Assembly (NCBI RefSeq): GCF_949628265.1 | Contig: NC_088787.1 | Span: forward strand, 27,022,501-27,086,500 | Reading direction: 5' to 3' | Length of the DNA: 64,000 bases | Source: Cloeon dipterum | Lineage: Eukaryota > Arthropoda > Insecta > Ephemeroptera > Baetidae | Shown: positions 1-64,000 of the stretch, piece after piece | How positions within the stretch are numbered: position 1 is the first letter of the stretch | How the letters are laid out: every line of letters begins with the position of its first letter | The notes under the pieces: model-generated | Seen by the model: only the letters and a program-made list of their open reading frames with translations | The model's database searches: none | What the model was told of the DNA's origin: nothing | Program-made: the position numbers and the translations under genes

Positions 1-620
1 GATCTTGTTGAGGTTTGTTAAATTAATTGCAGTCCTTCCTCTTACTCTCAGGGATGATCGATTACCAATAATCAACGACCGGAGTAATAAATCTGACCTC
101 GCGACACGAATCGACATTTTGATATGGCTTGTGCCGCACTCACCCCCTGTAAATCGGATGTCGCGGCGGCTGCCAAACGCGACAGGAGGGCGGGAGGTCC
201 TGATTGCGATGATGAAAGTTTGCTAACGCGCCAAGAAATTTTCAAGAGCGCACTTTATTGTGCAAAGAAGAGCAAGCACACGCGGCTGCTTGCGAGAGGG
301 AGGCAGGGAAGGGGTGAATGGCGGTGCTCGTCAGCGGCGGCGCGAGAGTTCTTTAACGCCGTTTGTTAGCAGCGAGCAACGAGCTCGGAAAGAACTGTGG
401 CGCGCACAAATGCTTTTATAATTAAAATGTTTCGTCAAATATTGCGTCACAACCGCACCGTGTGCTCGAGAGCATCCTCGACGAGCGACGAGCGAGCAAA
501 GAGTGGGTTTAATATGTGAATATGATAAAGTTTCCCGTCGGCAGTCTGTCGTTCAGCAAACTCGGGCGGAAGAAGTGCGATGATTACAAAGTTATATTGA
601 GCAAGCGGTCGGGTAGGAGC

Positions 621-624
<4 letters not shown>
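1..624. other. Noncoding left edge
   Basis: No convincing coding or RNA gene is seen. Short open frames occur on both strands but lack codon bias, domains or splice context. Because the exon at 1712 is preceded by an intron acceptor, this stretch is probably intronic or upstream sequence of that gene. Confidence 0.5.
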
Positions 625-697
<73 letters not shown>

Positions 698-722
698 TGA
701 GAGAGAGCGAGAGAGAGAGAGA

Positions 723-781
<59 letters not shown>
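625..781. repeat. (GA)n microsatellite, interrupted
   Basis: About 157 bp of GA dinucleotide broken by a few GT, AA and GC steps. It translates in both directions as Ser-Leu or Arg-Glu runs, which are artefacts. It could bind GAGA-type factors or simply be slippage-prone DNA. Confidence 0.95.
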
Positions 782-783
<2 letters not shown>

Positions 784-1464
784 TGTGTATAGGTGATGTG
801 CAGCACTTAAAACTGCTGACAAGCTATTGTTTATGCCGCGCGTGCACACGTCAGCCAGTCGAGAGGCGGCGTTCAAAGAAACGAACCGATTTCATTACGC
901 GCGGCAGGCAAAATTTAAAACAATGCAAATCCTGCGCTCGCTCGCCCGGCCTAATCCACTTAACTAATTCGAGTTTGTTTTGTTAGCAATGCCTGCTTGG
1001 ACCGCACCCGGGTGGGCCGCTGGGAGGCTCGACCGGGTGCTGACGGACAACCGACGGCCGGGATTATAGTGGGTCACTCAGTGTCATTTTACTTGTGTCC
1101 TGCTAACGAGAAGGGGTGTTGTTGGAATAGATTACCGCATTATAGTGACCGCTCGCTCCCGCATAAATAGAGCGCCGCCAATGATTCCACCACCTGACTA
1201 CGCAAGTTGACCTCCGGGCTGTTGAAAACTTGCTTGTCCCCTTCTCTTTACCAAACACTTGATTGGTGGATTGAGGCGCTCTCTCCCCAAACAACTTAAG
1301 TCCTTATAGTGATAACCATATCAAGTTCTCTTACTTAGCTAGAGCAATCAAAATTTATAAAATTTTAATAAACATGCAAAGTAAGGCCGATGAACTTTTT
1401 GGCCAGTTTAAACCTTGGTTGCGAATCAAGCGTATGAAGTTAACGAAATTAATTCAATGCTTTG
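782..1464. other. Noncoding stretch
   Basis: Nothing recognisable. Moderately GC-rich around 1000-1060 (runs such as CCCGGGTGGGCC). No gene supported. Confidence 0.4.
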
Positions 1465-1466
1465 TA

Positions 1467-1599
1467 ACAACTAGTTGTAGGTTTATGATAAGGAAAATAG
1501 CGACTGATGCTTCCAATGTAGGAATTTAATCTTGTATCACTATTTGCAGTGCGCCGTACACATCTATTTTCCTTATCACATAAACCTAAAACTAGTTGT
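1467..1599. mobile_element. Small MITE flanked by TA dinucleotides
   Basis: Near-perfect terminal inverted repeats: the left arm (about 1467-1500) begins ACAACTAGTTGTAGG, and the right arm (about 1563-1599) is its complement with two or three small differences. The element is 133 bp, has no coding capacity and is flanked by TA at 1465-1466 and 1600-1601, as expected for a Tc1/mariner-type insertion. It lies about 110 bp upstream of the acceptor of the next exon. Confidence 0.8.
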
Positions 1600-1711
1600 T
1601 ATATTTTTACCAGAAAAAAATCGAAATTGTTGTAGAAATTTCAGTATTTTCATTAAAATCTATATTTTTCATATTTAGGCCGAAGAATAAATATCTTTGG
1701 TTCTGTTTCAG

Positions 1712-3235
1712 ATGAGCTCCGGACCTGACATTGGTTCGCCATACCCTGGCAGCTCTGAATCCAGCAAACGGGGGCCGATTCCACCCCAACAGTCACAACC
1801 TGGTCTCAACGGACCTCGGATATCACCAGACTTCAGGAATGGCGATTTTCTTTCGCGCCTTCTTGCCGCCACTCCTCCATACTTGTACAACATTCCTCTA
1901 GTCCCGCAGAGCTTCTTCTTCAGTGACATGTTGAAGAGCTTCGTCCAGAGCAGCAACAATAACAACAATGCAAAAGCAAACGAGCCTCCGCCGCATCAGC
2001 AGATGCCACCACGGGATAACTCGTCGGTGCCGCTTGAGTATCACTCGACGGAAATGCAGAAGGACCTCCCTGGCAGGCCTCCGCACCGCCGGCGGAAACG
2101 CACCTGGAGGGAGGTGAACGAACCACCCAGGTTCACCATAGATAGGAAACCGCCTCCGATCCTGGACAAACCATTAGAGCTGACGACAAGCAACAAACAC
2201 TCTTCGTCGGAGGAAAAGATCGCGAGGCACGACGGTCCACAGACGCCGAATCTCTCCTCGCCTCCCCTGGACCAGACCAGGGCCAGTCCCTCCTCGACGA
2301 CCTCGCCCCCGCTCCTCCCCCCACCGCCGCCGCCGCTCATGCTGCCGAACCTTCCGCCATGCGGCATGCTTCCCCTGCCTGATTTCAACCGTCTTCAACC
2401 TCCCACCAGCACTGATGGTTCTTCCATGCCAAACGATCTCTTGCCCTCGCACCTGCCACCCTTTCCGCCTCCGCTGTGGTACCCGTCGATGTACCCAGGG
2501 CTGGGGGGTCCGAATCCCCACCACCAGCCACCCTTTGGAATCGATCCGCTTCATTTTTTCATCGACCTCCGAGTATCAGGACATATATGGGACAGGAAGT
2601 TACCCCCTTTCGGCACGGTCCCATCCTCGATGTCACCCCCACAAGCAGGCCTCGACTGCACGATTGATCGCGACAGGCGAAACAACACCCCATTCGTGAC
2701 CGAGCTGGAGAGTGACGCCGACGTCAAGTCGGGCGCCCTCAACCTCAGCAGCTCCAGCAACAAGCCAGGCCTCAATCTGCTACTCGGAATGAAAAACTCG
2801 AAACACTCGTCAGCTTTCAGCGTGCCGGAACCCAAGCCCCTGATGATGACCACCAGCAAGGGGCACAGCAGGCGGAGCAGTGTCTCCTCACCCAACACCA
2901 ACTACGTCCTGCAGAACCTAAAACGCATCTACAAGAGCGTCAAGATCGAGGACGGCGAGGAGGAGGCCGTCCGCACGGAGGTCAAGGACGAGGAGCCCGA
3001 GGAGGGGCGCACCAGTCCAAAGAAGGAGACCTCCTCTGAAGGGGAGGGGGAGAAGAAGGGCGAGTGCAAGGACCTGCCGGCGCTGATCGGCCTGGAGCTG
3101 GTCGTCGATTACGTCAAGCACGAGACCAAACCCGGAGAGAAGAGGAGCACCCCGCCCAGCACCCCTCCGACCGGAGACGCTGCGCCCAATATGCTCGCTG
3201 TGACGCCCGAGCCCGAGCAGGCGGCCAGTCCGTGA
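1712..3235 (+). CDS. Proline-rich putative nuclear transcriptional co-regulator (large exon)
   Basis: A 507-residue frame starting at an ATG placed exactly after a good intron acceptor (TTCTGTTTCAG, ending 1711), so at least one upstream exon (5'UTR or coding) is expected. Visible features: a hydrophobic block with LLAATPPYLY and FFFSDMLKSFVQ (residues ~50-79), a basic HRRRKR patch (~125-130, NLS-like), proline runs (~199-226 and 249-255), a striking non-repetitive block FFIDLRVSGHIWDRK (~282-296), GALNLSS resembling a CtBP-binding PxDLS motif (~341-347), and two SUMO-consensus sites, VKIE and VKDE (~410-428). No DNA-binding domain is present in this exon. Function is inferred from composition only. 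A tie to the insect E93/Mblk-1 (LCOR-like) family is a guess. The TGA at 3233 overlaps a donor-like CC|GTGAGA, so the protein could continue by splicing, but no later exon was found. Confidence 0.7.
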   Translation: MSSGPDIGSPYPGSSESSKRGPIPPQQSQPGLNGPRISPDFRNGDFLSRLLAATPPYLYNIPLVPQSFFFSDMLKSFVQSSNNNNNAKANEPPPHQQMPPRDNSSVPLEYHSTEMQKDLPGRPPHRRRKRTWREVNEPPRFTIDRKPPPILDKPLELTTSNKHSSSEEKIARHDGPQTPNLSSPPLDQTRASPSSTTSPPLLPPPPPPLMLPNLPPCGMLPLPDFNRLQPPTSTDGSSMPNDLLPSHLPPFPPPLWYPSMYPGLGGPNPHHQPPFGIDPLHFFIDLRVSGHIWDRKLPPFGTVPSSMSPPQAGLDCTIDRDRRNNTPFVTELESDADVKSGALNLSSSSNKPGLNLLLGMKNSKHSSAFSVPEPKPLMMTTSKGHSRRSSVSSPNTNYVLQNLKRIYKSVKIEDGEEEAVRTEVKDEEPEEGRTSPKKETSSEGEGEKKGECKDLPALIGLELVVDYVKHETKPGEKRSTPPSTPPTGDAAPNMLAVTPEPEQAASP

Positions 3236-6200
3236 GAGGTAATTACAAACGAGTGACCAGAGACCATTTTTTCGTGTTGCAAAGCGACTTGTACGCCTTC
3301 ACTTTTTATTTTTAATTCAAACCATCGACGCGGCTCTCGCCCCGACGATATCACAGGGTATTAAAAAGGAGAGTGAGCTAAAATATAAAAGCAGCACGCG
3401 AAACAAAAGCGGCTTACTCGTAAAATGTAAGCCTCAAAGTGCTGGCTGCTCTTCTCCTCTACCAAAGGCCAAAAATTCAGCACATAATAATATCCGCGCG
3501 CAGTCAGAGAGTCGCTCGTATGTGGTATATATGCAGAGCGGGCGCGGCGACCGCCTCTGCTGGTCACAGCGCCGGTAATCTGATTGATGTTTTTTCAAAG
3601 AGGGAATATAGATGCTGCGCCAGTGGAAAAAAAGCAGCGGCGAGAGGGAAAAGTGCGGTGCCGGCACGGAGAGCGCGTTTTTAATTTGTATTTTCCTCTG
3701 TGCCCTGCCAAAATCCGTGCGAGTTGAGCTGCGATTCAGCGGTCGGCTTGCGAAGCTGCTGCGAGTTATTTAAAAATGAAAAAAGCACTTTCGGCAGCAA
3801 CTAATTTGACAAGTCTGCCAAGCCCCTAATATTTGCGAGAACTCTTGGTTCAAACACGGCTTACAATATGCAACTTTCAAACTATAATAGAAATAGAGAA
3901 CAAATTCAATTAAGGGGAAAATGCGTGCTACTTTTTAATTTTTTTCACATTTTTTCATTATTGAAGAGCCTGTTTCAGTTCGTGCGATATTTTTCTTTTC
4001 TCGTTGTGAAACTGAATAATAATGGCAGTGTTCTAAAAGTCAACATTCACAATTCCTCGCACTATTTGCTTGAAACACGTAGAAAAACATAATTAATTTC
4101 TATATTTAAACAAACACGAGCGCTCGGCACATCTGCCACTTGGAAATTTCTCTTTTCACGTCTCATTATCAAGTGTCGCGTATTCCGCCTTCACGTTTCC
4201 TAATTGCGAATCCCACTGTGCATTTCAGCGCGTGTATTATATTATAATATTACATTCGACTCGTGCAGTGCACGCACATATTCCGTTCTCGAGTATCGCC
4301 CGCGCCTTTCAAACCTGCAGATTCTCATCTCTAACAAGACTTGGCCACTTGACACCCGACAATCAGAGGGAAAAGAAGAGCAGTCTGCACTGTGTGCGAG
4401 CGGACGTGCGGTTCGTAATGATGATCACGTTCACGCCGCGCTGCCCTCACGAGTGGCCCCACGCTGAAAGAGAAGACGCGCACCGCGTGCACGCCACTCG
4501 GCGCACAATGTGCGTGTGCTCTGAAGCACGCTTTTTGCCCCGACGGTTGTTATTTTTGCCACCTTGAATGCGCGCACTTGAAAGGCTAGGAATGCGCTCG
4601 AATTTCCGCAGAGTGGGGCGCAGACTTTGAAAATATCAGCAAGATTTTAAGAGGAAAAAATGGAAAATTCACGAGTACGTTATATTTTTGTATGTATAAC
4701 AACGTCGTAGCACTACGTGCGTGCATGCGTGCATAAGGAATTTCTGGAATAATGATACTGTATACAAACTGCGCATCATTCAAGATGTTGCTTACATTTA
4801 AAAAATGACACTATTTTCTGCAAACTTTCTGACTGCATCAACGAACCTCAATAAATGGTTCTCCTTTCTATTTGAGATAATCCTTCTGATAAGGATAAAA
4901 TTGAATTTAATACAAACGTTTAGTGAATAACAATGCTATTAAAATATTTAAAAATACAAAATTTACATCTGGTCTATGAATTGCCTTGATAGAGTGATAT
5001 CGTTTTATATTTATGAATTTCAAAATTCAAAAACATGATTATTTGTATTGTGTTCATTTTCCTCCTCATTAAAATTATAAATCGGTAGTTTCGAAATTAA
5101 TTTTAAGAATTTCAGCCTTCCTTTTCTCCCACTATGATTTCTTTAAAATTGTCAACAATTAGTTTTAAAATTTTCAGTTTCTCTTGTGCAATCAATTGCA
5201 AGTTGAAGCTATAGCAAAATTGGTAACGTAATTATTTAAAATACTTTATTTTATTTTTGTTTAAAATCTTTCCTATCTTTCCCACACACAACTCCCCCCT
5301 CCAACGGAAATAAATTAAATAAAGAAAATTTTTACATCACTCAAACGTCATCTTTTTCCTCGTCAATCGCGTAAGCGGCTCGACAATGGTGCTGAAATTG
5401 CACTAACCGCCGGTATAGTAATAAATCGCGTCAAGGAGTGAGAATGATACAAAAATAAAAATAAATTAATAATTTTACACAATTACGTGTTAGCCAATTT
5501 TGCCATTGCCTCAAACAACGATTGTAAAACAGCATAAATGTTTTAACTCTTACTCACTAGTCATTTAAAATAATTTATATTCAAATAAAACGCAACCAAG
5601 AAAAGGAACAAGCAGAATGGCTGCAAAAACCAGTACCAATATTAATCACACAGGTAAAAACAAACCATGAGACCGATTTAATGATTTTACATTCGTCAAA
5701 GAACACTCTTGCATAGAAAGAGAAATCAATACTTAAGCTCAATTACCACCCTGTTATTATTATCAATCATCACATCAAAATTAGGCAATATCTTGGCACA
5801 AGTGCTACGCAGGTTGCATGCATTGCAAATTTACACTAACGGACCAGTCGAACATTTGGAAAGGTTTGCCAAATGATAGAGCCACGCTTACTTCTTTGCA
5901 TAAACCCCAACTTTGCATTGCTATATATAATGTATTTAAAAGCTTCACACTGTTTCAGCCGTGGAAAGAGCAGCAGACACCACATTTGGGCATCTCCACG
6001 TCGGCGCCGGTGGACAGCTGCTAAAATTAATTAAGCTAATTGCACACGGCGCACGTTTCAATTTCTCTGTGTATGGTGTACGTTGCTGGTTGTAACATAA
6101 CGGAGGAGTGAAAGAGAGCGAGCGAGTCAACTCATTTCCGGACTGCGAAAAGTACTGTTGTTTAGCCCCGTGGAGTGTGGAAATTGGCCAGTGCGCGCCT

Positions 6201-9200
6201 GCACTCGGATGCTGGCGCCAAATTTACCTAATAATTTCGTTATTTTTTTCCAAAGGCTCGCTCTTAGTTACGGCATTGTTTATTCACGTTCACGCTCGTC
6301 ATCGCACGAACAAAACTTCCATCCAGCAGACACTGTGTGTATCAATAATTCTGTAAATGTATAGCGAGTATGCATGTTTGAATGCGAGCGAGCGAGTGAG
6401 AGGGAAAAAACAGACAGAGCGCGAGGTATAAAATTTCATCACCATAGGAGTTGTGTACGAAAAAATAACAAAAGCCTGAAATAACATCAGCAGTTTGCAA
6501 ACTTTTTCCCCGGGAAACACATTTATTAATGCTGTTGATCATTGTTGTGTATGTGCATATATACACCTCTTTTCTGTGCTCAGAGCTGCGCCGTGCCGCG
6601 GACAAAAAATAATAAATAAATATCCTCAGCGTCGTTATTTGCATTCTGCGTGTGTATACGGATTAAAAGTAATAAATAATATAGCCGTCGTCATTCAAGT
6701 GTTACAACAATGTAGCACACGAACACACACACAAAAAGCGTGCGTCTCTCTGTGTGCACGTCCATAAATAATCATAATGAAAATTCGGCTGCGCGATTTT
6801 TTCCCCCGGACAACCCCCTGTTTGTGTTACTCCTTTCAATCTTTTTCGTTTCCCGGCCGTATTTTTTAATGTAAATATTAAGCCGGCACAGAGGTAGAGA
6901 GCGAACGAGAGAGAGAGAGCGAGAGAGAGAATTATTGCGATTGAAGCGAAAAAACTCATCGCAAAGTCCCGCCGTATTGATGAATGCGCTTGTTTGCTTT
7001 GCACGTGTGCCAGCGAGAAACAAATGGAAAAAGGCGGACGGTGCATGATTATCATTCACTGGGCGGGCTGTGCGAACGGCCCCCTTGATTATTTGCCGTG
7101 TATGCAAATGCACAAACGCGAGCTCGGATTAAAAATACTCGCACATATGAGTCAGTGTTGTTTTTCCAACGCGAATTACCAATTCATTTCGTTGCTAATC
7201 TATTGTTCGTGGCCGCCGACTTGTTTGCGATAGTTTCTCTTGCTTGCAACTGATGCGCGCGAAGTGATTACGTCGAAAACCTAATCCTCGCGAATTTCGG
7301 CGTCAGCCTAGATCACACTTTGTTAATGGGCGCTGGATGAGTGGCTGGTTTTGGCCGTTAATTTACTATACATAGTAAATGAACTATAGTATATACTCAC
7401 CTTGTTTGCTCGTGTTTTCCTGCTTTCCCCGGAAACCCGGATTATTTCTGCCATATTGTTTCTGCACATTAAATTTTCACATTTAAGTCGATTTCTATCA
7501 AGAAATACTTATACTGTTTATTTTTACATGAGTTCATACAGATTTCTACACATATTTTGGAGAAAAAAATTATTTGGTGGCTATGCAAATGTTTTCATTA
7601 TTGATAGCTTTACCTTCGAACGAAAATGTTAGTCTCAAAATGGGATTTGTTTAGATTTAACGGCTGTGAACGTTGAATATTAATTATTTAGAAGATCCCC
7701 AGAGGTTAGCCCTAGTCGGCACTTTAAAGTTCAAAAACACTTGTTGGCATTCGTATATGTATTGGTAATAATTATTAATACATACCAATAAGCAGTTTTT
7801 ACTCAATAATCTTTCCCGAAAATATGTTGTAATTACAAAACGGCAAAAAAGGTTCACCATTAGGGGGCCTTTATGTTCTGCACAAATTTATTAAAAGCTG
7901 TGACGCTGATCAGGGCAGCAAAGATCAGAATGCGTTGGATGTTGACGATATTTTGAGCTGCTTGTTGGATTTTTCTTTGTTGTCCAGTCCTTTTCCGCTT
8001 CAATAATTTCAGACTTTTTATTGAACAAATATAACTTTTTTTAATGCATGTGTGATAAACTTCTTTATAATCAATTATTATGACCGTAAGTCAGTGAGAA
8101 AAAATCTCGAATTTATTGTAAACTGTATATTTTATTATGAATGGAATAGACAGTGATTTATGAACCCTGACTCTATGCTTGCGAATAGGAGCACAAATTT
8201 GATGCATTCTATATACCGTATGTTGTTGAACAGAGGGGCAACAAGCGCAAAATGAAAATGTATCAGGAATAGACCAGCCACGATTTGTAAAACAAATCTG
8301 CTATGAAAGCGAACATGGCAGAGTAAACATTTATTCTGGCGCGAATATTCGCCGCAATTATCACGCAAACAAAATCCACCCACCGCACGGATATGCAGAA
8401 ATTTGCTCAACTTTTTACTTGACGCCGGCAGCATCGCGCGCCTGTGTAAATTATTAATTTACATTTGCGATCGTTTCAGCGGCCGGTGGCAAATCCATTA
8501 GTTTGATCACACACGCACTATCGAAATAAATAGCAAATGTGTGGTGTGTATTTATCGGCGAGCGCGGCTCGATTGCTATGCTCACTCACAGCGGTCCCCT
8601 CGTGCGCGCATATTAATTTTTGATCACAACAGCAGCATCCGTTTAAAATGGGCGAATTAAAATGAGCCGGGTAATTGTGTTTTCAAATCATCACCTGATG
8701 CCGCTGGTTGGCAAAATACATTGTTGTGAATTTGCAACTGTTTATCTGGATGCGCGCGCGAGTGAGCGAGTGAGAGGGCGAGAGAGATTACGGCCGTTTG
8801 CCGCAAATTTATGGCGCTCTCCAAATTTGCAGCAGCGATTTTTCAAAAGCGGCTTTTTCAACATATACAGCCCATTTGGAAAATAAAAATCCGATCCGCT
8901 GTGTGAAAAGCTTTCGTCAATTAATTCGAAATTCTTTTTAATCTCTGCCACCATTGATACACGTTATATATTCGCGCACTGATTGTGAGAGTACATCATT
9001 CGAGTACCGTACAGAAATTAATGTTATATATTTATTCACGGTCGAAAAATCAGCCTTGTGATTACAGAAGCGGCATTAACAACAGTTGAATACGAGGTTG
9101 CGGAAAAAAATCGCATTTTAAGCGAAATTAATAATTTCATTTTTTCCTGGCTTTCCTTAACATGGCATACATTTTCAACTAGAAAAAGACTCGCACAGAA

Positions 9201-10011
9201 ATGGCACATCAAGTTCGTGCTCTGGTTCCACTTAAATACAGTGCACTGGTAAACCCCGTTTTTTTCACTTTTTACCAAATTTTCTACCAAAAGAAGAGAT
9301 GAAAAATATAACATTTTTGTTTGATATGTGGGGAATTTTTAATATTGAGCGTTGTTGTCTAGTTTGGGTATTTTGTTTTGTATCTTTCCATTATTTATGA
9401 TATGTATTGTGCTCAATTATAGAGGGTGAAGCGAGAGCAAAACATTTATTTCATGTGAAATAATGTTAAAAAATACGGTCAATCATTTCAACTGGCACCA
9501 TATTTAATACAAGTATTTCTTGTAATTCATAAACATGAAATATTGACTGGCAAAAAATGGAAAAAAACCGGATGGTTAGTAAATGCAACTCAGGCTTGTG
9601 CATTTTTAAATTGAGCTTTTAAAACATGATTGATAAATGAAATCCCTATTTAACCAAATAAACTCATTAAGAATGCCAGTATTCTTAATTTACCTTCCGT
9701 TTGACATTGCAGATTTCATATTTAAGGCATAAGTTACACTAAGTTAAAACAGCCACTTCCTAGTCAATCGGATTGTCGTCCCCACAGTAAGTTAGTTCCA
9801 GTCAGTATTGCCGTAATCAGCCTTCCGCCTATTCCATTTGAGTTCATCCGCAGCAAATCACTTGTTCCTTGTGTGAACGTTGGCGAAAGTCGGTGCTGCC
9901 TTTTTGAAAGCAACGCTCAGCGCAGCGCGCAGAATGCATAAATGCGGAGCGACACTTTGCGCGCGCAAAACACAAGCGTCGTAAGAAGTGGAGCGCGAAA
10001 AGTGGTTCGGT

Positions 10012-10012
<1 letters not shown>
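3236..10012. other. Long noncoding region, part of a ~21-kb gene desert
   Basis: No coding sequence supported. AT-rich stretches alternate with moderately GC-rich blocks rich in homeodomain-like ATTA/TAAT cores (for example 5990-6260, 7000-7330 and 8330-8890), the texture of clustered cis-regulatory DNA. Short GA runs occur at 6903-6930 and 8758-8788. A small imperfect palindrome lies near 7367-7400 and an ATTGGTA...TACCAAT inverted repeat near 7755-7790. Confidence 0.5.

Positions 10013-10048
<36 letters not shown>
10013..10048. repeat. (GT)n microsatellite
   Basis: An uninterrupted GT dinucleotide tract of about 36 bp, capable of Z-DNA formation and likely polymorphic. Confidence 0.95.
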
Positions 10049-10050
<2 letters not shown>

Positions 10051-13000
10051 CTTTTAAAGCAAAAAGTCCCGTTTGATTGCTCCCCTCGGCGGCCGCGGGT
10101 GGATTCGCTCACTCGCTGCCCTAGGGCTTCCAGTCTCGAGTGTTGCAAGTGCTCGCGCCGAGTGGCTGAATGAGTGCCTCCATCAAGTTGTCTACAAGTG
10201 GTCGTCGTTTGCTGTACATTCGGGGTTGAAGCGGCGGCAGCGGCAAATAAAACAATGCGTCCCACGCCCGACTCTCCTTGGCTCGGGAGGGACGCGCGCG
10301 CTGAAAAAGAAACCTGGCTCAAAATCGTGCGGATTTAGCTTTTAATTAATTGTTGATCATGTTAGTTTGGTAGACGAAACTAAGTTGACACGTTGTGCGG
10401 CGGAAATTTCAACCAGCGCCATTGCCATTGGGTACTTTATTGTTGTCATAAATATCCATTGTACATGTGAAGATCCCATCATGTAGGGTTACGTTGGTAG
10501 AATGTGGAAAATAAAAATATCAAACTGAAAGCAAGACACTGTTTTTATATTTGGAAAATCCTTTAAGCGATATTTTCTCGAGAATTCATGTTCATGTGTG
10601 TTTTAATTCATTCAAACGCCAATTAAACTGGTTCATACAAAACCAAAATCACTCCTTTCGCCAAACTTGAGTTGAAAGGAAAAATTTTCATATTAATTCA
10701 CTGATTACTTTGAAAAGCAGTCAAGATTTTCAATCGCATAACAAAATTTGATCTCCTAACACTTCACCATGCTGAAAATCGTGAAAAACAACAAGAAATA
10801 TGAGACTGAGGAAATAAAATTTTCATTCAATGCTCTGATTTAAGAATTAATTTATGCACCAAATGACGGTTAAAATAATCAAATTGGTTAATAAAATTCA
10901 TCCAAGCATATTTTCCACTCTTTGAATGATTATTCTGGCTAGACCCGATTAAAACCCCGACTATTTTGGTCAGTTATCCCGAACGGAAAGTTGATTGTTT
11001 GAAAATGATCAACCTGAATTCCCCAGACTAATAAAGTAAAATTTTCTGTCAAAAATAAACAAAACAAACTTTTAGACCGCGTATTTTAAGGGCGATAATT
11101 TACATGATGAAAAATCATGACAAACAAACAAATGAATAGATTTCGATCTCTCTTAATAAACAATTTACCAATCGCACATAATTAAAAAAAAATGATAAGA
11201 AAAAATTTAGTCGGATCAGAGTTGATGTCAATCGCAATCTAGGCTGAATGGGATCAAACGAGATGCATCGGCCAAGCGAGGTCGTCGGCGTTGTTAGTCA
11301 GCAGCCCGGCGTGTCGGGTGCAGCGGCATCGAATTCAATATTGCCCGCTAGATTGATTGGCGAATTTCAAACTGAACAGTACACGAGCACGGTGGGCAGT
11401 ATCATTCATGCAATTACAATCTGAATGGTCTGTAATTGCATCGGCGCGCAGCTTTCGAAACCCGATTACCATCGGCAGTGCCGGCGAATTATCTTGTCAC
11501 TCGCGCACACGGCACAAAAATGCGAACAAATTGTATTGGCAAAATGCCCCGCTGCAGTTTGTTTCACAGCGTCAGTTAGAAATTTCCAAAAGCTCTGCTA
11601 CGTTTTGCAAGAGCAAGTGTGTGTATGTTTTATGTTGAGTAAAAGAATTATTTACTAAAACTTTTTGAACTGGCAGTAGCTCTTATTGCCTGCTATGGTA
11701 TGCAAATTATTTGGTTATATTGAAATTTAAAAGATTTAATCAAATTAGAATCAGCTATTAAGTCATGGTTTTTGAAAAACGCGCTCCGCCTCTCGAAATA
11801 CACGAAGTCCTGACTCACTTACGAACTGGCTGACACAAATTGTATTGTTAAAATGATCTTGCAGCAAGATTTTTCGTTAACTTAGTCTATAAACTATAAT
11901 ACACCTATTCAAAGCCAGCTGTAATTTTATGAGAAGCCCGCAATGGTTGACCAAAAATGGAAATCAGTTTGCTACGAGAACAGGTACGCATGTCATGGGT
12001 TCCACTATATACTTGATTTGTAAATACAAAAGTTTCGAACAAAAATTTTACAGCACATCATATTTACGTCGACTCGTTTTTGTTTCGCGCGTTTATGCAG
12101 TTCTTGCTTGTCATGTTTTGCTTTTGTTAATGTTACTTTAGTTAATGATATTTATTGACTGTAATTATTTTCATACAAGAAAAATAAACATTAATATCTG
12201 TCGTCTCATAGCGGGCGTTTAATCAAATCAGCACAAAGTTGAGCAATTTTTTGCTCTAATTCTCTACATATTATCTGTGAGCTAATTTCTGCCTTGTTTA
12301 GTTTCTTCGTTAGAACAACTTAGTTTAAAGATCTCATTTCGCTTGTTGCACACATGATGTAGCATAGATAAATCTTTGAATCAACGTCTACGTGGCATAT
12401 TTTAATCATACAATGCAAAATCATTCACAATTTTTAATTTTCCGTAAAAATATTAAAAATCAACATATATAGTTTTTTTTATAAGAAACACAAATTCATC
12501 AGCTTTTGAGTTGTAAATGAAACTTCCACTAAACGCCCTAAACAGAAATTATTTTTCTCTTCCAATAAATCTACCAATTCAATTTGAGCATTTCAAAAGT
12601 TGTTGTTAATTCTCTCAAATTCAAATAAAACATTTTTGCACTGTCTCTCTCCTTTCGAGTGAACTGCACGTCGAAGTGATTGGAGTCATTACCGGTTCAC
12701 ACATGTGCACACATGAAATATGTACTCTCGCGCTTTAATTCAGCGAGTCTGCTTTCTTTTGTGATCGTCGCGAATTGTAGGTTGGACAACAAGTATGGTG
12801 AGGGCGCCAGAAGAAAACGAAACGGAGAAGAAGCCGTGAACGACAATAGCTGGCGAAGAAGCAGAAAAATACGCGCGTGTGCATTTCAGGAGAAAGACGC
12901 GTGGGCCCCATTGTGCACGAGTGCCGCCGCCGCTGCCGAGCGAGAGAGTACATAATATCAGCGGGCGAGCGCGGCAGATGATGTGTAGGTACAAAAAAAG

Positions 13001-13164
13001 CGTGGCGCATAACAAACGAAAGAGAGCAGAGAATGATGGTGTATATAAAAATATGAGAGGACGAGGCTTATAAAGGGGGTTTTGTATTGATCCGGGCCTG
13101 ACAATATTCTCTCTTCTCTCATTGTCATGATGCCTGCTCGGCGGCACATCACCCAGCAGCAGCC

Positions 13165-13166
<2 letters not shown>
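10049..13166. other. Noncoding region
   Basis: No gene supported. A GC-richer block at about 11220-11540, rich in TAATTG/ATTA cores, stands out from AT-rich flanks and could be a regulatory module; this is inference from composition. Confidence 0.45.

Positions 13167-13241
<75 letters not shown>
13167..13241. repeat. (GA)n microsatellite
   Basis: About 75 bp of uninterrupted GA dinucleotide. Frames across it encode only dipeptide repeats. Confidence 0.97.
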
Positions 13242-13243
<2 letters not shown>

Positions 13244-16200
13244 GGGATAAGGGCGGGGGTGGAGAAACGATAAAGAGTGCTTGCCAGATTTAATGCCTAC
13301 AACATCATCGCCGTGTAACTGCTGCAAATCATCGCGTATTTCAATTATTCATCTGTCGCTCCCGCACCGCGCCAGATTTATTCCAAAATAGAGTACGCAC
13401 GCTGCGGGGTACCAAAGTACATACGCAGGGGCTGAACTTTTCTTGAGTGACTCGCGGGGTGTTCAAATAAAATTGCGTTAATTGTGACATGATGACTAAT
13501 CGTCACTTTGTAATAGTGGCTTTGCTGGTTCACATTTTTGTTATTTGGTATTTTTCAATACATGTGATATTAAATATGTATTCAGTAGGGCTGCACGTTT
13601 TAGATCACTTACTTTGAGATCAAAATGTTTGATTTGTGTTTTGTCCCTTAATGAAAGTGATTCCATGTATGATGAACATCTAAAATAGAATTTTTTTTCT
13701 TAAAATTTTAGTTATTTAGAAACAAATACTTTTGTTCTAGTTTGACGCAATTTCTATAATTTAATTTCAACTAGATACTATCTAGGAAATGTTAGGGGAT
13801 TAACTCTACACCCTGACATGTTCTCGTAAACGCTCGGTTGTATGATCAACATTTAAAATCATTAAAATATCAATTATTTCCTACCGCTTACGAAAGCTGA
13901 AAAGCATACCCTGGCAAAAATACATGTTAAGGTATTTTTTTTTAATTAAAAAGTTTAACTCTCGTCTACATCGTGATCTCAGTTCCATATATATTATGGT
14001 CTGATTTTTCGTTTTCCGCTAGCTTTGTATAGCCCGTATAGCATTTAAATTTTGTTATGGATAAGCACAACCAGTTTACCTTTCACAAGTATGAGAATAA
14101 ACAACAATAACTATTAAATTTTCGGTTCTATGATAATGGGAAAATTTCCAAAATTTCAGTTTGTAGATGAATTTTAATTCGAAAAAGATTTAATTGCAGA
14201 TTTTTCAATAAACTTGGAAAGAGAAGAATATTTCGGTGGAAATAGGTAAAAGTACAGTTGATTTCCATTAGAATGGTGAAGTGGTGTTTGATCTCGACAT
14301 AATGGGCTTAATCCACTCTTGTCCTTCATGACAGGGTCATAGTCAACTTGTTTACCAGTAATTGTTTGCCAATGGATATGTTTTCTGATTGTGAAGAAAA
14401 CCATAAATATTTAAAATGTAGAAAACTCCTACTCGCTAATTCAATTTGCTGATTACAAAAATACAAAACGTAATGAAAGACTAATTAAAATGCAAGTCGT
14501 TACTGTGTACTTTCGTTGAAGGGAGGCAGAAAGAACAGCAGAGGGTAAAAAGATGTGCGTGCTACGGGGACACTTTTGCGCCCGCAAGCAGCTAGGAGGG
14601 AGTCGAGCTGCACTGCTCCGTCGGCAAACAAAACAAAACAGCAGCAGCAGCAGCGATGATGGAGAGCAAATAATAAAAAAGCGCCCAAAGACACACACGC
14701 GCGCGGAAGGGTTTCGATGCGTGTGTTATGCGGTCTCTTTGAGCAAGTTGGCGTGAGCGCTTCGAGGGCCGAAACCCCACCTCCCTGAGACCCACCTGCA
14801 CATCTCTGTGTTGCCGCGACGCTGAACGACCAATTTATTTTTCTGTCATTCTGTGTCTTTCGCAAAATACCCTCGCCAATGAAATCCAGAGCGAGCAACG
14901 AAAGACGAGTGTGTAAATAAGAGGGAATTTACACCACTTGTTTGTCAGCAGTCAGCTCTCACTTTTGCTCTGCGCGCAATTTTTGCCACAGCAGCAACTT
15001 TCCCAGCCTGTTTGACGAGGATTTTCGGCTCTCAGCAAACATTGTTCTCTCCACCCATAGATTCCTTGCTTTGAGCGTGCAAACGCGTTTTGTTTTGAAT
15101 TTACGCGACTCCAGCGCAATTACAAGCCGAAATGTTTGACAGGTTTCTGCCTCGCTGAGTCGACGAGTCGTCGCGCTGAGCAAATACGGTTAGTTCTTCT
15201 TAATTAACGTGCTTCAGTCGGTCTTTCATTTTTCGCCCCATGTGGAAAGTGCGCGACTGCTGAACGCTAAAAAAACAATTTGAAGATGTTGCTTCCAAAT
15301 TTTGCATGTAGGTTTTGCACAGCTTTAAAAAAATAAACAATAATCTTGGAGCGGTCTAGTTTTTTACTATTATTTCTTGAATTTCTGTAAAGTATTAAAT
15401 TTTAGTATTTCTGCTTTTTCATACACTGAAGACTGTGTGCTTTAAAAGAAAAATAAATAAATTTCTTGATATTTTTCCAGTTTAATACATTTATAGATTT
15501 GAGAGTACAGATTGAAAATTATTCGCACTAATATCTGCAATAATTTGCTATTCGTGTCACACACATGTTGCAATTTCTGCTGGTTGGCGGACTAAGTTGA
15601 AATTTCCCTACAGTCTGTTTACGCGGTGCCAACAAATCAAACACCCACGCAATTTGGGCAGTCAACCAGACAGCTGGCGGCGGGAGCGAAGCAAAGCCAG
15701 AGCAGCGGGGCGCGCGAGAAAAGAGAATCATCGCATCTGAAAGCATTCCGGCGTGATAGAGGGAGTAGAAAGCGCGTGTGTCTTTCCGCCATGTGGCTTG
15801 AGCCCTAAAGTGGATCTGTTTAAATCTATTTTGCAAATCCCCGAAGTCGGCATGAGGCTCAGGGGAACACGGAAGAATGGCTGGAATTGACTGAACAAAA
15901 TCAATTTCAAATTGAGTCTGTAAAAGACGCTGCCTTTAATTTTGAGCATGCCAAATTTTCAATTTGTAAGGGCCTTCAGTATTCATTTGTCAATGATTTC
16001 AAAATACCTTAGCTTTAAAAAATTTGAGTCACCCAAAAAGGATATCTCATAATATGACCCAGAAGAAAAGCTTGACGCAGGCCAAATCCTGTTCAAAATT
16101 CAAATTCATATTCCTGTCCTGTTTTACAGCAACCCTTGAAAAGCAGAATCACCCTTCATCAGAGTTAGCTGTGTGTGTATAGCATAACGCGAGTGTGCAA

Positions 16201-16495
16201 AAAGGCCGGCGTAGACAATAAAAAGGCGCTTCGGAATTACGCAGCGAGCGTAATAAAATTGCGCGGACGAGGCGGAATTTGTTTTCCCGGGCACAAGTAG
16301 TATAATTTTTTATGCATAAACCTGGCGCATGGTTGGCGCGAGAACACCGGTGGCAGCAGCGCTCGCTCGCCGGCGGTGCTGGCGGCGCCGGTGGCGGTGG
16401 TAAGTTTTTAATGCTTTCACCCCTTTTCTGCTGCACCCATACATTAGGACTAATTGAGAAGCAGGCTGGCTGTATTGTTAAGTGTTGGCACCGCC
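13242..16495. other. Noncoding region
   Basis: No gene supported. A Gly/Ala-type frame at 16312-16400 ends at a perfect donor GTAAGT (GGTGGCGGTG|GTAAGT, donor at about 16400), so a small 5' exon there is possible but unproven. Confidence 0.4.
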
Positions 16496-16496
16496 G

Positions 16497-16573
<77 letters not shown>
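16496..16573. repeat. (GA)n microsatellite
   Basis: About 78 bp of uninterrupted GA dinucleotide. Confidence 0.97.
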
Positions 16574-16574
<1 letters not shown>

Positions 16575-19500
16575 AAAGAGTGAGCGAAAAATGTTTCGTC
16601 CGCGCCGCGCGCGCCTCGTACATTTCCATTTTTATTGTTTTCGCTGAATTGTCGTCGGCTGCCTGCCTGACTGACTGACTATATTCTCTCTTTCGCAAAC
16701 ACCACCATCATTTTCCTCCGCCCTTCTTACTCTCTCTCCCGTGTGCGTTGTGATGTGCAGCAGTTCTTTCGCTTGCTAAAAACAACCTGTTTTCGCAGCG
16801 ACCCCAAGTGGAGATGTCCACTCTATATTCTGGCAATTTATTCAATAATATTTAAACAAGATCCTAAGAATCACTCACGGAACGTTTTAGGTAGGTAATT
16901 TACAATAATTCATAAAATATATTTACTGTTAAAACAAGAGCACATTTTAAATTCATCAACGATCTCCACGCTTTTTGAATAAAAATTGCTCCATTCAATC
17001 GACACCAAAATAATCAAAATTTATTTTTTTTTTAAATTAAAATTTTAATCAGAAATCTCTATTTAAAACATAATAATCCTCTTTCTGATGAATTTGCACT
17101 TCTCGCACCTCCCTCTCCCGCAACCTAACCCTCACTTGTGTTTGCACCCGCACTCGCGCGTGGGACTTGTGCTGTTTGTGTTATTTTTGCTGTGTCGCAC
17201 GCTTTAAAAAGTCGCGATGAGCCACTGAGAGTACACGCTGTGCACTCTTTGTTTACATTTTTTCTGGTCGCTCTCTTTGTTTATAATCGAGGAGAGATTG
17301 GTGAGAGGAGTGGATTCTGCTGATTTGATGCAAAACTATACCGCTGCGAAATGGATTAGAACTAAGACAATAGCCGGCGTTCTTCCTTAAAACAAAGAAC
17401 TTTTGGTGCTGCGGATGGAATATACATCAAATCCGAACAGAGAATCATGAATGGCTTCAAAAGGGATTTTCGTGCAAGCGATTAAGAGATTAATGAAGAA
17501 TGAATTTCATCCACTCTTAAGAATATCTTTCCAGGACAACCTTTGTGAATAATTTTTGTTAAAAAATTCAATTTGATATTTCATTTCAAACATGCGTGTT
17601 TGTAATTTTGAATTTTGTGTGGTTTAATATTTAATATATTTAAATATATCAACATTTTTTAATTTTAATATTGCCATCTTGAAGAGAGCAAAAAATTAGG
17701 TTAGATTTAAGCGTTTTGCCTTAATATATATATACTTAAAATACTACACAATTTTTTTATTTTTGGGTTTAAGAAATATGTATGTTTACACGCCCAAATC
17801 TCAGCTTCTAATTGTCAGATTTTCAAAAACTGCACACCGCTAGACTAGTCTCAAGTTTCCCTAAATAGCCGTAGTAGTCTGAGGGTGCCAACCCCCCTTG
17901 TAGCACCCTAAAAAATGCAATATTTATTTTTTGTCGTTTGCACCTCACTGCGTTACGGAATTTAATGACTATCACCCAGAAAATACTTCTGTACATCGTG
18001 AGACGAAAACACGAGTTGATTGGCATGCAGCTTTTACTAAGTAATTTGGAATAAAATTCATCACTAGATGAAATATTGCGGTGGTGAGCACCAATAATCA
18101 GAGCTTATTCCCATGCAATCCGTACGTTAACCTTTTCATGGCGCATGTGTGCAACTTTTAGAGGGGTTGCTCGACAAAATGAAATGTAAATGATGATAAA
18201 CCAGAGCCTAGGTAAATAAAGTGCGCTTGACGCACTCTCAACCAAAAAATCGCTCTGCAGCAGATTATTGATTTTTGACCGTATGCACGTATCAGATTTA
18301 ATAATTTTCCAGCTGCTTTTGCGTTCTGCTCCCACCTTTCCGTTTTTTTTTTTCATTTTTACTCGTTCAATCGCCCGACTCCGTTGCCATCATTGCCATT
18401 CACATGAAATTTAACCATTTATAGCTGCGGATTGTTGTTGGTCCATCATAAATTTTTTACAGCCACTATTCCGCTCTTCTCGACTCCGCCAATTATAGCT
18501 CGCCAGCCTGACTCCATTGTCGGGTGCGATCAGACCAATTGTCTGTTTTTATACGCTTCACACGAACACCAGCCGGATTATTGAATACGTACGCTATGAA
18601 CAAAGCGACGGTGAAAATTCGTCTTCTTGTACCCAAAAAGGCCCCACGGCGAACACATTATAATCCCTGACATTTTATTTGAGATCGATATAACTTGTCA
18701 ATTTTAAAAACATTTTTTCTTGGGCTGTAATAATTAGCAATGAGTACAGTCAATCGTTTTCAACGGCCAGAGATTCAGATTCATCTGAATTTAATTCTTT
18801 GACATGATTTTGTTTATTGGCAGGTTTATTGGATGAGGGCTGAAGCAACTGCTGTCTGAGAACGTGGGAAATAATTTTTCTATTCAATTCAAAGTCACAC
18901 ACAGAGAAGCTCCATTTTCAAAAATTTTCTTTCTTAACGTAAACATTCATTTATAGTAGCTTCATTTGATTTTTCCTGTTTATTTATTTATTTTACTATA
19001 GCAAATTAATCTTCAGTAACGTTGTGACTTTTTCTGGCTTCCACTTTGCTATCAACTCTATCTTCGATCATATCATTACAAATCAATTAATACATTGTTA
19101 GCATTGCCAAACAAATATGTAATTGAGCCCTTTTCTTATAATACCTTTGAATTTGAACGTATTTGAAATATTGTTATAAATCTCAAAAACGAATTTCTAT
19201 AAGAGCACACGACTTAAATTTTTGTTATCATAAATTTTAGTTTGCGCCGGGAACATTTTTACTTACATTCTATTTGTGAAGGTTTGTGTTAGTACCAAAA
19301 ATGTCCGTTTATCCATGATTGTAACATTATTGCTTTAAGTACTACAAAGTAAACAGCTTTGGTGTGGGAGATACATAAAATTAGCAGATCTATGCCACCC
19401 GCGCGGAAAGAATGCTTTGCGGCACAGTTTCCATCGCGGTATCAGGCGAATCTGACATTGAGCATTCGCATTGTTTATTCAATTCAAGGATATTTTCCCT

Positions 19501-20778
19501 TCCTTGAGCTCATTATTTAGGCTCGTTCGCCCGGTTTTAATGTGTAATTTATTCTCCCACAATGCTAAAAATGCGAGTCAACTCTAAAAAAGTAAGAAGC
19601 GTGAAAGTACTGTGAGAGAGGGATAAACTAGGATTAAGTCAGGTATTCATTTTCGTATACGTCAAGAAGAGAAGAGCAGATGTTTCTTTTACTGTTGCGA
19701 GAAGATATTGACAGAAAAGGAAATCACATCACTGCGGGAGCAATCAAATAATTTCATTTGATTTATTTAACCATGCACGCGTTGTTTTAATATTTTAAAA
19801 AAATCCTATAAAGATATCATAAAAAAGATCTCGTATTCATATTATTTTCAATATGGCAGTATTGAAATTGAAGAAATGTGATGAAACCAATTCTATTGCT
19901 TGCTCGGTGCACTGATTTGCATTCTAGCCCTCCACGAATATAGAGAAACTTGAGCTAGCGTCGGACAGATGTGCAGGTCAACAGCCAGGGTCGCGCCGCC
20001 CCAAGAGCCTGCGGAGTAATCGTAATAATTGCTAGTTTCGCTCTTCACATATCAAAAGCGGTCGACTAAATGGGGTGAGAATTACAGCTGAGAACTTGAA
20101 ACATGAGTCTCCTATATGTCTGCGGGTGTCAGAAGCGAGCGCGCGCCATTTGTCATCACTGCTGTGCATTTGGTCTAGTTTAGCGACACGTGCTGGGTGA
20201 ATGTCTGACGCAAGCGACTGAACTGAAAATTTTCAAAGTAAAACATCATCATAAGGCACACAAATTTTATAAAACTGTCAAATGTTTGTACTGTCCAATG
20301 CAAATGAGCTCAACAAAAAAAATTTGACTGTATATATCACATCAAATATTTTCAAGAATGATATCATTATATGTTTTGATTTTAGGACAGATGTATCAGA
20401 GATTACAAAACGAGCACGAATAATTAAAAAAAAAAATGGAAAACACACGATAATCTAATGAATTAATTAAAACTAATCTGACTTAAAGGTTTAAAATTAA
20501 ACTACATATTATTTCAAATTAACCTGCAAAATTAAGATTCCATGCTTTAATTTGAACCAGTGGAAACGACGAGGGCATTGCGATTTGCGACGTCTTTTAA
20601 GCCATAGTATATGCGCTCACCTTTTTGGTCAACCAGCGCGTTTTAGCGGAAAAGCGGAGAGGTGATTGTGAGTCGTGCTATTTGCAGGGAATAAGGCAAA
20701 TATGGCCATTATGCCTTTGTGCAGGGGGTTTTCATCATCGCGTGGCTGTCGTCGTCAACAGAGCCTCTCTGCGACCAC

Positions 20779-20781
<3 letters not shown>
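16574..20781. other. Noncoding region
   Basis: No gene supported. A GC-richer, ATTA-containing block at 18360-18660 resembles the other candidate regulatory blocks of this desert. The rest is AT-rich with simple A/T runs. Confidence 0.45.
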
Positions 20782-20843
<62 letters not shown>

Positions 20844-20858
20844 GCTCTTGCTCTCTCT
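20782..20858. repeat. (CT)n microsatellite
   Basis: About 77 bp of CT dinucleotide with a few interruptions near its 3' end, on the opposite strand relative to the GA tracts at 13.2 and 16.5 kb. Confidence 0.95.
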
Positions 20859-21742
20859 GCACTCGCACTGGACGCAGTGAGAAGTAATGAAAAAAGCTCT
20901 TAAGGGTTTCCATTAACGCGGGTACCCAGTCTGTTTGTCGTTGCGTGTGACTTAACGCTTCAAGCACACTCACATGCAAATTGCTTTTTTATTTCGCGAC
21001 TGAAAAGTGGTATTGAAAAAGCTACATATACATTTAGCACCGGCCGACGGCTTTAAGAGACAAAATTTCCCTCCCGCATTGCAGACGTGGAAAATTGACC
21101 GACCGCTTCTTTGGAAATTTTTACACCCAACCCGCACGCTGCTGGCTCGCATTGTTAAGCCCATTTATTGCTTGCACTTGCAGTGAGAGAATCAGAGGTA
21201 TGATTTTTAGCAATAACTGTATAATTATAAATGAATTGTTATCAAACGTTCGTAGCAAACATTTTAAATTTAGTTCTTAAGTGCTGAACCACCTGTTTAA
21301 CAATTTTCTACGGAACTGAGTTTCATTTCAAGACTATTTAAATATTTCTATAGTCTCTTCTCTACAACAGCAATTTGTTCTTGAATGATGATGTAAAATC
21401 CTAAGTTCAGTGGAGATTTGATTCAAACAGGACTAAATTTTAGGCAGTAAGTTAGCTATAAAAATACCTGTCGTTTTTGCGCAACGCAATTTGGAACAAA
21501 ACGACGGAGGGTGGCCGATGTTGGAATTTGCATTTCTCGCATTTTTCTTCCTACGCATTTGAGCCTGCAGAGGTTCGAGGGGGTTGTTCAGGCAGGGGAG
21601 GCCAGCACATAGATTTCGCACGCCCAATAATGGTCATATATGCACCGCCACCCGCAAAATCTACCAGCCTCAACATTGCTTTTTAATACCAAGTCCGGCA
21701 CACTCCCTCCCTGGCATGTAATCTGTGCTGATACTGAGAGAG

Positions 21743-21743
<1 letters not shown>

Positions 21744-21825
<82 letters not shown>
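21744..21825. repeat. (CT)n microsatellite
   Basis: About 82 bp of uninterrupted CT dinucleotide, less than 1 kb from the previous CT tract. Confidence 0.97.
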
Positions 21826-21827
<2 letters not shown>

Positions 21828-24582
21828 TTTTGATCACTCTTTTAAAGCCTTGCGTGAGCTGACTGACTTTTTATCCCTGGAAACACAGGCAGCAAGCAAC
21901 CCGGCAGGCAGCTCGCTGTCCACCAGCGAGAGCAGCTCTCTCACTCGACAGCTTGTATTACACGGCCAGATAATTAAACAGAAATCGAGAAGCCGGTGCC
22001 AGCGCGATGGTTGGAAAAAATTCACTGGACGAACAATAGCCATAGTAACCGTATCCAGCGAGTCACAGTCGCACGGCCCCAGTAACTTACACCCGCTCGG
22101 CCAGCTCACTTTTAATTTGCACCCCCTTTTACCCCCTCTTGTGCTACTCCTACCTGCGTTCTTTCAAAGGCTGATTAATATTGCGAAATAAAAATCCCGA
22201 GAGCGAGCACGGCCGAGTGCTGAATTATTATTGACGGTGGAAATCAGTCACGCGGCGATGCGAAAATCGACGGATGCTTCGATTTTTTGTTTGCATTTTT
22301 CTCTCACAAAGAGCCCTCCTCGTTGCCGGTGAAACGTGTCTGATAATATATCCGCGAATTTTTATTTTTCTCTCCAATGTAGGACGTATAGAGTACACTT
22401 ACGCGTTCATTGATTTTGTTGATGGATTAGCAGAGACAAAGCTTAATCTCGCCCTTAAATATTACATTATACAAAAGCATATCCCATCTCAAATCAAACA
22501 CTTAATTTAGAGGATAGTGTTTAATTGTCAACACCGATAGAAGCTTCACATTATTTTTAAACATATTAATTATTTAACCTCACAAAAATAAAAATCACGA
22601 TCATGCATGCTTGACCTGATATATTAAATTTAATTTTCGAGTAAAATTGAACGGTTTAACAAAAATTATTCACAAAGATTGTCCTGCCGCGGAGAGTTAT
22701 CCTAAGTAAGATAACCTGAAAAAGTACATATTTTGCAGTTTTTAGCCATTTTTTAATTAAAATTAAGACACCATTCCAGATTTTGACTTTTCCAACCTTT
22801 TTTCGGTTAACAAGATGACAATATCAAAACTAAAAAAATATCGACATACTTCATAATTATTTAATGTATTTATTGTATTGATCCTTGCAAGAATAGACAA
22901 GAATCACTCATTCTCAAATTTGATTTCCATTTAAAAATTCAATTTTAGTGACCTTGACCTTTGACCTACTTCTTCCATGTTTAAAAGTAGAGACGCAATT
23001 CAGATTATCAAAAACAAGGCCTTTTTCATTTACAATAGCATATTCACCGTCATGAGTTGTGATGCAACTCTCGTTGGTTAACTGGCTGCTGACACAAAGT
23101 ATTTGATGTCTGCGTAGCACTTGGTGCTGGCGTCAACTTAATTAAAGCGGCCGAATCTCGCTCTTAATTCCACCTAATTCGTGATTAATTCTTTGTTCCG
23201 CAGCTGGAGCGCCGCCTCCGCTGGTAGAGTCGACTAATTTGCTGTGGCTGCTGAGCGTCCTATTATTGTTTTGATTGTATTAAGATGAGCGCAAGAGAAG
23301 TGGGAAGGCTGTGCGATCGATGAAACTGTACTTCTTCATCTTGCTACCGCCGATGACAATGTCCCAGCAGCCACCCCTCTTTCATCCCGCAACACACATA
23401 ATAACGCACCATCCCTCTCAGTCGCTTCAATCTTCGAGCACTCGCTTGGCTGTTTAAACGTCGATTATCCAAAATATTATCATCCATATCCCCCTCTATA
23501 ACGTTTTTATTGGTAGGCATGAACGATCTTACTAGGCTCTTGATTTTTTTGCTTTTCGCGTCGCATGAGATTAAAAATAAAATATGTTTTAAGAAAAACT
23601 TTGAATTACCTAAAAAATTCCAAATTCTCTCTTTGGGATGTGACCAAAATGATTGGAAATGGTTAAAAGATTAATTAAAGAAATTAGTTGGAGATTGAAC
23701 AATTAATATTTTGATTTGAGTGAGTAAAATTAATAACCAGAATTTCAACCATTTTTTTGTGTGGTCAGTGGAATATGAACATTTTGATTGTAGAGGCTGA
23801 TATTCAACAGAGAAACGCAGAAATGCAAATGTTTGCATGCAAATGTGGTGAACCTTTTTGCAAAATCTCGTCACACACAAATCTCTTTTTGTCGCGCCTT
23901 GGCCACTTTACGCAGCGACAGCTACCGAACTTTTACACGAAGCCTTTCGCTTAAAATGCACGAGCAATTAGTGCGATGCATGTAGCTGCCGGTCGGCCGG
24001 CTTCAAATGGTCAAAAAGGTCACACATGGTGCCGCGCGTCTCGCTTTTGCAGCGCGCACACATGAATGTCCTCGTCCCTATTTTTCTCACCTTGATTGGC
24101 GGCGCGAGCTGGGAAATACGAGTGTGTGAGGAAAAGTTGAATATGGACGACGTGAGTGCTACGGGAAAGGTTTTTTTAATAACATGCAAATTTTCCGCGC
24201 ACTCATCTGCATTTAATTTTTCTTTTGATTCATCATCGCCGTCTCTGCATTGAAAACTAATGCATTTTATTCAATGTGTGTTTGCTGAAAGGCTTTTTTC
24301 CTCTCGGCTCTCGATCGGAGTCGCAAGCACACATAAATGCAATTTTCAAACTGGGAATCGCTGCGGGGTGGAGGAAACAATCGCACAAGTCATTTGTAAT
24401 ATTTTCGCAGACAAGCCTGTTTTATTTTTTACTTTGAGGCAAGCGACAGATCATCCGCAGCATTTTTAGTACACTGGACGATACACGTTGGCTTTCATTT
24501 CCATAACTAAAATGCCTCCAGGCGCTCCATCTTTCGGAACGTGCATCTACAACAATGTGTTCATTTAATTATCAGTAGGAAT
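21826..24582. other. Noncoding region
   Basis: No gene supported. Contains the nuclear-receptor half-site cluster at 22949-22967, annotated separately. Confidence 0.45.
22949..22967 (-). promoter_or_regulatory. Triple nuclear-receptor half-site (DR1 plus abutting repeat)
   Basis: On the minus strand the sequence reads AGGTCA-A-AGGTCA-AGGTCA: three perfect half-sites in 19 bp. The first pair forms a DR1. The last half-site carries the TCA extension, giving TCAAGGTCA, the classic monomer site of FTZ-F1/ERR-type receptors. Three exact hexamers in this space is unlikely by chance in AT-rich DNA. Actual binding is inferred. Confidence 0.6.
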
Positions 24583-24588
24583 TTTATT
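24583..24588 (-). terminator. Poly(A) signal of the secreted Pro/Tyr-rich protein gene
   Basis: Minus-strand AATAAA about 42 bp downstream of the stop codon at 24630. Confidence 0.6.
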
Positions 24589-24629
24589 TCATACCAATAA
24601 TTATTGTTAATTAAGATCCGTAAATAAAA

Positions 24630-26437
24630 TCAGTGGAAGTAATTAAGGAAGTATGGATTTACAGTCAACTTGACATCGTCGTCCTCCCTCCTGACTCCAA
24701 ATCCACCCTGTTGCCTCATATTGTACGGATAAGGCACAGATCGAGGGTGCCAGTGGCCGAACGGTCCCCCGAAAAGGGCTGGTGGGTAGTAGGCCGGGGG
24801 TTGCGGATAGTACGCTTGTGGCTGCGGTGCGGCGGGATAAGACATGCCACTGTATGAGGGGTAGGCCATCGCGGTGGACACCAAGGGTGGCGGGGTTTGC
24901 GCTCCGAGGCCTGCTTTATAAGTGGTGCTGAATGGAGGGATGTGCGTCCACGGGATGTCCATGCCGGTGTACAGACCCACATCCAAATCCTAAAATAATT
25001 CGATCCAAAGTTAAGTTCTTGTCCCAAGTAATTATTGCATGTTTATTTTCTTTATGACGTAGAAATCTGAATAAAATTAAATTACACACTTATTGCTAGC
25101 TCTAAGAAATATATATTGAGTTGATAAACCGCGATATCTGTAATGAATAAAAATTAATAGACAAGGAATTTCATGTTGTTCAACGTTTTAGTATTTTTTG
25201 AAATTATTAAAGTCGTATAGGTTCCAAAAGCAATGCAAAGCTGCAATTTGCAGGTAAAATTTCAGAATATTTACTTGGTTTGCGATCGGCGGTGATATAA
25301 AAACCGACGAATTGTTATTATTAATTTAATAGGTTAGATAGCTGCTAGAAATACGTTTCAACACATCCAAAGCAAAGGCCATTATAGAGTGCCTTGTTTC
25401 AATTACTTGTAATCAAAACCAGGCCGGTTCGGAATGGGCTATCTTCGCCCACCGAAAATTTTAGATCTGGATATATTAGCCAACTTCGCCATTGCTTCAA
25501 TTACAAGTAATTGTAACTGCCTCTCACTATGCAGTAAAATTTTGTGGATATACAATTAAATTAAGAAAGTCACGAAGACTCAAATCAGCATTAAAATATA
25601 TAAGTGACAAGTATTTTTTGAAAAATAATTATATAAGCATGACTGCAGTGTTACGTATAGTGAAGTGAATACTTTGCAATGTTGCCCTGTAAACTGAATG
25701 AACTCTGCTACACGAAGCTGGCCAAAATATTCTCAAAGAAAAGTAATAAAAAAACACGTTATTGGCTTTGAGAAGCTGGCCTTAAAATCACTTGAATTAA
25801 GCAAAAAATCACCAAATAGAGGTCCAAAAAAGTCTAAATATCCCGACCCTATATAGGTATTAAAAATAGAAAAAAATAAATGGTAAAAAATGTCTTTAAT
25901 TTTGGTATAATTTAATTCATTGAAATCGATTGAAATCTTTCATTATTGAATACAGTCTTTGAATTTTGCTAACTATTTCTTCTTTGTGAATAATGTGATC
26001 TATAAAATAATTTGCGGCCCATATAGTGTCACTTATTTTTACCTTTGAGCTTTGCTCTTGCTTTTCGGAGCTGGAAGGGACCGGAATGATTATTGGAGCA
26101 GGTTGTTGCGGAGGAGGTTGCGGCGGCGGCTGATAATACTGGGCAGGCATCAGGGGTGGTGCAAAGTCAAAGGGCGAAGCAGGGGGCGCAGGGTAGAGGA
26201 AATCAGAGCCTGGCAGCATGCTGACGACGCGCTCTTGGTACGGGTCACTGGAAGGCACCCACCGCGGTGAACGTTCAACTGTGATAAAACGCTCAGTAAT
26301 CGTTTCAAATTACTTTCTAATAACAGAATGCCAACAGAGATTTGTTACGAATTCCTCAGAAAACCTCACCATTCTCAATCTGGGCTAACCCGAAGGGCAG
26401 GAAAGCGAGAGTCAAAACGCAAAGCCACCTTCCCATG
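24630..26437 (-). CDS. Small secreted Pro/Tyr-rich protein, three exons
   Basis: Exons read on the minus strand are 26437-26370, 26278-26043 and 24989-24630. Introns are bounded by GT/AG and phases match (1, then 0), giving about 220 residues. Exon 1 encodes the signal peptide MGRWLCVLTLAFLPFGLA followed by QIEN. Exon 2 is acidic/proline-rich, with FLYPAPPASPFDF and a run of PPP/QQ ending in a charged SSSEKQEQSSK. Exon 3 has repeated Tyr-Pro motifs (YPSYSGMSYPAAPQ, YYPQPPAYYPP), a GGFGVRREDDD patch and an aromatic C-terminus ending FLNYFH. There are no cysteines after the signal region and no known domain. The composition suits a cuticle/extracellular-matrix or salivary-type structural protein, but no family is recognised. 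A TATA-like TATATG lies about 135 bp upstream of the ATG (26571-26576). Confidence 0.65.
25396..25518. repeat. Degenerate inverted repeat in an intron
   Basis: CAATTACTTGTAAT near 25400 and CAATTACAAGTAATTG near 25498 face each other around a short GC-richer hairpin (TTCGG..TGGGC / GCCCA.CCGAA, 25429-25456). It could be a decayed MITE within the intron of the secreted protein gene. Confidence 0.35.
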
Positions 26438-27670
26438 GCGGTGATGGGGACGACAGTGTTACATCCAAACGAAATTGAAATCTTGCACGTTTATTATTTA
26501 TTCTCAATCGGATAATGCACCTGCTGACTGATTTATTCCAGCTAAGCTGTTAGCGCGTGATGCTGCTCCCCATATATCAGAGCCGTCATTTTCAGCTCGC
26601 TGTACATGCAGGGGGACTTGCAGTTGCTTTATTATTTATTAAATGACTATCAAACTCTCGATATTTTGAATATTTAATCTAATTTGTTGTTAGTTTTCTT
26701 GGAATAATACATATTTGAATAAAAGTGTATGCGAAATTTTTCAAAATAAGTACGTAAGACATAATATGTCTTCAAATATTATGGATGTTTCGTCTCCTAA
26801 AGTAAAAGATGATTTTTTTTTCAAATAAATCTCTTGATTAATAGGCACAGGTACTACAGTCAAATTTAGGTTCCTTGGTAAAATTAATGTTGTGGATTTC
26901 TAATACTGTATTCAATTTCTTTCAATCTTAAACCTAAAAGGCACTGTTTCTCCCTATGGAGTTCATTCATTCATTTCGTACTGCAGTAATTTACAACTCT
27001 CTGAGATCAATAATCATAATAGTTGTTCAGTTTTCTTCACCTGCATCCGCCCAGTAATTATACATTTTTTCTAATAGTTTTTTATTTCTGCACTTACATT
27101 GCCACAGACATTTTTTTTAATATTTTAAAATTTAATTTAGAATGAAATCGGTAAATCGTCCATCAGGTTTCTAGGAACAGAGTTGGGACATCTCATGGGC
27201 ATTATATTTAAGTCCAAATCAATCTTTGTGCTGCGACAGAAACAGAATCTTGAGCCCGCACAAACAAAGCCGGCGATCATCTATGAAAATCGGTGCTTTT
27301 TATCAAAACGTGTTCTTTTTACCCTTTTTACGAATTCAGGCTGTATAGGTACTAGGCAGACCTCTATCGGGAATGGCTTGAATGTGAAAGCATGCCATGC
27401 GTGATTGGCGCCAAAATTTGAAGTATCATGCGGCACAGAAACTGGTGGCGCTCGGTGCGCACAGCCGCACAATCGCGAATGTAAACATCTGCGCTGTGAG
27501 GTGCGATGCGATTCACTGCTGTTCCACCAACCAGGTTCGCTCGCAGATCGATCAACCAGCACTCACATACATACACACACAGGCCGAGCAGCGGCTGGTT
27601 CCATAACGAGCGGGCAGCAACCCTTTGGATAGGACGGCCACCCGCACCGGGCGGATGCTTTGAGCCGATC
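26438..27670. other. Intergenic region between divergent genes
   Basis: Separates the minus-strand secreted-protein gene from the plus-strand DGCR2-like gene, so it should hold both promoters. The 27400-27670 part is GC-richer and probably includes the promoter/5'UTR of the right-hand gene. No TATA box is evident there. Confidence 0.5.
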
Positions 27671-27694
27671 ATGGGTGAAACGGGGAAGGGATGA
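27671..27694 (+). promoter_or_regulatory. Upstream ORF overlapping the main start codon
   Basis: A seven-codon reading frame (MGETGKG, stop) whose TGA at 27692-27694 overlaps the main ATG at 27691-27693 as ATGA. If present in the mRNA it could limit translation or allow termination-reinitiation. Whether the transcript includes it depends on the start site, which is not visible. Confidence 0.45.
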
Positions 27695-30600
27695 AGCCGA
27701 CGACCCTGCTGGTGTGCCTGGCCCCTTTGCTCGGCGCCTCAGGTAACATACATGCTCAGCCAAATTGACCTGAATCCGCCCCGAGAACCGACCCTTCCTC
27801 GTCCGTAGGCGTGTTCGCCATTCGCCCGATCCCTGAGTGAGCCAACCACCCGCTTTCAAACCTCAACACTCGTCCCTGCTGGCCGTCCGCGCTGTTCTCT
27901 CTTTGGCGCGGCTCCTTTTTTATTTGGTCAGGTTATAACTAACTGTAAAATTTGAGCCTTCAGGTGCTGGCCCAAAACTTGTTATGACACGGCCAGCAGA
28001 ACCATTGATTGTCTCTGGCTATGTGGAGCATCATCATTATTTTCATGCGTGTTGATATGCTAATATTATTTTTCTTTAAGCGAGCTACCTCATTTTCGTC
28101 AAATTAAAACGAATATCATAGATTTAATTAATGTTCACAAATATGGTTCCGGGAAATCGAGTTGGGTGTTGTGTTAAATCAATATCTTTTAAATTGTTTG
28201 TTGTTTTTTGTAGTTTTTTTTCCGCCAAACTCGCATCATATCTCATGTGTTGTGTATCCCCTTGAAATCTCAGATTTTTCGGCCCTGTAATCGCTGGAGC
28301 AATACATATTATTTAATATTTACAAATAATATAAACTCATTCATGGTTTCCTTTTACTACAGTTCAACCAGATAATTCTGAAATTTGTTTGGTGATTTGC
28401 AAGGCTTACATCCGATGTACTCAATTGTTAAGTTATTTTGATTAACACTTCTTCTTGTGTGGTCCCCTCTTGCCGCGTCTTGCTTTAGTAAAAAAATATC
28501 AAGTAAAATTAACTCTTTTTATTAAAGGGAAATGATACTGCAAAATCCTGGAAAATGCTTGTTGCCAATGCATAAACTCATCCCTTTTAGGATTCAGTTA
28601 AAGCCTAAATTGACCTAAGAAGCACTGTAATTTTTTGAGAAAATTGGCTGGAAAGTTACCGTGCTTTTCAAAATGTAATGGCTCTCTCGTTACTTGAAAT
28701 CCGATTTAATTTCTAAACCAAGAGCCAAGAGTTTCCCCAATAAGTGGCATAGATACACCGTTGGACAGATCTCGATGAGAGCAATCGGAATATGCCAAGA
28801 AAATATGTTCAGGCACTGTAAATTTAGGAGAAAATTGGCAATTTTTGAATTTAATTGTAGGAATCTCCTTTTTCATTATTGCAAATTCACCAGTTGCATA
28901 AACCCTTAGTGTTCGAAGCCGCCAACAGATGGCGCCAGCGTAGACTTTCGATTTTAAGGCACTTCCGCTGCGATTTCAGACTCAATCTAGCTACAGTGCA
29001 TTCTTTAATTAATTTGCTTTGTTGACGTCCTGAAATCAGCACGTCAAAAAAAAAGCAAATTAATTGAAGAGTGCAATATATGGCTAGATTGAGTCTGAAA
29101 TCGCAGCGGAAATGCCTTAAAACCGCTTAAAACAAAATTTTTTAAGAAAGTCTGTGGTTGCGCCATTTGTTGGCGGCTTCGAACACTAAGGGTTTATGCA
29201 ACTGGTCAATTGTTGAACAAATTGTTTTTCGATAAATTGTTTATGGAATCCAACAATTCAAACAATTTTCAATTGTTGCCCTGTATCATTCCTCTTTAAA
29301 AAGCATGCTATTGAAACTATGTTTCGATGTTCAAAAATTCTGCCAACAGCTAACAAAGACATGAACAATAAATAATAATCTTCTTGAGAAAAGATTATGG
29401 AATGACATTTCTCCGGGATCATCAATAATGCATAATGAACTGCTTATTACTCACGTTTTCTAATAAAACTTATAATTATTCCCGTAACATCTATATCTAT
29501 ATCTTAAAAAATATTTTTCTCTGTTGATCAGGCTGAAATTTCTTGCCCTCTTTGAAATCCTTTGCCAATGCGAAATATTCTTTGTTTCCAATTTAGATAC
29601 TGATATAATGAAAAATAGCCCATCTTTGTGCTAAAATAATAAGCAATCTGATCGATATGCATAGATTATTTAACTAACAATATGGAACCAAGTCGCCCTA
29701 TAAAACTAAATAAAATTGAGTTTCTCAATCTATTACTGGTTGTTAGCTGACTAAATACATTCCATGCTGAGATTTGTTCGTTCACGTCACTAATACCATT
29801 AGAGCTAGTAATCATAAAAGCTGGTCTTTTGAGCATTCAAATTTCAAAGTGCATAATACCGACCGTCGGGATGATAGGTCAGCGAAAAAAGCCAATAGTC
29901 GTCTTCCTTTAAGAAACTCTGCGCGTAATTGCTTTTTTTTAATCTGTCTCGCTGCAGTTGGATTGCGCCTCGCCAAGCCCCGCCAAATACGCACACTTTG
30001 CACATTCTTTTTTATTTTGGTCTGCTAGTCTGGTGTGCTCGACGTGAGAATCATACCCGTCTGCAATCAGCTTTTGCAAGGATAGAATAAAAATCTGACT
30101 TAAACCGGTTTTCAGCATTTCATTTCGCACGTTTCCGTGTTTTGCGTTATGTAGCAAAAGAAGAGATAATGCATCTTTATTCAGCTGCTGTTTTACTTGC
30201 GTCGGACGCGCACTTTGATTGTGCATTCACGCCAGACGCCGTGCTGTGATTCGCATTCCTAACACGCTCTTTTACTCAAGCCTAATTAGACGCGGAACTG
30301 ACGACTGACTACCATAATCCCGCCTTCCGCTTCATGTAGTTGCACAATTCTTTATTTTCAAGAAATTGTGTTTTCTCAAAAGAATTACGCCACAACAAAG
30401 TTAGAAGGTTGTAAGCGTCTGAACTGTGTATTTTCAATAAAATTCATACTGCTCGAAGATACAATTATTCAGATTAGACATGAAAACAAGGTCAGCAGTT
30501 AGAGGATATTTTTTATCAATGAAATGAGGGAATGATAATTTGTAGTTAACGCTGTAATATCTCATAGAGGTACAAGTTTTTTCGTGTTCTCATTATTATT

Positions 30601-33458
30601 CTGAAATAATTAATTCAACAGTTGAAAAATTTCAAAGTTTATTTACTAGAGCTGGTTTATTTTACAGTTAATTTAAAACTAATTTACTAGCACCATCCCT
30701 TTTATATTTTTGATGGTGTCGATCTTTTCTCTCTCAGTAATATGAAATAAACTAATTATTTGCTTATTCTAGAGGGGAGAAACGAGCCATGCGTGGACAT
30801 CCACGGGCGACTGGTGGCGCCAGATCTTCACTACGTACCTGGACCAGACACATGCACTCTCTGCGTGTGCGACAATGGCGCTCCAAAACTCTGCAAAGCA
30901 GTTCTTTGCTCACCACCAACGGTATGCTCACGTTCTAATTACAAGTGCGGCACTCAACGCGGTTGAATGAAAGAGGCTGGGGGGCGATTAAAAAACCAAC
31001 ATTCTGCGGCGTGGAAAGTCAATTACGCATTCCACAGTCTACAAACTTTTCCACTTCAAAGTTTTACGACCCTTATGCAGATTTGATGGAGAAGTTAAAA
31101 TTTCACGTATGGTTTGTATGCATTGCAGGACTGCAAATCGTTCAGACTGGGCGCTTCATGCTGCGATTTTATCTGCTTGGATGATACTCTTCACAAGAAT
31201 GATATGATGAACGATGACTTGGGCATGCGACTTGTCGCTTGCGTCATTATGATCATCCTCTCTGTCTCGCTGTTTTTCTTTTTGGTGCACAGACTCAGGA
31301 AGAGGAAAATTAGAGGTACCCCTTTCTAGTAGATATTATGCTAAACTTCTAAATAAGTAACTCTTTGACGGGCATGAACGTGACAATGGTTACAATGTGT
31401 CATGGTCATGCACACTGCATTCAAATAACCACACTACCTTCATTTCACATATTTAATTATGTGCCACAAATTGTTCGGTTGTTTCTCTTCTGGGAAAGAA
31501 CACATTATATTATTTCTTAATCAGACAATGTTAAATGAATTTTGTACTCACTTAATCTGCAGGCCGTCAAAATAGGCAGCTGACAGAAGAGGACCATTCA
31601 ATGGCAAGCATCGGCTACATTGCAGGCAGCATTGGCTACCTCCCTGGCACCATGGGTTACATGCAGGACTCCATTGACTGTCCTTACGACGCGGATCCCA
31701 GGGTCAACTTTGCCCTGTGGAAGCCCCCGGAGAGCTATTTTCCGAGGGGTGAAGCGCCGCCGCCTTACGAAGAGGCTGTGGCTGCAGCTCAGGCAGAGGC
31801 TGCCAACTCGTCAAGACCTACTCAAACCAATGGCAGACCTGGCCAGGTAGTCGAAGTGCTCTCCGTAGCTCTGCCCGCAGCTGTGCAAAATTCAGAGGTT
31901 GAAAACCAACAAGCTATCAGGTTTGTAGTTACCCCTGTTATCAAATTGCAGTATTGAACCCATTGCAATGAGGCTGTGGGCTGTTTCCAGTCATATATTT
32001 TTCTTATTTGGCACTGGGAATGCAAAATACTTTTTTTTTAAAGTCACTGAATATTTCGCATGCATCTAGTAAATTAAACTACTCAAATAAATTTCCTAAT
32101 AGAATAATAGAATAAAAATTTGGATGAGGTCTATTATTAGTCTGACCTGATTTCCACCAATTTTAAGGCAATCAAATTGACAACTCTGGACAGTTTTCAT
32201 TTCAATCCTTATGTCATAACACGATTTGTATTATTAAAATTGTCTCAAGAAGGAATTATAAAGCAACACCACATCACGCACGCTTAAAAAATGTCATGCT
32301 CGCAACTAATCATTTTAAATATCAATGCACTTAATCATGAAGATTGTATTTTCAAGCAAAGGAAAAGTATTTTCAAACCTGAAGCAATTCCTTTGTATTT
32401 TCAAGCAAAGGAAAAGTATTTTCAAACCTGAAGCAATTCCTAAAATGTCTCAATGGCCATTAACTACTATCCCATATTCGTTCTTTCAATTTCGCACACC
32501 AATTTATCTGAAAATATCAATGGCCCTCCATCCAAAGTTGTCTCGTAATATCAAACAGAAAAATTATTGATTCAAATTTACTTAAGATTATTTTTTCTCT
32601 TCCAGCTCTGATGCTTTTTATGAAGACGTGCACGTCGCAGCTAGCTCCTCTGCGGTAGACTATGTTAATGTGGAGCAGACGAGGGAGATGATGGCCGCCG
32701 CCCTGGAGAGCAACCTAGCAGCCATGAACGCTTTGAACCACAGCACGTGCAGCTGCCCTGACGAGAATGATGACTATCGCAGCGAGTGTGAAAACTGCAA
32801 GAGCGCTAATGAGCTGGAGCCAGTGGCGCTGCCACCTCAGGAGACAATGACGCTGCAGCGGCGGCCACCCAGTGTGACACCCAATACAGCCAATGGCTAC
32901 CGGACTAGCCTTACACTGCCCACCCGTAGGTCAAGGTGAACACTATTATCTAATTAACATCTTATAATTCAACTGAATTTTTAAATATAAATATATTTCT
33001 GAGAATCAATATGTTACTAACATTCAGAATAAACAATACAAATTTTAATTTCATAGAAGATAATTTAACGCTAGTTTAGTTCTGATGTTAACAAGTTGTG
33101 CTACATTAAAGGCGTTTCATGTATGAGTCTCTCCTTTCAAGAGAATCAATCAGAACCAATGATGACTAAAATAACTGGAATCAGAATATTAATCAGAAAT
33201 AACTCACTAGTTAAGTAACCATCTCTTCTTTTTTCTAATTTCAAAAAATCAAGAAAAGTCTTATTCAATGCCACGAAATTGATTGATTCTTTCAATAGGT
33301 CTGGGCTGCTGACCGATTCACCGCCGTTCAGCGTGCACTTGCCGCCGCCGCCCAACTGGTCCGACTCAAGTAGTTCCAGTCGATCACAGAGTCCAGACCA
33401 TTCCGACCTGAACAGAACGTCAAGCAACGGTCTCGACGAGGCTAGCACGCACATGTGA
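27691..33458 (+). CDS. DGCR2: DGCR2/IDD-like single-pass membrane protein with a VWC domain
   Basis: Six coding exons: 27691-27742, 30773-30921, 31129-31315, 31563-31920, 32606-32935 and 33299-33458. Introns are GT/AG and phases agree, giving 411 residues. A signal peptide (MKPTTLLVCLAPLLGAS) is followed by a ten-cysteine von Willebrand C domain (Cys24 to Cys83, with CTLCVC and CC...C signatures), a membrane helix (~102-120, LVACVIMIILSVSLFFFLV) and a basic stop-transfer RLRKRKIR. The cytoplasmic tail has three IGY/MGY repeats, a PPPYEE WW-domain ligand (~195-200), and Ser/Pro-rich exons 5-6. The VWC-helix-PY order matches the membrane-proximal half of vertebrate DGCR2/IDD, which additionally carries LDLa and C-type lectin domains not seen here. 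Probable role: cell-surface adhesion or ligand-binding protein linked to NEDD4-type ubiquitin ligases (inference). Intron 1 (3.0 kb) hosts a fold-back element. Confidence 0.75.
28890..29205. mobile_element. 316-bp fold-back MITE in intron 1 of the DGCR2-like gene
   Basis: Nearly the whole element is palindromic. The left end begins CCAGTTGCATAAACCC and the right end finishes GGGTTTATGCAACTGG. Arms of about 130-150 bp pair through motifs such as TTCGAAGCCGCCAAC and TAGATTGAGTCTGAAATCGC and meet near 29020-29045 around GACGT...ACGTC. TCA flanks both ends (28887-28889 and 29206-29208), consistent with a 3-bp target duplication. No coding capacity. Confidence 0.85.
32344..32441 (+). repeat. Tandem duplication of a 49-bp unit
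   Basis: Two essentially identical 49-bp copies (32344-32392 and 32393-32441), each starting TTGTATTTTCAAGCAAAGG, in intron 4 of the DGCR2-like gene. The lack of divergence indicates a recent event. Confidence 0.9.
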
Positions 33459-33630
33459 ATCCTTCAAGGCATGCTTCATAATTACCGGGGTGGACCATTA
33501 TTCAAGTAATCACTTCTAAACCACCTGATAGTCATTAAATTTAGGATCTACACACATAATTTATCATATAAAACACCAGCGGTTATGCTATGTCCTGCAA
33601 GGGCTGCTGTGTGTGGATCACAAAAAGCAC

Positions 33631-34024
33631 GAGATCCTTTGAAGGTAGTTTAAAGATGGCATAACTTAGTGATCATTGATCTAGTTGAATCTCAAATTGA
33701 CTAGAATTAAGATTTTATTAAACGTCTGTGATTCTCAACGAAAAATCATTAATTTTGTGTGACAGTTTTTAAATTAAATAATAATGTATAATTGATTTGT
33801 GCTACGTGTTATTTACATGAACGTTTCTCTTGTAGCTCTGAAGGATCCACTCTCATTGTCAGAGTCATCCTAAAAATGAATTAATTAAATATCTGTTCTT
33901 TGATTGGCAACAATTCTACTAAAATTTAATTTAACTTTTAATATTCTTAATTTTTTTTAATATAATTTTTTGTCACATGGCAATTATTGCCATCTCGAGT
34001 TTAACGCTACCTTCAAAGGACTCT
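33631..34024. repeat. Fold-back element with ~40-bp imperfect inverted ends
   Basis: The left end (33631-33667) reads GAGATCCTTTGAAGGTAG then TTTAAA and GATGGCATAA. The complement of the right end (33984-34024) reads GAGTCCTTTGAAGGTAG then CGTTAAA and GATGGCAATAA. The ~395-bp interval between the arms is noncoding. It is probably an old MITE or part of the downstream UTR of the DGCR2-like gene. Confidence 0.55.
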
Positions 34025-36440
34025 GCGGAATGCAGATCAAGTATCTTCAAACGTCGGCTCACAAATGCTCACTTTTACAATACGCGAAATTCTTTTTATA
34101 CTGTGACATGATGTGAAAAATCGGAAATTAGGAACAAACCTTTACTCTCTTGGACACCCTTCAACACAATCTCTGTCTCATCAGGAAAACTAACCAGTTT
34201 TAGGGAAAAATACTCGTACACTGAGGTTAGCTTGAGTAATTCGATCATTCCTTTTATGCTTACATAAAGGTTTGGTGTTTTCGACATTTAAGAAAAATAA
34301 GAAACGATTAATTATTCTATCAAGAGATTATATACGTACAATGTGGTTTGAATTTAGGCTTGATTGTTGATTTTTGAGCCTAATGAAAAAATAACACTCC
34401 TATAAAGCAAAGGGATAGTAATGCGATTGTTGATCTCGGCGGCCTGCCTCCTTTTGCAAAGAGCAATTATTAGCATTTAATGAATTGCACAAGTCTTTCC
34501 AGCAAAGGAGGTGGCTTGTTCCGATGTTGTGGCGACGGGCACATTTGATGCAAGTAAGACTGATCCAAATCAGTTATTGAAACAATAAAAAGCAATTAAA
34601 ACCTGCAGGGAGGTTGCATACAACGTGGAAGAAATAAAATGCATAAATTGATGCACCGGGTGATTTTGATCATATACAACACCGAGTGGCTTTAAAGCAG
34701 GACAGAAAAGAATCGAATTTATGGCTTACAAGTAAATTCCTTTCAAATACAATACTTCTTGCGATACACATTCCCCAACAGTTGCCGATTTGATGTTGCA
34801 AACTACTTTTATGTCTCTCGACTTCTATGAACCATCATCTGTGTTTTTGTATAAGTCTCTAAAAATGACATCCGTTGGCCTAAAATTGTCACTTTGGATC
34901 TGATTTTTTGGGCAGGAGAGTGATGCTAGATATGCGCGTGTTGTTATCAGACCAACTGGATTGAGTCCCTCTCTGTACCTTAATACATTCCTTTCATGTG
35001 AAAATATTAAGCATTATGTCATCACAAACATAATTATTGTCTTTTGCAGTAAGTTGTAAGAAAATAATTTTTGATTTCACATGATTAAATTGACTGACCC
35101 TTAAATCACTCATATTATGTCACTCTTTATTTTTATGTCCATTATATTTAGGCAATTTGATGTACAAAAATTGATATTTACTGTTTTATGTTAAGAGATG
35201 CAATAACTTTCAATTAAACTCTTTAATAATAGTACATTGCTTATTATATATATGCTGATTTTGTATATTGTTTATTTTATGAGAGATATATATATGTGTG
35301 GGTCGTGAAGGTGCAAAGGATTTTTACAATTTTATTCATAAAAGCGTGGCTCTCAAATGGCAGATAGCACAAAACTCCTTTGCACATTCGCAGTAACCAG
35401 CAAAGCTTTTTTAAAATAAAATGATGTTGCCCTCAATATGCTTGCTAGTTTGATTTCATATTATGTCATGCCATACAATTTACAAAACATTGCGATGCCC
35501 TTTTTTCTTTCAGGTTACATAGCGATTATTCTTGAGTTAAGAGTGTGCAGGAGTACAGAAATAATATAACCGTATCAAATTATGTTATCTGACCTTTTCC
35601 TTCTTTTTTGCCGAGTCTTGTTTCTTTTGTTGGAAGAATAATGATGGTTATCAATATTCTAGATAATAATAGGATTGAATCCGCTCTTTATTTTTCTATG
35701 TTTTCTCACGTTTATCAATATTTAATATAACATAATATCGTTGTTATATATAGGCACTCGTTAAAATAACTAAAATAGTGGGAAAAATAATGAGAACAGA
35801 AAAGCAAGGCAAAAGAAACAACGTGGAAAGTCGTAAGTGAGCTTCTCGTTTGAAATTCTGGAAAAATATTAAAAAAATATATACATATACTAAGAGCATT
35901 AATTTATGTTGCCAATTAGTCAGATAATCCCAACTCATTGATTCAAGAGACTCAGAAAAAAAATAATTATGAATCAGTAAAGTAGTAAAGGGACTAATAA
36001 TAAATTAAACCGGTATTCAGGAATATTTTATCAACATAATATCGGTTAGAAGCATACAGTTGTATTTATTTTCCTTTTTTTTAAGAAAAATATTGATGTT
36101 TTTATAAAAAAAATTTGTTTTGACCAATTCTTTCTTTTTTTGATTCATCATTTTGTGATGTTCAAATTACCGGTATTTTAGTATTGTCGGTGAAACCTAC
36201 TAAAGCGCCGCGAAATGCGAACAGCTATCATCTGTCAATCCGGCATGTTTGTTGTTTGTTTTGATCCCTTATTTGGAAGAACGGACGAAACGGAAGAGGA
36301 CCATCAATGAAACTCTCAAAGTGCGTCCTCGCGTCCTCGATCTTTCTGTTCCTATCAACATATTTACCAATTATAACTATATATATCTACGCTTAACTCT
36401 CCGTAAGGCTGCTAAAATTGAAAAAATCTTGCTAGCCACC
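34025..36440. other. AT-rich intergenic region
   Basis: No gene supported. May contain 3'UTR of the DGCR2-like gene (an AATAAA occurs near 34583-34588) and the promoter of HAUS6 just before 36441. TA-rich simple sequence lies at 35240-35300 and 35740-35890. Confidence 0.45.
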
Positions 36441-39400
36441 ATGGCGAGCTCAAAAAAGATAAAAGTGAGACCGCAGCACACCACACTTTTTATCAACCTG
36501 CGCCTACTGATGTCTTGTAACAACCACTCTGACGCACTGAAGACTCTTTTGACCGAGGTTCGTTTTCGGGGAGTTGAAATTAACCATTATTCTAAGGTTT
36601 AAATTGTTTTAGGATGTTTTTGTGCTGCCGAACAGCAACAAGAAGGCTTCCAACGAAGTTATTTATTTTATCCTAAATGTTTGGAGCAAGGAAAAATGTG
36701 CCGAAAAATTCAAATTTTGCTGGCCGGTGCTTGACAGAAAGCAGGAATCCCAGTTCCAGCGCGCCGCCTGCACTTTATTGCAGGAGATAAAGAGCGTAAG
36801 TATATACTAAAGATTTTTATGAGAAATAACCTTATGTGTTAATTTTTTCTGAACACAGGCTCATCCGGACGCAAATTTGCCTACGGTATCACTTGCTCTG
36901 CTTCTTCAACCCGGAGGGGACAAATACTGCAATTTTCTGCTTCGCCTAACAATGTTTTTATTAGCACACTCCATGAAAGGTAAATTAAAATTTAAGCGTG
37001 TGTTATTCGGAAGTGATACATTCACAATCTCCTTTCCGCCTCTAGTTGGTGATTTGAAAGCCCGGCCCAATGTCAAGTCTGAAGAATCTCTGCGCTCACT
37101 TATTGAGGAAACCAAAAGAGACGTAAGCTGTTTGCTGCTGTCTGCTGCCCAGAGTCATGCCAACGCCGTTGCCACCTTTTCACAAGCTGAGGAGTTTAGC
37201 AGGTTTACTATTGATACGTTAACTAGAAACATCCCATGCTAAATAAGTGCAATCCAAATATAGGAAACTCAAAGAGTGGTGGCACTCATGGGAAGAGTGC
37301 GAAGAATCTGCGCTGTTGGAGTTCCGGAAGGAGGCCAGTTTGCTTGATGTTCCAGATGATTTTAAAGAAAAAATGTTGGAAAATCCTAGCAACTTTAAAG
37401 GTTTTCTAATTTTCTCTTGTAATGTTTGAGCTATTCTAACCATTCATAACTATTACAGATTTTGAGCTGGTTGTGATCGATCTCCGCAATGAAGTAGAGA
37501 AAATCTTAAGCCTCCTTGAAGGATCCCAACATCAAACTTACCAAAGAGCCAGCAGTGCGAGTCCAGAGGGGAAGCCTAGCTTTGTTAAGAAAACCCTAAA
37601 CTTGGAGAGACTCGCACTTGTCCGGCAAAAGCTGCTCAAAGGTCTGAGCGAGCTAACGCTGCTTCTGGACGAAGGGAAACGCCAACCGAGCTGGCTGATA
37701 CACTCGGAAGTTGCGAGTCTTGAACTTGCAATGCAGGAAGGACAAACTGCTGATTTCATGGACCAGATGGAAGACAAACTGAGGTCTGCCAAACGGAGCG
37801 GCACTCGCATTGAAAGAAGAAAGTCTTTCGCGCCCTCAAATGGTAACTTATTTGTATCAAACTCTCGGGTTGTTTTAACACTTTTCTTAGTATTCAATTT
37901 CAGTCCTTGTATTTTGCGTCAAGTTCCCCCTACACCTTCATTTGACATCAACCATCTGACTGCCAACGGAGTGGATTGTTCTCCATTCTGGATGAGATAT
38001 CAGTCTTTACCTGGTAGGTGCTTTTAATTAATTAGTAATAGTTTTTCTTTCTTCTTAAGATTAAATTAAATCATTGTTTTACCATGGATGCGATACACAC
38101 ACATGTTAGTTTGAAATGAAGCGCTAAAGGAATTATTATTTGATTGTGCTATCAAATCTACCTAGTCAGTTGTCAGTTTAATATTTTATCAGTTAATCTT
38201 CAAAAACTACACCACCCACCTTGCCTTAACTATTATTTTGCCTGCTGGGACAGAGAGGGAGGTTCTTACATCAATGATAGGCTTGGAATTTATATCATAA
38301 ATTAGGGCTTCTACCATCAGCCAAAATTAATAGGCAACAGCATCTGTAATTTCATTAGAGAATATATGATGAGATTGCTAACTGCCTAAAAACTCAAAAT
38401 AATGAAGAAATTTTACCAAAAAACAAGATTTATAAAAATGGTTACATAATCTATAGTTGTGAGAATTTAAAAGCTGAATTCTGCTAATTCCACGTCAAGT
38501 GATTGTTCCATTATTACGTAAATAGTTCGCTAACATTAAAAAATGTCTAATTTCTCCTTAATGTGATTTTCTTGAATTTTTAATATTTATAAATGCATGA
38601 CCTGTGTTGGATAGATAAATTGAATTGAAAAAAAAATCATGACTCTAAGCTGTCAAAATCACACGCAGACTTAAGTCGGTTGATTTTGACTTGATTGATC
38701 TTAAGACCTTGAGAGTGATTAAGATTAATTGACCAATTGTAACAGATAGCAGTTAATTTATTCTCTGACAAAAATATCTGAACTGACATAAAATACCCAA
38801 TCAATGTCATATCAACAAACTGTTTTCTTCCTAATAAAAAATGCTATCCTAACTAGACATCATCATCTTTATTTCAATTATATATGTTGCACTAATTCTA
38901 ATTTTAAAAAATGCTTGCAGATGAGAAGGAAAGTCTGGAAAGTCTGCTCAGTCGATGGAACTGTTATGATCACGAGCAGCCAGTTCTGGCAGAAGAAAAC
39001 CTTTCTCAGGCCGCCATCCCGTCTGGAAGCCAAATTGTGCCTGCTATCAAAGCGGAATCTGCAACCCCCATCGAGAAGTTTCGCCCTAAAGAGCATAACA
39101 CACCACTCAATCCCCTGCAGCTGGATCGCAACAGTTTGATCCTTACACCTTCAAACGGTTCAGAAATGGCTATCCAAATGGAAAAATCGTTTCACGACAT
39201 AAGTGGAGAAGAGCTTCCCTTGGGCGACGTCAGTTTGCTCGAATTAGCCGAAATGCACTTAACATTTGACTCAGCTTCAGTCTCTCCTGAGCCTCTCCAG
39301 GTGCAAAAGGTGTTAAGTCCTCCACCAGCTGCTGAACCTGAAGAACCTGTTGATGTCAAGCCCGATCTGAGCAGTCTGCTCAAACGGCTACAAGCTATCA

Positions 39401-39459
39401 AAGCGAAATCAAAGACTCTTCCCTCTGTGCTTGTTAAAAGTGAACTTGTTTCCCTGTGA
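36441..39459 (+). CDS. HAUS6: HAUS augmin-like complex subunit 6 (Dgt6)
   Basis: Eight exons: 36441-36557, 36613-36795, 36859-36979, 37046-37202, 37264-37400, 37459-37842, 37891-38013 and 38921-39459; phases agree; 586 residues. The start lies in an ideal Kozak context (GCCACCATGG). The HAUS6 N-terminal domain is recognisable in exons 1-3: FVLPN, VIYFIL, KFCWPVLDRK, FQRAACTLLQEI and LALLLQPGGDKYCNFLLRLTMF match the family's F-LPN...FCWP.-D.K...SPGG..F pattern. Predicted helical/coiled-coil segments follow (exons 4-6, LVVIDLRNEVEKILSLLEG, ERLALVRQKLLKGLSEL). The C-terminus (exon 8) is acidic, Ser/Pro-rich and disordered. In the octameric augmin complex this subunit helps recruit gamma-tubulin ring complexes to spindle microtubules for branching nucleation. 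It is shorter than vertebrate HAUS6, mainly in the tail, as usual for insects. Intron 7 (907 bp) is much larger than the others. Confidence 0.87.
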
Positions 39460-39604
39460 GCTAGAATTGAAATTTGTATTGCATTTTGAGGCTGTGCTAA
39501 GATGTTAAGATTAATAACCTGTCTTGAAAAGATAACAGTTTTGATGGTCCTGTTGGATATACTGTGCAGTTTTAACTCTTGAATTTATTTGTAAAATTTG
39601 CTTC

Positions 39605-39610
39605 AATAAA
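39605..39610 (+). terminator. Poly(A) signal of HAUS6
   Basis: AATAAA 146 bp after the stop codon, the first canonical signal downstream. Confidence 0.65.
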
Positions 39611-40068
39611 AATTACTGCTGATGAAAAAATTATTTTATGATCGTCAAGTAATCCTGCAAGTAATTGTTAGTACATCGTTTAAGCACATATTTTAACTTG
39701 TCGTGCCTAAGTCGCAGATAATTAACAATTGCATGAAAAAAGGGTCTGTGCGCCGCCTGCTGTCGCACAACCCACCAGCGCAAATCGCAGCGCAGAGCAT
39801 TTTTCCGTGTAATGTAGACCACACAAAAGAAAAATGATATGTGTACGTGGCACTTGTTTGCGATAAAAAAAGAAAAAGTCTTTCTGTCTCCCCTTGTCTT
39901 TCCCAGCTTCCAGGAAAGCAAAAAGAAGTGTGCGCCGCGCAACCAGAAGCAGCTCAAGGAATGGGCAGGTAATTTAATAACGCTTCAAAGGCATTGTTCG
40001 TTGCAAGAAGAAGCAAGATTTAGCTTATTAGTGTGCTTAGGCTGTTTACTGAGCGTTGGCGCACTGAA

Positions 40069-40104
40069 TATATAAGAGGGTGCCTGCCTTCTCCTGGTCC
40101 ATTC
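40069..40104 (+). promoter_or_regulatory. TATA box and initiator of the secreted peptide gene
   Basis: TATATAAG at 40069-40076 and an initiator-like TCCATTC at 40098-40104 place the probable start at A40101, the canonical ~30-bp spacing. The 5'UTR would be only about 31 nt. A strong TATA/Inr core promoter fits a sharply regulated, tissue-specific gene. Confidence 0.75.
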
Positions 40105-40131
40105 TGCCGACTGCCGACAACAGAGAACGCG

Positions 40132-41925
40132 ATGCTGCTCCCGCTGATCGTCGCATCCATCGTCCTGCTGGACGCAGCGTTTGCCACTCCACACCAAACT
40201 GGACAAGGTAATGGTCTTTATTCTGGTCACTCTCTAAACTGCCCACTTAATATTAAAGTCCTGGATAGTGTCTACTATTTTGTTACTAAATAATTGAATC
40301 GTTTATTCAAGTAAGCTGTGTAGATATTATCGAAATTTATTTTAACACTGGCTTGATGTTGAAATTAATTTTTTGAATTGAAAGCTTTCTCAGAGTAAAA
40401 TGCATTTTAAAAGGAACCGCATATATGTTCTAACAATTATGTCGCAAGCAAATAAACCTCAAACAATTTTGTTTTTTAATAATATTGAATCTTAAAAGCA
40501 GGGAACTACCTGCAAAATTTACTTTCAGAAAATTCCAAGAAGAATTATATCTTGAGTAAAGCTTTTATGTTGGGGCTATTCTTGTTCTTGTTGCCTTAAA
40601 GAATTTGTTTCTTTCAACACTAAAGTCTAACACAGCAGGTTTTTATATTTCAAATCCTATTAAATTTTGTACTGAAAGTATAAGAAGTTTTGGTTTTTTT
40701 AGAATAATTGAAAGCTCCTCGCATCTTTTCACGTTTCAAACCCTAAGTTCATAGCGCCCATTTTATCACACATCATCGAAATATTTATATTAATGTGATT
40801 TTTTTATCTAAGGGGACTCTATGCTCCAGTTTAATTATTATTGTTGCAACGCTTATCAAATAATGCAATCATTAAATACCGTCTGCCTGGATTAAAATCA
40901 TGAATTAGAAATTTTTAATTTTTAGAAATTAAATAATCACTTGAAAAAAAAATCGCTTAAAAAATGGTGTGCATGTGTAGCTGATACTGAAGCCGAGGCG
41001 ACTCAAGCGTCAACAATAATTTAGGTGTGTTCTTTCCAGAAGACTCTCCGTGGAGTAGTGCCGCCCATCAGGGTATCCGTTTGTCCACCTCTTCTCTGCA
41101 GCCTAGGCTGAGCATCCTCACTGAAAAGCGGCATCAGAGCATGCTGCCCTACCACCCGGTGGTGCGTTTCCGCGGTCTCGGCGGACCCGGCGAAGCTTGG
41201 CCCGACGCAGAGCTGATCACCAGCAACTACCGCCCGATGCTGGGTGACTCTTTCATCGCCAACCCCACCGATCTGGATGCCATAATTGATATTCTGAAGG
41301 AGGCAAACAAAGGTGATATTAGTTTAAATGTCGACACTTAAGGTTGGTTGCTTCATATTATAATTAAAACGGCCGTCGTCCTCGTTGATGTAAAAACCTT
41401 AAAAACTTCACCATTTAATCATTCATTCCAACAAGTTTCGGCTATTTGGTGGATAACAATAACTTGTAATTACTGACCAATATAATTATAATGACAGATT
41501 AAAGGAGGGGGGTTTTAAAGCAACAAGGATTAATTCCATTATAATAATATTATGAAATGGTGATATTAAATTTAATTTTGGTTAATTTTTCTAAATTAGC
41601 CTGAATTTGAAATTATTCATTATTTTTTATTCAAATGAGGCACTATAAAATATTTTATTAATTACGATTTAATGCAACATGATGCGTTATAATATTTTAA
41701 ACCAACACTAGAGTGAAGCTTAAATAAATTATTGATTTTCATTGCTATCACTATCAACCACATCAGAAAAAAATTAAAAAATATTAATCTATTTCAGGTG
41801 CTGTCAATTTTGACTCTGACCTGATTAGTCTTAGTGCTGGCGACCTCCTGAGGGCATTAGAGGCCAAATCTAAAGGACCGGAAACCCAGCCAAAGGGTAT
41901 TAGGTTTGGAATAAAACGCAGGTGA
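40132..41925 (+). CDS. Small secreted, neuropeptide-like precursor
   Basis: Three exons: 40132-40207, 41040-41312 and 41798-41925; both introns phase 1; 158 residues. The ATG is the first after the predicted start site. A clear signal peptide (MLLPLIVASIVLLDAAFA) is followed by a cysteine-free chain with one internal dibasic site (TEKR|HQSM, residues ~55-56) and a C-terminus ending GIRFGIKRR. The segment after the dibasic site (HQSMLPYHPVVRFRGLGG...) and an amphipathic acidic stretch (NPTDLDAIIDILKEANKG) are the distinctive parts. Size, signal, dibasic sites and small exons with phase-1 introns suit a peptide-hormone precursor, but it matches no family I know. The terminal RFG is separated from KRR by Ile, so a standard RFamide is not produced directly. 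The stop overlaps a donor-like CAG|GTGAAC, but a poly(A) signal 118 bp later supports termination here. Confidence 0.72.
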
Positions 41926-42042
41926 ACACTGAACCGCTTAAATATGATACAAGTGTCAATATAATTTTTAAATGTGTAGTGAAAGCTTTTTCTCCACAGT
42001 GGATTTGTTTGTAAGGGAAATACACTAGTACGTGTAACATAA

Positions 42043-42048
42043 AATAAA
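42043..42048 (+). terminator. Poly(A) signal of the secreted peptide gene
   Basis: AATAAA about 118 bp downstream of the stop, supporting exon 3 as the terminal exon. Confidence 0.65.
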
Positions 42049-42232
42049 AAATATCATAGTCCGCCTAACATACAAATTTATTTCATCATCCCAACAAAAC
42101 TCGTTTGCAAGAAGTTTCACAAAAAAGAAACGAAACACGTCAAACAATGCAATAAAGTGAGCTTAACATTAAAAAGCGTAAAATATTTCGTTGAAATAAC
42201 AATTTATATTTTGGAAGAAGAAGCGATGACAG

Positions 42233-42320
42233 GCTCTAAAGCGTCATGGATGAGTTTGGTTCTAGTCATGGATTCAAAGACTCATGGGACTAAAATCAAA
42301 CCCATCAAGCACACTCGAGC
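42233..42320 (+). repeat. Hairpin repeat copy 1
   Basis: First copy of an ~88-nt structured motif. Basal helix GCTC/GAGC, possibly extended by AAGCG/CGCTT outside it. Conserved loop strands AAGCGTCATG and AAGCACAC flank a ~19-bp stem (GATGAGTTTGGTTCTAGTC with GACTAAAATCAAACCCATC) capped by CATG...CATG. Strand is given in the orientation in which all copies read. Confidence 0.8.
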
Positions 42321-42377
42321 GCTTGAAGAAACGAAAGATGAATGTGGCTGCAGTCAAAGTGTGGTGCTATCAAAAAT

Positions 42378-42650
42378 ACACAGCGCAGTTTGCCAAGGGG
42401 TAAAGCAGAAATGCCCAGAAAGCGTAATGGATGAGTTAGTCTCTAGTCATGAATTCAAATGACACATGAAACTAGAAACAAACCCATCAAGCACACTCGG
42501 GAAAGTTTGCGTCAGCAAAAGCAGTATTACCTGTGGAAAGACAATTATTTTAAATTTAACCTCACACGAGTTGAATGTTCTCGTATTGATTAAAATTTAA
42601 AAACATTTAATCCGATTTTATTAACAGAAGAACAATAATAGTAGCAACAA
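42378..42650 (+). repeat. Segment duplicated at 47276-47585
   Basis: Starts CAGCGCAGTTTGCCAAGGGG and includes hairpin copy 2 and its downstream module (ending ACCTGTGGAAAG). It then runs through AGTTGAATGTTCTCG to ATTAACAGAAGAACA. The same succession occurs 4.9 kb to the right with scattered substitutions and small indels. Confidence 0.8.
42414..42501 (+). repeat. Hairpin repeat copy 2
   Basis: Basal helix CCCAG/CTCGGG (one bulge). In the long stem, column 11 is T-A where copy 1 has a G-T wobble. Followed by the conserved downstream module ending in ACCTGTGGAAA (to about 42540). Confidence 0.8.
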
Positions 42651-42803
42651 TTTGTTTTCAATATTCACATTAATACACATACAATTTGAAATGTTACTCA
42701 TTTTTGCGTATATTCCACATTGTACAATTTGATAGGGTAGTTTTTATTAGGTTAAAGACAAGTAAGCAACAAAGACACAAAAAAAATAGATGGAAGTGAA
42801 ATG

Positions 42804-42890
42804 TCCAGAAAGCGTCATGGATGAGATTGGTTCTAGTCATGGATTGAAACACACATGAAACTAGAATCAAGCCCATCAAGCACACTTGGA
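42804..42890 (+). repeat. Hairpin repeat copy 3
   Basis: Basal helix TCCAG/CTTGGA. The long stem closes with one mismatch plus the shared A-C pair. Upstream module (ACAAAGACACAAAA... GATGGAAG) and downstream module (CATCAGCTAAAGC...ACCGTGGAAA) are both present and carry a further possible GATG/CATC pairing. Confidence 0.8.
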
Positions 42891-43116
42891 AAATTTTGCA
42901 TCAGCTAAAGCAATTTAACCGTGGAAATAAAGTTAGATTCAAGTAAATCTCAGACAGGTAGTTGTTGTCTTAAATTTACGTTGAGCAGTAAAACATTCTG
43001 CTATTAATCCAAATTAGATCAAATTAATTAAATGTTATATCTATTTTTACCAATAGAATAACAATCATGATTAAATACATGCAAGTAACAAAGACACATA
43101 AAATTAGTTGAAAATG

Positions 43117-43203
43117 CCCAAAAAGCGTCATGGATGAGTTTGGTTCTAGTCATGGATCCAAATACACATGAAACTAGAATCGAACCCATCAAGCACACTT
43201 GGA
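43117..43203 (+). repeat. Hairpin repeat copy 4
   Basis: Basal helix CCAA/TTGG. The stem partner contains the single change CGAACCC, tolerated as a G-T wobble. Downstream module ends CTCCGTGGAAC (to about 43245). Confidence 0.8.
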
Positions 43204-43724
43204 AATTGTTCATTGACCTAAAGAAGTATTCTCCGTGGAACCACAAATTATTTCAAATTAAAAAAAAAAGAAAAGCAACTGTCATATTAATTTCACAGTA
43301 AAAAAACAACATAAAAATAATCCAAATAGAAAATAATGCAAATTTAATCTAAATCGATGAATGTAAAGATGTAACAAAGTAAAAAAAATAAATTTAAAAA
43401 TTAACTTTAATTTACGTTTGATAATTAATTTAATTAATCAAAGAAGCACCCTTTCGATCTTTTTATGCTAGCTTCGACTTTGAAAAAATGAAAAATCCAT
43501 TTGCGGTTAATTTAATTATTATAATTTGATACATTTTTGCAAAAGGATAATCTATCACAGGTAGTAGCCATTGAAAAATCGATTAATAACCAGAAATGAT
43601 TTTGGTCAGAACTGTGGTGCATTGCATACCTCATACACCCTTAGCAACCTCTGTGAGGTGAGTTTTAAAATAATATTGCATCAAATTTTGCTACAAAGCA
43701 CTTAGCACAAAAAAAATAATGGAA

Positions 43725-43762
43725 GGACCCCTCAGCTAAAGCAGAATTAACCGTGATGTTAA
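43725..43762 (+). repeat. Orphan downstream module of the hairpin family
   Basis: CCTCAGCTAAAGCAGAATTA followed by ACCGTG matches the module that normally follows the hairpin, but no hairpin precedes it. Probably a remnant of a deleted copy. Confidence 0.55.
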
Positions 43763-43821
43763 AAATAAATAAATCAAAAATAATTAACACAAACACAAAA
43801 AATTAAGATGGAAACGAAAAT

Positions 43822-43911
43822 GCTGGGAAAGCGTCATGGATGAGTTTGTCTCTAGTCATGGATCAAAGAAACGCATGAAACTAAAGTCAAACCCATCAAG
43901 CACACTCCAGC
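43822..43911 (+). repeat. Hairpin repeat copy 5
   Basis: Basal helix GCTGG/CCAGC, a complete double-sided replacement relative to copies 2-4. Stem column 12 is C-G instead of T-A. Loop strands are unchanged. Confidence 0.8.
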
Positions 43912-45944
43912 GCTGCAAGCAGAGCAATTCCACTTTTTCAAGCATGAATTTCAAAAGAAAACAGTCACAAAGAGACAAACAAAAAACGAGCGCAAAAGCA
44001 CAAAAAGTTAGTCACAAGTAGGTATGATTTGTGAATAGCAGGCATTGACAAAAAATAAAAATCTTTTGGGGGGGGGGGCATTGGCATCCAGAATGACAGC
44101 ATCAACAGTCGAAATAGCTTGGAAAGTTTCATTCACACGGCAAACTATTATTTTTAAGTCCCAAGCTCACTGGACGCTGTTGGGGTTATATGAGGGTAAG
44201 GGCCTACCCGCCAAATATTTCTGGGAAATGAAAACCTTTTGTGTGGAAGATTGGAAGCAGCGTTGGGATTAGGGGAGCAGAAGCATAAAGCCTTATTTTA
44301 GTTGAACAACGTGGTAAAATCGACCTTCCCAGAAAGAAATCTTTCTAGAAGTATTTTGTTAGCAGCGCAACTGAATTTTCGCTTTATTTCACCCTACTGG
44401 AGCTGCACCTGTCAGAAGGGGGGGAGGGTAAGATAATACTTGTTTGTTCGCTGGGTTTCCAAAATGCCACCTACTGCTCGGACTATTCCTTTTTATGTGC
44501 AAGCCAAGCAATCCCCAACAAGCATTCATCAAAATGACAGCGAGGGGAAAAAAGGTCATTCAACGCTTTCCAATAATTATTCTTGACATGTTGTCAAGCT
44601 CATCCTGGGAAGCCAGATGAGCTTTTCTCTCTATGGAAAACTAAGTTACAATAGTTGGTTTTGCCAACTGAGAATCAATATTCAATATTTTCGGCACTGG
44701 AAGCTACTTTTCTAGACAGAATATATAACAAATTTCTCTCTGTTTTCAATCAAATAATTATTTAGGATTCAAATTAACAATTTGAGTGAAAATATTAACA
44801 ATGGACCAAGATGAAATATCGAGGGCGATGTTTTCTTTATCTCTACTTATGGGGTGAAATACAGAGAAGATCGCGTGGGAAATAATATTTGAAAGAGCGA
44901 AAGAACGGCCATTATAACAGCGCAGCGAGATAGCCCGCTGAATGTCAATGTAGGCAACCTGTTGCGTTAGATCGTTGCGAGGGTTGCGTGCGAGTCAAAA
45001 GCGAGTTGGGCCGGGCGGGCAGGAAAACGAACTTTAGTAAATATCCCACTAACTCGAGAAGCGCACTTGGAATTCGTGCTTCAACCTCAAGCGGAATTCA
45101 AAGAATACACTTTTCCCGACCGAATAATTCGAGGAATTGATCAGAAAGAGATGAACGCGGCAAAAGGCAAAAATCTAGCGATCAGAGGCACGCATAATTC
45201 GAATTTGGTAGCTTCTCGGACCGGGGGTCAGCAGTAAAACCGGTGGTGAAAATAAAATTAAAAAAGAAAGTGGCTCAGCGAGTGTGGGAAAGCAACCGCC
45301 CCTGTTGCGAACGAGGGTTAAACACGTGGCTGCGTGCCGCCCGCATCTGCACCAAAAACCCGCTCGAAAAATTATGCATTATTTCAAGTTGCAGCCGCGT
45401 AATGGCGAAATGACTCAGAGTGGAGTTAGAGAAGAGGAAAAAATATCATGCGGGCCACTCTCGCGTTTTCAACCCCGAAATTGAGTACTGCAACTTTGTC
45501 AAGATTGAGCGACAGTGAATTTAATTCAAGCTATGATTTTGCTATTGTAAATAGGAAAGATATTTTTTAAATTTTAGCAAAGGAAATATAATTGCGAATT
45601 TCTAAGATAAACACCAGCCGGTCGCGACAGCGCCTCGGGAGCCGGAAAGCGAAGCAAGTTGGCCACGGCGGACGATGATTATTACTTTAATTTCCATCGC
45701 TGGGCGGGTGAATCACGAAAGCCCGAGAATAAGGCAAGTACAGCAGTCGGCCCGGCAACTGAATGATAATAATAATCCGAAATGCGGCCCGGCCGCAATA
45801 AATTCCACACAATATAATAATTTCAGGTAGAGAGGAGTATAACGCAACCTTGAGGCGAGCTCGGGAGTAACGAATCGAACGTGAATATGATGCACGTGAC
45901 GTCACGGCGTCTTCTCTCAGCGTCTTGTCCGGAGGCAATGCAGA
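43912..45944. other. Noncoding region between hairpin copies
   Basis: No gene supported. An 11-G run lies at about 44070-44080. The 44880-45480 and 45600-45900 parts are GC-richer with CpG-containing blocks, possibly a promoter or regulatory region without an identifiable gene. Confidence 0.4.
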
Positions 45945-46033
45945 GCTCTTGAGCGTAATGGATGAGTGAGGATCTAGTCATGGATTCGCAAACTCACATG
46001 TACTAGACTCGCACCCATCAAGCACACTCGAGC
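45945..46033 (+). repeat. Hairpin repeat copy 6 (isolated, in different flanks)
   Basis: Basal helix GCTC..GAG/CTCGAGC. Stem column 8 is G-C instead of T-A. The core is well preserved, but upstream and downstream modules of the other copies are absent and the surrounding DNA is GC-rich and unrelated, so the ~88-nt hairpin itself is the conserved unit. Confidence 0.78.
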
Positions 46034-46893
46034 ACGAAGAGACATGGAGAAAAACAGCCCAGGGTCGCGCTACTCGCAAATTTGCTGGAAAAATTTATCA
46101 ATGAACGGGCCCCCAAAAGACTTGACAAGAAGAGAGGTGAAAAACAATAATAACACGCGCGAGTGTCCGAGAGTGGTACAGAGAGTCCAGAACCAGAAGG
46201 TACGGTCAGTTATTTGCCGGCCTGAATCAACAGGTAGCTAGGAAATTGTGTACTTCACCATTGCTCGGCTCAGCTGCTGAAGGCGCCCAGGTGAGACGTG
46301 TGCTTCTCGTTGCTGATCGGCGGAGAGAATGATTGTAGAAATCACGGCTGTACTTGACCAAGACTCGGTGTCGTCGGTTGATTGCCCTCCACCGCTGGCC
46401 TCCGTCCAATCGCGCTGATCCACCGGTGGACAAAGTCTCTCCCATTGGTCCAACCTTTGGCGCGTCGAAGCGCTCATTGTTGAAAATTTGCTCCGGCAAA
46501 AGAGTTTTTCCCCTTCCCGGCTGCCCGATCTGCTCAAGCAGGCGCTTCCCCTTCACCACGTGCGAGGAAATTTACTTATGCTCGCGTTTCACATACCTGT
46601 TGCCGCTGCCCTGCATCTATAACATTCAACCCACAGCCGACCAAATTGATTTCCAGACAGTGATGTACTTAATTTCGTTCTTGGTTAAAATTTTGGAAAT
46701 GAAATACTTTATACCTGAGAATTATTAATTACGTGGAAGTCAAGGAACTGACAATTTTTTTTGTTACGACGATGGATGGGGTAGAAAAATTAAAACAGTG
46801 AAAAAGTGCAGAAAAAATGCGACGTATAAAATAAAAACAGAGAGAAATAAAGATTATAAAACCAAAACAATTTTAAGGCATTAGGTAATTTAA

Positions 46894-46960
46894 AAGAGCG
46901 TCATGGAAAAGTTTAAATCTAATATTTATTTTATTCAAAAACTCATGAAACTAGAATTAT
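46894..46960 (+). repeat. Hairpin repeat copy 7 (degenerate)
   Basis: GAGCGTCATGG and ACTCATGAAACTAGAAT are recognisable, but the two stem halves no longer pair and the 3' end is lost. A decayed copy. Confidence 0.5.
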
Positions 46961-47002
46961 TATTGATTCAAATGAACCTCAAAAATATTGGAAATACAAG
47001 AT

Positions 47003-47330
47003 TTTATTAGCAGAAGAACAATAATTAAAGTTATTAACCACGATGGTAGTGACAACAATTACACAAAAATTAGATGGATAAGTCCAAGAAGCGTGTTTCA
47101 AGAGTTAGAGTCTAGTGATGGATTTGAATATACATAAACAAGAAACAAACCCTTCACGCACACTTGGAAATTTTTTAATCGGCCAAATCAGGCTGGGGAA
47201 AATACACGAAGATTTAAAAAGTAAAATACCACTACATTCGAAAATATAAATTAGGAATACAAAATTGCTGAATTTTCAGCGCAGTTTGCCAAGGGGTAAA
47301 GCTGCGAAATGCCCAGAAACGTAATGGATG
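47003..47330 (+). repeat. Segment duplicated at 47525-47860
   Basis: Shares with the 47.5-kb segment the run from AGAAGAACA..AATTAAAGTT through ACCACGATGGTAG, hairpin copies 8/10 and the start of copies 9/11. Offset is about 522 bp, making a tandem direct duplication. Confidence 0.8.
47083..47168 (+). repeat. Hairpin repeat copy 8
   Basis: Basal helix TCCAAG/CTTGGA (6 perfect pairs). Stem column 3 is A-T where other copies have T-A. The 5' loop strand has drifted to AAGCGTGTTTC. Confidence 0.7.
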
Positions 47331-47585
47331 AGTCAGTCTCTTGTCATGAATTCAAATTACACATGAAACTAGAAACAAACCCATCTAGCACAATCGGGAA
47401 ATTTTCGTCAGCAAAAGCAGCATTACCTGTGGAAAGACAATTAATTTAAATTTAATCTCAGACGAGTTGAATGTTCTCGAATTGATTAAAATAAATTGAA
47501 AATTAAAAAAAAAATTAATCCGATTTCATTAACAGAAGAACAGTAATTAAAGTTATTAACCACGATGGTAGCGACAACAATTACA
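47276..47585 (+). repeat. Segment duplicated from 42378-42650
   Basis: Right-hand copy of the duplication described at 42378, including hairpin copy 9 and its downstream module. Confidence 0.8.
47312..47398 (+). repeat. Hairpin repeat copy 9
   Basis: Basal helix CCCAG with TCGGG. A few extra stem mismatches relative to copy 2, with which it shares flanks. Downstream module ends ACCTGTGGAAAG at about 47435. Confidence 0.75.
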
Positions 47586-47604
47586 CAAAAATTAGATGGA
47601 TAAG

Positions 47605-47690
47605 TCCAAGAAGCGTGTTTCAAGAGTTAGAGTCTAGTGATGAATTTGAATATACATGAACTAGAAACAAACCCTTCAAGCACACTTGGA
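47605..47690 (+). repeat. Hairpin repeat copy 10
   Basis: Tandem-duplicate sister of copy 8, with the same basal helix TCCAAG/CTTGGA. Confidence 0.72.
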
Positions 47691-47835
47691 AATTTTTTAA
47701 TCGGCCATATCAGGCTGGGGAAAATACACGAAGATTTAAAAAGTAAAATACCACTCTATATTCGAAAATATAAATTAGGAATACAAAATTTGCTGAATTT
47801 TCAGCGCAGTTTGCCAAGGGGTAAAGCTGCGAAAT

Positions 47836-47903
47836 GCCCAAAAACGTAATATGGATGATTCAGTCTCTTGTCATGAATTCAAATGACACACATGAAACTA
47901 GAA
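47836..47903 (+). repeat. Hairpin repeat copy 11 (3'-truncated)
   Basis: Sister of copy 9. Reads CCCAAAAACGTAAT... as far as CATGAAACTAGAATTC and then diverges, losing the 3' half of the stem and the basal helix partner. Confidence 0.6.
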
Positions 47904-48024
47904 TTCTGAACTAGAAGCCTGAAAACAAATTTCTGGGAAATCCCGGCTTGCTGGACAAACTACCCATGCACAAATGTCTAAAAAATAATTTGGAGTTAAA
48001 AGTGTCAAATTTAATTTTAAACTA

Positions 48025-48276
48025 ACAAGGGAAACCTTGGGTATGTTCCGCCCCGCGAATCGGAACACTCGCCGCCAATTTTTAGTATGAAGTGCAGTGG
48101 TTTTTTTAATATTTCAGTTCCACGTGGACACTTGGAAAATCTTTGCAGCTCTGTTATTCTTAAACTATGCTAGATAGAAGAACTTTAATTGGTGCCCGTT
48201 TCTTACTGTACTTAATACTAAAAATTTGCGGCGAGTATCCGTTTCGCCGGGCGGAACATATCCAGGGTTCCCTTGT
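48025..48276. mobile_element. 252-bp fold-back MITE
   Basis: Terminal inverted repeats of about 75 bp: the left end starts ACAAGGGAAACC and the right end finishes GGTTCCCTTGT. Matching internal parts include GTTCCGCCC..GCGAA and CTCGCCGC. A ~100-bp noncoding centre separates the arms. No clear target duplication can be seen. GC-richer than its surroundings, indicating a separate origin. Confidence 0.82.
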
Positions 48277-50259
48277 AAAAACAATAATCCTTTTCTTGTT
48301 TCCCTTCCAAGGTGCGCATTTTATCAAATTTTACCATCGGAGCAGTTTCAGACGAATTTGCGGACATTAGGAGGTTGATTGGAAATTATTCGGGATTTTT
48401 TACGTGACACTTTTATTTTCATAACGAATTACTGCTTATGGTAATAAAGATGTATAGACACTCTCTATGACAAATGTGAAAATCATGAGAAATTTTCAAA
48501 CTCTGGGTGGCCAGTTTTTTTTCCTTAAAGGACGCAAAAAGAGGCTCAAGCTGTCAAATACAGGAAACTCACTTCAATGAGCTTGCCCCAGAGGAATGTT
48601 CGAATGTTGAATTTTGAAGACCATGGGTGTTCTCAGCGAAAAAATATCTTGAAACATACTATTCACTCGCAGGTATACAAGTTAACAATAGTCGCCCCCT
48701 AACAAAGAGGGCTTAGAGCGTCAACAACGCCCCTGAGGGATCTGAGAGATTGAAATTCCTAAAGAAAATGAAAAATATATAGTTCTCATTTCGGAAGCCT
48801 TTTTGTTGAGAAAATGTCAGATTCTCTCTTTATGCGCTCGCAGTTTCCCACACCAAGAGGGCCAAATATTTTTGCCCTCTACACTTCAAATGGTTTGACC
48901 AGGTCAACTTAAAAAAAAATATTTGAAAAGAATGAAGAGTGATAGAGTGAATGTATAGCAATTTACGTTGGAACTCTAGTAATGTTACTAACATAATTTT
49001 TTGAGCTCTGCTCAGCACTTCCCGCGGGCTATGAGCTCACTTGTGTGTCCCAGGTCCTATAATAACACAATACATCGGAGCGGATATCTCATGGAACATA
49101 TGTTGCCCGGATGGCTTGGAGCTCTCGCCTCCCTACACGGAGGAAATGTCGTCTTTAATGGAAACATCATACATATTATATGTCCCTAAAGCCGCTGGAA
49201 AGATGCGAAAATCAGCAAGTGGCGAGTCAGTGCTGGTGCGCCTCCCAGCCTGTTGATCTATTTGAGCATTTTAAGAGTCTAAATTAACCACCTTTTGCCA
49301 TCTTTGGCGTTTGGGCAGCTACTATTAGATCCCAAACTGCTCAAATAACTCCCACACTGCTTTGACCCTCGTGAGAATGCCCTAACAATGAGAGCCAACG
49401 AGCTGGTTTAAAATTTCAAATCTGAATGAAACTTAGCAAAATTACTATCTGAAAGTGATATAATGGGATAATAAGAAATTTTTCGAATTTTCTTCTTAGC
49501 TTTATCTTAAATGAATTGTAAATTTAATTTTTAAAATAGATTTTAAGTCAATAATAAATTAAACGTAAATATAATAGTATAACGTTACTCCAAGCCTTGT
49601 CATGGATAAAAATACATAAGACACTAGAAAACCTAAGTAGTATTTTTAACGTTAATGAGCTGACATTATTTATATTTCTGTTTATGAAATGTATTAAATA
49701 TTTCTAATTTTGTCTCGATCATGATTAATTTAGGGCTAAAGTACAGTGGCCGAAACTATGTACCTGGTCGAGGTGAAATAATATTTCGAATATTCTGACA
49801 TCACCATCAAGAGGTCAAGAAGTTGAAGAAGTCCGATTTTCTCTTCAAGAATAAAATTGACTGGCACCTTGCACCTTGCTCATTGCTACTCACTCATTGT
49901 TAGCTAAACAGAATTGAGTAGGAATAAAAAATATAAACCGGTTATTACAGATAAAATATTAACTTAATTTATGTCCAGCAGCTGTAAAGTAAACGATAAT
50001 TATTTGAAATCTTTAATCCTGGAAATTTATTTTGATAACTATATAATGAAATTAAATATTGAAAAGAATTGTAAAGTTATAACAACTGAAGAGTACACAC
50101 ATATTACCGGTTTGTTTTGGTCTCTCCATGATCATCTGGATCTGGAGATCCCCGCCCCCTTATAGAACCATAACTTCTTCTTCTTCTGTGATCTTTGTTT
50201 AGGTTGTTTTGGTAGGCCATGGGCCGAGTCTTATCAGTTCCTCAGCATTAAAATTTAAA
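48277..50259. other. Intergenic region before HACD3
   Basis: No firm gene. A 71-codon open frame at 49041-49256 (containing GADISWNICCPDGLELSPPY) is GC-richer than its surroundings and starts near an acceptor-like TGTGTGTCCCAG, but has no recognised domain. A degenerate hairpin-repeat fragment is at 49595-49633. Confidence 0.4.
49595..49633 (+). repeat. Hairpin repeat copy 12 (fragment)
   Basis: CTTGTCATGGAT...ACACTAGAAAACC corresponds to the apical half of the hairpin. The basal part is gone. Confidence 0.4.
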
Positions 50260-52938
50260 ATGATGGAAAAATCAGAAGGAACTCTTAGCCCGTTTGTGTA
50301 CTGGGCGCAAACTGACTCAGTTGCCACCCTGAAGGTCGATCTCAAGAGCGTAAAGGTATATTAAAGCTAGCACTATCTTGCGAAACCCTTGTAAATGAAT
50401 ATTTTATGTCTTCTGCTAGGACCCACATTTGCGCATCAAGGAGGAGACAGTTGAATTTTCTGCTAACGGCGTCGGTGCCCAGGGCCTAAAACGCTATTCT
50501 TTTGCTCTTCACTTGAGTGCAGCAATTGACCCAGACGTAAGAAAAGTATTTTTTCTTAGCTTATTAAATATTCAAAAGCATTAAAATTAAAAGCAATTTG
50601 AAAGAACGGGGCATCTGATTCCGTCCACAACATGAATATCTATATAATATTATTATCATATTGGAGTGGTGACTTAATTGCAGTTCTATATTATCCCACT
50701 CAATTGGGAAATATAAATAATATCATTTTTAATGGTTTCATAAATTTAGCAACATCACTGCTTTTATATATTCTACAAATCAAGTCCAATTATGATGAAA
50801 AACAATCAGATAAGCGCATATTTATAGGTTTGTTATCTATGAGAATGAGAACCCTGATTGAATTTCTTTAGCTGCGGCTAATTACAGAAATCATATTTAT
50901 GAAAAGCAGTCGGAGTGAACATGATATCTGATTTTATTAAGAATTATTTTCAAAATCAGAAATATTTGATATTTTTTCACAATCATAGCTCCATAGTCCA
51001 TAGGCTTAAAAATAAACAAAATTTAATGACATCGCTTGCTGAAAAGTCTTGACTAAAGAAAATCAAATAATAACATCAAACTGTATGTAACCATAATCAC
51101 TGGTTAAGTACGTTAGAGAAATTTACACTACAGAATAATCTCTTCACACTTAACATTAGCAACAAAGAGTGTAATTTTTGAGGCAAAATACAATTTTTCA
51201 TATCAAATATTTTATTTTAAGCTCGTACTATTAAGCTAAATATTTTTGTTATTTTTAGAAATGCTCTCTAAAGGTGACCGACAGGCAGGTCGATTTGACT
51301 CTTTGTAAAACGAAGAAGGCCTGGTGGCCAAGACTCACCGCCAAGCCGCAGAAACCGGCATGGCTGAAGGTAGATTACTGTGCTTGTTGCAAAACATTTT
51401 GCAAAACTGACAATATTTTAACAGATAGACTTTGACAAATGGAAGAGCGAGGAGGATTTTGACGAGGATGAAACGCGTGACATTCGTAGAGACTTTCCCG
51501 AGATTTACGACAAACTGCAAAAGGAGGAACTTGGATATAGGAGAGGTGTCTTTGCCTTTCTCATTTTGCTCATTTTTGGCTAAATTTTGAAAACTCTTTC
51601 CCTTCCAGAGAGTGCAAAGAAGATTTATCTAGCAATTTACAATCTTCTGCAGTTCATTGGCTTTTCCTACGTTTTAATTGTCATGTACATCAGGCATTAC
51701 AAAAGTGGTGCAGGTAACTTTACCTTTGAATTTTTGGCGCTAGAAAATAAATATTCGGTCTAACAGAGTCCATGGAAGGTACTTACGAAGCAGTCGGCCC
51801 AGCAATGAAGTTCATCCAGCTGATGCAGTTTTTGGAGGTGTTGCATCCAATGTTTGGCTACACCAAAGGCAGCGCGCTCACACCATTCTTGCAAGTGACA
51901 GGAAGAGCCATAATTCTGTTTGTCATGATAGAAGCGGAGCCTAGGATGCAAACAAAACCTGTCGTCTTTTACCTCTTCCTCGTCTGGAGCATGATTGAAG
52001 TAGTCAGGTATACAAAAATCAAGTATTTTAATAGCACCTGTGGATAGTGTTATAATATAGTTACAGCTCAGTTTGACGAGAAATTACTCTCGACTTGGAA
52101 GTTGTGTTGTTCTGATTTTTGCTACTACATCAGCATGTTATTTCTTTCTATTCTTATATTTATTACTAAAACATAATTTTATTTAAATGCACATTTTAAT
52201 GAATATAAAAATTTTCAACCACATGACACATTATAATTCATAAGAAGTGACTAGATTGATGGTTTCAATGAGCTGCAAATTTAACCAGTCAATTATGGCC
52301 AGCGAATAATAAAATGTTAAGATTTTTTATTTTATTATCTGATGAATTATTAAATTGAGTTTTATACGAATTTTTACTAACATTTTTCAAGTTATTTTTC
52401 CAAAAATGACGTTAATATTTCGCACAATTTTCAATGACAAAAAGAGGCTGTAACTGAGACGAGTGTCAGCTTCTTGTGATATCTGATGACCAAATACCCT
52501 CAGGTACCCATACTATATCACCCAGCTGTACAACATGGAAAATTCCATTCTCACATGGTTGCGCTATACTATCTGGGTACCACTGTATCCTCTGGGATTT
52601 TTGTGCGAAGGAGTTGTAATCATTAGGTAAGCATCGATAAAAATGCCCCGATACTTCAGCTGATAGTTTACTATAATTATTAGGGACATCCCATATTACG
52701 AAGAGACCAACAGATTCAGCATTTCCATGCCAAATAAGTGGAATTTCTCCTTCTACCTGCCGACAGTGATGCGCATTTACTTGCTATTTCTGTGTGTGCC
52801 AAGTAAGGGTAATTTTATTTAAAATAATCGATTACAATTTTCATTTCACTTCCAGTGATGTACTTCATGATGAGTCACATGTACAGGACCAGGGTGAAGA
52901 AGCTGGGACCGAAGAGCTGGATCCGAAAGTACAATTAA
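50260..52938 (+). CDS. HACD3: Very-long-chain (3R)-3-hydroxyacyl-CoA dehydratase 3 (HACD3/PTPLAD1)
   Basis: Nine exons: 50260-50355, 50420-50536, 51259-51369, 51425-51545, 51609-51713, 51767-52007, 52504-52626, 52684-52802 and 52856-52938; all GT/AG, phases agree; 371 residues, close to the family length. Residues ~9-105 form the p23-like CS domain (FVYWAQTDSVATLKVDL ... WWPRL). A charged linker (~110-148) follows, then the PTPLA/HACD membrane domain with about six helices. The conserved LRYTIWVPLYPLGFLCEG contains the Tyr292 and Glu299 expected for catalysis, with the family's Y-x6-E spacing. The enzyme removes water from 3-hydroxyacyl-CoA in the third step of the ER very-long-chain fatty acid elongation cycle. 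The CS domain suggests protein partners as well. Two adjacent ATGs open the frame; the first is chosen. A C-terminal basic tail (RTRVKKLGPKSWIRKYN) faces the cytosol. Confidence 0.93.
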
Positions 52939-53177
52939 CCAACTTGTCTTTTGGAGGACCATTATACTCCATCAAGTCCGGGCCATAATTTTGATACTCT
53001 GGCTATTTAAGCCTGTAATTGTTTTTACGGTTATTGATTCCATTGCTTTGTTGTTTTGCGGGTATGTAGCTATGATGTGTCGTCTGTGGTAGTCAATGCT
53101 TTGTGTGCAACAACCAAAATAAGTGTTATTTTAAACAGCACTAAATGTCAAGTTTTCAATTGGTGTACTTTTTGCCA

Positions 53178-53183
53178 ATTAAA
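53178..53183 (+). terminator. Probable poly(A) signal of HACD3
   Basis: ATTAAA about 240 bp after the stop; no AATAAA is nearer. Confidence 0.45.
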
Positions 53184-53220
53184 ATAGTTATCATTTGTTT
53201 AACTACAACAAAGCATCTCA

Positions 53221-53226
53221 TTTATT
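53221..53226 (-). terminator. Poly(A) signal of NDUFA13
   Basis: Minus-strand AATAAA 34 bp beyond the stop codon. It lies about 40 bp from the HACD3 signal, so the two 3' ends overlap or abut. Confidence 0.65.
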
Positions 53227-53259
53227 CTAAATTTACATATTTTCCAATATACAACCAGC

Positions 53260-54300
53260 TTAGATCCAGTTCTTGAAGAACAGTCTCCTACGGTAGTCCC
53301 TCTCGGAGGCGTGAGCGTAAAACTCCCTCGAGTGAGGCTCAACCCACGCGTCTTCAGGCAGGCTCTTGTAGACCTTCTCACCGTAGTAAGTGCCCACTTC
53401 CCATCCAGGCACATCGGCCATCAACTTGGCCTCTTCATCACGATTGCGTCTCAGCTGCTTGAGCTTTCTGAAATAATTTTTTTAACTTAAAAGGTGCTAA
53501 AGGAAGAGACAAAAATTGTAATGGACTTGTTGTGGTGTAGCCACAAGTTGAAAATAACAAGATTTTATCGCAAGTTGGCTGTTTCAATGTTTCAAACAAC
53601 ATTGATTTAGCCACGTAAAAATATCACCACTGGGCACTGACCAATTAAATATTTTATTTTTAAAGATTTATTGGTTATTCTTCTGCCCAGCTGTTAACCA
53701 AAGGAATCAATCTGATTAATTTCATTTCAATTATGCACTACTTTTGTAGATTTGGAACAGGGTTGGTTAACACTGATGAACAGAATTCATTACTCTCTGT
53801 CCTTCTCAGCTGTGAGCAGAGGTGTCAGGGCCAAATATGCACTCCGTCTCTCAACTCGGTTCCTCCTGATTTGTTTACTGGCTCTGTAATATTCAAACAG
53901 ACCATAGGAAGTGATTGCTACAAATCCAGCGATGAGACCAACGCCTGAAATCAGAGCAAGAAGCATGCACATAGATAAGCAAGTCACACCCTAAAAATAA
54001 AGCACATGCAAATTATGAAAGTTTTGTACATAAAAAATGATCTGACAGGTTCAAAACACAAATTTTAAGGAATCAATTTGTGAATCGATATCAGCTGGTG
54101 GCAGAATGTCTTTCATTTTCAAAACTTGATTTTTTAAAGAAATATTCGGAACAATCAAGTAAAATGCGTATCAAAATGTAGCAAATTTAATGTTAATGAT
54201 ATTTACCGCTGAAATAGGACTTGGCCGGGTTCCTGACGTAAGGAATCGACCGATAGCCGCCCGAAGGCGGCATGTCCTGCTTCTTGACCGCCGTCGCCAT
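53260..54300 (-). CDS. NDUFA13: NADH dehydrogenase 1 alpha subcomplex subunit 13 (GRIM-19)
   Basis: Three exons on the minus strand: 54300-54207, 53944-53794 and 53467-53260; phases 1 and 2 match; 150 residues (human 144). The N-terminus MATAVKKQDMPPSGGYRSIPY matches the family's KQDMPPPGGYGPIDY. Exon 2 encodes the single membrane helix (GVGLIAGFVAITSYGLFEYY) followed by the RRNRVERRSAYLALTPLLTAEKDRE segment. Exon 3 carries LRRNRDEEAKLMADVPGWEVGTYYGEKVY and an aromatic C-terminus. This is an accessory subunit of mitochondrial complex I in the membrane/hydrophilic-arm junction. In animals it is also reported as a cell-death regulator (GRIM-19). It lies tail to tail with HACD3. Confidence 0.95.
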
Positions 54301-57300
54301 CTTTGTTTTGGCAAGAAGAGAAGAAAAATAAAAGACAGACGGTGCAGTCGATATTTTGCTGCTGAATGGCGCGAAATTAGCCTTTCGCCGCCAGCATTGA
54401 CGGAGATACTAATATTGTAGTAGAAGTAGTGGCCAAAATTTTTTTAATTTCACAACTAATAGCGAAAATAGATGTGAACTACTACAGCTCTTTGTTATTT
54501 CAAAGAACATTAAAAATATTTTTTTTTCAAACTGAACTGTCAGTTCAATAAAACTGAATTTCCTGCTTATTGTTTGCACATCATTCCATTTATTCACAAT
54601 GCGTGACTTTGACAGCTCATTCTGCTAATTTTCTTGCTTATACATTTTTCGCATTTCCTCTAAAGCATATGTTTAATTCATACTACATACAATTACACGG
54701 CGAATAAATTAAACAAGAAGTATATTATATTGTCATATTGTTTCACATCATCGCGTATGCTGGTATAATAGCGTGCCGCGAACCCAATCTTGATAAAACT
54801 CTCGCGCCGACCACTATATTTTCTTTTGCGACACGTAATAATTATACCAACAAACTTTCCATGCAGAATTTGTTGCCCTTGAAATATTGATACATTCACG
54901 AACGGAATAACCAACATTTCACTCCGCGCAGATCGTTCTCGAGAAATGTAAACTCGGCACAGTCTCCCTGGTAACAGAACAACATATTATGCATGCAACC
55001 ATTTCAATAAAACTTAATTTTTATCAGCTAGTTAAGCTGCGGTATCAGCAGCCGAACATCTGGAGGTTATAGGCGGCGGCAGTTGAGAGGAGGTGCCTCA
55101 CCCTCGGGGTCTGCAGGTTGCTCCAGCGCCAGACACGGCTCGCGATGTCAGGTGAGGACAATAAAGAGGCGGCTTTGCCAAAGAGCACGACGCAGGCATC
55201 GTTATTGCGATAAAACGCGATTAAAGGTATTTCTCGTAGATCCCAGAATAAGTCTAATTTTACAATAAATTTCCACTAGACCACTTAAAATTGTGTACTG
55301 TCGTAATGCAAATATAATTAATCTATTTAAAATAGTCCCTAAAAATTCGGCGGTGGCCCTGAAAAAAAATCATTGTATTTGATTCCAATGTTTTAAAAGT
55401 AAAAGGTGAACATACATTTTTTATTAAAGCAGAAGGAAACTGTTTCGTCACCCAGAAAACACCTTTCCTGCATTTTAACGCGAAATTAAGAGCACAGAAC
55501 AAGGCAATTGACTGTTGCGCAGCTGAAACTCATTTTGCGCACTTTCCTTGTAACAAGCATCGACCCGCGTGCGCCTCCCCAGAATTCATATTCGGCGAAA
55601 AATTCAGCGAGAGCTCGATCGGCCGAGATTTCGCAACAATTCGATTACGCACAGGAACCAGAATCGAGAGCAGGGCTTCGGCTTCCGAAAAACGGCTCTG
55701 CCTCATCTGTTGGGCTGTCCCTGTTGCTATCGGGAAGACAGAGCGTGTGCATGTGTTCGCGCGAGCGAGAGCGAGAGAGAGAAAATTTCCTCTCTTCTGC
55801 GAGCAGCTGTTGTTGGTTTATTTTTTGCCTGGTGTGTGGGCAGGTGAGGCAGGCTGGGTATCAGGCGGACACGCTCTCAGTCGTTCAGTCGGTACACATA
55901 CCTGGGACCCTGTCAGGTCTGCTTTTGTGCGTGCCGAGAAACACTGGGGGCCCCTTGGGTCTTCAGTCTGATAGTTGGAAGATTTTCAATATGAGGTGTG
56001 GGAAGAATATGAATTTAGAGTTTTATTAAAAACAAATTAATATTCATAATGTTGGGTATATTTTGGCGCAGACTTGGCCTACATTTTAGGATATTAAGCG
56101 AGACACAATGATTGCTGTTAAAATTAATTATTTTTTCTCAGTTATAATCTCGAAAAATACAAAAATGTTATTTTAAACGGAATCAAAACACTACATTTCA
56201 AAAACTTCTAATTGCTGATCAAATATAAATTATACCCAAATTATGGAATATTGCATTCCATTAAATATTAATTAAAAATAAAATGCTACGCCATTGAACA
56301 TTAAAAGTTATAAATTATATAACGAAATGTAGCTTGTTTCTTACTTAATTGTATAACTCTGTCCCAAATTTAGCGCTGGGCAGTGCTAAAACAATTAGTG
56401 TTGAAATAGTCTGGGCACGAATATTAAATTAGCGGCGATAGGGGCGTTGATGTGGGATTTTGTAAGAGGAAATCGATGTGGATTTGTTTACAAGAGCAGG
56501 GATAAATATTATGCCGAAATTGGAGACAGGATGTGGCGAAAATGAGTGCAATATAATTTTGCTGGCGGTCCTTGTGGGTTGGGCATTCTCGAGAGCCGGC
56601 TTTATATTAATATTTCACTGTTTTTAGTGCGGTGCGGTGATTGAGCGCCGAAAGTGGCTAGATAAAAAGTTTGCCGTAAATTTAGGCAGCGCGCGCGTGG
56701 AGAGTGACCTTCTCCTTGGCGCTAGCGAATGAAGGGGGTCGAGGATTTCTCGAAATTGCACATTGTTCGCCGATAAATGACTCCGTGTGTGTGTATATGT
56801 ATACGGGAGAGATAATAGATGATTCGCGATTTTGTACCGTGCGCCTACGCTCGGACGTGTTCATTTAAAGGCCCTCTAACAAATTGACATTTTCAGCGTT
56901 TTCATGTCGAATATCTGGGCGCGCGAGCAGGAAAGCAGGCATCAAAATAATACACGCTGGCGGAGCTTCGTTTCTCTCCAGGGTCAGAGCAATTATTGGA
57001 TGAAAACACATAAAGTATTATTTAATTAATCGCATAAGCAACACTTAATTTGGAACGGGCAATTAACTCATTTTCGGCTTTGAGATTGATCTCGTCGTTC
57101 GCGCCAACTCATGCGAACGCAATTTTTCGGCCAACAGTTTAATTGATGATGATAAGAAAAAACTTCAATTTTTTGCACTCTTAAAAATTGCCGTGCTCAA
57201 CGCCACGCCCACTTGCTTCTCGAGGGCAGGTAGATATCCTCTCCGACCTGATGTCAGGGCAGCTCACGATATTCTTATATGTGTGCCTTTTATTTCAGCA

Positions 57301-59261
57301 TGCAGCTCGCATGTACATCCAATAATTTACCTTGGGCATTCTCATACAGATCGCGACGAACGCTCATGAACTTGGCAAAAAATAAGCTGCGCTCCGAGAG
57401 AATAAACAGGTTTAAAAAGTTAATTGTTCACTGCTGCTGGCGCCTCCTGCCGCGAATCGAAACCAATATTCAGTATTTTGCCAACATTTTTATTGCTTTC
57501 TTCTCTCGTATTGGACTCTTTAAATTTATTCGATAGCAGAAGTTTTGTTCAAAGAGCAAAACAGGTTTAAAATGAATACCAAAAACGAGTGTTTCGTGAC
57601 TATAGAGGTCAATTTATTAAATTTTTATAACTGCAAAAAATATTTGTATTATTCCTCTTAAAAAGGGTTGTGTTGGACGAATTTTGTTAAAATTTCAAGA
57701 ATTTCTAAGTAGAACGAACGACTTGAACTTATAATTTTCGAGTTTATAAAGCAGGTTTTTTTAATCAGGGAGTATAATATGGATGTGTAAATAATTACGA
57801 TCATCCAGTATATCACATCATTGCTAGATTTTTTCAATCTGGATTTATGGTGCAATCATCCGAGGTGAACATTTGTCATTTTGCTATCATTAAAAAACCG
57901 CTCAGCCAAGTTCAGTGTCAAACCTCAAGTTTAAACTGCTTCGCTACAATTTTCATGTCCCTTTCAATTACGACTTGCTAATCTGCACATGACTCACTTC
58001 TTCTCGTTCACGGCACATTAATATCCAGCCTAGAAGCCATCGTGGAGCATTACCAAAAAGCCCGGCGCAGCACAAGAGCATGGTATGATATTTAAAGCGA
58101 GATAGCCTGTGCTGTGCTATACACGACGGCGGTTTTCCTGCTGCAATTATCGTTTCCTACAATTCGGACTGAGCAGTGAGCGAGGATAAGCGCCTGCTGA
58201 TGCGATAACCCAGCTGCGCGTCGCAGTGTACCATTTTTTTCTAGCTTCGAGAGGAAAGAGCGAGTGGAAATAATAACAACACACATCCACTCGGCTACGG
58301 CTACACACACCCACTCCGTCACTTGAAAATCCCGTCCGGATTCCACGAAAAAGGGGGAGCCGATTATTGCAGAAGCACCGCTTTCCAGCAGCCAACACAA
58401 GATATGATATATAAAATTTGATTCGCGCTTATACGGCCTGAGCGAAAAATTCGGACCGCTCAGTTCCCAGCTCGAGTGCTCGGCAACAGCATCACATTAG
58501 AGCGAAACCCTATAAGATGTTGCTCGCAAGTACGCAACATATATATCGCATTCAACTCGCGACATGTAGCAGCTAGCAGACTGCCTACGGTGCTTTTTTA
58601 TTTTTAAAGAGCAGATGATTTTCAGCTAAAATCCTAATATTAGCCAGCAGCGAATGAGCAAAATTAATCACACGACTCGTTCGTACCATTCTGAGGCTGT
58701 TTCAACCCCGCAAGCCTAATCAGCAATATTCAGATTCAGATTCAATGATTTAGAATGCTTTACCTTTCCAACGATCAAAACTGGTTGAAAATTCTCTGCA
58801 GCTTATAATGTAGCAATGAATTTTGATTTGGTGGTAAATTATTGCTGACGAGGTTTCGCGGCCGAAACTGACGACTGTATGTAATATGGTACGAGAGCGT
58901 GTGATACTAATTTTGCTATTGTATAATTTTTCAATTTTTTAGCTCGCCATGCCTGATTGGGCAGAGGTGGAAGTAGTATTTTTTGTTAAATTCAGTAAAA
59001 TATATATTACTAATTTTCTAAAGATAGTTGGCTGCATGGTACGCCCCATGTGCGTTGCTTTTGGGTTTTTTTCTGAAAGTATATAGATATAATAGAACCA
59101 TTGTGGGTTCGAGCCGTGACAGAAATGCATCTTTTGTAGTATAATTCGACTTGTTTATTTCGGATCGTGATTTGATGTATCAGAATGTTAAGATCAGGAA
59201 TCAAGACTGTGAAATTCCAAATAATTAAAAATCACAAATAATGCATTATATAATTTTAACA
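54301..59261. other. Noncoding region upstream of NDUFA13
   Basis: Should contain the NDUFA13 promoter next to 54301. No firm gene. At 55145 an ATG begins a 22-codon frame (MSGEDNKEAALPKSTTQAS...) directly followed by a strong donor-like sequence (ATGTCAG|GTGAGG) in a GC-rich block (55060-55200), compatible with a first exon of a plus-strand gene that continues elsewhere. A short (GA)n lies at 55762-55781. Confidence 0.4.
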
Positions 59262-60785
59262 AGCGCTTCGCACTTGAATTCGGTTGTGGGGGGCCAAGTC
59301 GGGGGCGGGGGCGAACTGTGCACGCGTTTTGCATACCAAAAACCGAAATCCCTTATAAAATGAATTTGGGAAGAGTTAGACCGGTTAAAATTCGGTTTCA
59401 GACACCTGCGCACTTAGTCGTATGTGTCCGATGGTCAAATTCGAGATTTAGCGGCCGGCGGCTTCTGGCCATTTGCGTGCACGGCAGAACGCGGATTTTC
59501 AATGCTCCGCCGTAATTCGCCTATGGCCCGGATTTCCGCCAAAATCGGTTTTCAGGGACTGTTTGCCGGGCGGAAGAGTATGGCATAGCAGTCGCGGCCG
59601 AAAAGATTTTTTTTCCCGCCCGAAATCCGAATTCGAAATTCCCATGTTAAGCCTAAGGGAGGCGAAAAATCCTTCCGCGCCGCGCGCCAAACCTATCTCC
59701 TCCCAGGTTTTCATCCGATCAGGTCGAATTTGGTCTTAAAATGTTCGCAGCTAAATTTACAGTTAAATTCCGCATCGCCTCTAGGGCCATTTTTTTCATT
59801 TTTTGCCCAGGTCCGGAGATATGCCTGCCGAAAGGTACAAAGTGGAAAATGGGCAAAATTTGCCCGTTTAATAACTTTCTCGCTATTGCGCGGATAAATC
59901 TTTTTCGCATACCGTTGGCTTCGTCCACTCGTTGCCTAATCGAATCTCGAGTTTGGGGGCCCTGGGGCCCATAGGGACCCCGCGAGGGGGCCACGAGTAC
60001 CGAAAAATCGCGTTTTCGAACTTTGAAGGGTCACCGCTGACCCTGAGGAGGTCACCCGGATTTCATACTCGCAGGGCCTTAGTTTTTTGGGCAAACTTAA
60101 AGATTGGCTATCTTGGAATTTTGATCCCAAACAAAGTGGGCACCCGTGTTAATCTTATGGGGATTTCGACTTTTGCCTGTTTTTAACTCTTTCGGCCCTT
60201 CCAGCTCCGGCGCCGTTTGAGCAGGATGGCGGTACTACAACGTCAAAATGAAGCTAATTGCATCCTCTTTCGAATGAGTGTTCGCGGCGGGCCGTCGCGG
60301 GGGCTCCTCAAAAAAAAAAAAAATAATAATTATTGTCCAAACCACGTTTTTGCACCTTTCGAATATCTCGGCCACTATGGGACTCGCGGGCTAAAACCGG
60401 TGATGGCTGAACGGCTGAACTCGCCGTTAAATTCTGCGGGCGATGGCACCGGTTTCAACCCCCCATCCCCCTCGCCCCCCCCCTCTGCCCCGGAAAGACC
60501 CTCGAAAAGGCCCCTTTTGGTTTCATTTTTTTTTTAAATTCGCCTATGGGAGGAATGGCGGGTTTCTCCGTTGAAGACGCGTTCGTGGGCGACCCCGCGT
60601 CGGCCACCCGGGTTTCGCCCCGTTTTGGCGATTTTTTTACACAGGCGCATAGGGAGGCCGCTTGCAAAGAGGGCTCCCCGGGCCCCTATGGGGCGGCGGC
60701 AAAAAAACCTTTGGGGCCCGAACCCCCCTCCCTTGCCCCCGCCCCTTGACTGCGACCCCCCCTGTCGATGGGTATTGTATAAGTA
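59262..60785. repeat. GC-rich repetitive block of foreign composition
   Basis: About 1.5 kb with far higher GC than the flanks, many G and C homopolymers (for example 60465-60490 and 60720-60765), an A-run at 60309-60321, and self-complementary patches such as GGGCAAAATTTGCCC (59850-59864) and GGGGGCCCTGGGGCCC (59954-59969). Open frames cross it on both strands without recognisable protein features. Probably part of an interspersed repeat; class unknown. Confidence 0.6.
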
Positions 60786-60831
60786 GGGTCCATTAAAATA
60801 TTTTTACATAAATACAATTGGATATATTCTT

Positions 60832-60859
60832 ACCCCGTACGTAGCGCGGGTCTTATTAG
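60832..60859 (+). repeat. Helitron-like 3' hairpin
   Basis: ACCCCGTACGTAGCGCGGGT can fold as a GC-rich stem and is followed 8 bp later by TTAG|T. This resembles the 3' end of Helitrons (hairpin then CTRR|T) apart from C to T at the first base of the tetramer. It could mark the end of the element represented by the GC-rich block. No Rep/helicase gene or 5' TC end is seen. Confidence 0.35.
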
Positions 60860-60996
60860 TATGAGATCAAAGTTTCTAGAATTCTCTTGCACGAAATCTC
60901 ATCCTATCCAGAGAGAGAACATTTTAGTTTCGACTGCTGTCGTGCGAGGCTAAAGGTGCAGGAAGGGCGAGTTTCACCTTTGCACGCCTCACATGC

Positions 60997-61309
60997 AATC
61001 AAACATCCAGAAACGTGAACAACAATATAGCATAACATAAAATTTACCAGTTTTCTAGAATTCAAGGGAAATGAATTGGATCCTTTTGTGTAAAAAGTAT
61101 ATTGCTTCTTTGCTGTGATGCTTTTCAAATGACAAGTTTCAAAAGGAAGACTGCTTTCGAGAAGTATTAACTAAAAATAAATTCTAAGGGTGGGCCTTGA
61201 AAATGTTCTTTATTTTATAATAATAGCAAACCAAGTTATAGTGCACCTCTCTATGGCTTATGATTTACTAAGTAAATCCTCTTTTGACACGTTTAATAAT
61301 ATTTCAAAG
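60997..61309 (+). repeat. Direct repeat, left copy
   Basis: Begins AATCAAACATCCAGAAACGT and ends with CTCTTTTGACACGT...ATTTCAAAG. Shared landmarks with the right copy: CTCCTTTTGTGT-like, ATGACAAGTTTCAAAAG, TTTCGAGAAGTATTAA, CTCTCTATGGCT. No protein is encoded. Confidence 0.75.
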
Positions 61310-61417
61310 TTTTCTGGAACGGTTGTTGCGATTGTTGCTAAGGATTAAGGATGGTTGGCTGGTATACCCCCCACTGACCATGATGGTGGGCCTTTTCAAA
61401 ACGTCCATAGGACCATA

Positions 61418-61784
61418 AATCAAATATCCAGAAACGTGACCAACAATACTATATAGCATATTAGTTCGTTTTCTAAAACACGAGGAAATAGCTGGACTCC
61501 TTTTGTGTTCCTTCCTTGCTATGGGAACCATACTAGTACATTTTTTCCCCTATACTCCCCTATACAATACATATAATGCTTCTTTTGTGATTTTTTTTCG
61601 TATGACAAGTTTCAAAAGAAGGCGTTTCGAGAAGTATTAAATTTTCTAAAAATACATGTGAACGATAGACCTTGAAATTTTTATTTATTATTTTAAAAAT
61701 AAATCAAGTTATATTGCAGTGCATCTCTCTATGGCTCATGATTTTATAAATTCTCTTTTGACGCGTGTAATTGTATTTCAAAGT
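61418..61784 (+). repeat. Direct repeat, right copy
   Basis: Diverged second copy (offset about 420-475 bp) with substitutions and an insertion containing CCCCTATACTCCCCTATAC. Tandem duplication of noncoding DNA, or two insertions of one element. Confidence 0.75.
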
Positions 61785-64000
61785 GCAACGCCGTGAATGA
61801 TGCCCATTAACCAGGCATGCTCGTGCATCGAAGGGAAGGGACTGGAGGGAAAAAAAATTCAATTTCCAATAATTCGTGAGAAAAGCACAACGCAATGAGA
61901 ATGGCCGCCTAAGGCCGTGAGTGTGTCGGGGTGACGGGCCGCCGTCTGGTGGCCGCCCCAAGGCCAGGCCGCCGCTCTCGACGGCAAGCTGCCTGCCTGA
62001 GTTCAGCAATCTCACTCGCTGCCAGTGCAAAGAGAGAAATAAAAAGACTCGTCCAACTTGTGTGCATGCGACGAGAGAAGATGCAGGTACCCACAGTTTC
62101 TCGTTTCTCTTTCTCGCCCGCCACCTCTCTCTGTTCGTTTGGAAGAGAGATTTTTTCATTCCCTCTGCTGCTCTGCTACCACCATCCCCTGCTGGGGGAG
62201 GAAGAAGCACAAAGGACAGGCGGCGAGCAATAGCCTCTAGCGTTTAAAAGAAGCAGGGACCTTCTATCTGAACGGCCCCTATCAAGGCCACCTATATTTT
62301 CGCAGTAAATATCAGTTTTATTGAGAACACACTCGGCTGCCACGCAATTGCGTGAGCGCGCGTTGAACCTTAATATTATATACTTCGGACATAAAAATGG
62401 GCGGGTCGAGAGAAAAAGGCGTTTTGAAACTTTGAAAATAATTTTCGATAAAACTTCAAAGAGTTCTAGATTGAAATAAATAATAATGCTCATTTAAAAA
62501 TTTATGGCTCCCACATCTGTAATTTGAATTGATTGATGACATGTTTGTGTATTATGCGTGTTTCTCATTTCAGCAAATCCGAAAAATTTCATTTTCATGG
62601 CCGTTCCAGAAAATTAATGGCCGAATTGCGTGCGAAAATTACACTGCTGCTTATCTAAAACGAATCAACGGCTATAATCTTAAAAGAGATCAACATCCAG
62701 CTTGTCAGAGCCAGGGCCCAAACTGTCGGGTGTCGGGCAATGCGCTGTGTTCTCACTCTCACAGCTCGCAGAAAACTTAACAAGCTGGAGTGAACCCACA
62801 AAACGGAGTTTCCGAGAAGACTTTGTGACATGACTTACTATGTTGAATGTACTCCAGTTGGCCTTCGAGATATATTATCAAACGTCACACACGGAAATAA
62901 ATGTGAAAAGTGTAACAAGACGCTAAGCTAGACGGTCCCGCACCATCCATACATTCATCTAGCAGCCAGAATGGAATGCATTCCACCTTATTTTTCCTCT
63001 GGATAGTTTCTATACCTGGGGCTGCGGCAGGGTGCGAACTATAAACCAGCTGAAACATGGCCGATCCTGAAAAATAGGGAGCACAGCACGTGGGTAACAA
63101 CTACAATCCAAAAGGACCAGAGACCAAACTCTAAACACATACAAGCAGGTGCATAAAGATCGAATGTATTGAGTTGGTGGATCGAATGTATTGTGTTGGT
63201 GGATGGACCAGCTAAAGGTGACGCGCAGGGTTGGCAATTTTAGTTTGGCTCATCTACCGGCCCTAGCGTTTGTAGAGCAGAATTAAATGAGTGTATTTTC
63301 CGGGGATGCTTACAGTGTAAAAATAAGGTGATCCCTTCCACATAAAAAAGCGAACCAAAATTAAATATTTGCTTTCTTTTTTAAAAAAATTAAAATTTTA
63401 CTATCCATGATCTTTGGTTGCGTTAAGGAAACTCATTTTTTATGAGGTGATTGATGAAACTAAATTTAACACGAATGCACGTTCCAATTAGTGCTAGGTG
63501 CTAGGTGAAATTTCGTTCATTTCAAAATAAAATTTCCACGAAAATTTTAAGATAATTTTCCCATTTTCTTCTTTCGCTATTTTGTCGGGCGTTAAATTGA
63601 GGGGATTCCTTGAAACTAAAACTTCTATAATCTATTCGAGAGGGTCTGAAATCACTAAAGTAATATTTTTTAGTCATATGGACCAAATATGATTATTTGT
63701 GCTCTCATTTGTAATACAACTACTATGCGACAAGAGCCATTATCTGTACAAGAAACGTATGAAAAAGCATTGCCGCATATTTGTTGGCTTTCAATTATTT
63801 TTTTATCTTAATATCGCGTCATTTTTACCATTAATAAAAAACGATAATTTCATTCATCATCTTCTTCCTCGGTGTTATTTTAGGTCATGATAAAAATATT
63901 TGTGAAACAATTCATCAAGAAATAATAGCTTCGTTCGGAACTTTCAAGAAAATGCACTTAACTAAAACTTGATATCTTGATAATACATTCAATTTATATA
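61785..64000. other. Noncoding right edge
   Basis: No gene supported. A GC-richer block at 61900-62240 has open frames on both strands but no recognisable protein. Confidence 0.4.
63158..63201 (+). repeat. 22-bp tandem duplication
   Basis: Two copies of GATCGAATGTATTGWGTTGG plus TG (63158-63179 and 63180-63201) differing at one base. Confidence 0.85.

Follow-up and report, generated by a model that had tools for sequence, protein, structure and literature searches.

Within the 64-kb window, the whole stretch of DNA that was analysed, we observed nine full hairpins spanning 42233-47693 (5.5 kb), each laid out as a basal helix, an internal loop, a long stem and an apical loop. A first-pass annotation had described about twelve copies of such a motif, all in one orientation. 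Repeated hairpins of ~90 nt are indeed present in 42.2-49.6 kb, and both their common orientation and their layout were as described, but three of the reported copies (c7, c11 and c12) turned out to be degenerate or partial (Table 1). The "internal-loop strands" that had been singled out are conserved, but they are really lower stem adjoining the ends of both arms. A covariance model made from the copies, using minus-strand rows (R1), did not match c7 at E<=1.

Table 1. Hairpin copies and duplication units in the window. Bits are for RF00754 unless R1 is named; z, fold relative to dinucleotide-shuffled sequence.
Feature	Position	Strand	Description	Score	z
c1	42233..42322	-	mir-279 hairpin, 3p UGACUAGAACCAAACUCAUCCA, seed GACUAGA; copy c1' at C2:2042225	55.7 bits	-4.96
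c2	42414..42504	-	mir-279 hairpin, seed GACUAGA	59.7 bits	-5.57
c3	42804..42893	-	mir-279 hairpin, seed GACUAGA	51.3 bits	-3.91
c4	43117..43206	-	mir-279 hairpin, seed GACUAGA, 22-nt 3p identical to c1	59.1 bits	-3.08
c5	43823..43913	-	mir-279 hairpin, seed GACUAGA	57.3 bits	-4.62
c6	45945..46035	-	top Rfam score, 3p UGACUAGAUCCUCACUCAUCCA	66.6 bits, E 9.4e-12	-4.50
c7	46880..46985	-	degenerate remnant, without hairpin; seen in repeats and alignment		-0.02
first duplication unit	47000..47374		c8 and most of c9; 94.8% identical to 47522-47903; self blastn
c8	47083..47171	-	diverged hairpin, seed CACUAGA	27.9 bits, E 0.034	-2.67
c9	47311..47401	-	hairpin, seed GACAAGA	50 bits	-2.72
second duplication unit	47522..47903		c10 and c11; self blastn
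c10	47605..47693	-	hairpin, seed CACUAGA, tandem duplicate of c8	42.4 bits	-4.56
c11	47836..47926	-	tandem duplicate of part of c9, other half missing, without hairpin	R1 25.7 bits	0.33
c12	49596..49627	-	possible apical-part fragment, doubtful	R1 10.9 bits, E 0.56, model positions 30-61 of 90	0.03

We compared the predicted folds with dinucleotide-shuffled sequences. On the minus strand, all nine full copies formed a stable single hairpin with paired arms and beat the shuffles (z -2.67 to -5.57), which the other three of the twelve reported copies (c7, c11 and c12) did not, folding no better than shuffled sequence. Among 200 shuffles, those as good as the real fold numbered two for c4, one for c8 and two for c9. 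Folding of c8 and c9 was modest.

The two strands were then set against each other. RF00754, the Rfam model of the mir-279 precursor family, scored higher on the minus strand at 7/7 loci matched on both strands, as did R1 at 9/9 full copies, although R1 was made from minus-strand rows. For 10 of the 12 copies the minus strand gave the lower minimum energy; the two exceptions, c3 and c4, were slight and came from longer cuts. In the shuffle comparison, c4 was near-equal on both strands (plus -28.2 vs minus -27.3 kcal/mol). The minus strand is the better reading of the hairpins. A plus-strand reading as an undescribed ribozyme or another structured RNA could draw on the small plus-strand advantage of c3 and c4, and on c6 and c4, the two copies whose plus-strand folds were set against shuffles, since both beat them. 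It is nevertheless highly improbable in view of the strand preference of RF00754 and of the position of the most conserved element, which is the 3p seed and not the loop. A plus-strand open reading frame of 139 aa across c1-c2 (42043-42462) was taken as chance. Six large open reading frames of the window gave no Pfam match at E<=0.01, and among six further ones four matched and two did not.

A scan of the 64-kb window placed RF00754 over its gathering score at four loci, and mir-279 was the sole family reaching an Rfam cut-off there. Weak Rfam matches in L011 to mir-609, mir-5681, MIR1858, MIR6462 and mir-316 were far below their cut-offs and were set aside as chance. A permissive RF00754 scan of 41.5-50.5 kb returned nine minus-strand matches (E 1.3e-12 to 0.034), and these ran end to end. 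The curated gathering score of 56 bits was passed by four of the nine full copies (c6, c2, c4 and c5). The remaining five (c1, c3, c9, c10 and c8) scored below it and were placed in mir-279 because they align closely with the other four, not by the cut-off. All nine full hairpins have the layout of the family and its sequence in the 3' mature arm. We read the array, with a probability of about 0.93 judged from sequence, as mir-279 microRNA genes that were multiplied in tandem and form a cluster on the minus strand.

The first-pass annotation had proposed an undescribed family. Since the mir-279 family, to which the array is assigned by its Rfam matches, is an established and already known invertebrate microRNA family, and matches on the strand opposite to the one that had been read, the claim of a new RNA family falls. 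Hairpin arrays are thus to be read on both strands before they are called new. The same annotation had preferred a functional hairpin RNA to a simple MITE and had listed a miRNA-like precursor among its options, and this preference was supported; for its ribozyme and small-retroelement options we found nothing. In the literature, among the matches listed, which include few subscription papers, we recognised no earlier description of the array in the available parts of these sources (including PMC4456407, PMC4987109, PMC5637074, PMC4691753, PMC6828783, PMC6053560 and PMC3763532).

Conservation was quantified as mean pairwise identity over the nine copies. It was highest in the seed (91%), followed by the 3p arm (80%), the 5p arm (79%), the 5' basal segment (74%), the loop (68%) and the 3' basal segment (64%). 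The arms are more conserved than the loop, as in animal microRNA genes, and the apical loop does not lead in conservation, contrary to the first-pass annotation. Over 13 hairpins, 14 columns were invariant, with nine in the seed and the CUC block of the 3p arm and five facing them on the 5p arm. As to the covariation that the first-pass annotation had asked for, two-sided changes that retain pairing occurred at 12/26 stem pairs in these 13 hairpins (shuffle mean 3.9). The 3p seed GACUAGA was present in 6/9 full window copies (c1-c6) and in 4/4 hairpins elsewhere in the genome, and the other three full copies carry altered seeds (CACUAGA in c8 and c10, GACAAGA in c9). In four paralogue pairs, differing sites amounted to 3/88 in the 3p arm vs 16/144 in the 5p arm plus loop (Fisher p 0.047), a weak test of constraint in which near-relative pairs were hand-picked after the fact. 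Among these pairs, c2/c9 had no 3p advantage (2/22 sites differing in 3p, 3/53 in the 5' half). A 3' CNNC motif ~16-18 nt past the Drosha cut is common in animal microRNA genes but not universal. With the 3p end set at 22 nt, we found CNNC at offset 16-18 in 1/9 copies (c6) and at 19-22 in 7/9, and at neither in c5.

The distribution of the hairpins in the genome was investigated by scoring the best candidates of genome searches. Among these, mir-279 occupied four places in the 190-Mb genome, namely the cluster, a segmental copy of part of it at a distance of 25 Mb, contig 3 with a pair of hairpins, and contig 5 with a single one. Four mir-279 hairpins were thereby found outside the window; a lack of copies elsewhere would have counted against the first-pass reading. 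Searching with the c4 hairpin gave 10 places among the best candidates, nine in the cluster and one in the segmental copy with matching flanks, and no dispersed copies with target-site duplications were seen among the candidates scored. By comparison, a foldback element at 48030-48272 had 74 genome matches, on contigs C1-C5. Because it is found in few genome places among the best candidates, the mir-279 array looks unlike a dispersed transposon, in contrast to the foldback element. The repetition of the hairpin and the MITE-like foldback close by might have suggested a MITE, SINE or small retroelement with an incidental hairpin; this narrow distribution, the two-sided stem changes and the match to a known miRNA family leave such an origin scarcely credible. 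Ribozyme, retroelement and MITE readings were rejected on Rfam strand and score together with genome distribution among the best candidates.

Self blastn identified a ~382-bp unit that is tandemly duplicated at ~95% identity, and all 7/7 genome matches of the 47522-47903 unit lie inside the cluster. Because this unit recurs at 95% identity, we conclude from the alignments that the array has grown by tandem duplication. In a midpoint-rooted tree, which joins long branches, 2/10 inner branches were starred: the c8-c10 pair, and a group of all cluster copies except c6, together with c1'. c6 branches outside the other cluster copies, a placement that hinges on that root and on one branch, whose support is 80/86, and it is probably the oldest member of the array.

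Some copies have decayed. A variant of the main reading, not exclusive of it, is that the array is partly dead, c6 alone (perhaps with c1-c5) working and the rest, chiefly c7-c12, being left over from duplication and giving no product. We regard this as a serious contender, with a little less than an even chance. It is favored by the shuffle-like folds of c7, c11 and c12, by the low RF00754 score of c8, by the 6- and 12-nt insertions inside the hairpin of the segmental copy of c6, and by the divergence of c8 and c10, which differ at 4/89 hairpin sites, about as much as the whole unit. Against it, the shuffle-beating stem is kept in all nine full copies, and the 3p arms of c8 and c10 differ at 0/22 sites.

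As mir-279 genes, the copies would lie in one or several pri-miRNAs made from the minus strand, and Drosha and then Dicer would cut every hairpin to yield miR-279-3p variants. The ~22-nt 3' arm (UGACUAGA...CUCAUCCA) would be loaded on Argonaute and would repress mRNAs bearing UCUAGUC sites. The many copies might raise the dose of miR-279, and the seed-changed c8, c10 and c9, if expressed, could reach other targets. A more far-reaching proposal, which we consider speculative and rather unlikely, sees the array as a lineage-specific locus for a high dose of miR-279 that has also produced new miRNAs via seed change, perhaps clearing maternal mRNAs in the early embryo like mir-309 or mir-430 clusters.

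The array shares hairpin length, layout, the 3p-arm seed GACUAGA and clustered paralogues with the Drosophila mir-279/mir-996/mir-286 seed family. Where Drosophila has a pair, the array packs nine full hairpins into 5.5 kb, three of them with changed seeds. The separate pair on contig 3, whose mature arms are family-like, may correspond to the two Drosophila hairpins. The early-embryo clusters Tribolium mir-279e~2944c and Drosophila mir-309~6 contain mir-279-family members and undergo fast gain, loss and duplication, and in Tribolium the cleared maternal mRNAs were enriched in targets of the GACUAG seed (PMC4691753). These clusters mix families, whereas mir-279 alone reaches its Rfam cut-off in the window. 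In spiders, tandem duplication has multiplied the single family mir-3791; Parasteatoda has 34 copies, and a stretch of 50 kb holds 13 of these (PMC4987109). One family is multiplied in tandem there as here, but family and lineage differ.

Intact, seed-changed and broken copies stand side by side in this compact locus as a natural series, in which one can follow how duplication in tandem contributes to microRNA dose and gives rise to new seeds. The number of side-by-side copies, three with an altered targeting sequence, shows how microRNA genes multiply and decay. The flanks of the segmental copy 25 Mb away provide a yardstick. There, c1 and c1' are identical for 51 nt in a row over the 3p arm, within an 87%-identity block. 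Elsewhere in this duplicated block, beyond the hairpins, another perfect run extends over 55 nt.

The plus-strand sequence of the hairpin array resembles the reverse complement of miR-279, a lead that was then tested with Rfam. Four matches in the 64-kb window passed an Rfam gathering score, all to the mir-279 precursor family (RF00754) on the minus strand, covering positions 1 to 87 of the 87-position model with a top score of 66.6 bits. A permissive scan of 41.5-50.5 kb gave 17 matches at E<=1: nine were minus-strand mir-279 (E 1.3e-12 to 0.034) and seven more lay at those loci on the plus strand and were weaker. A mir-44 match (E 0.84) was taken as chance. Counting against the family reading, 5/9 full copies fell below the RF00754 cut-off. 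At this locus a microRNA family already known has expanded locally into an array on one strand; it is not the undescribed hairpin family proposed in the first-pass annotation. The conserved strands AAGCGTCATG and AAGCACAC reported there form the two sides of the precursor lower stem, and nine of the roughly twelve similarly oriented ~88-nt copies (c1-c12, by rising coordinate) are full hairpins, the other three being remnants.

Minus-strand folding exceeded that of dinucleotide shuffles in all nine full copies (z -2.67 to -5.57), but not in the remnants c7, c11 and c12 (z -0.02, 0.33 and 0.03). Plus-strand folding of c3 and c4 was about equal to that of the minus strand, which counts against the minus-strand reading. 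Two-sided changes that keep pairing were seen at 12 of 26 pairs (shuffle mean, 3.9; 0/500 shuffles as high), in a test biased toward structure since the structure came from the same alignment. Pairwise identity among the nine copies was 91% in the seed, 80% in the 3p arm, 79% in the 5p arm, 74% in the 5' basal part, 68% in the loop and 64% in the 3' basal part. Across 13 hairpins of the C. dipterum genome, nine of the 14 invariant columns lay on the 3p arm. The inferred 22-nt 3p products of c1-c6 retain the seed GACUAGA, those of c1 and c4 being identical; the seed is altered to CACUAGA in c8 and c10 and to GACAAGA in c9. A CNNC motif was found at offset 16-18 in one of nine copies and at offset 19-22 in seven. 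A paralogue test of 3p constraint, using four pairs of our choosing, gave 3/88 differing sites in the 3p arm versus 16/144 in the 5p arm plus loop (p 0.047), an excess not seen in the c2/c9 pair by itself.

From knowledge of the family, the cluster would be transcribed from the minus strand and its hairpins cropped by Drosha and then diced, after which the 3p arm would guide Argonaute. Clusters with mir-279 members are described as abundant early in Tribolium, with GACUAG targets enriched among cleared maternal mRNAs (PMC4691753), and maternal mRNA clearance is likewise tied to the mir-309 cluster and to the mir-430 cluster of zebrafish (PMC5637074). Reports further describe mir-279a-e in Daphnia magna (PMC6828783), reads named mir-279a-h in Thrips tabaci (PMC6053560) and clustering of mir-9 with mir-279 in Apis and Tribolium (PMC3763532). 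As a single-family array, the C. dipterum cluster parallels spider mir-3791 as described (PMC4987109).

The 190-Mb assembly (10 contigs; the window is C2:27022501-27086500) was searched with RF00754, scoring only the best 57 of 14160 candidates, so that genome counts are lower bounds. At least 13 matches were obtained at E<=0.001: eight in the cluster, one on the opposite strand of c6, two on contig C3 at 21.20 Mb, one on C2 at 2.04 Mb and one on C5. The same search of 14 control genomes gave no matches. The c4 hairpin as a DNA query identified at least 10 places, nine in the cluster and one at C2:2.04 Mb. All eight exact matches to the mature-arm pattern lay within mir-279 hairpins; allowing one mismatch added five (c3, c9 and three elsewhere), and a backward-pattern control gave two. 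The C3 pair carries family-like 3p arms, UGACUAGAUCCAUACUCAUCAA and UGACUAGAUCUACACUCAUCAU, ~110 bp apart, and may be the counterpart of Drosophila mir-279/996, described as one operon with redundant roles (PMC4456407). A single mir-279-like hairpin on C5 (C5:2055600-2060000, internal positions 2042-2125) scored 46.6 bits, under the cut-off; its flanks, as we read them, resemble a pair of exons coding for a coiled-coil protein, and the hairpin may therefore be intronic.

Self-comparison revealed tandem duplication (47000-47374 versus 47522-47903, 94.8% identical; 42381-42639 versus 47277-47547, 88%). The C2:2.04 Mb locus is an opposite-strand segmental copy of 41622-42447 and 45174-46343, 87% and 92% identical without gap columns (98 and 180, respectively), from which c3-c5 and half of c2 are missing. 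At 57.6 bits, the copied c1 hairpin still matches RF00754, and the copied c6 hairpin carries 6- and 12-nt insertions. A perfect 51-nt run shared with the window covers the c1 3p arm but is not unique, because a perfect 55-nt run lies at 41873-41927. There the plus strand reads like an open-frame end, perhaps the final exon of a gene. Midpoint rooting of a modestly supported tree placed c6 outside the remaining cluster copies; as it also has the highest Rfam score in the cluster, it is probably the oldest copy. Birth and decay of copies proceed side by side.

Features of the mir-279 cluster, its neighbours and its segmental copy
Feature	Coordinates	Strand	Remark
Full hairpins c1-c6, c8-c10	42233-47693	-	
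Remnants c7, c11, c12			hairpin array
HAUS6_N match	36853-37239	+	weak; 20.6 bits, cut-off 26.4
PTPLA-domain exon	51751-52044	+	
GRIM-19/NDUFA13 exons	53260-53481, 54193-54408	-	
Segmental copy	C2:2038000-2047900 (L011), around 3035-4951 internally		parts of cluster and flank, 25 Mb distant

The mir-279 cluster may be intergenic. GC content and CpG ratio rise around c6 (45001-46500: GC, 0.45-0.52; CpG o/e, 0.98-1.42; window mean, 1.01), and this stretch, shared for the most part with the segmental copy at 92% identity, might be a candidate promoter. Between c11 and c12, a MITE-like foldback element is inserted at 48030-48272 (ends ACAAGGGAA...TTCCCTTGT; arms of 35 and 32 nt, 86-91% complementarity), with 74 matches across contigs C1-C5 in a genome search.
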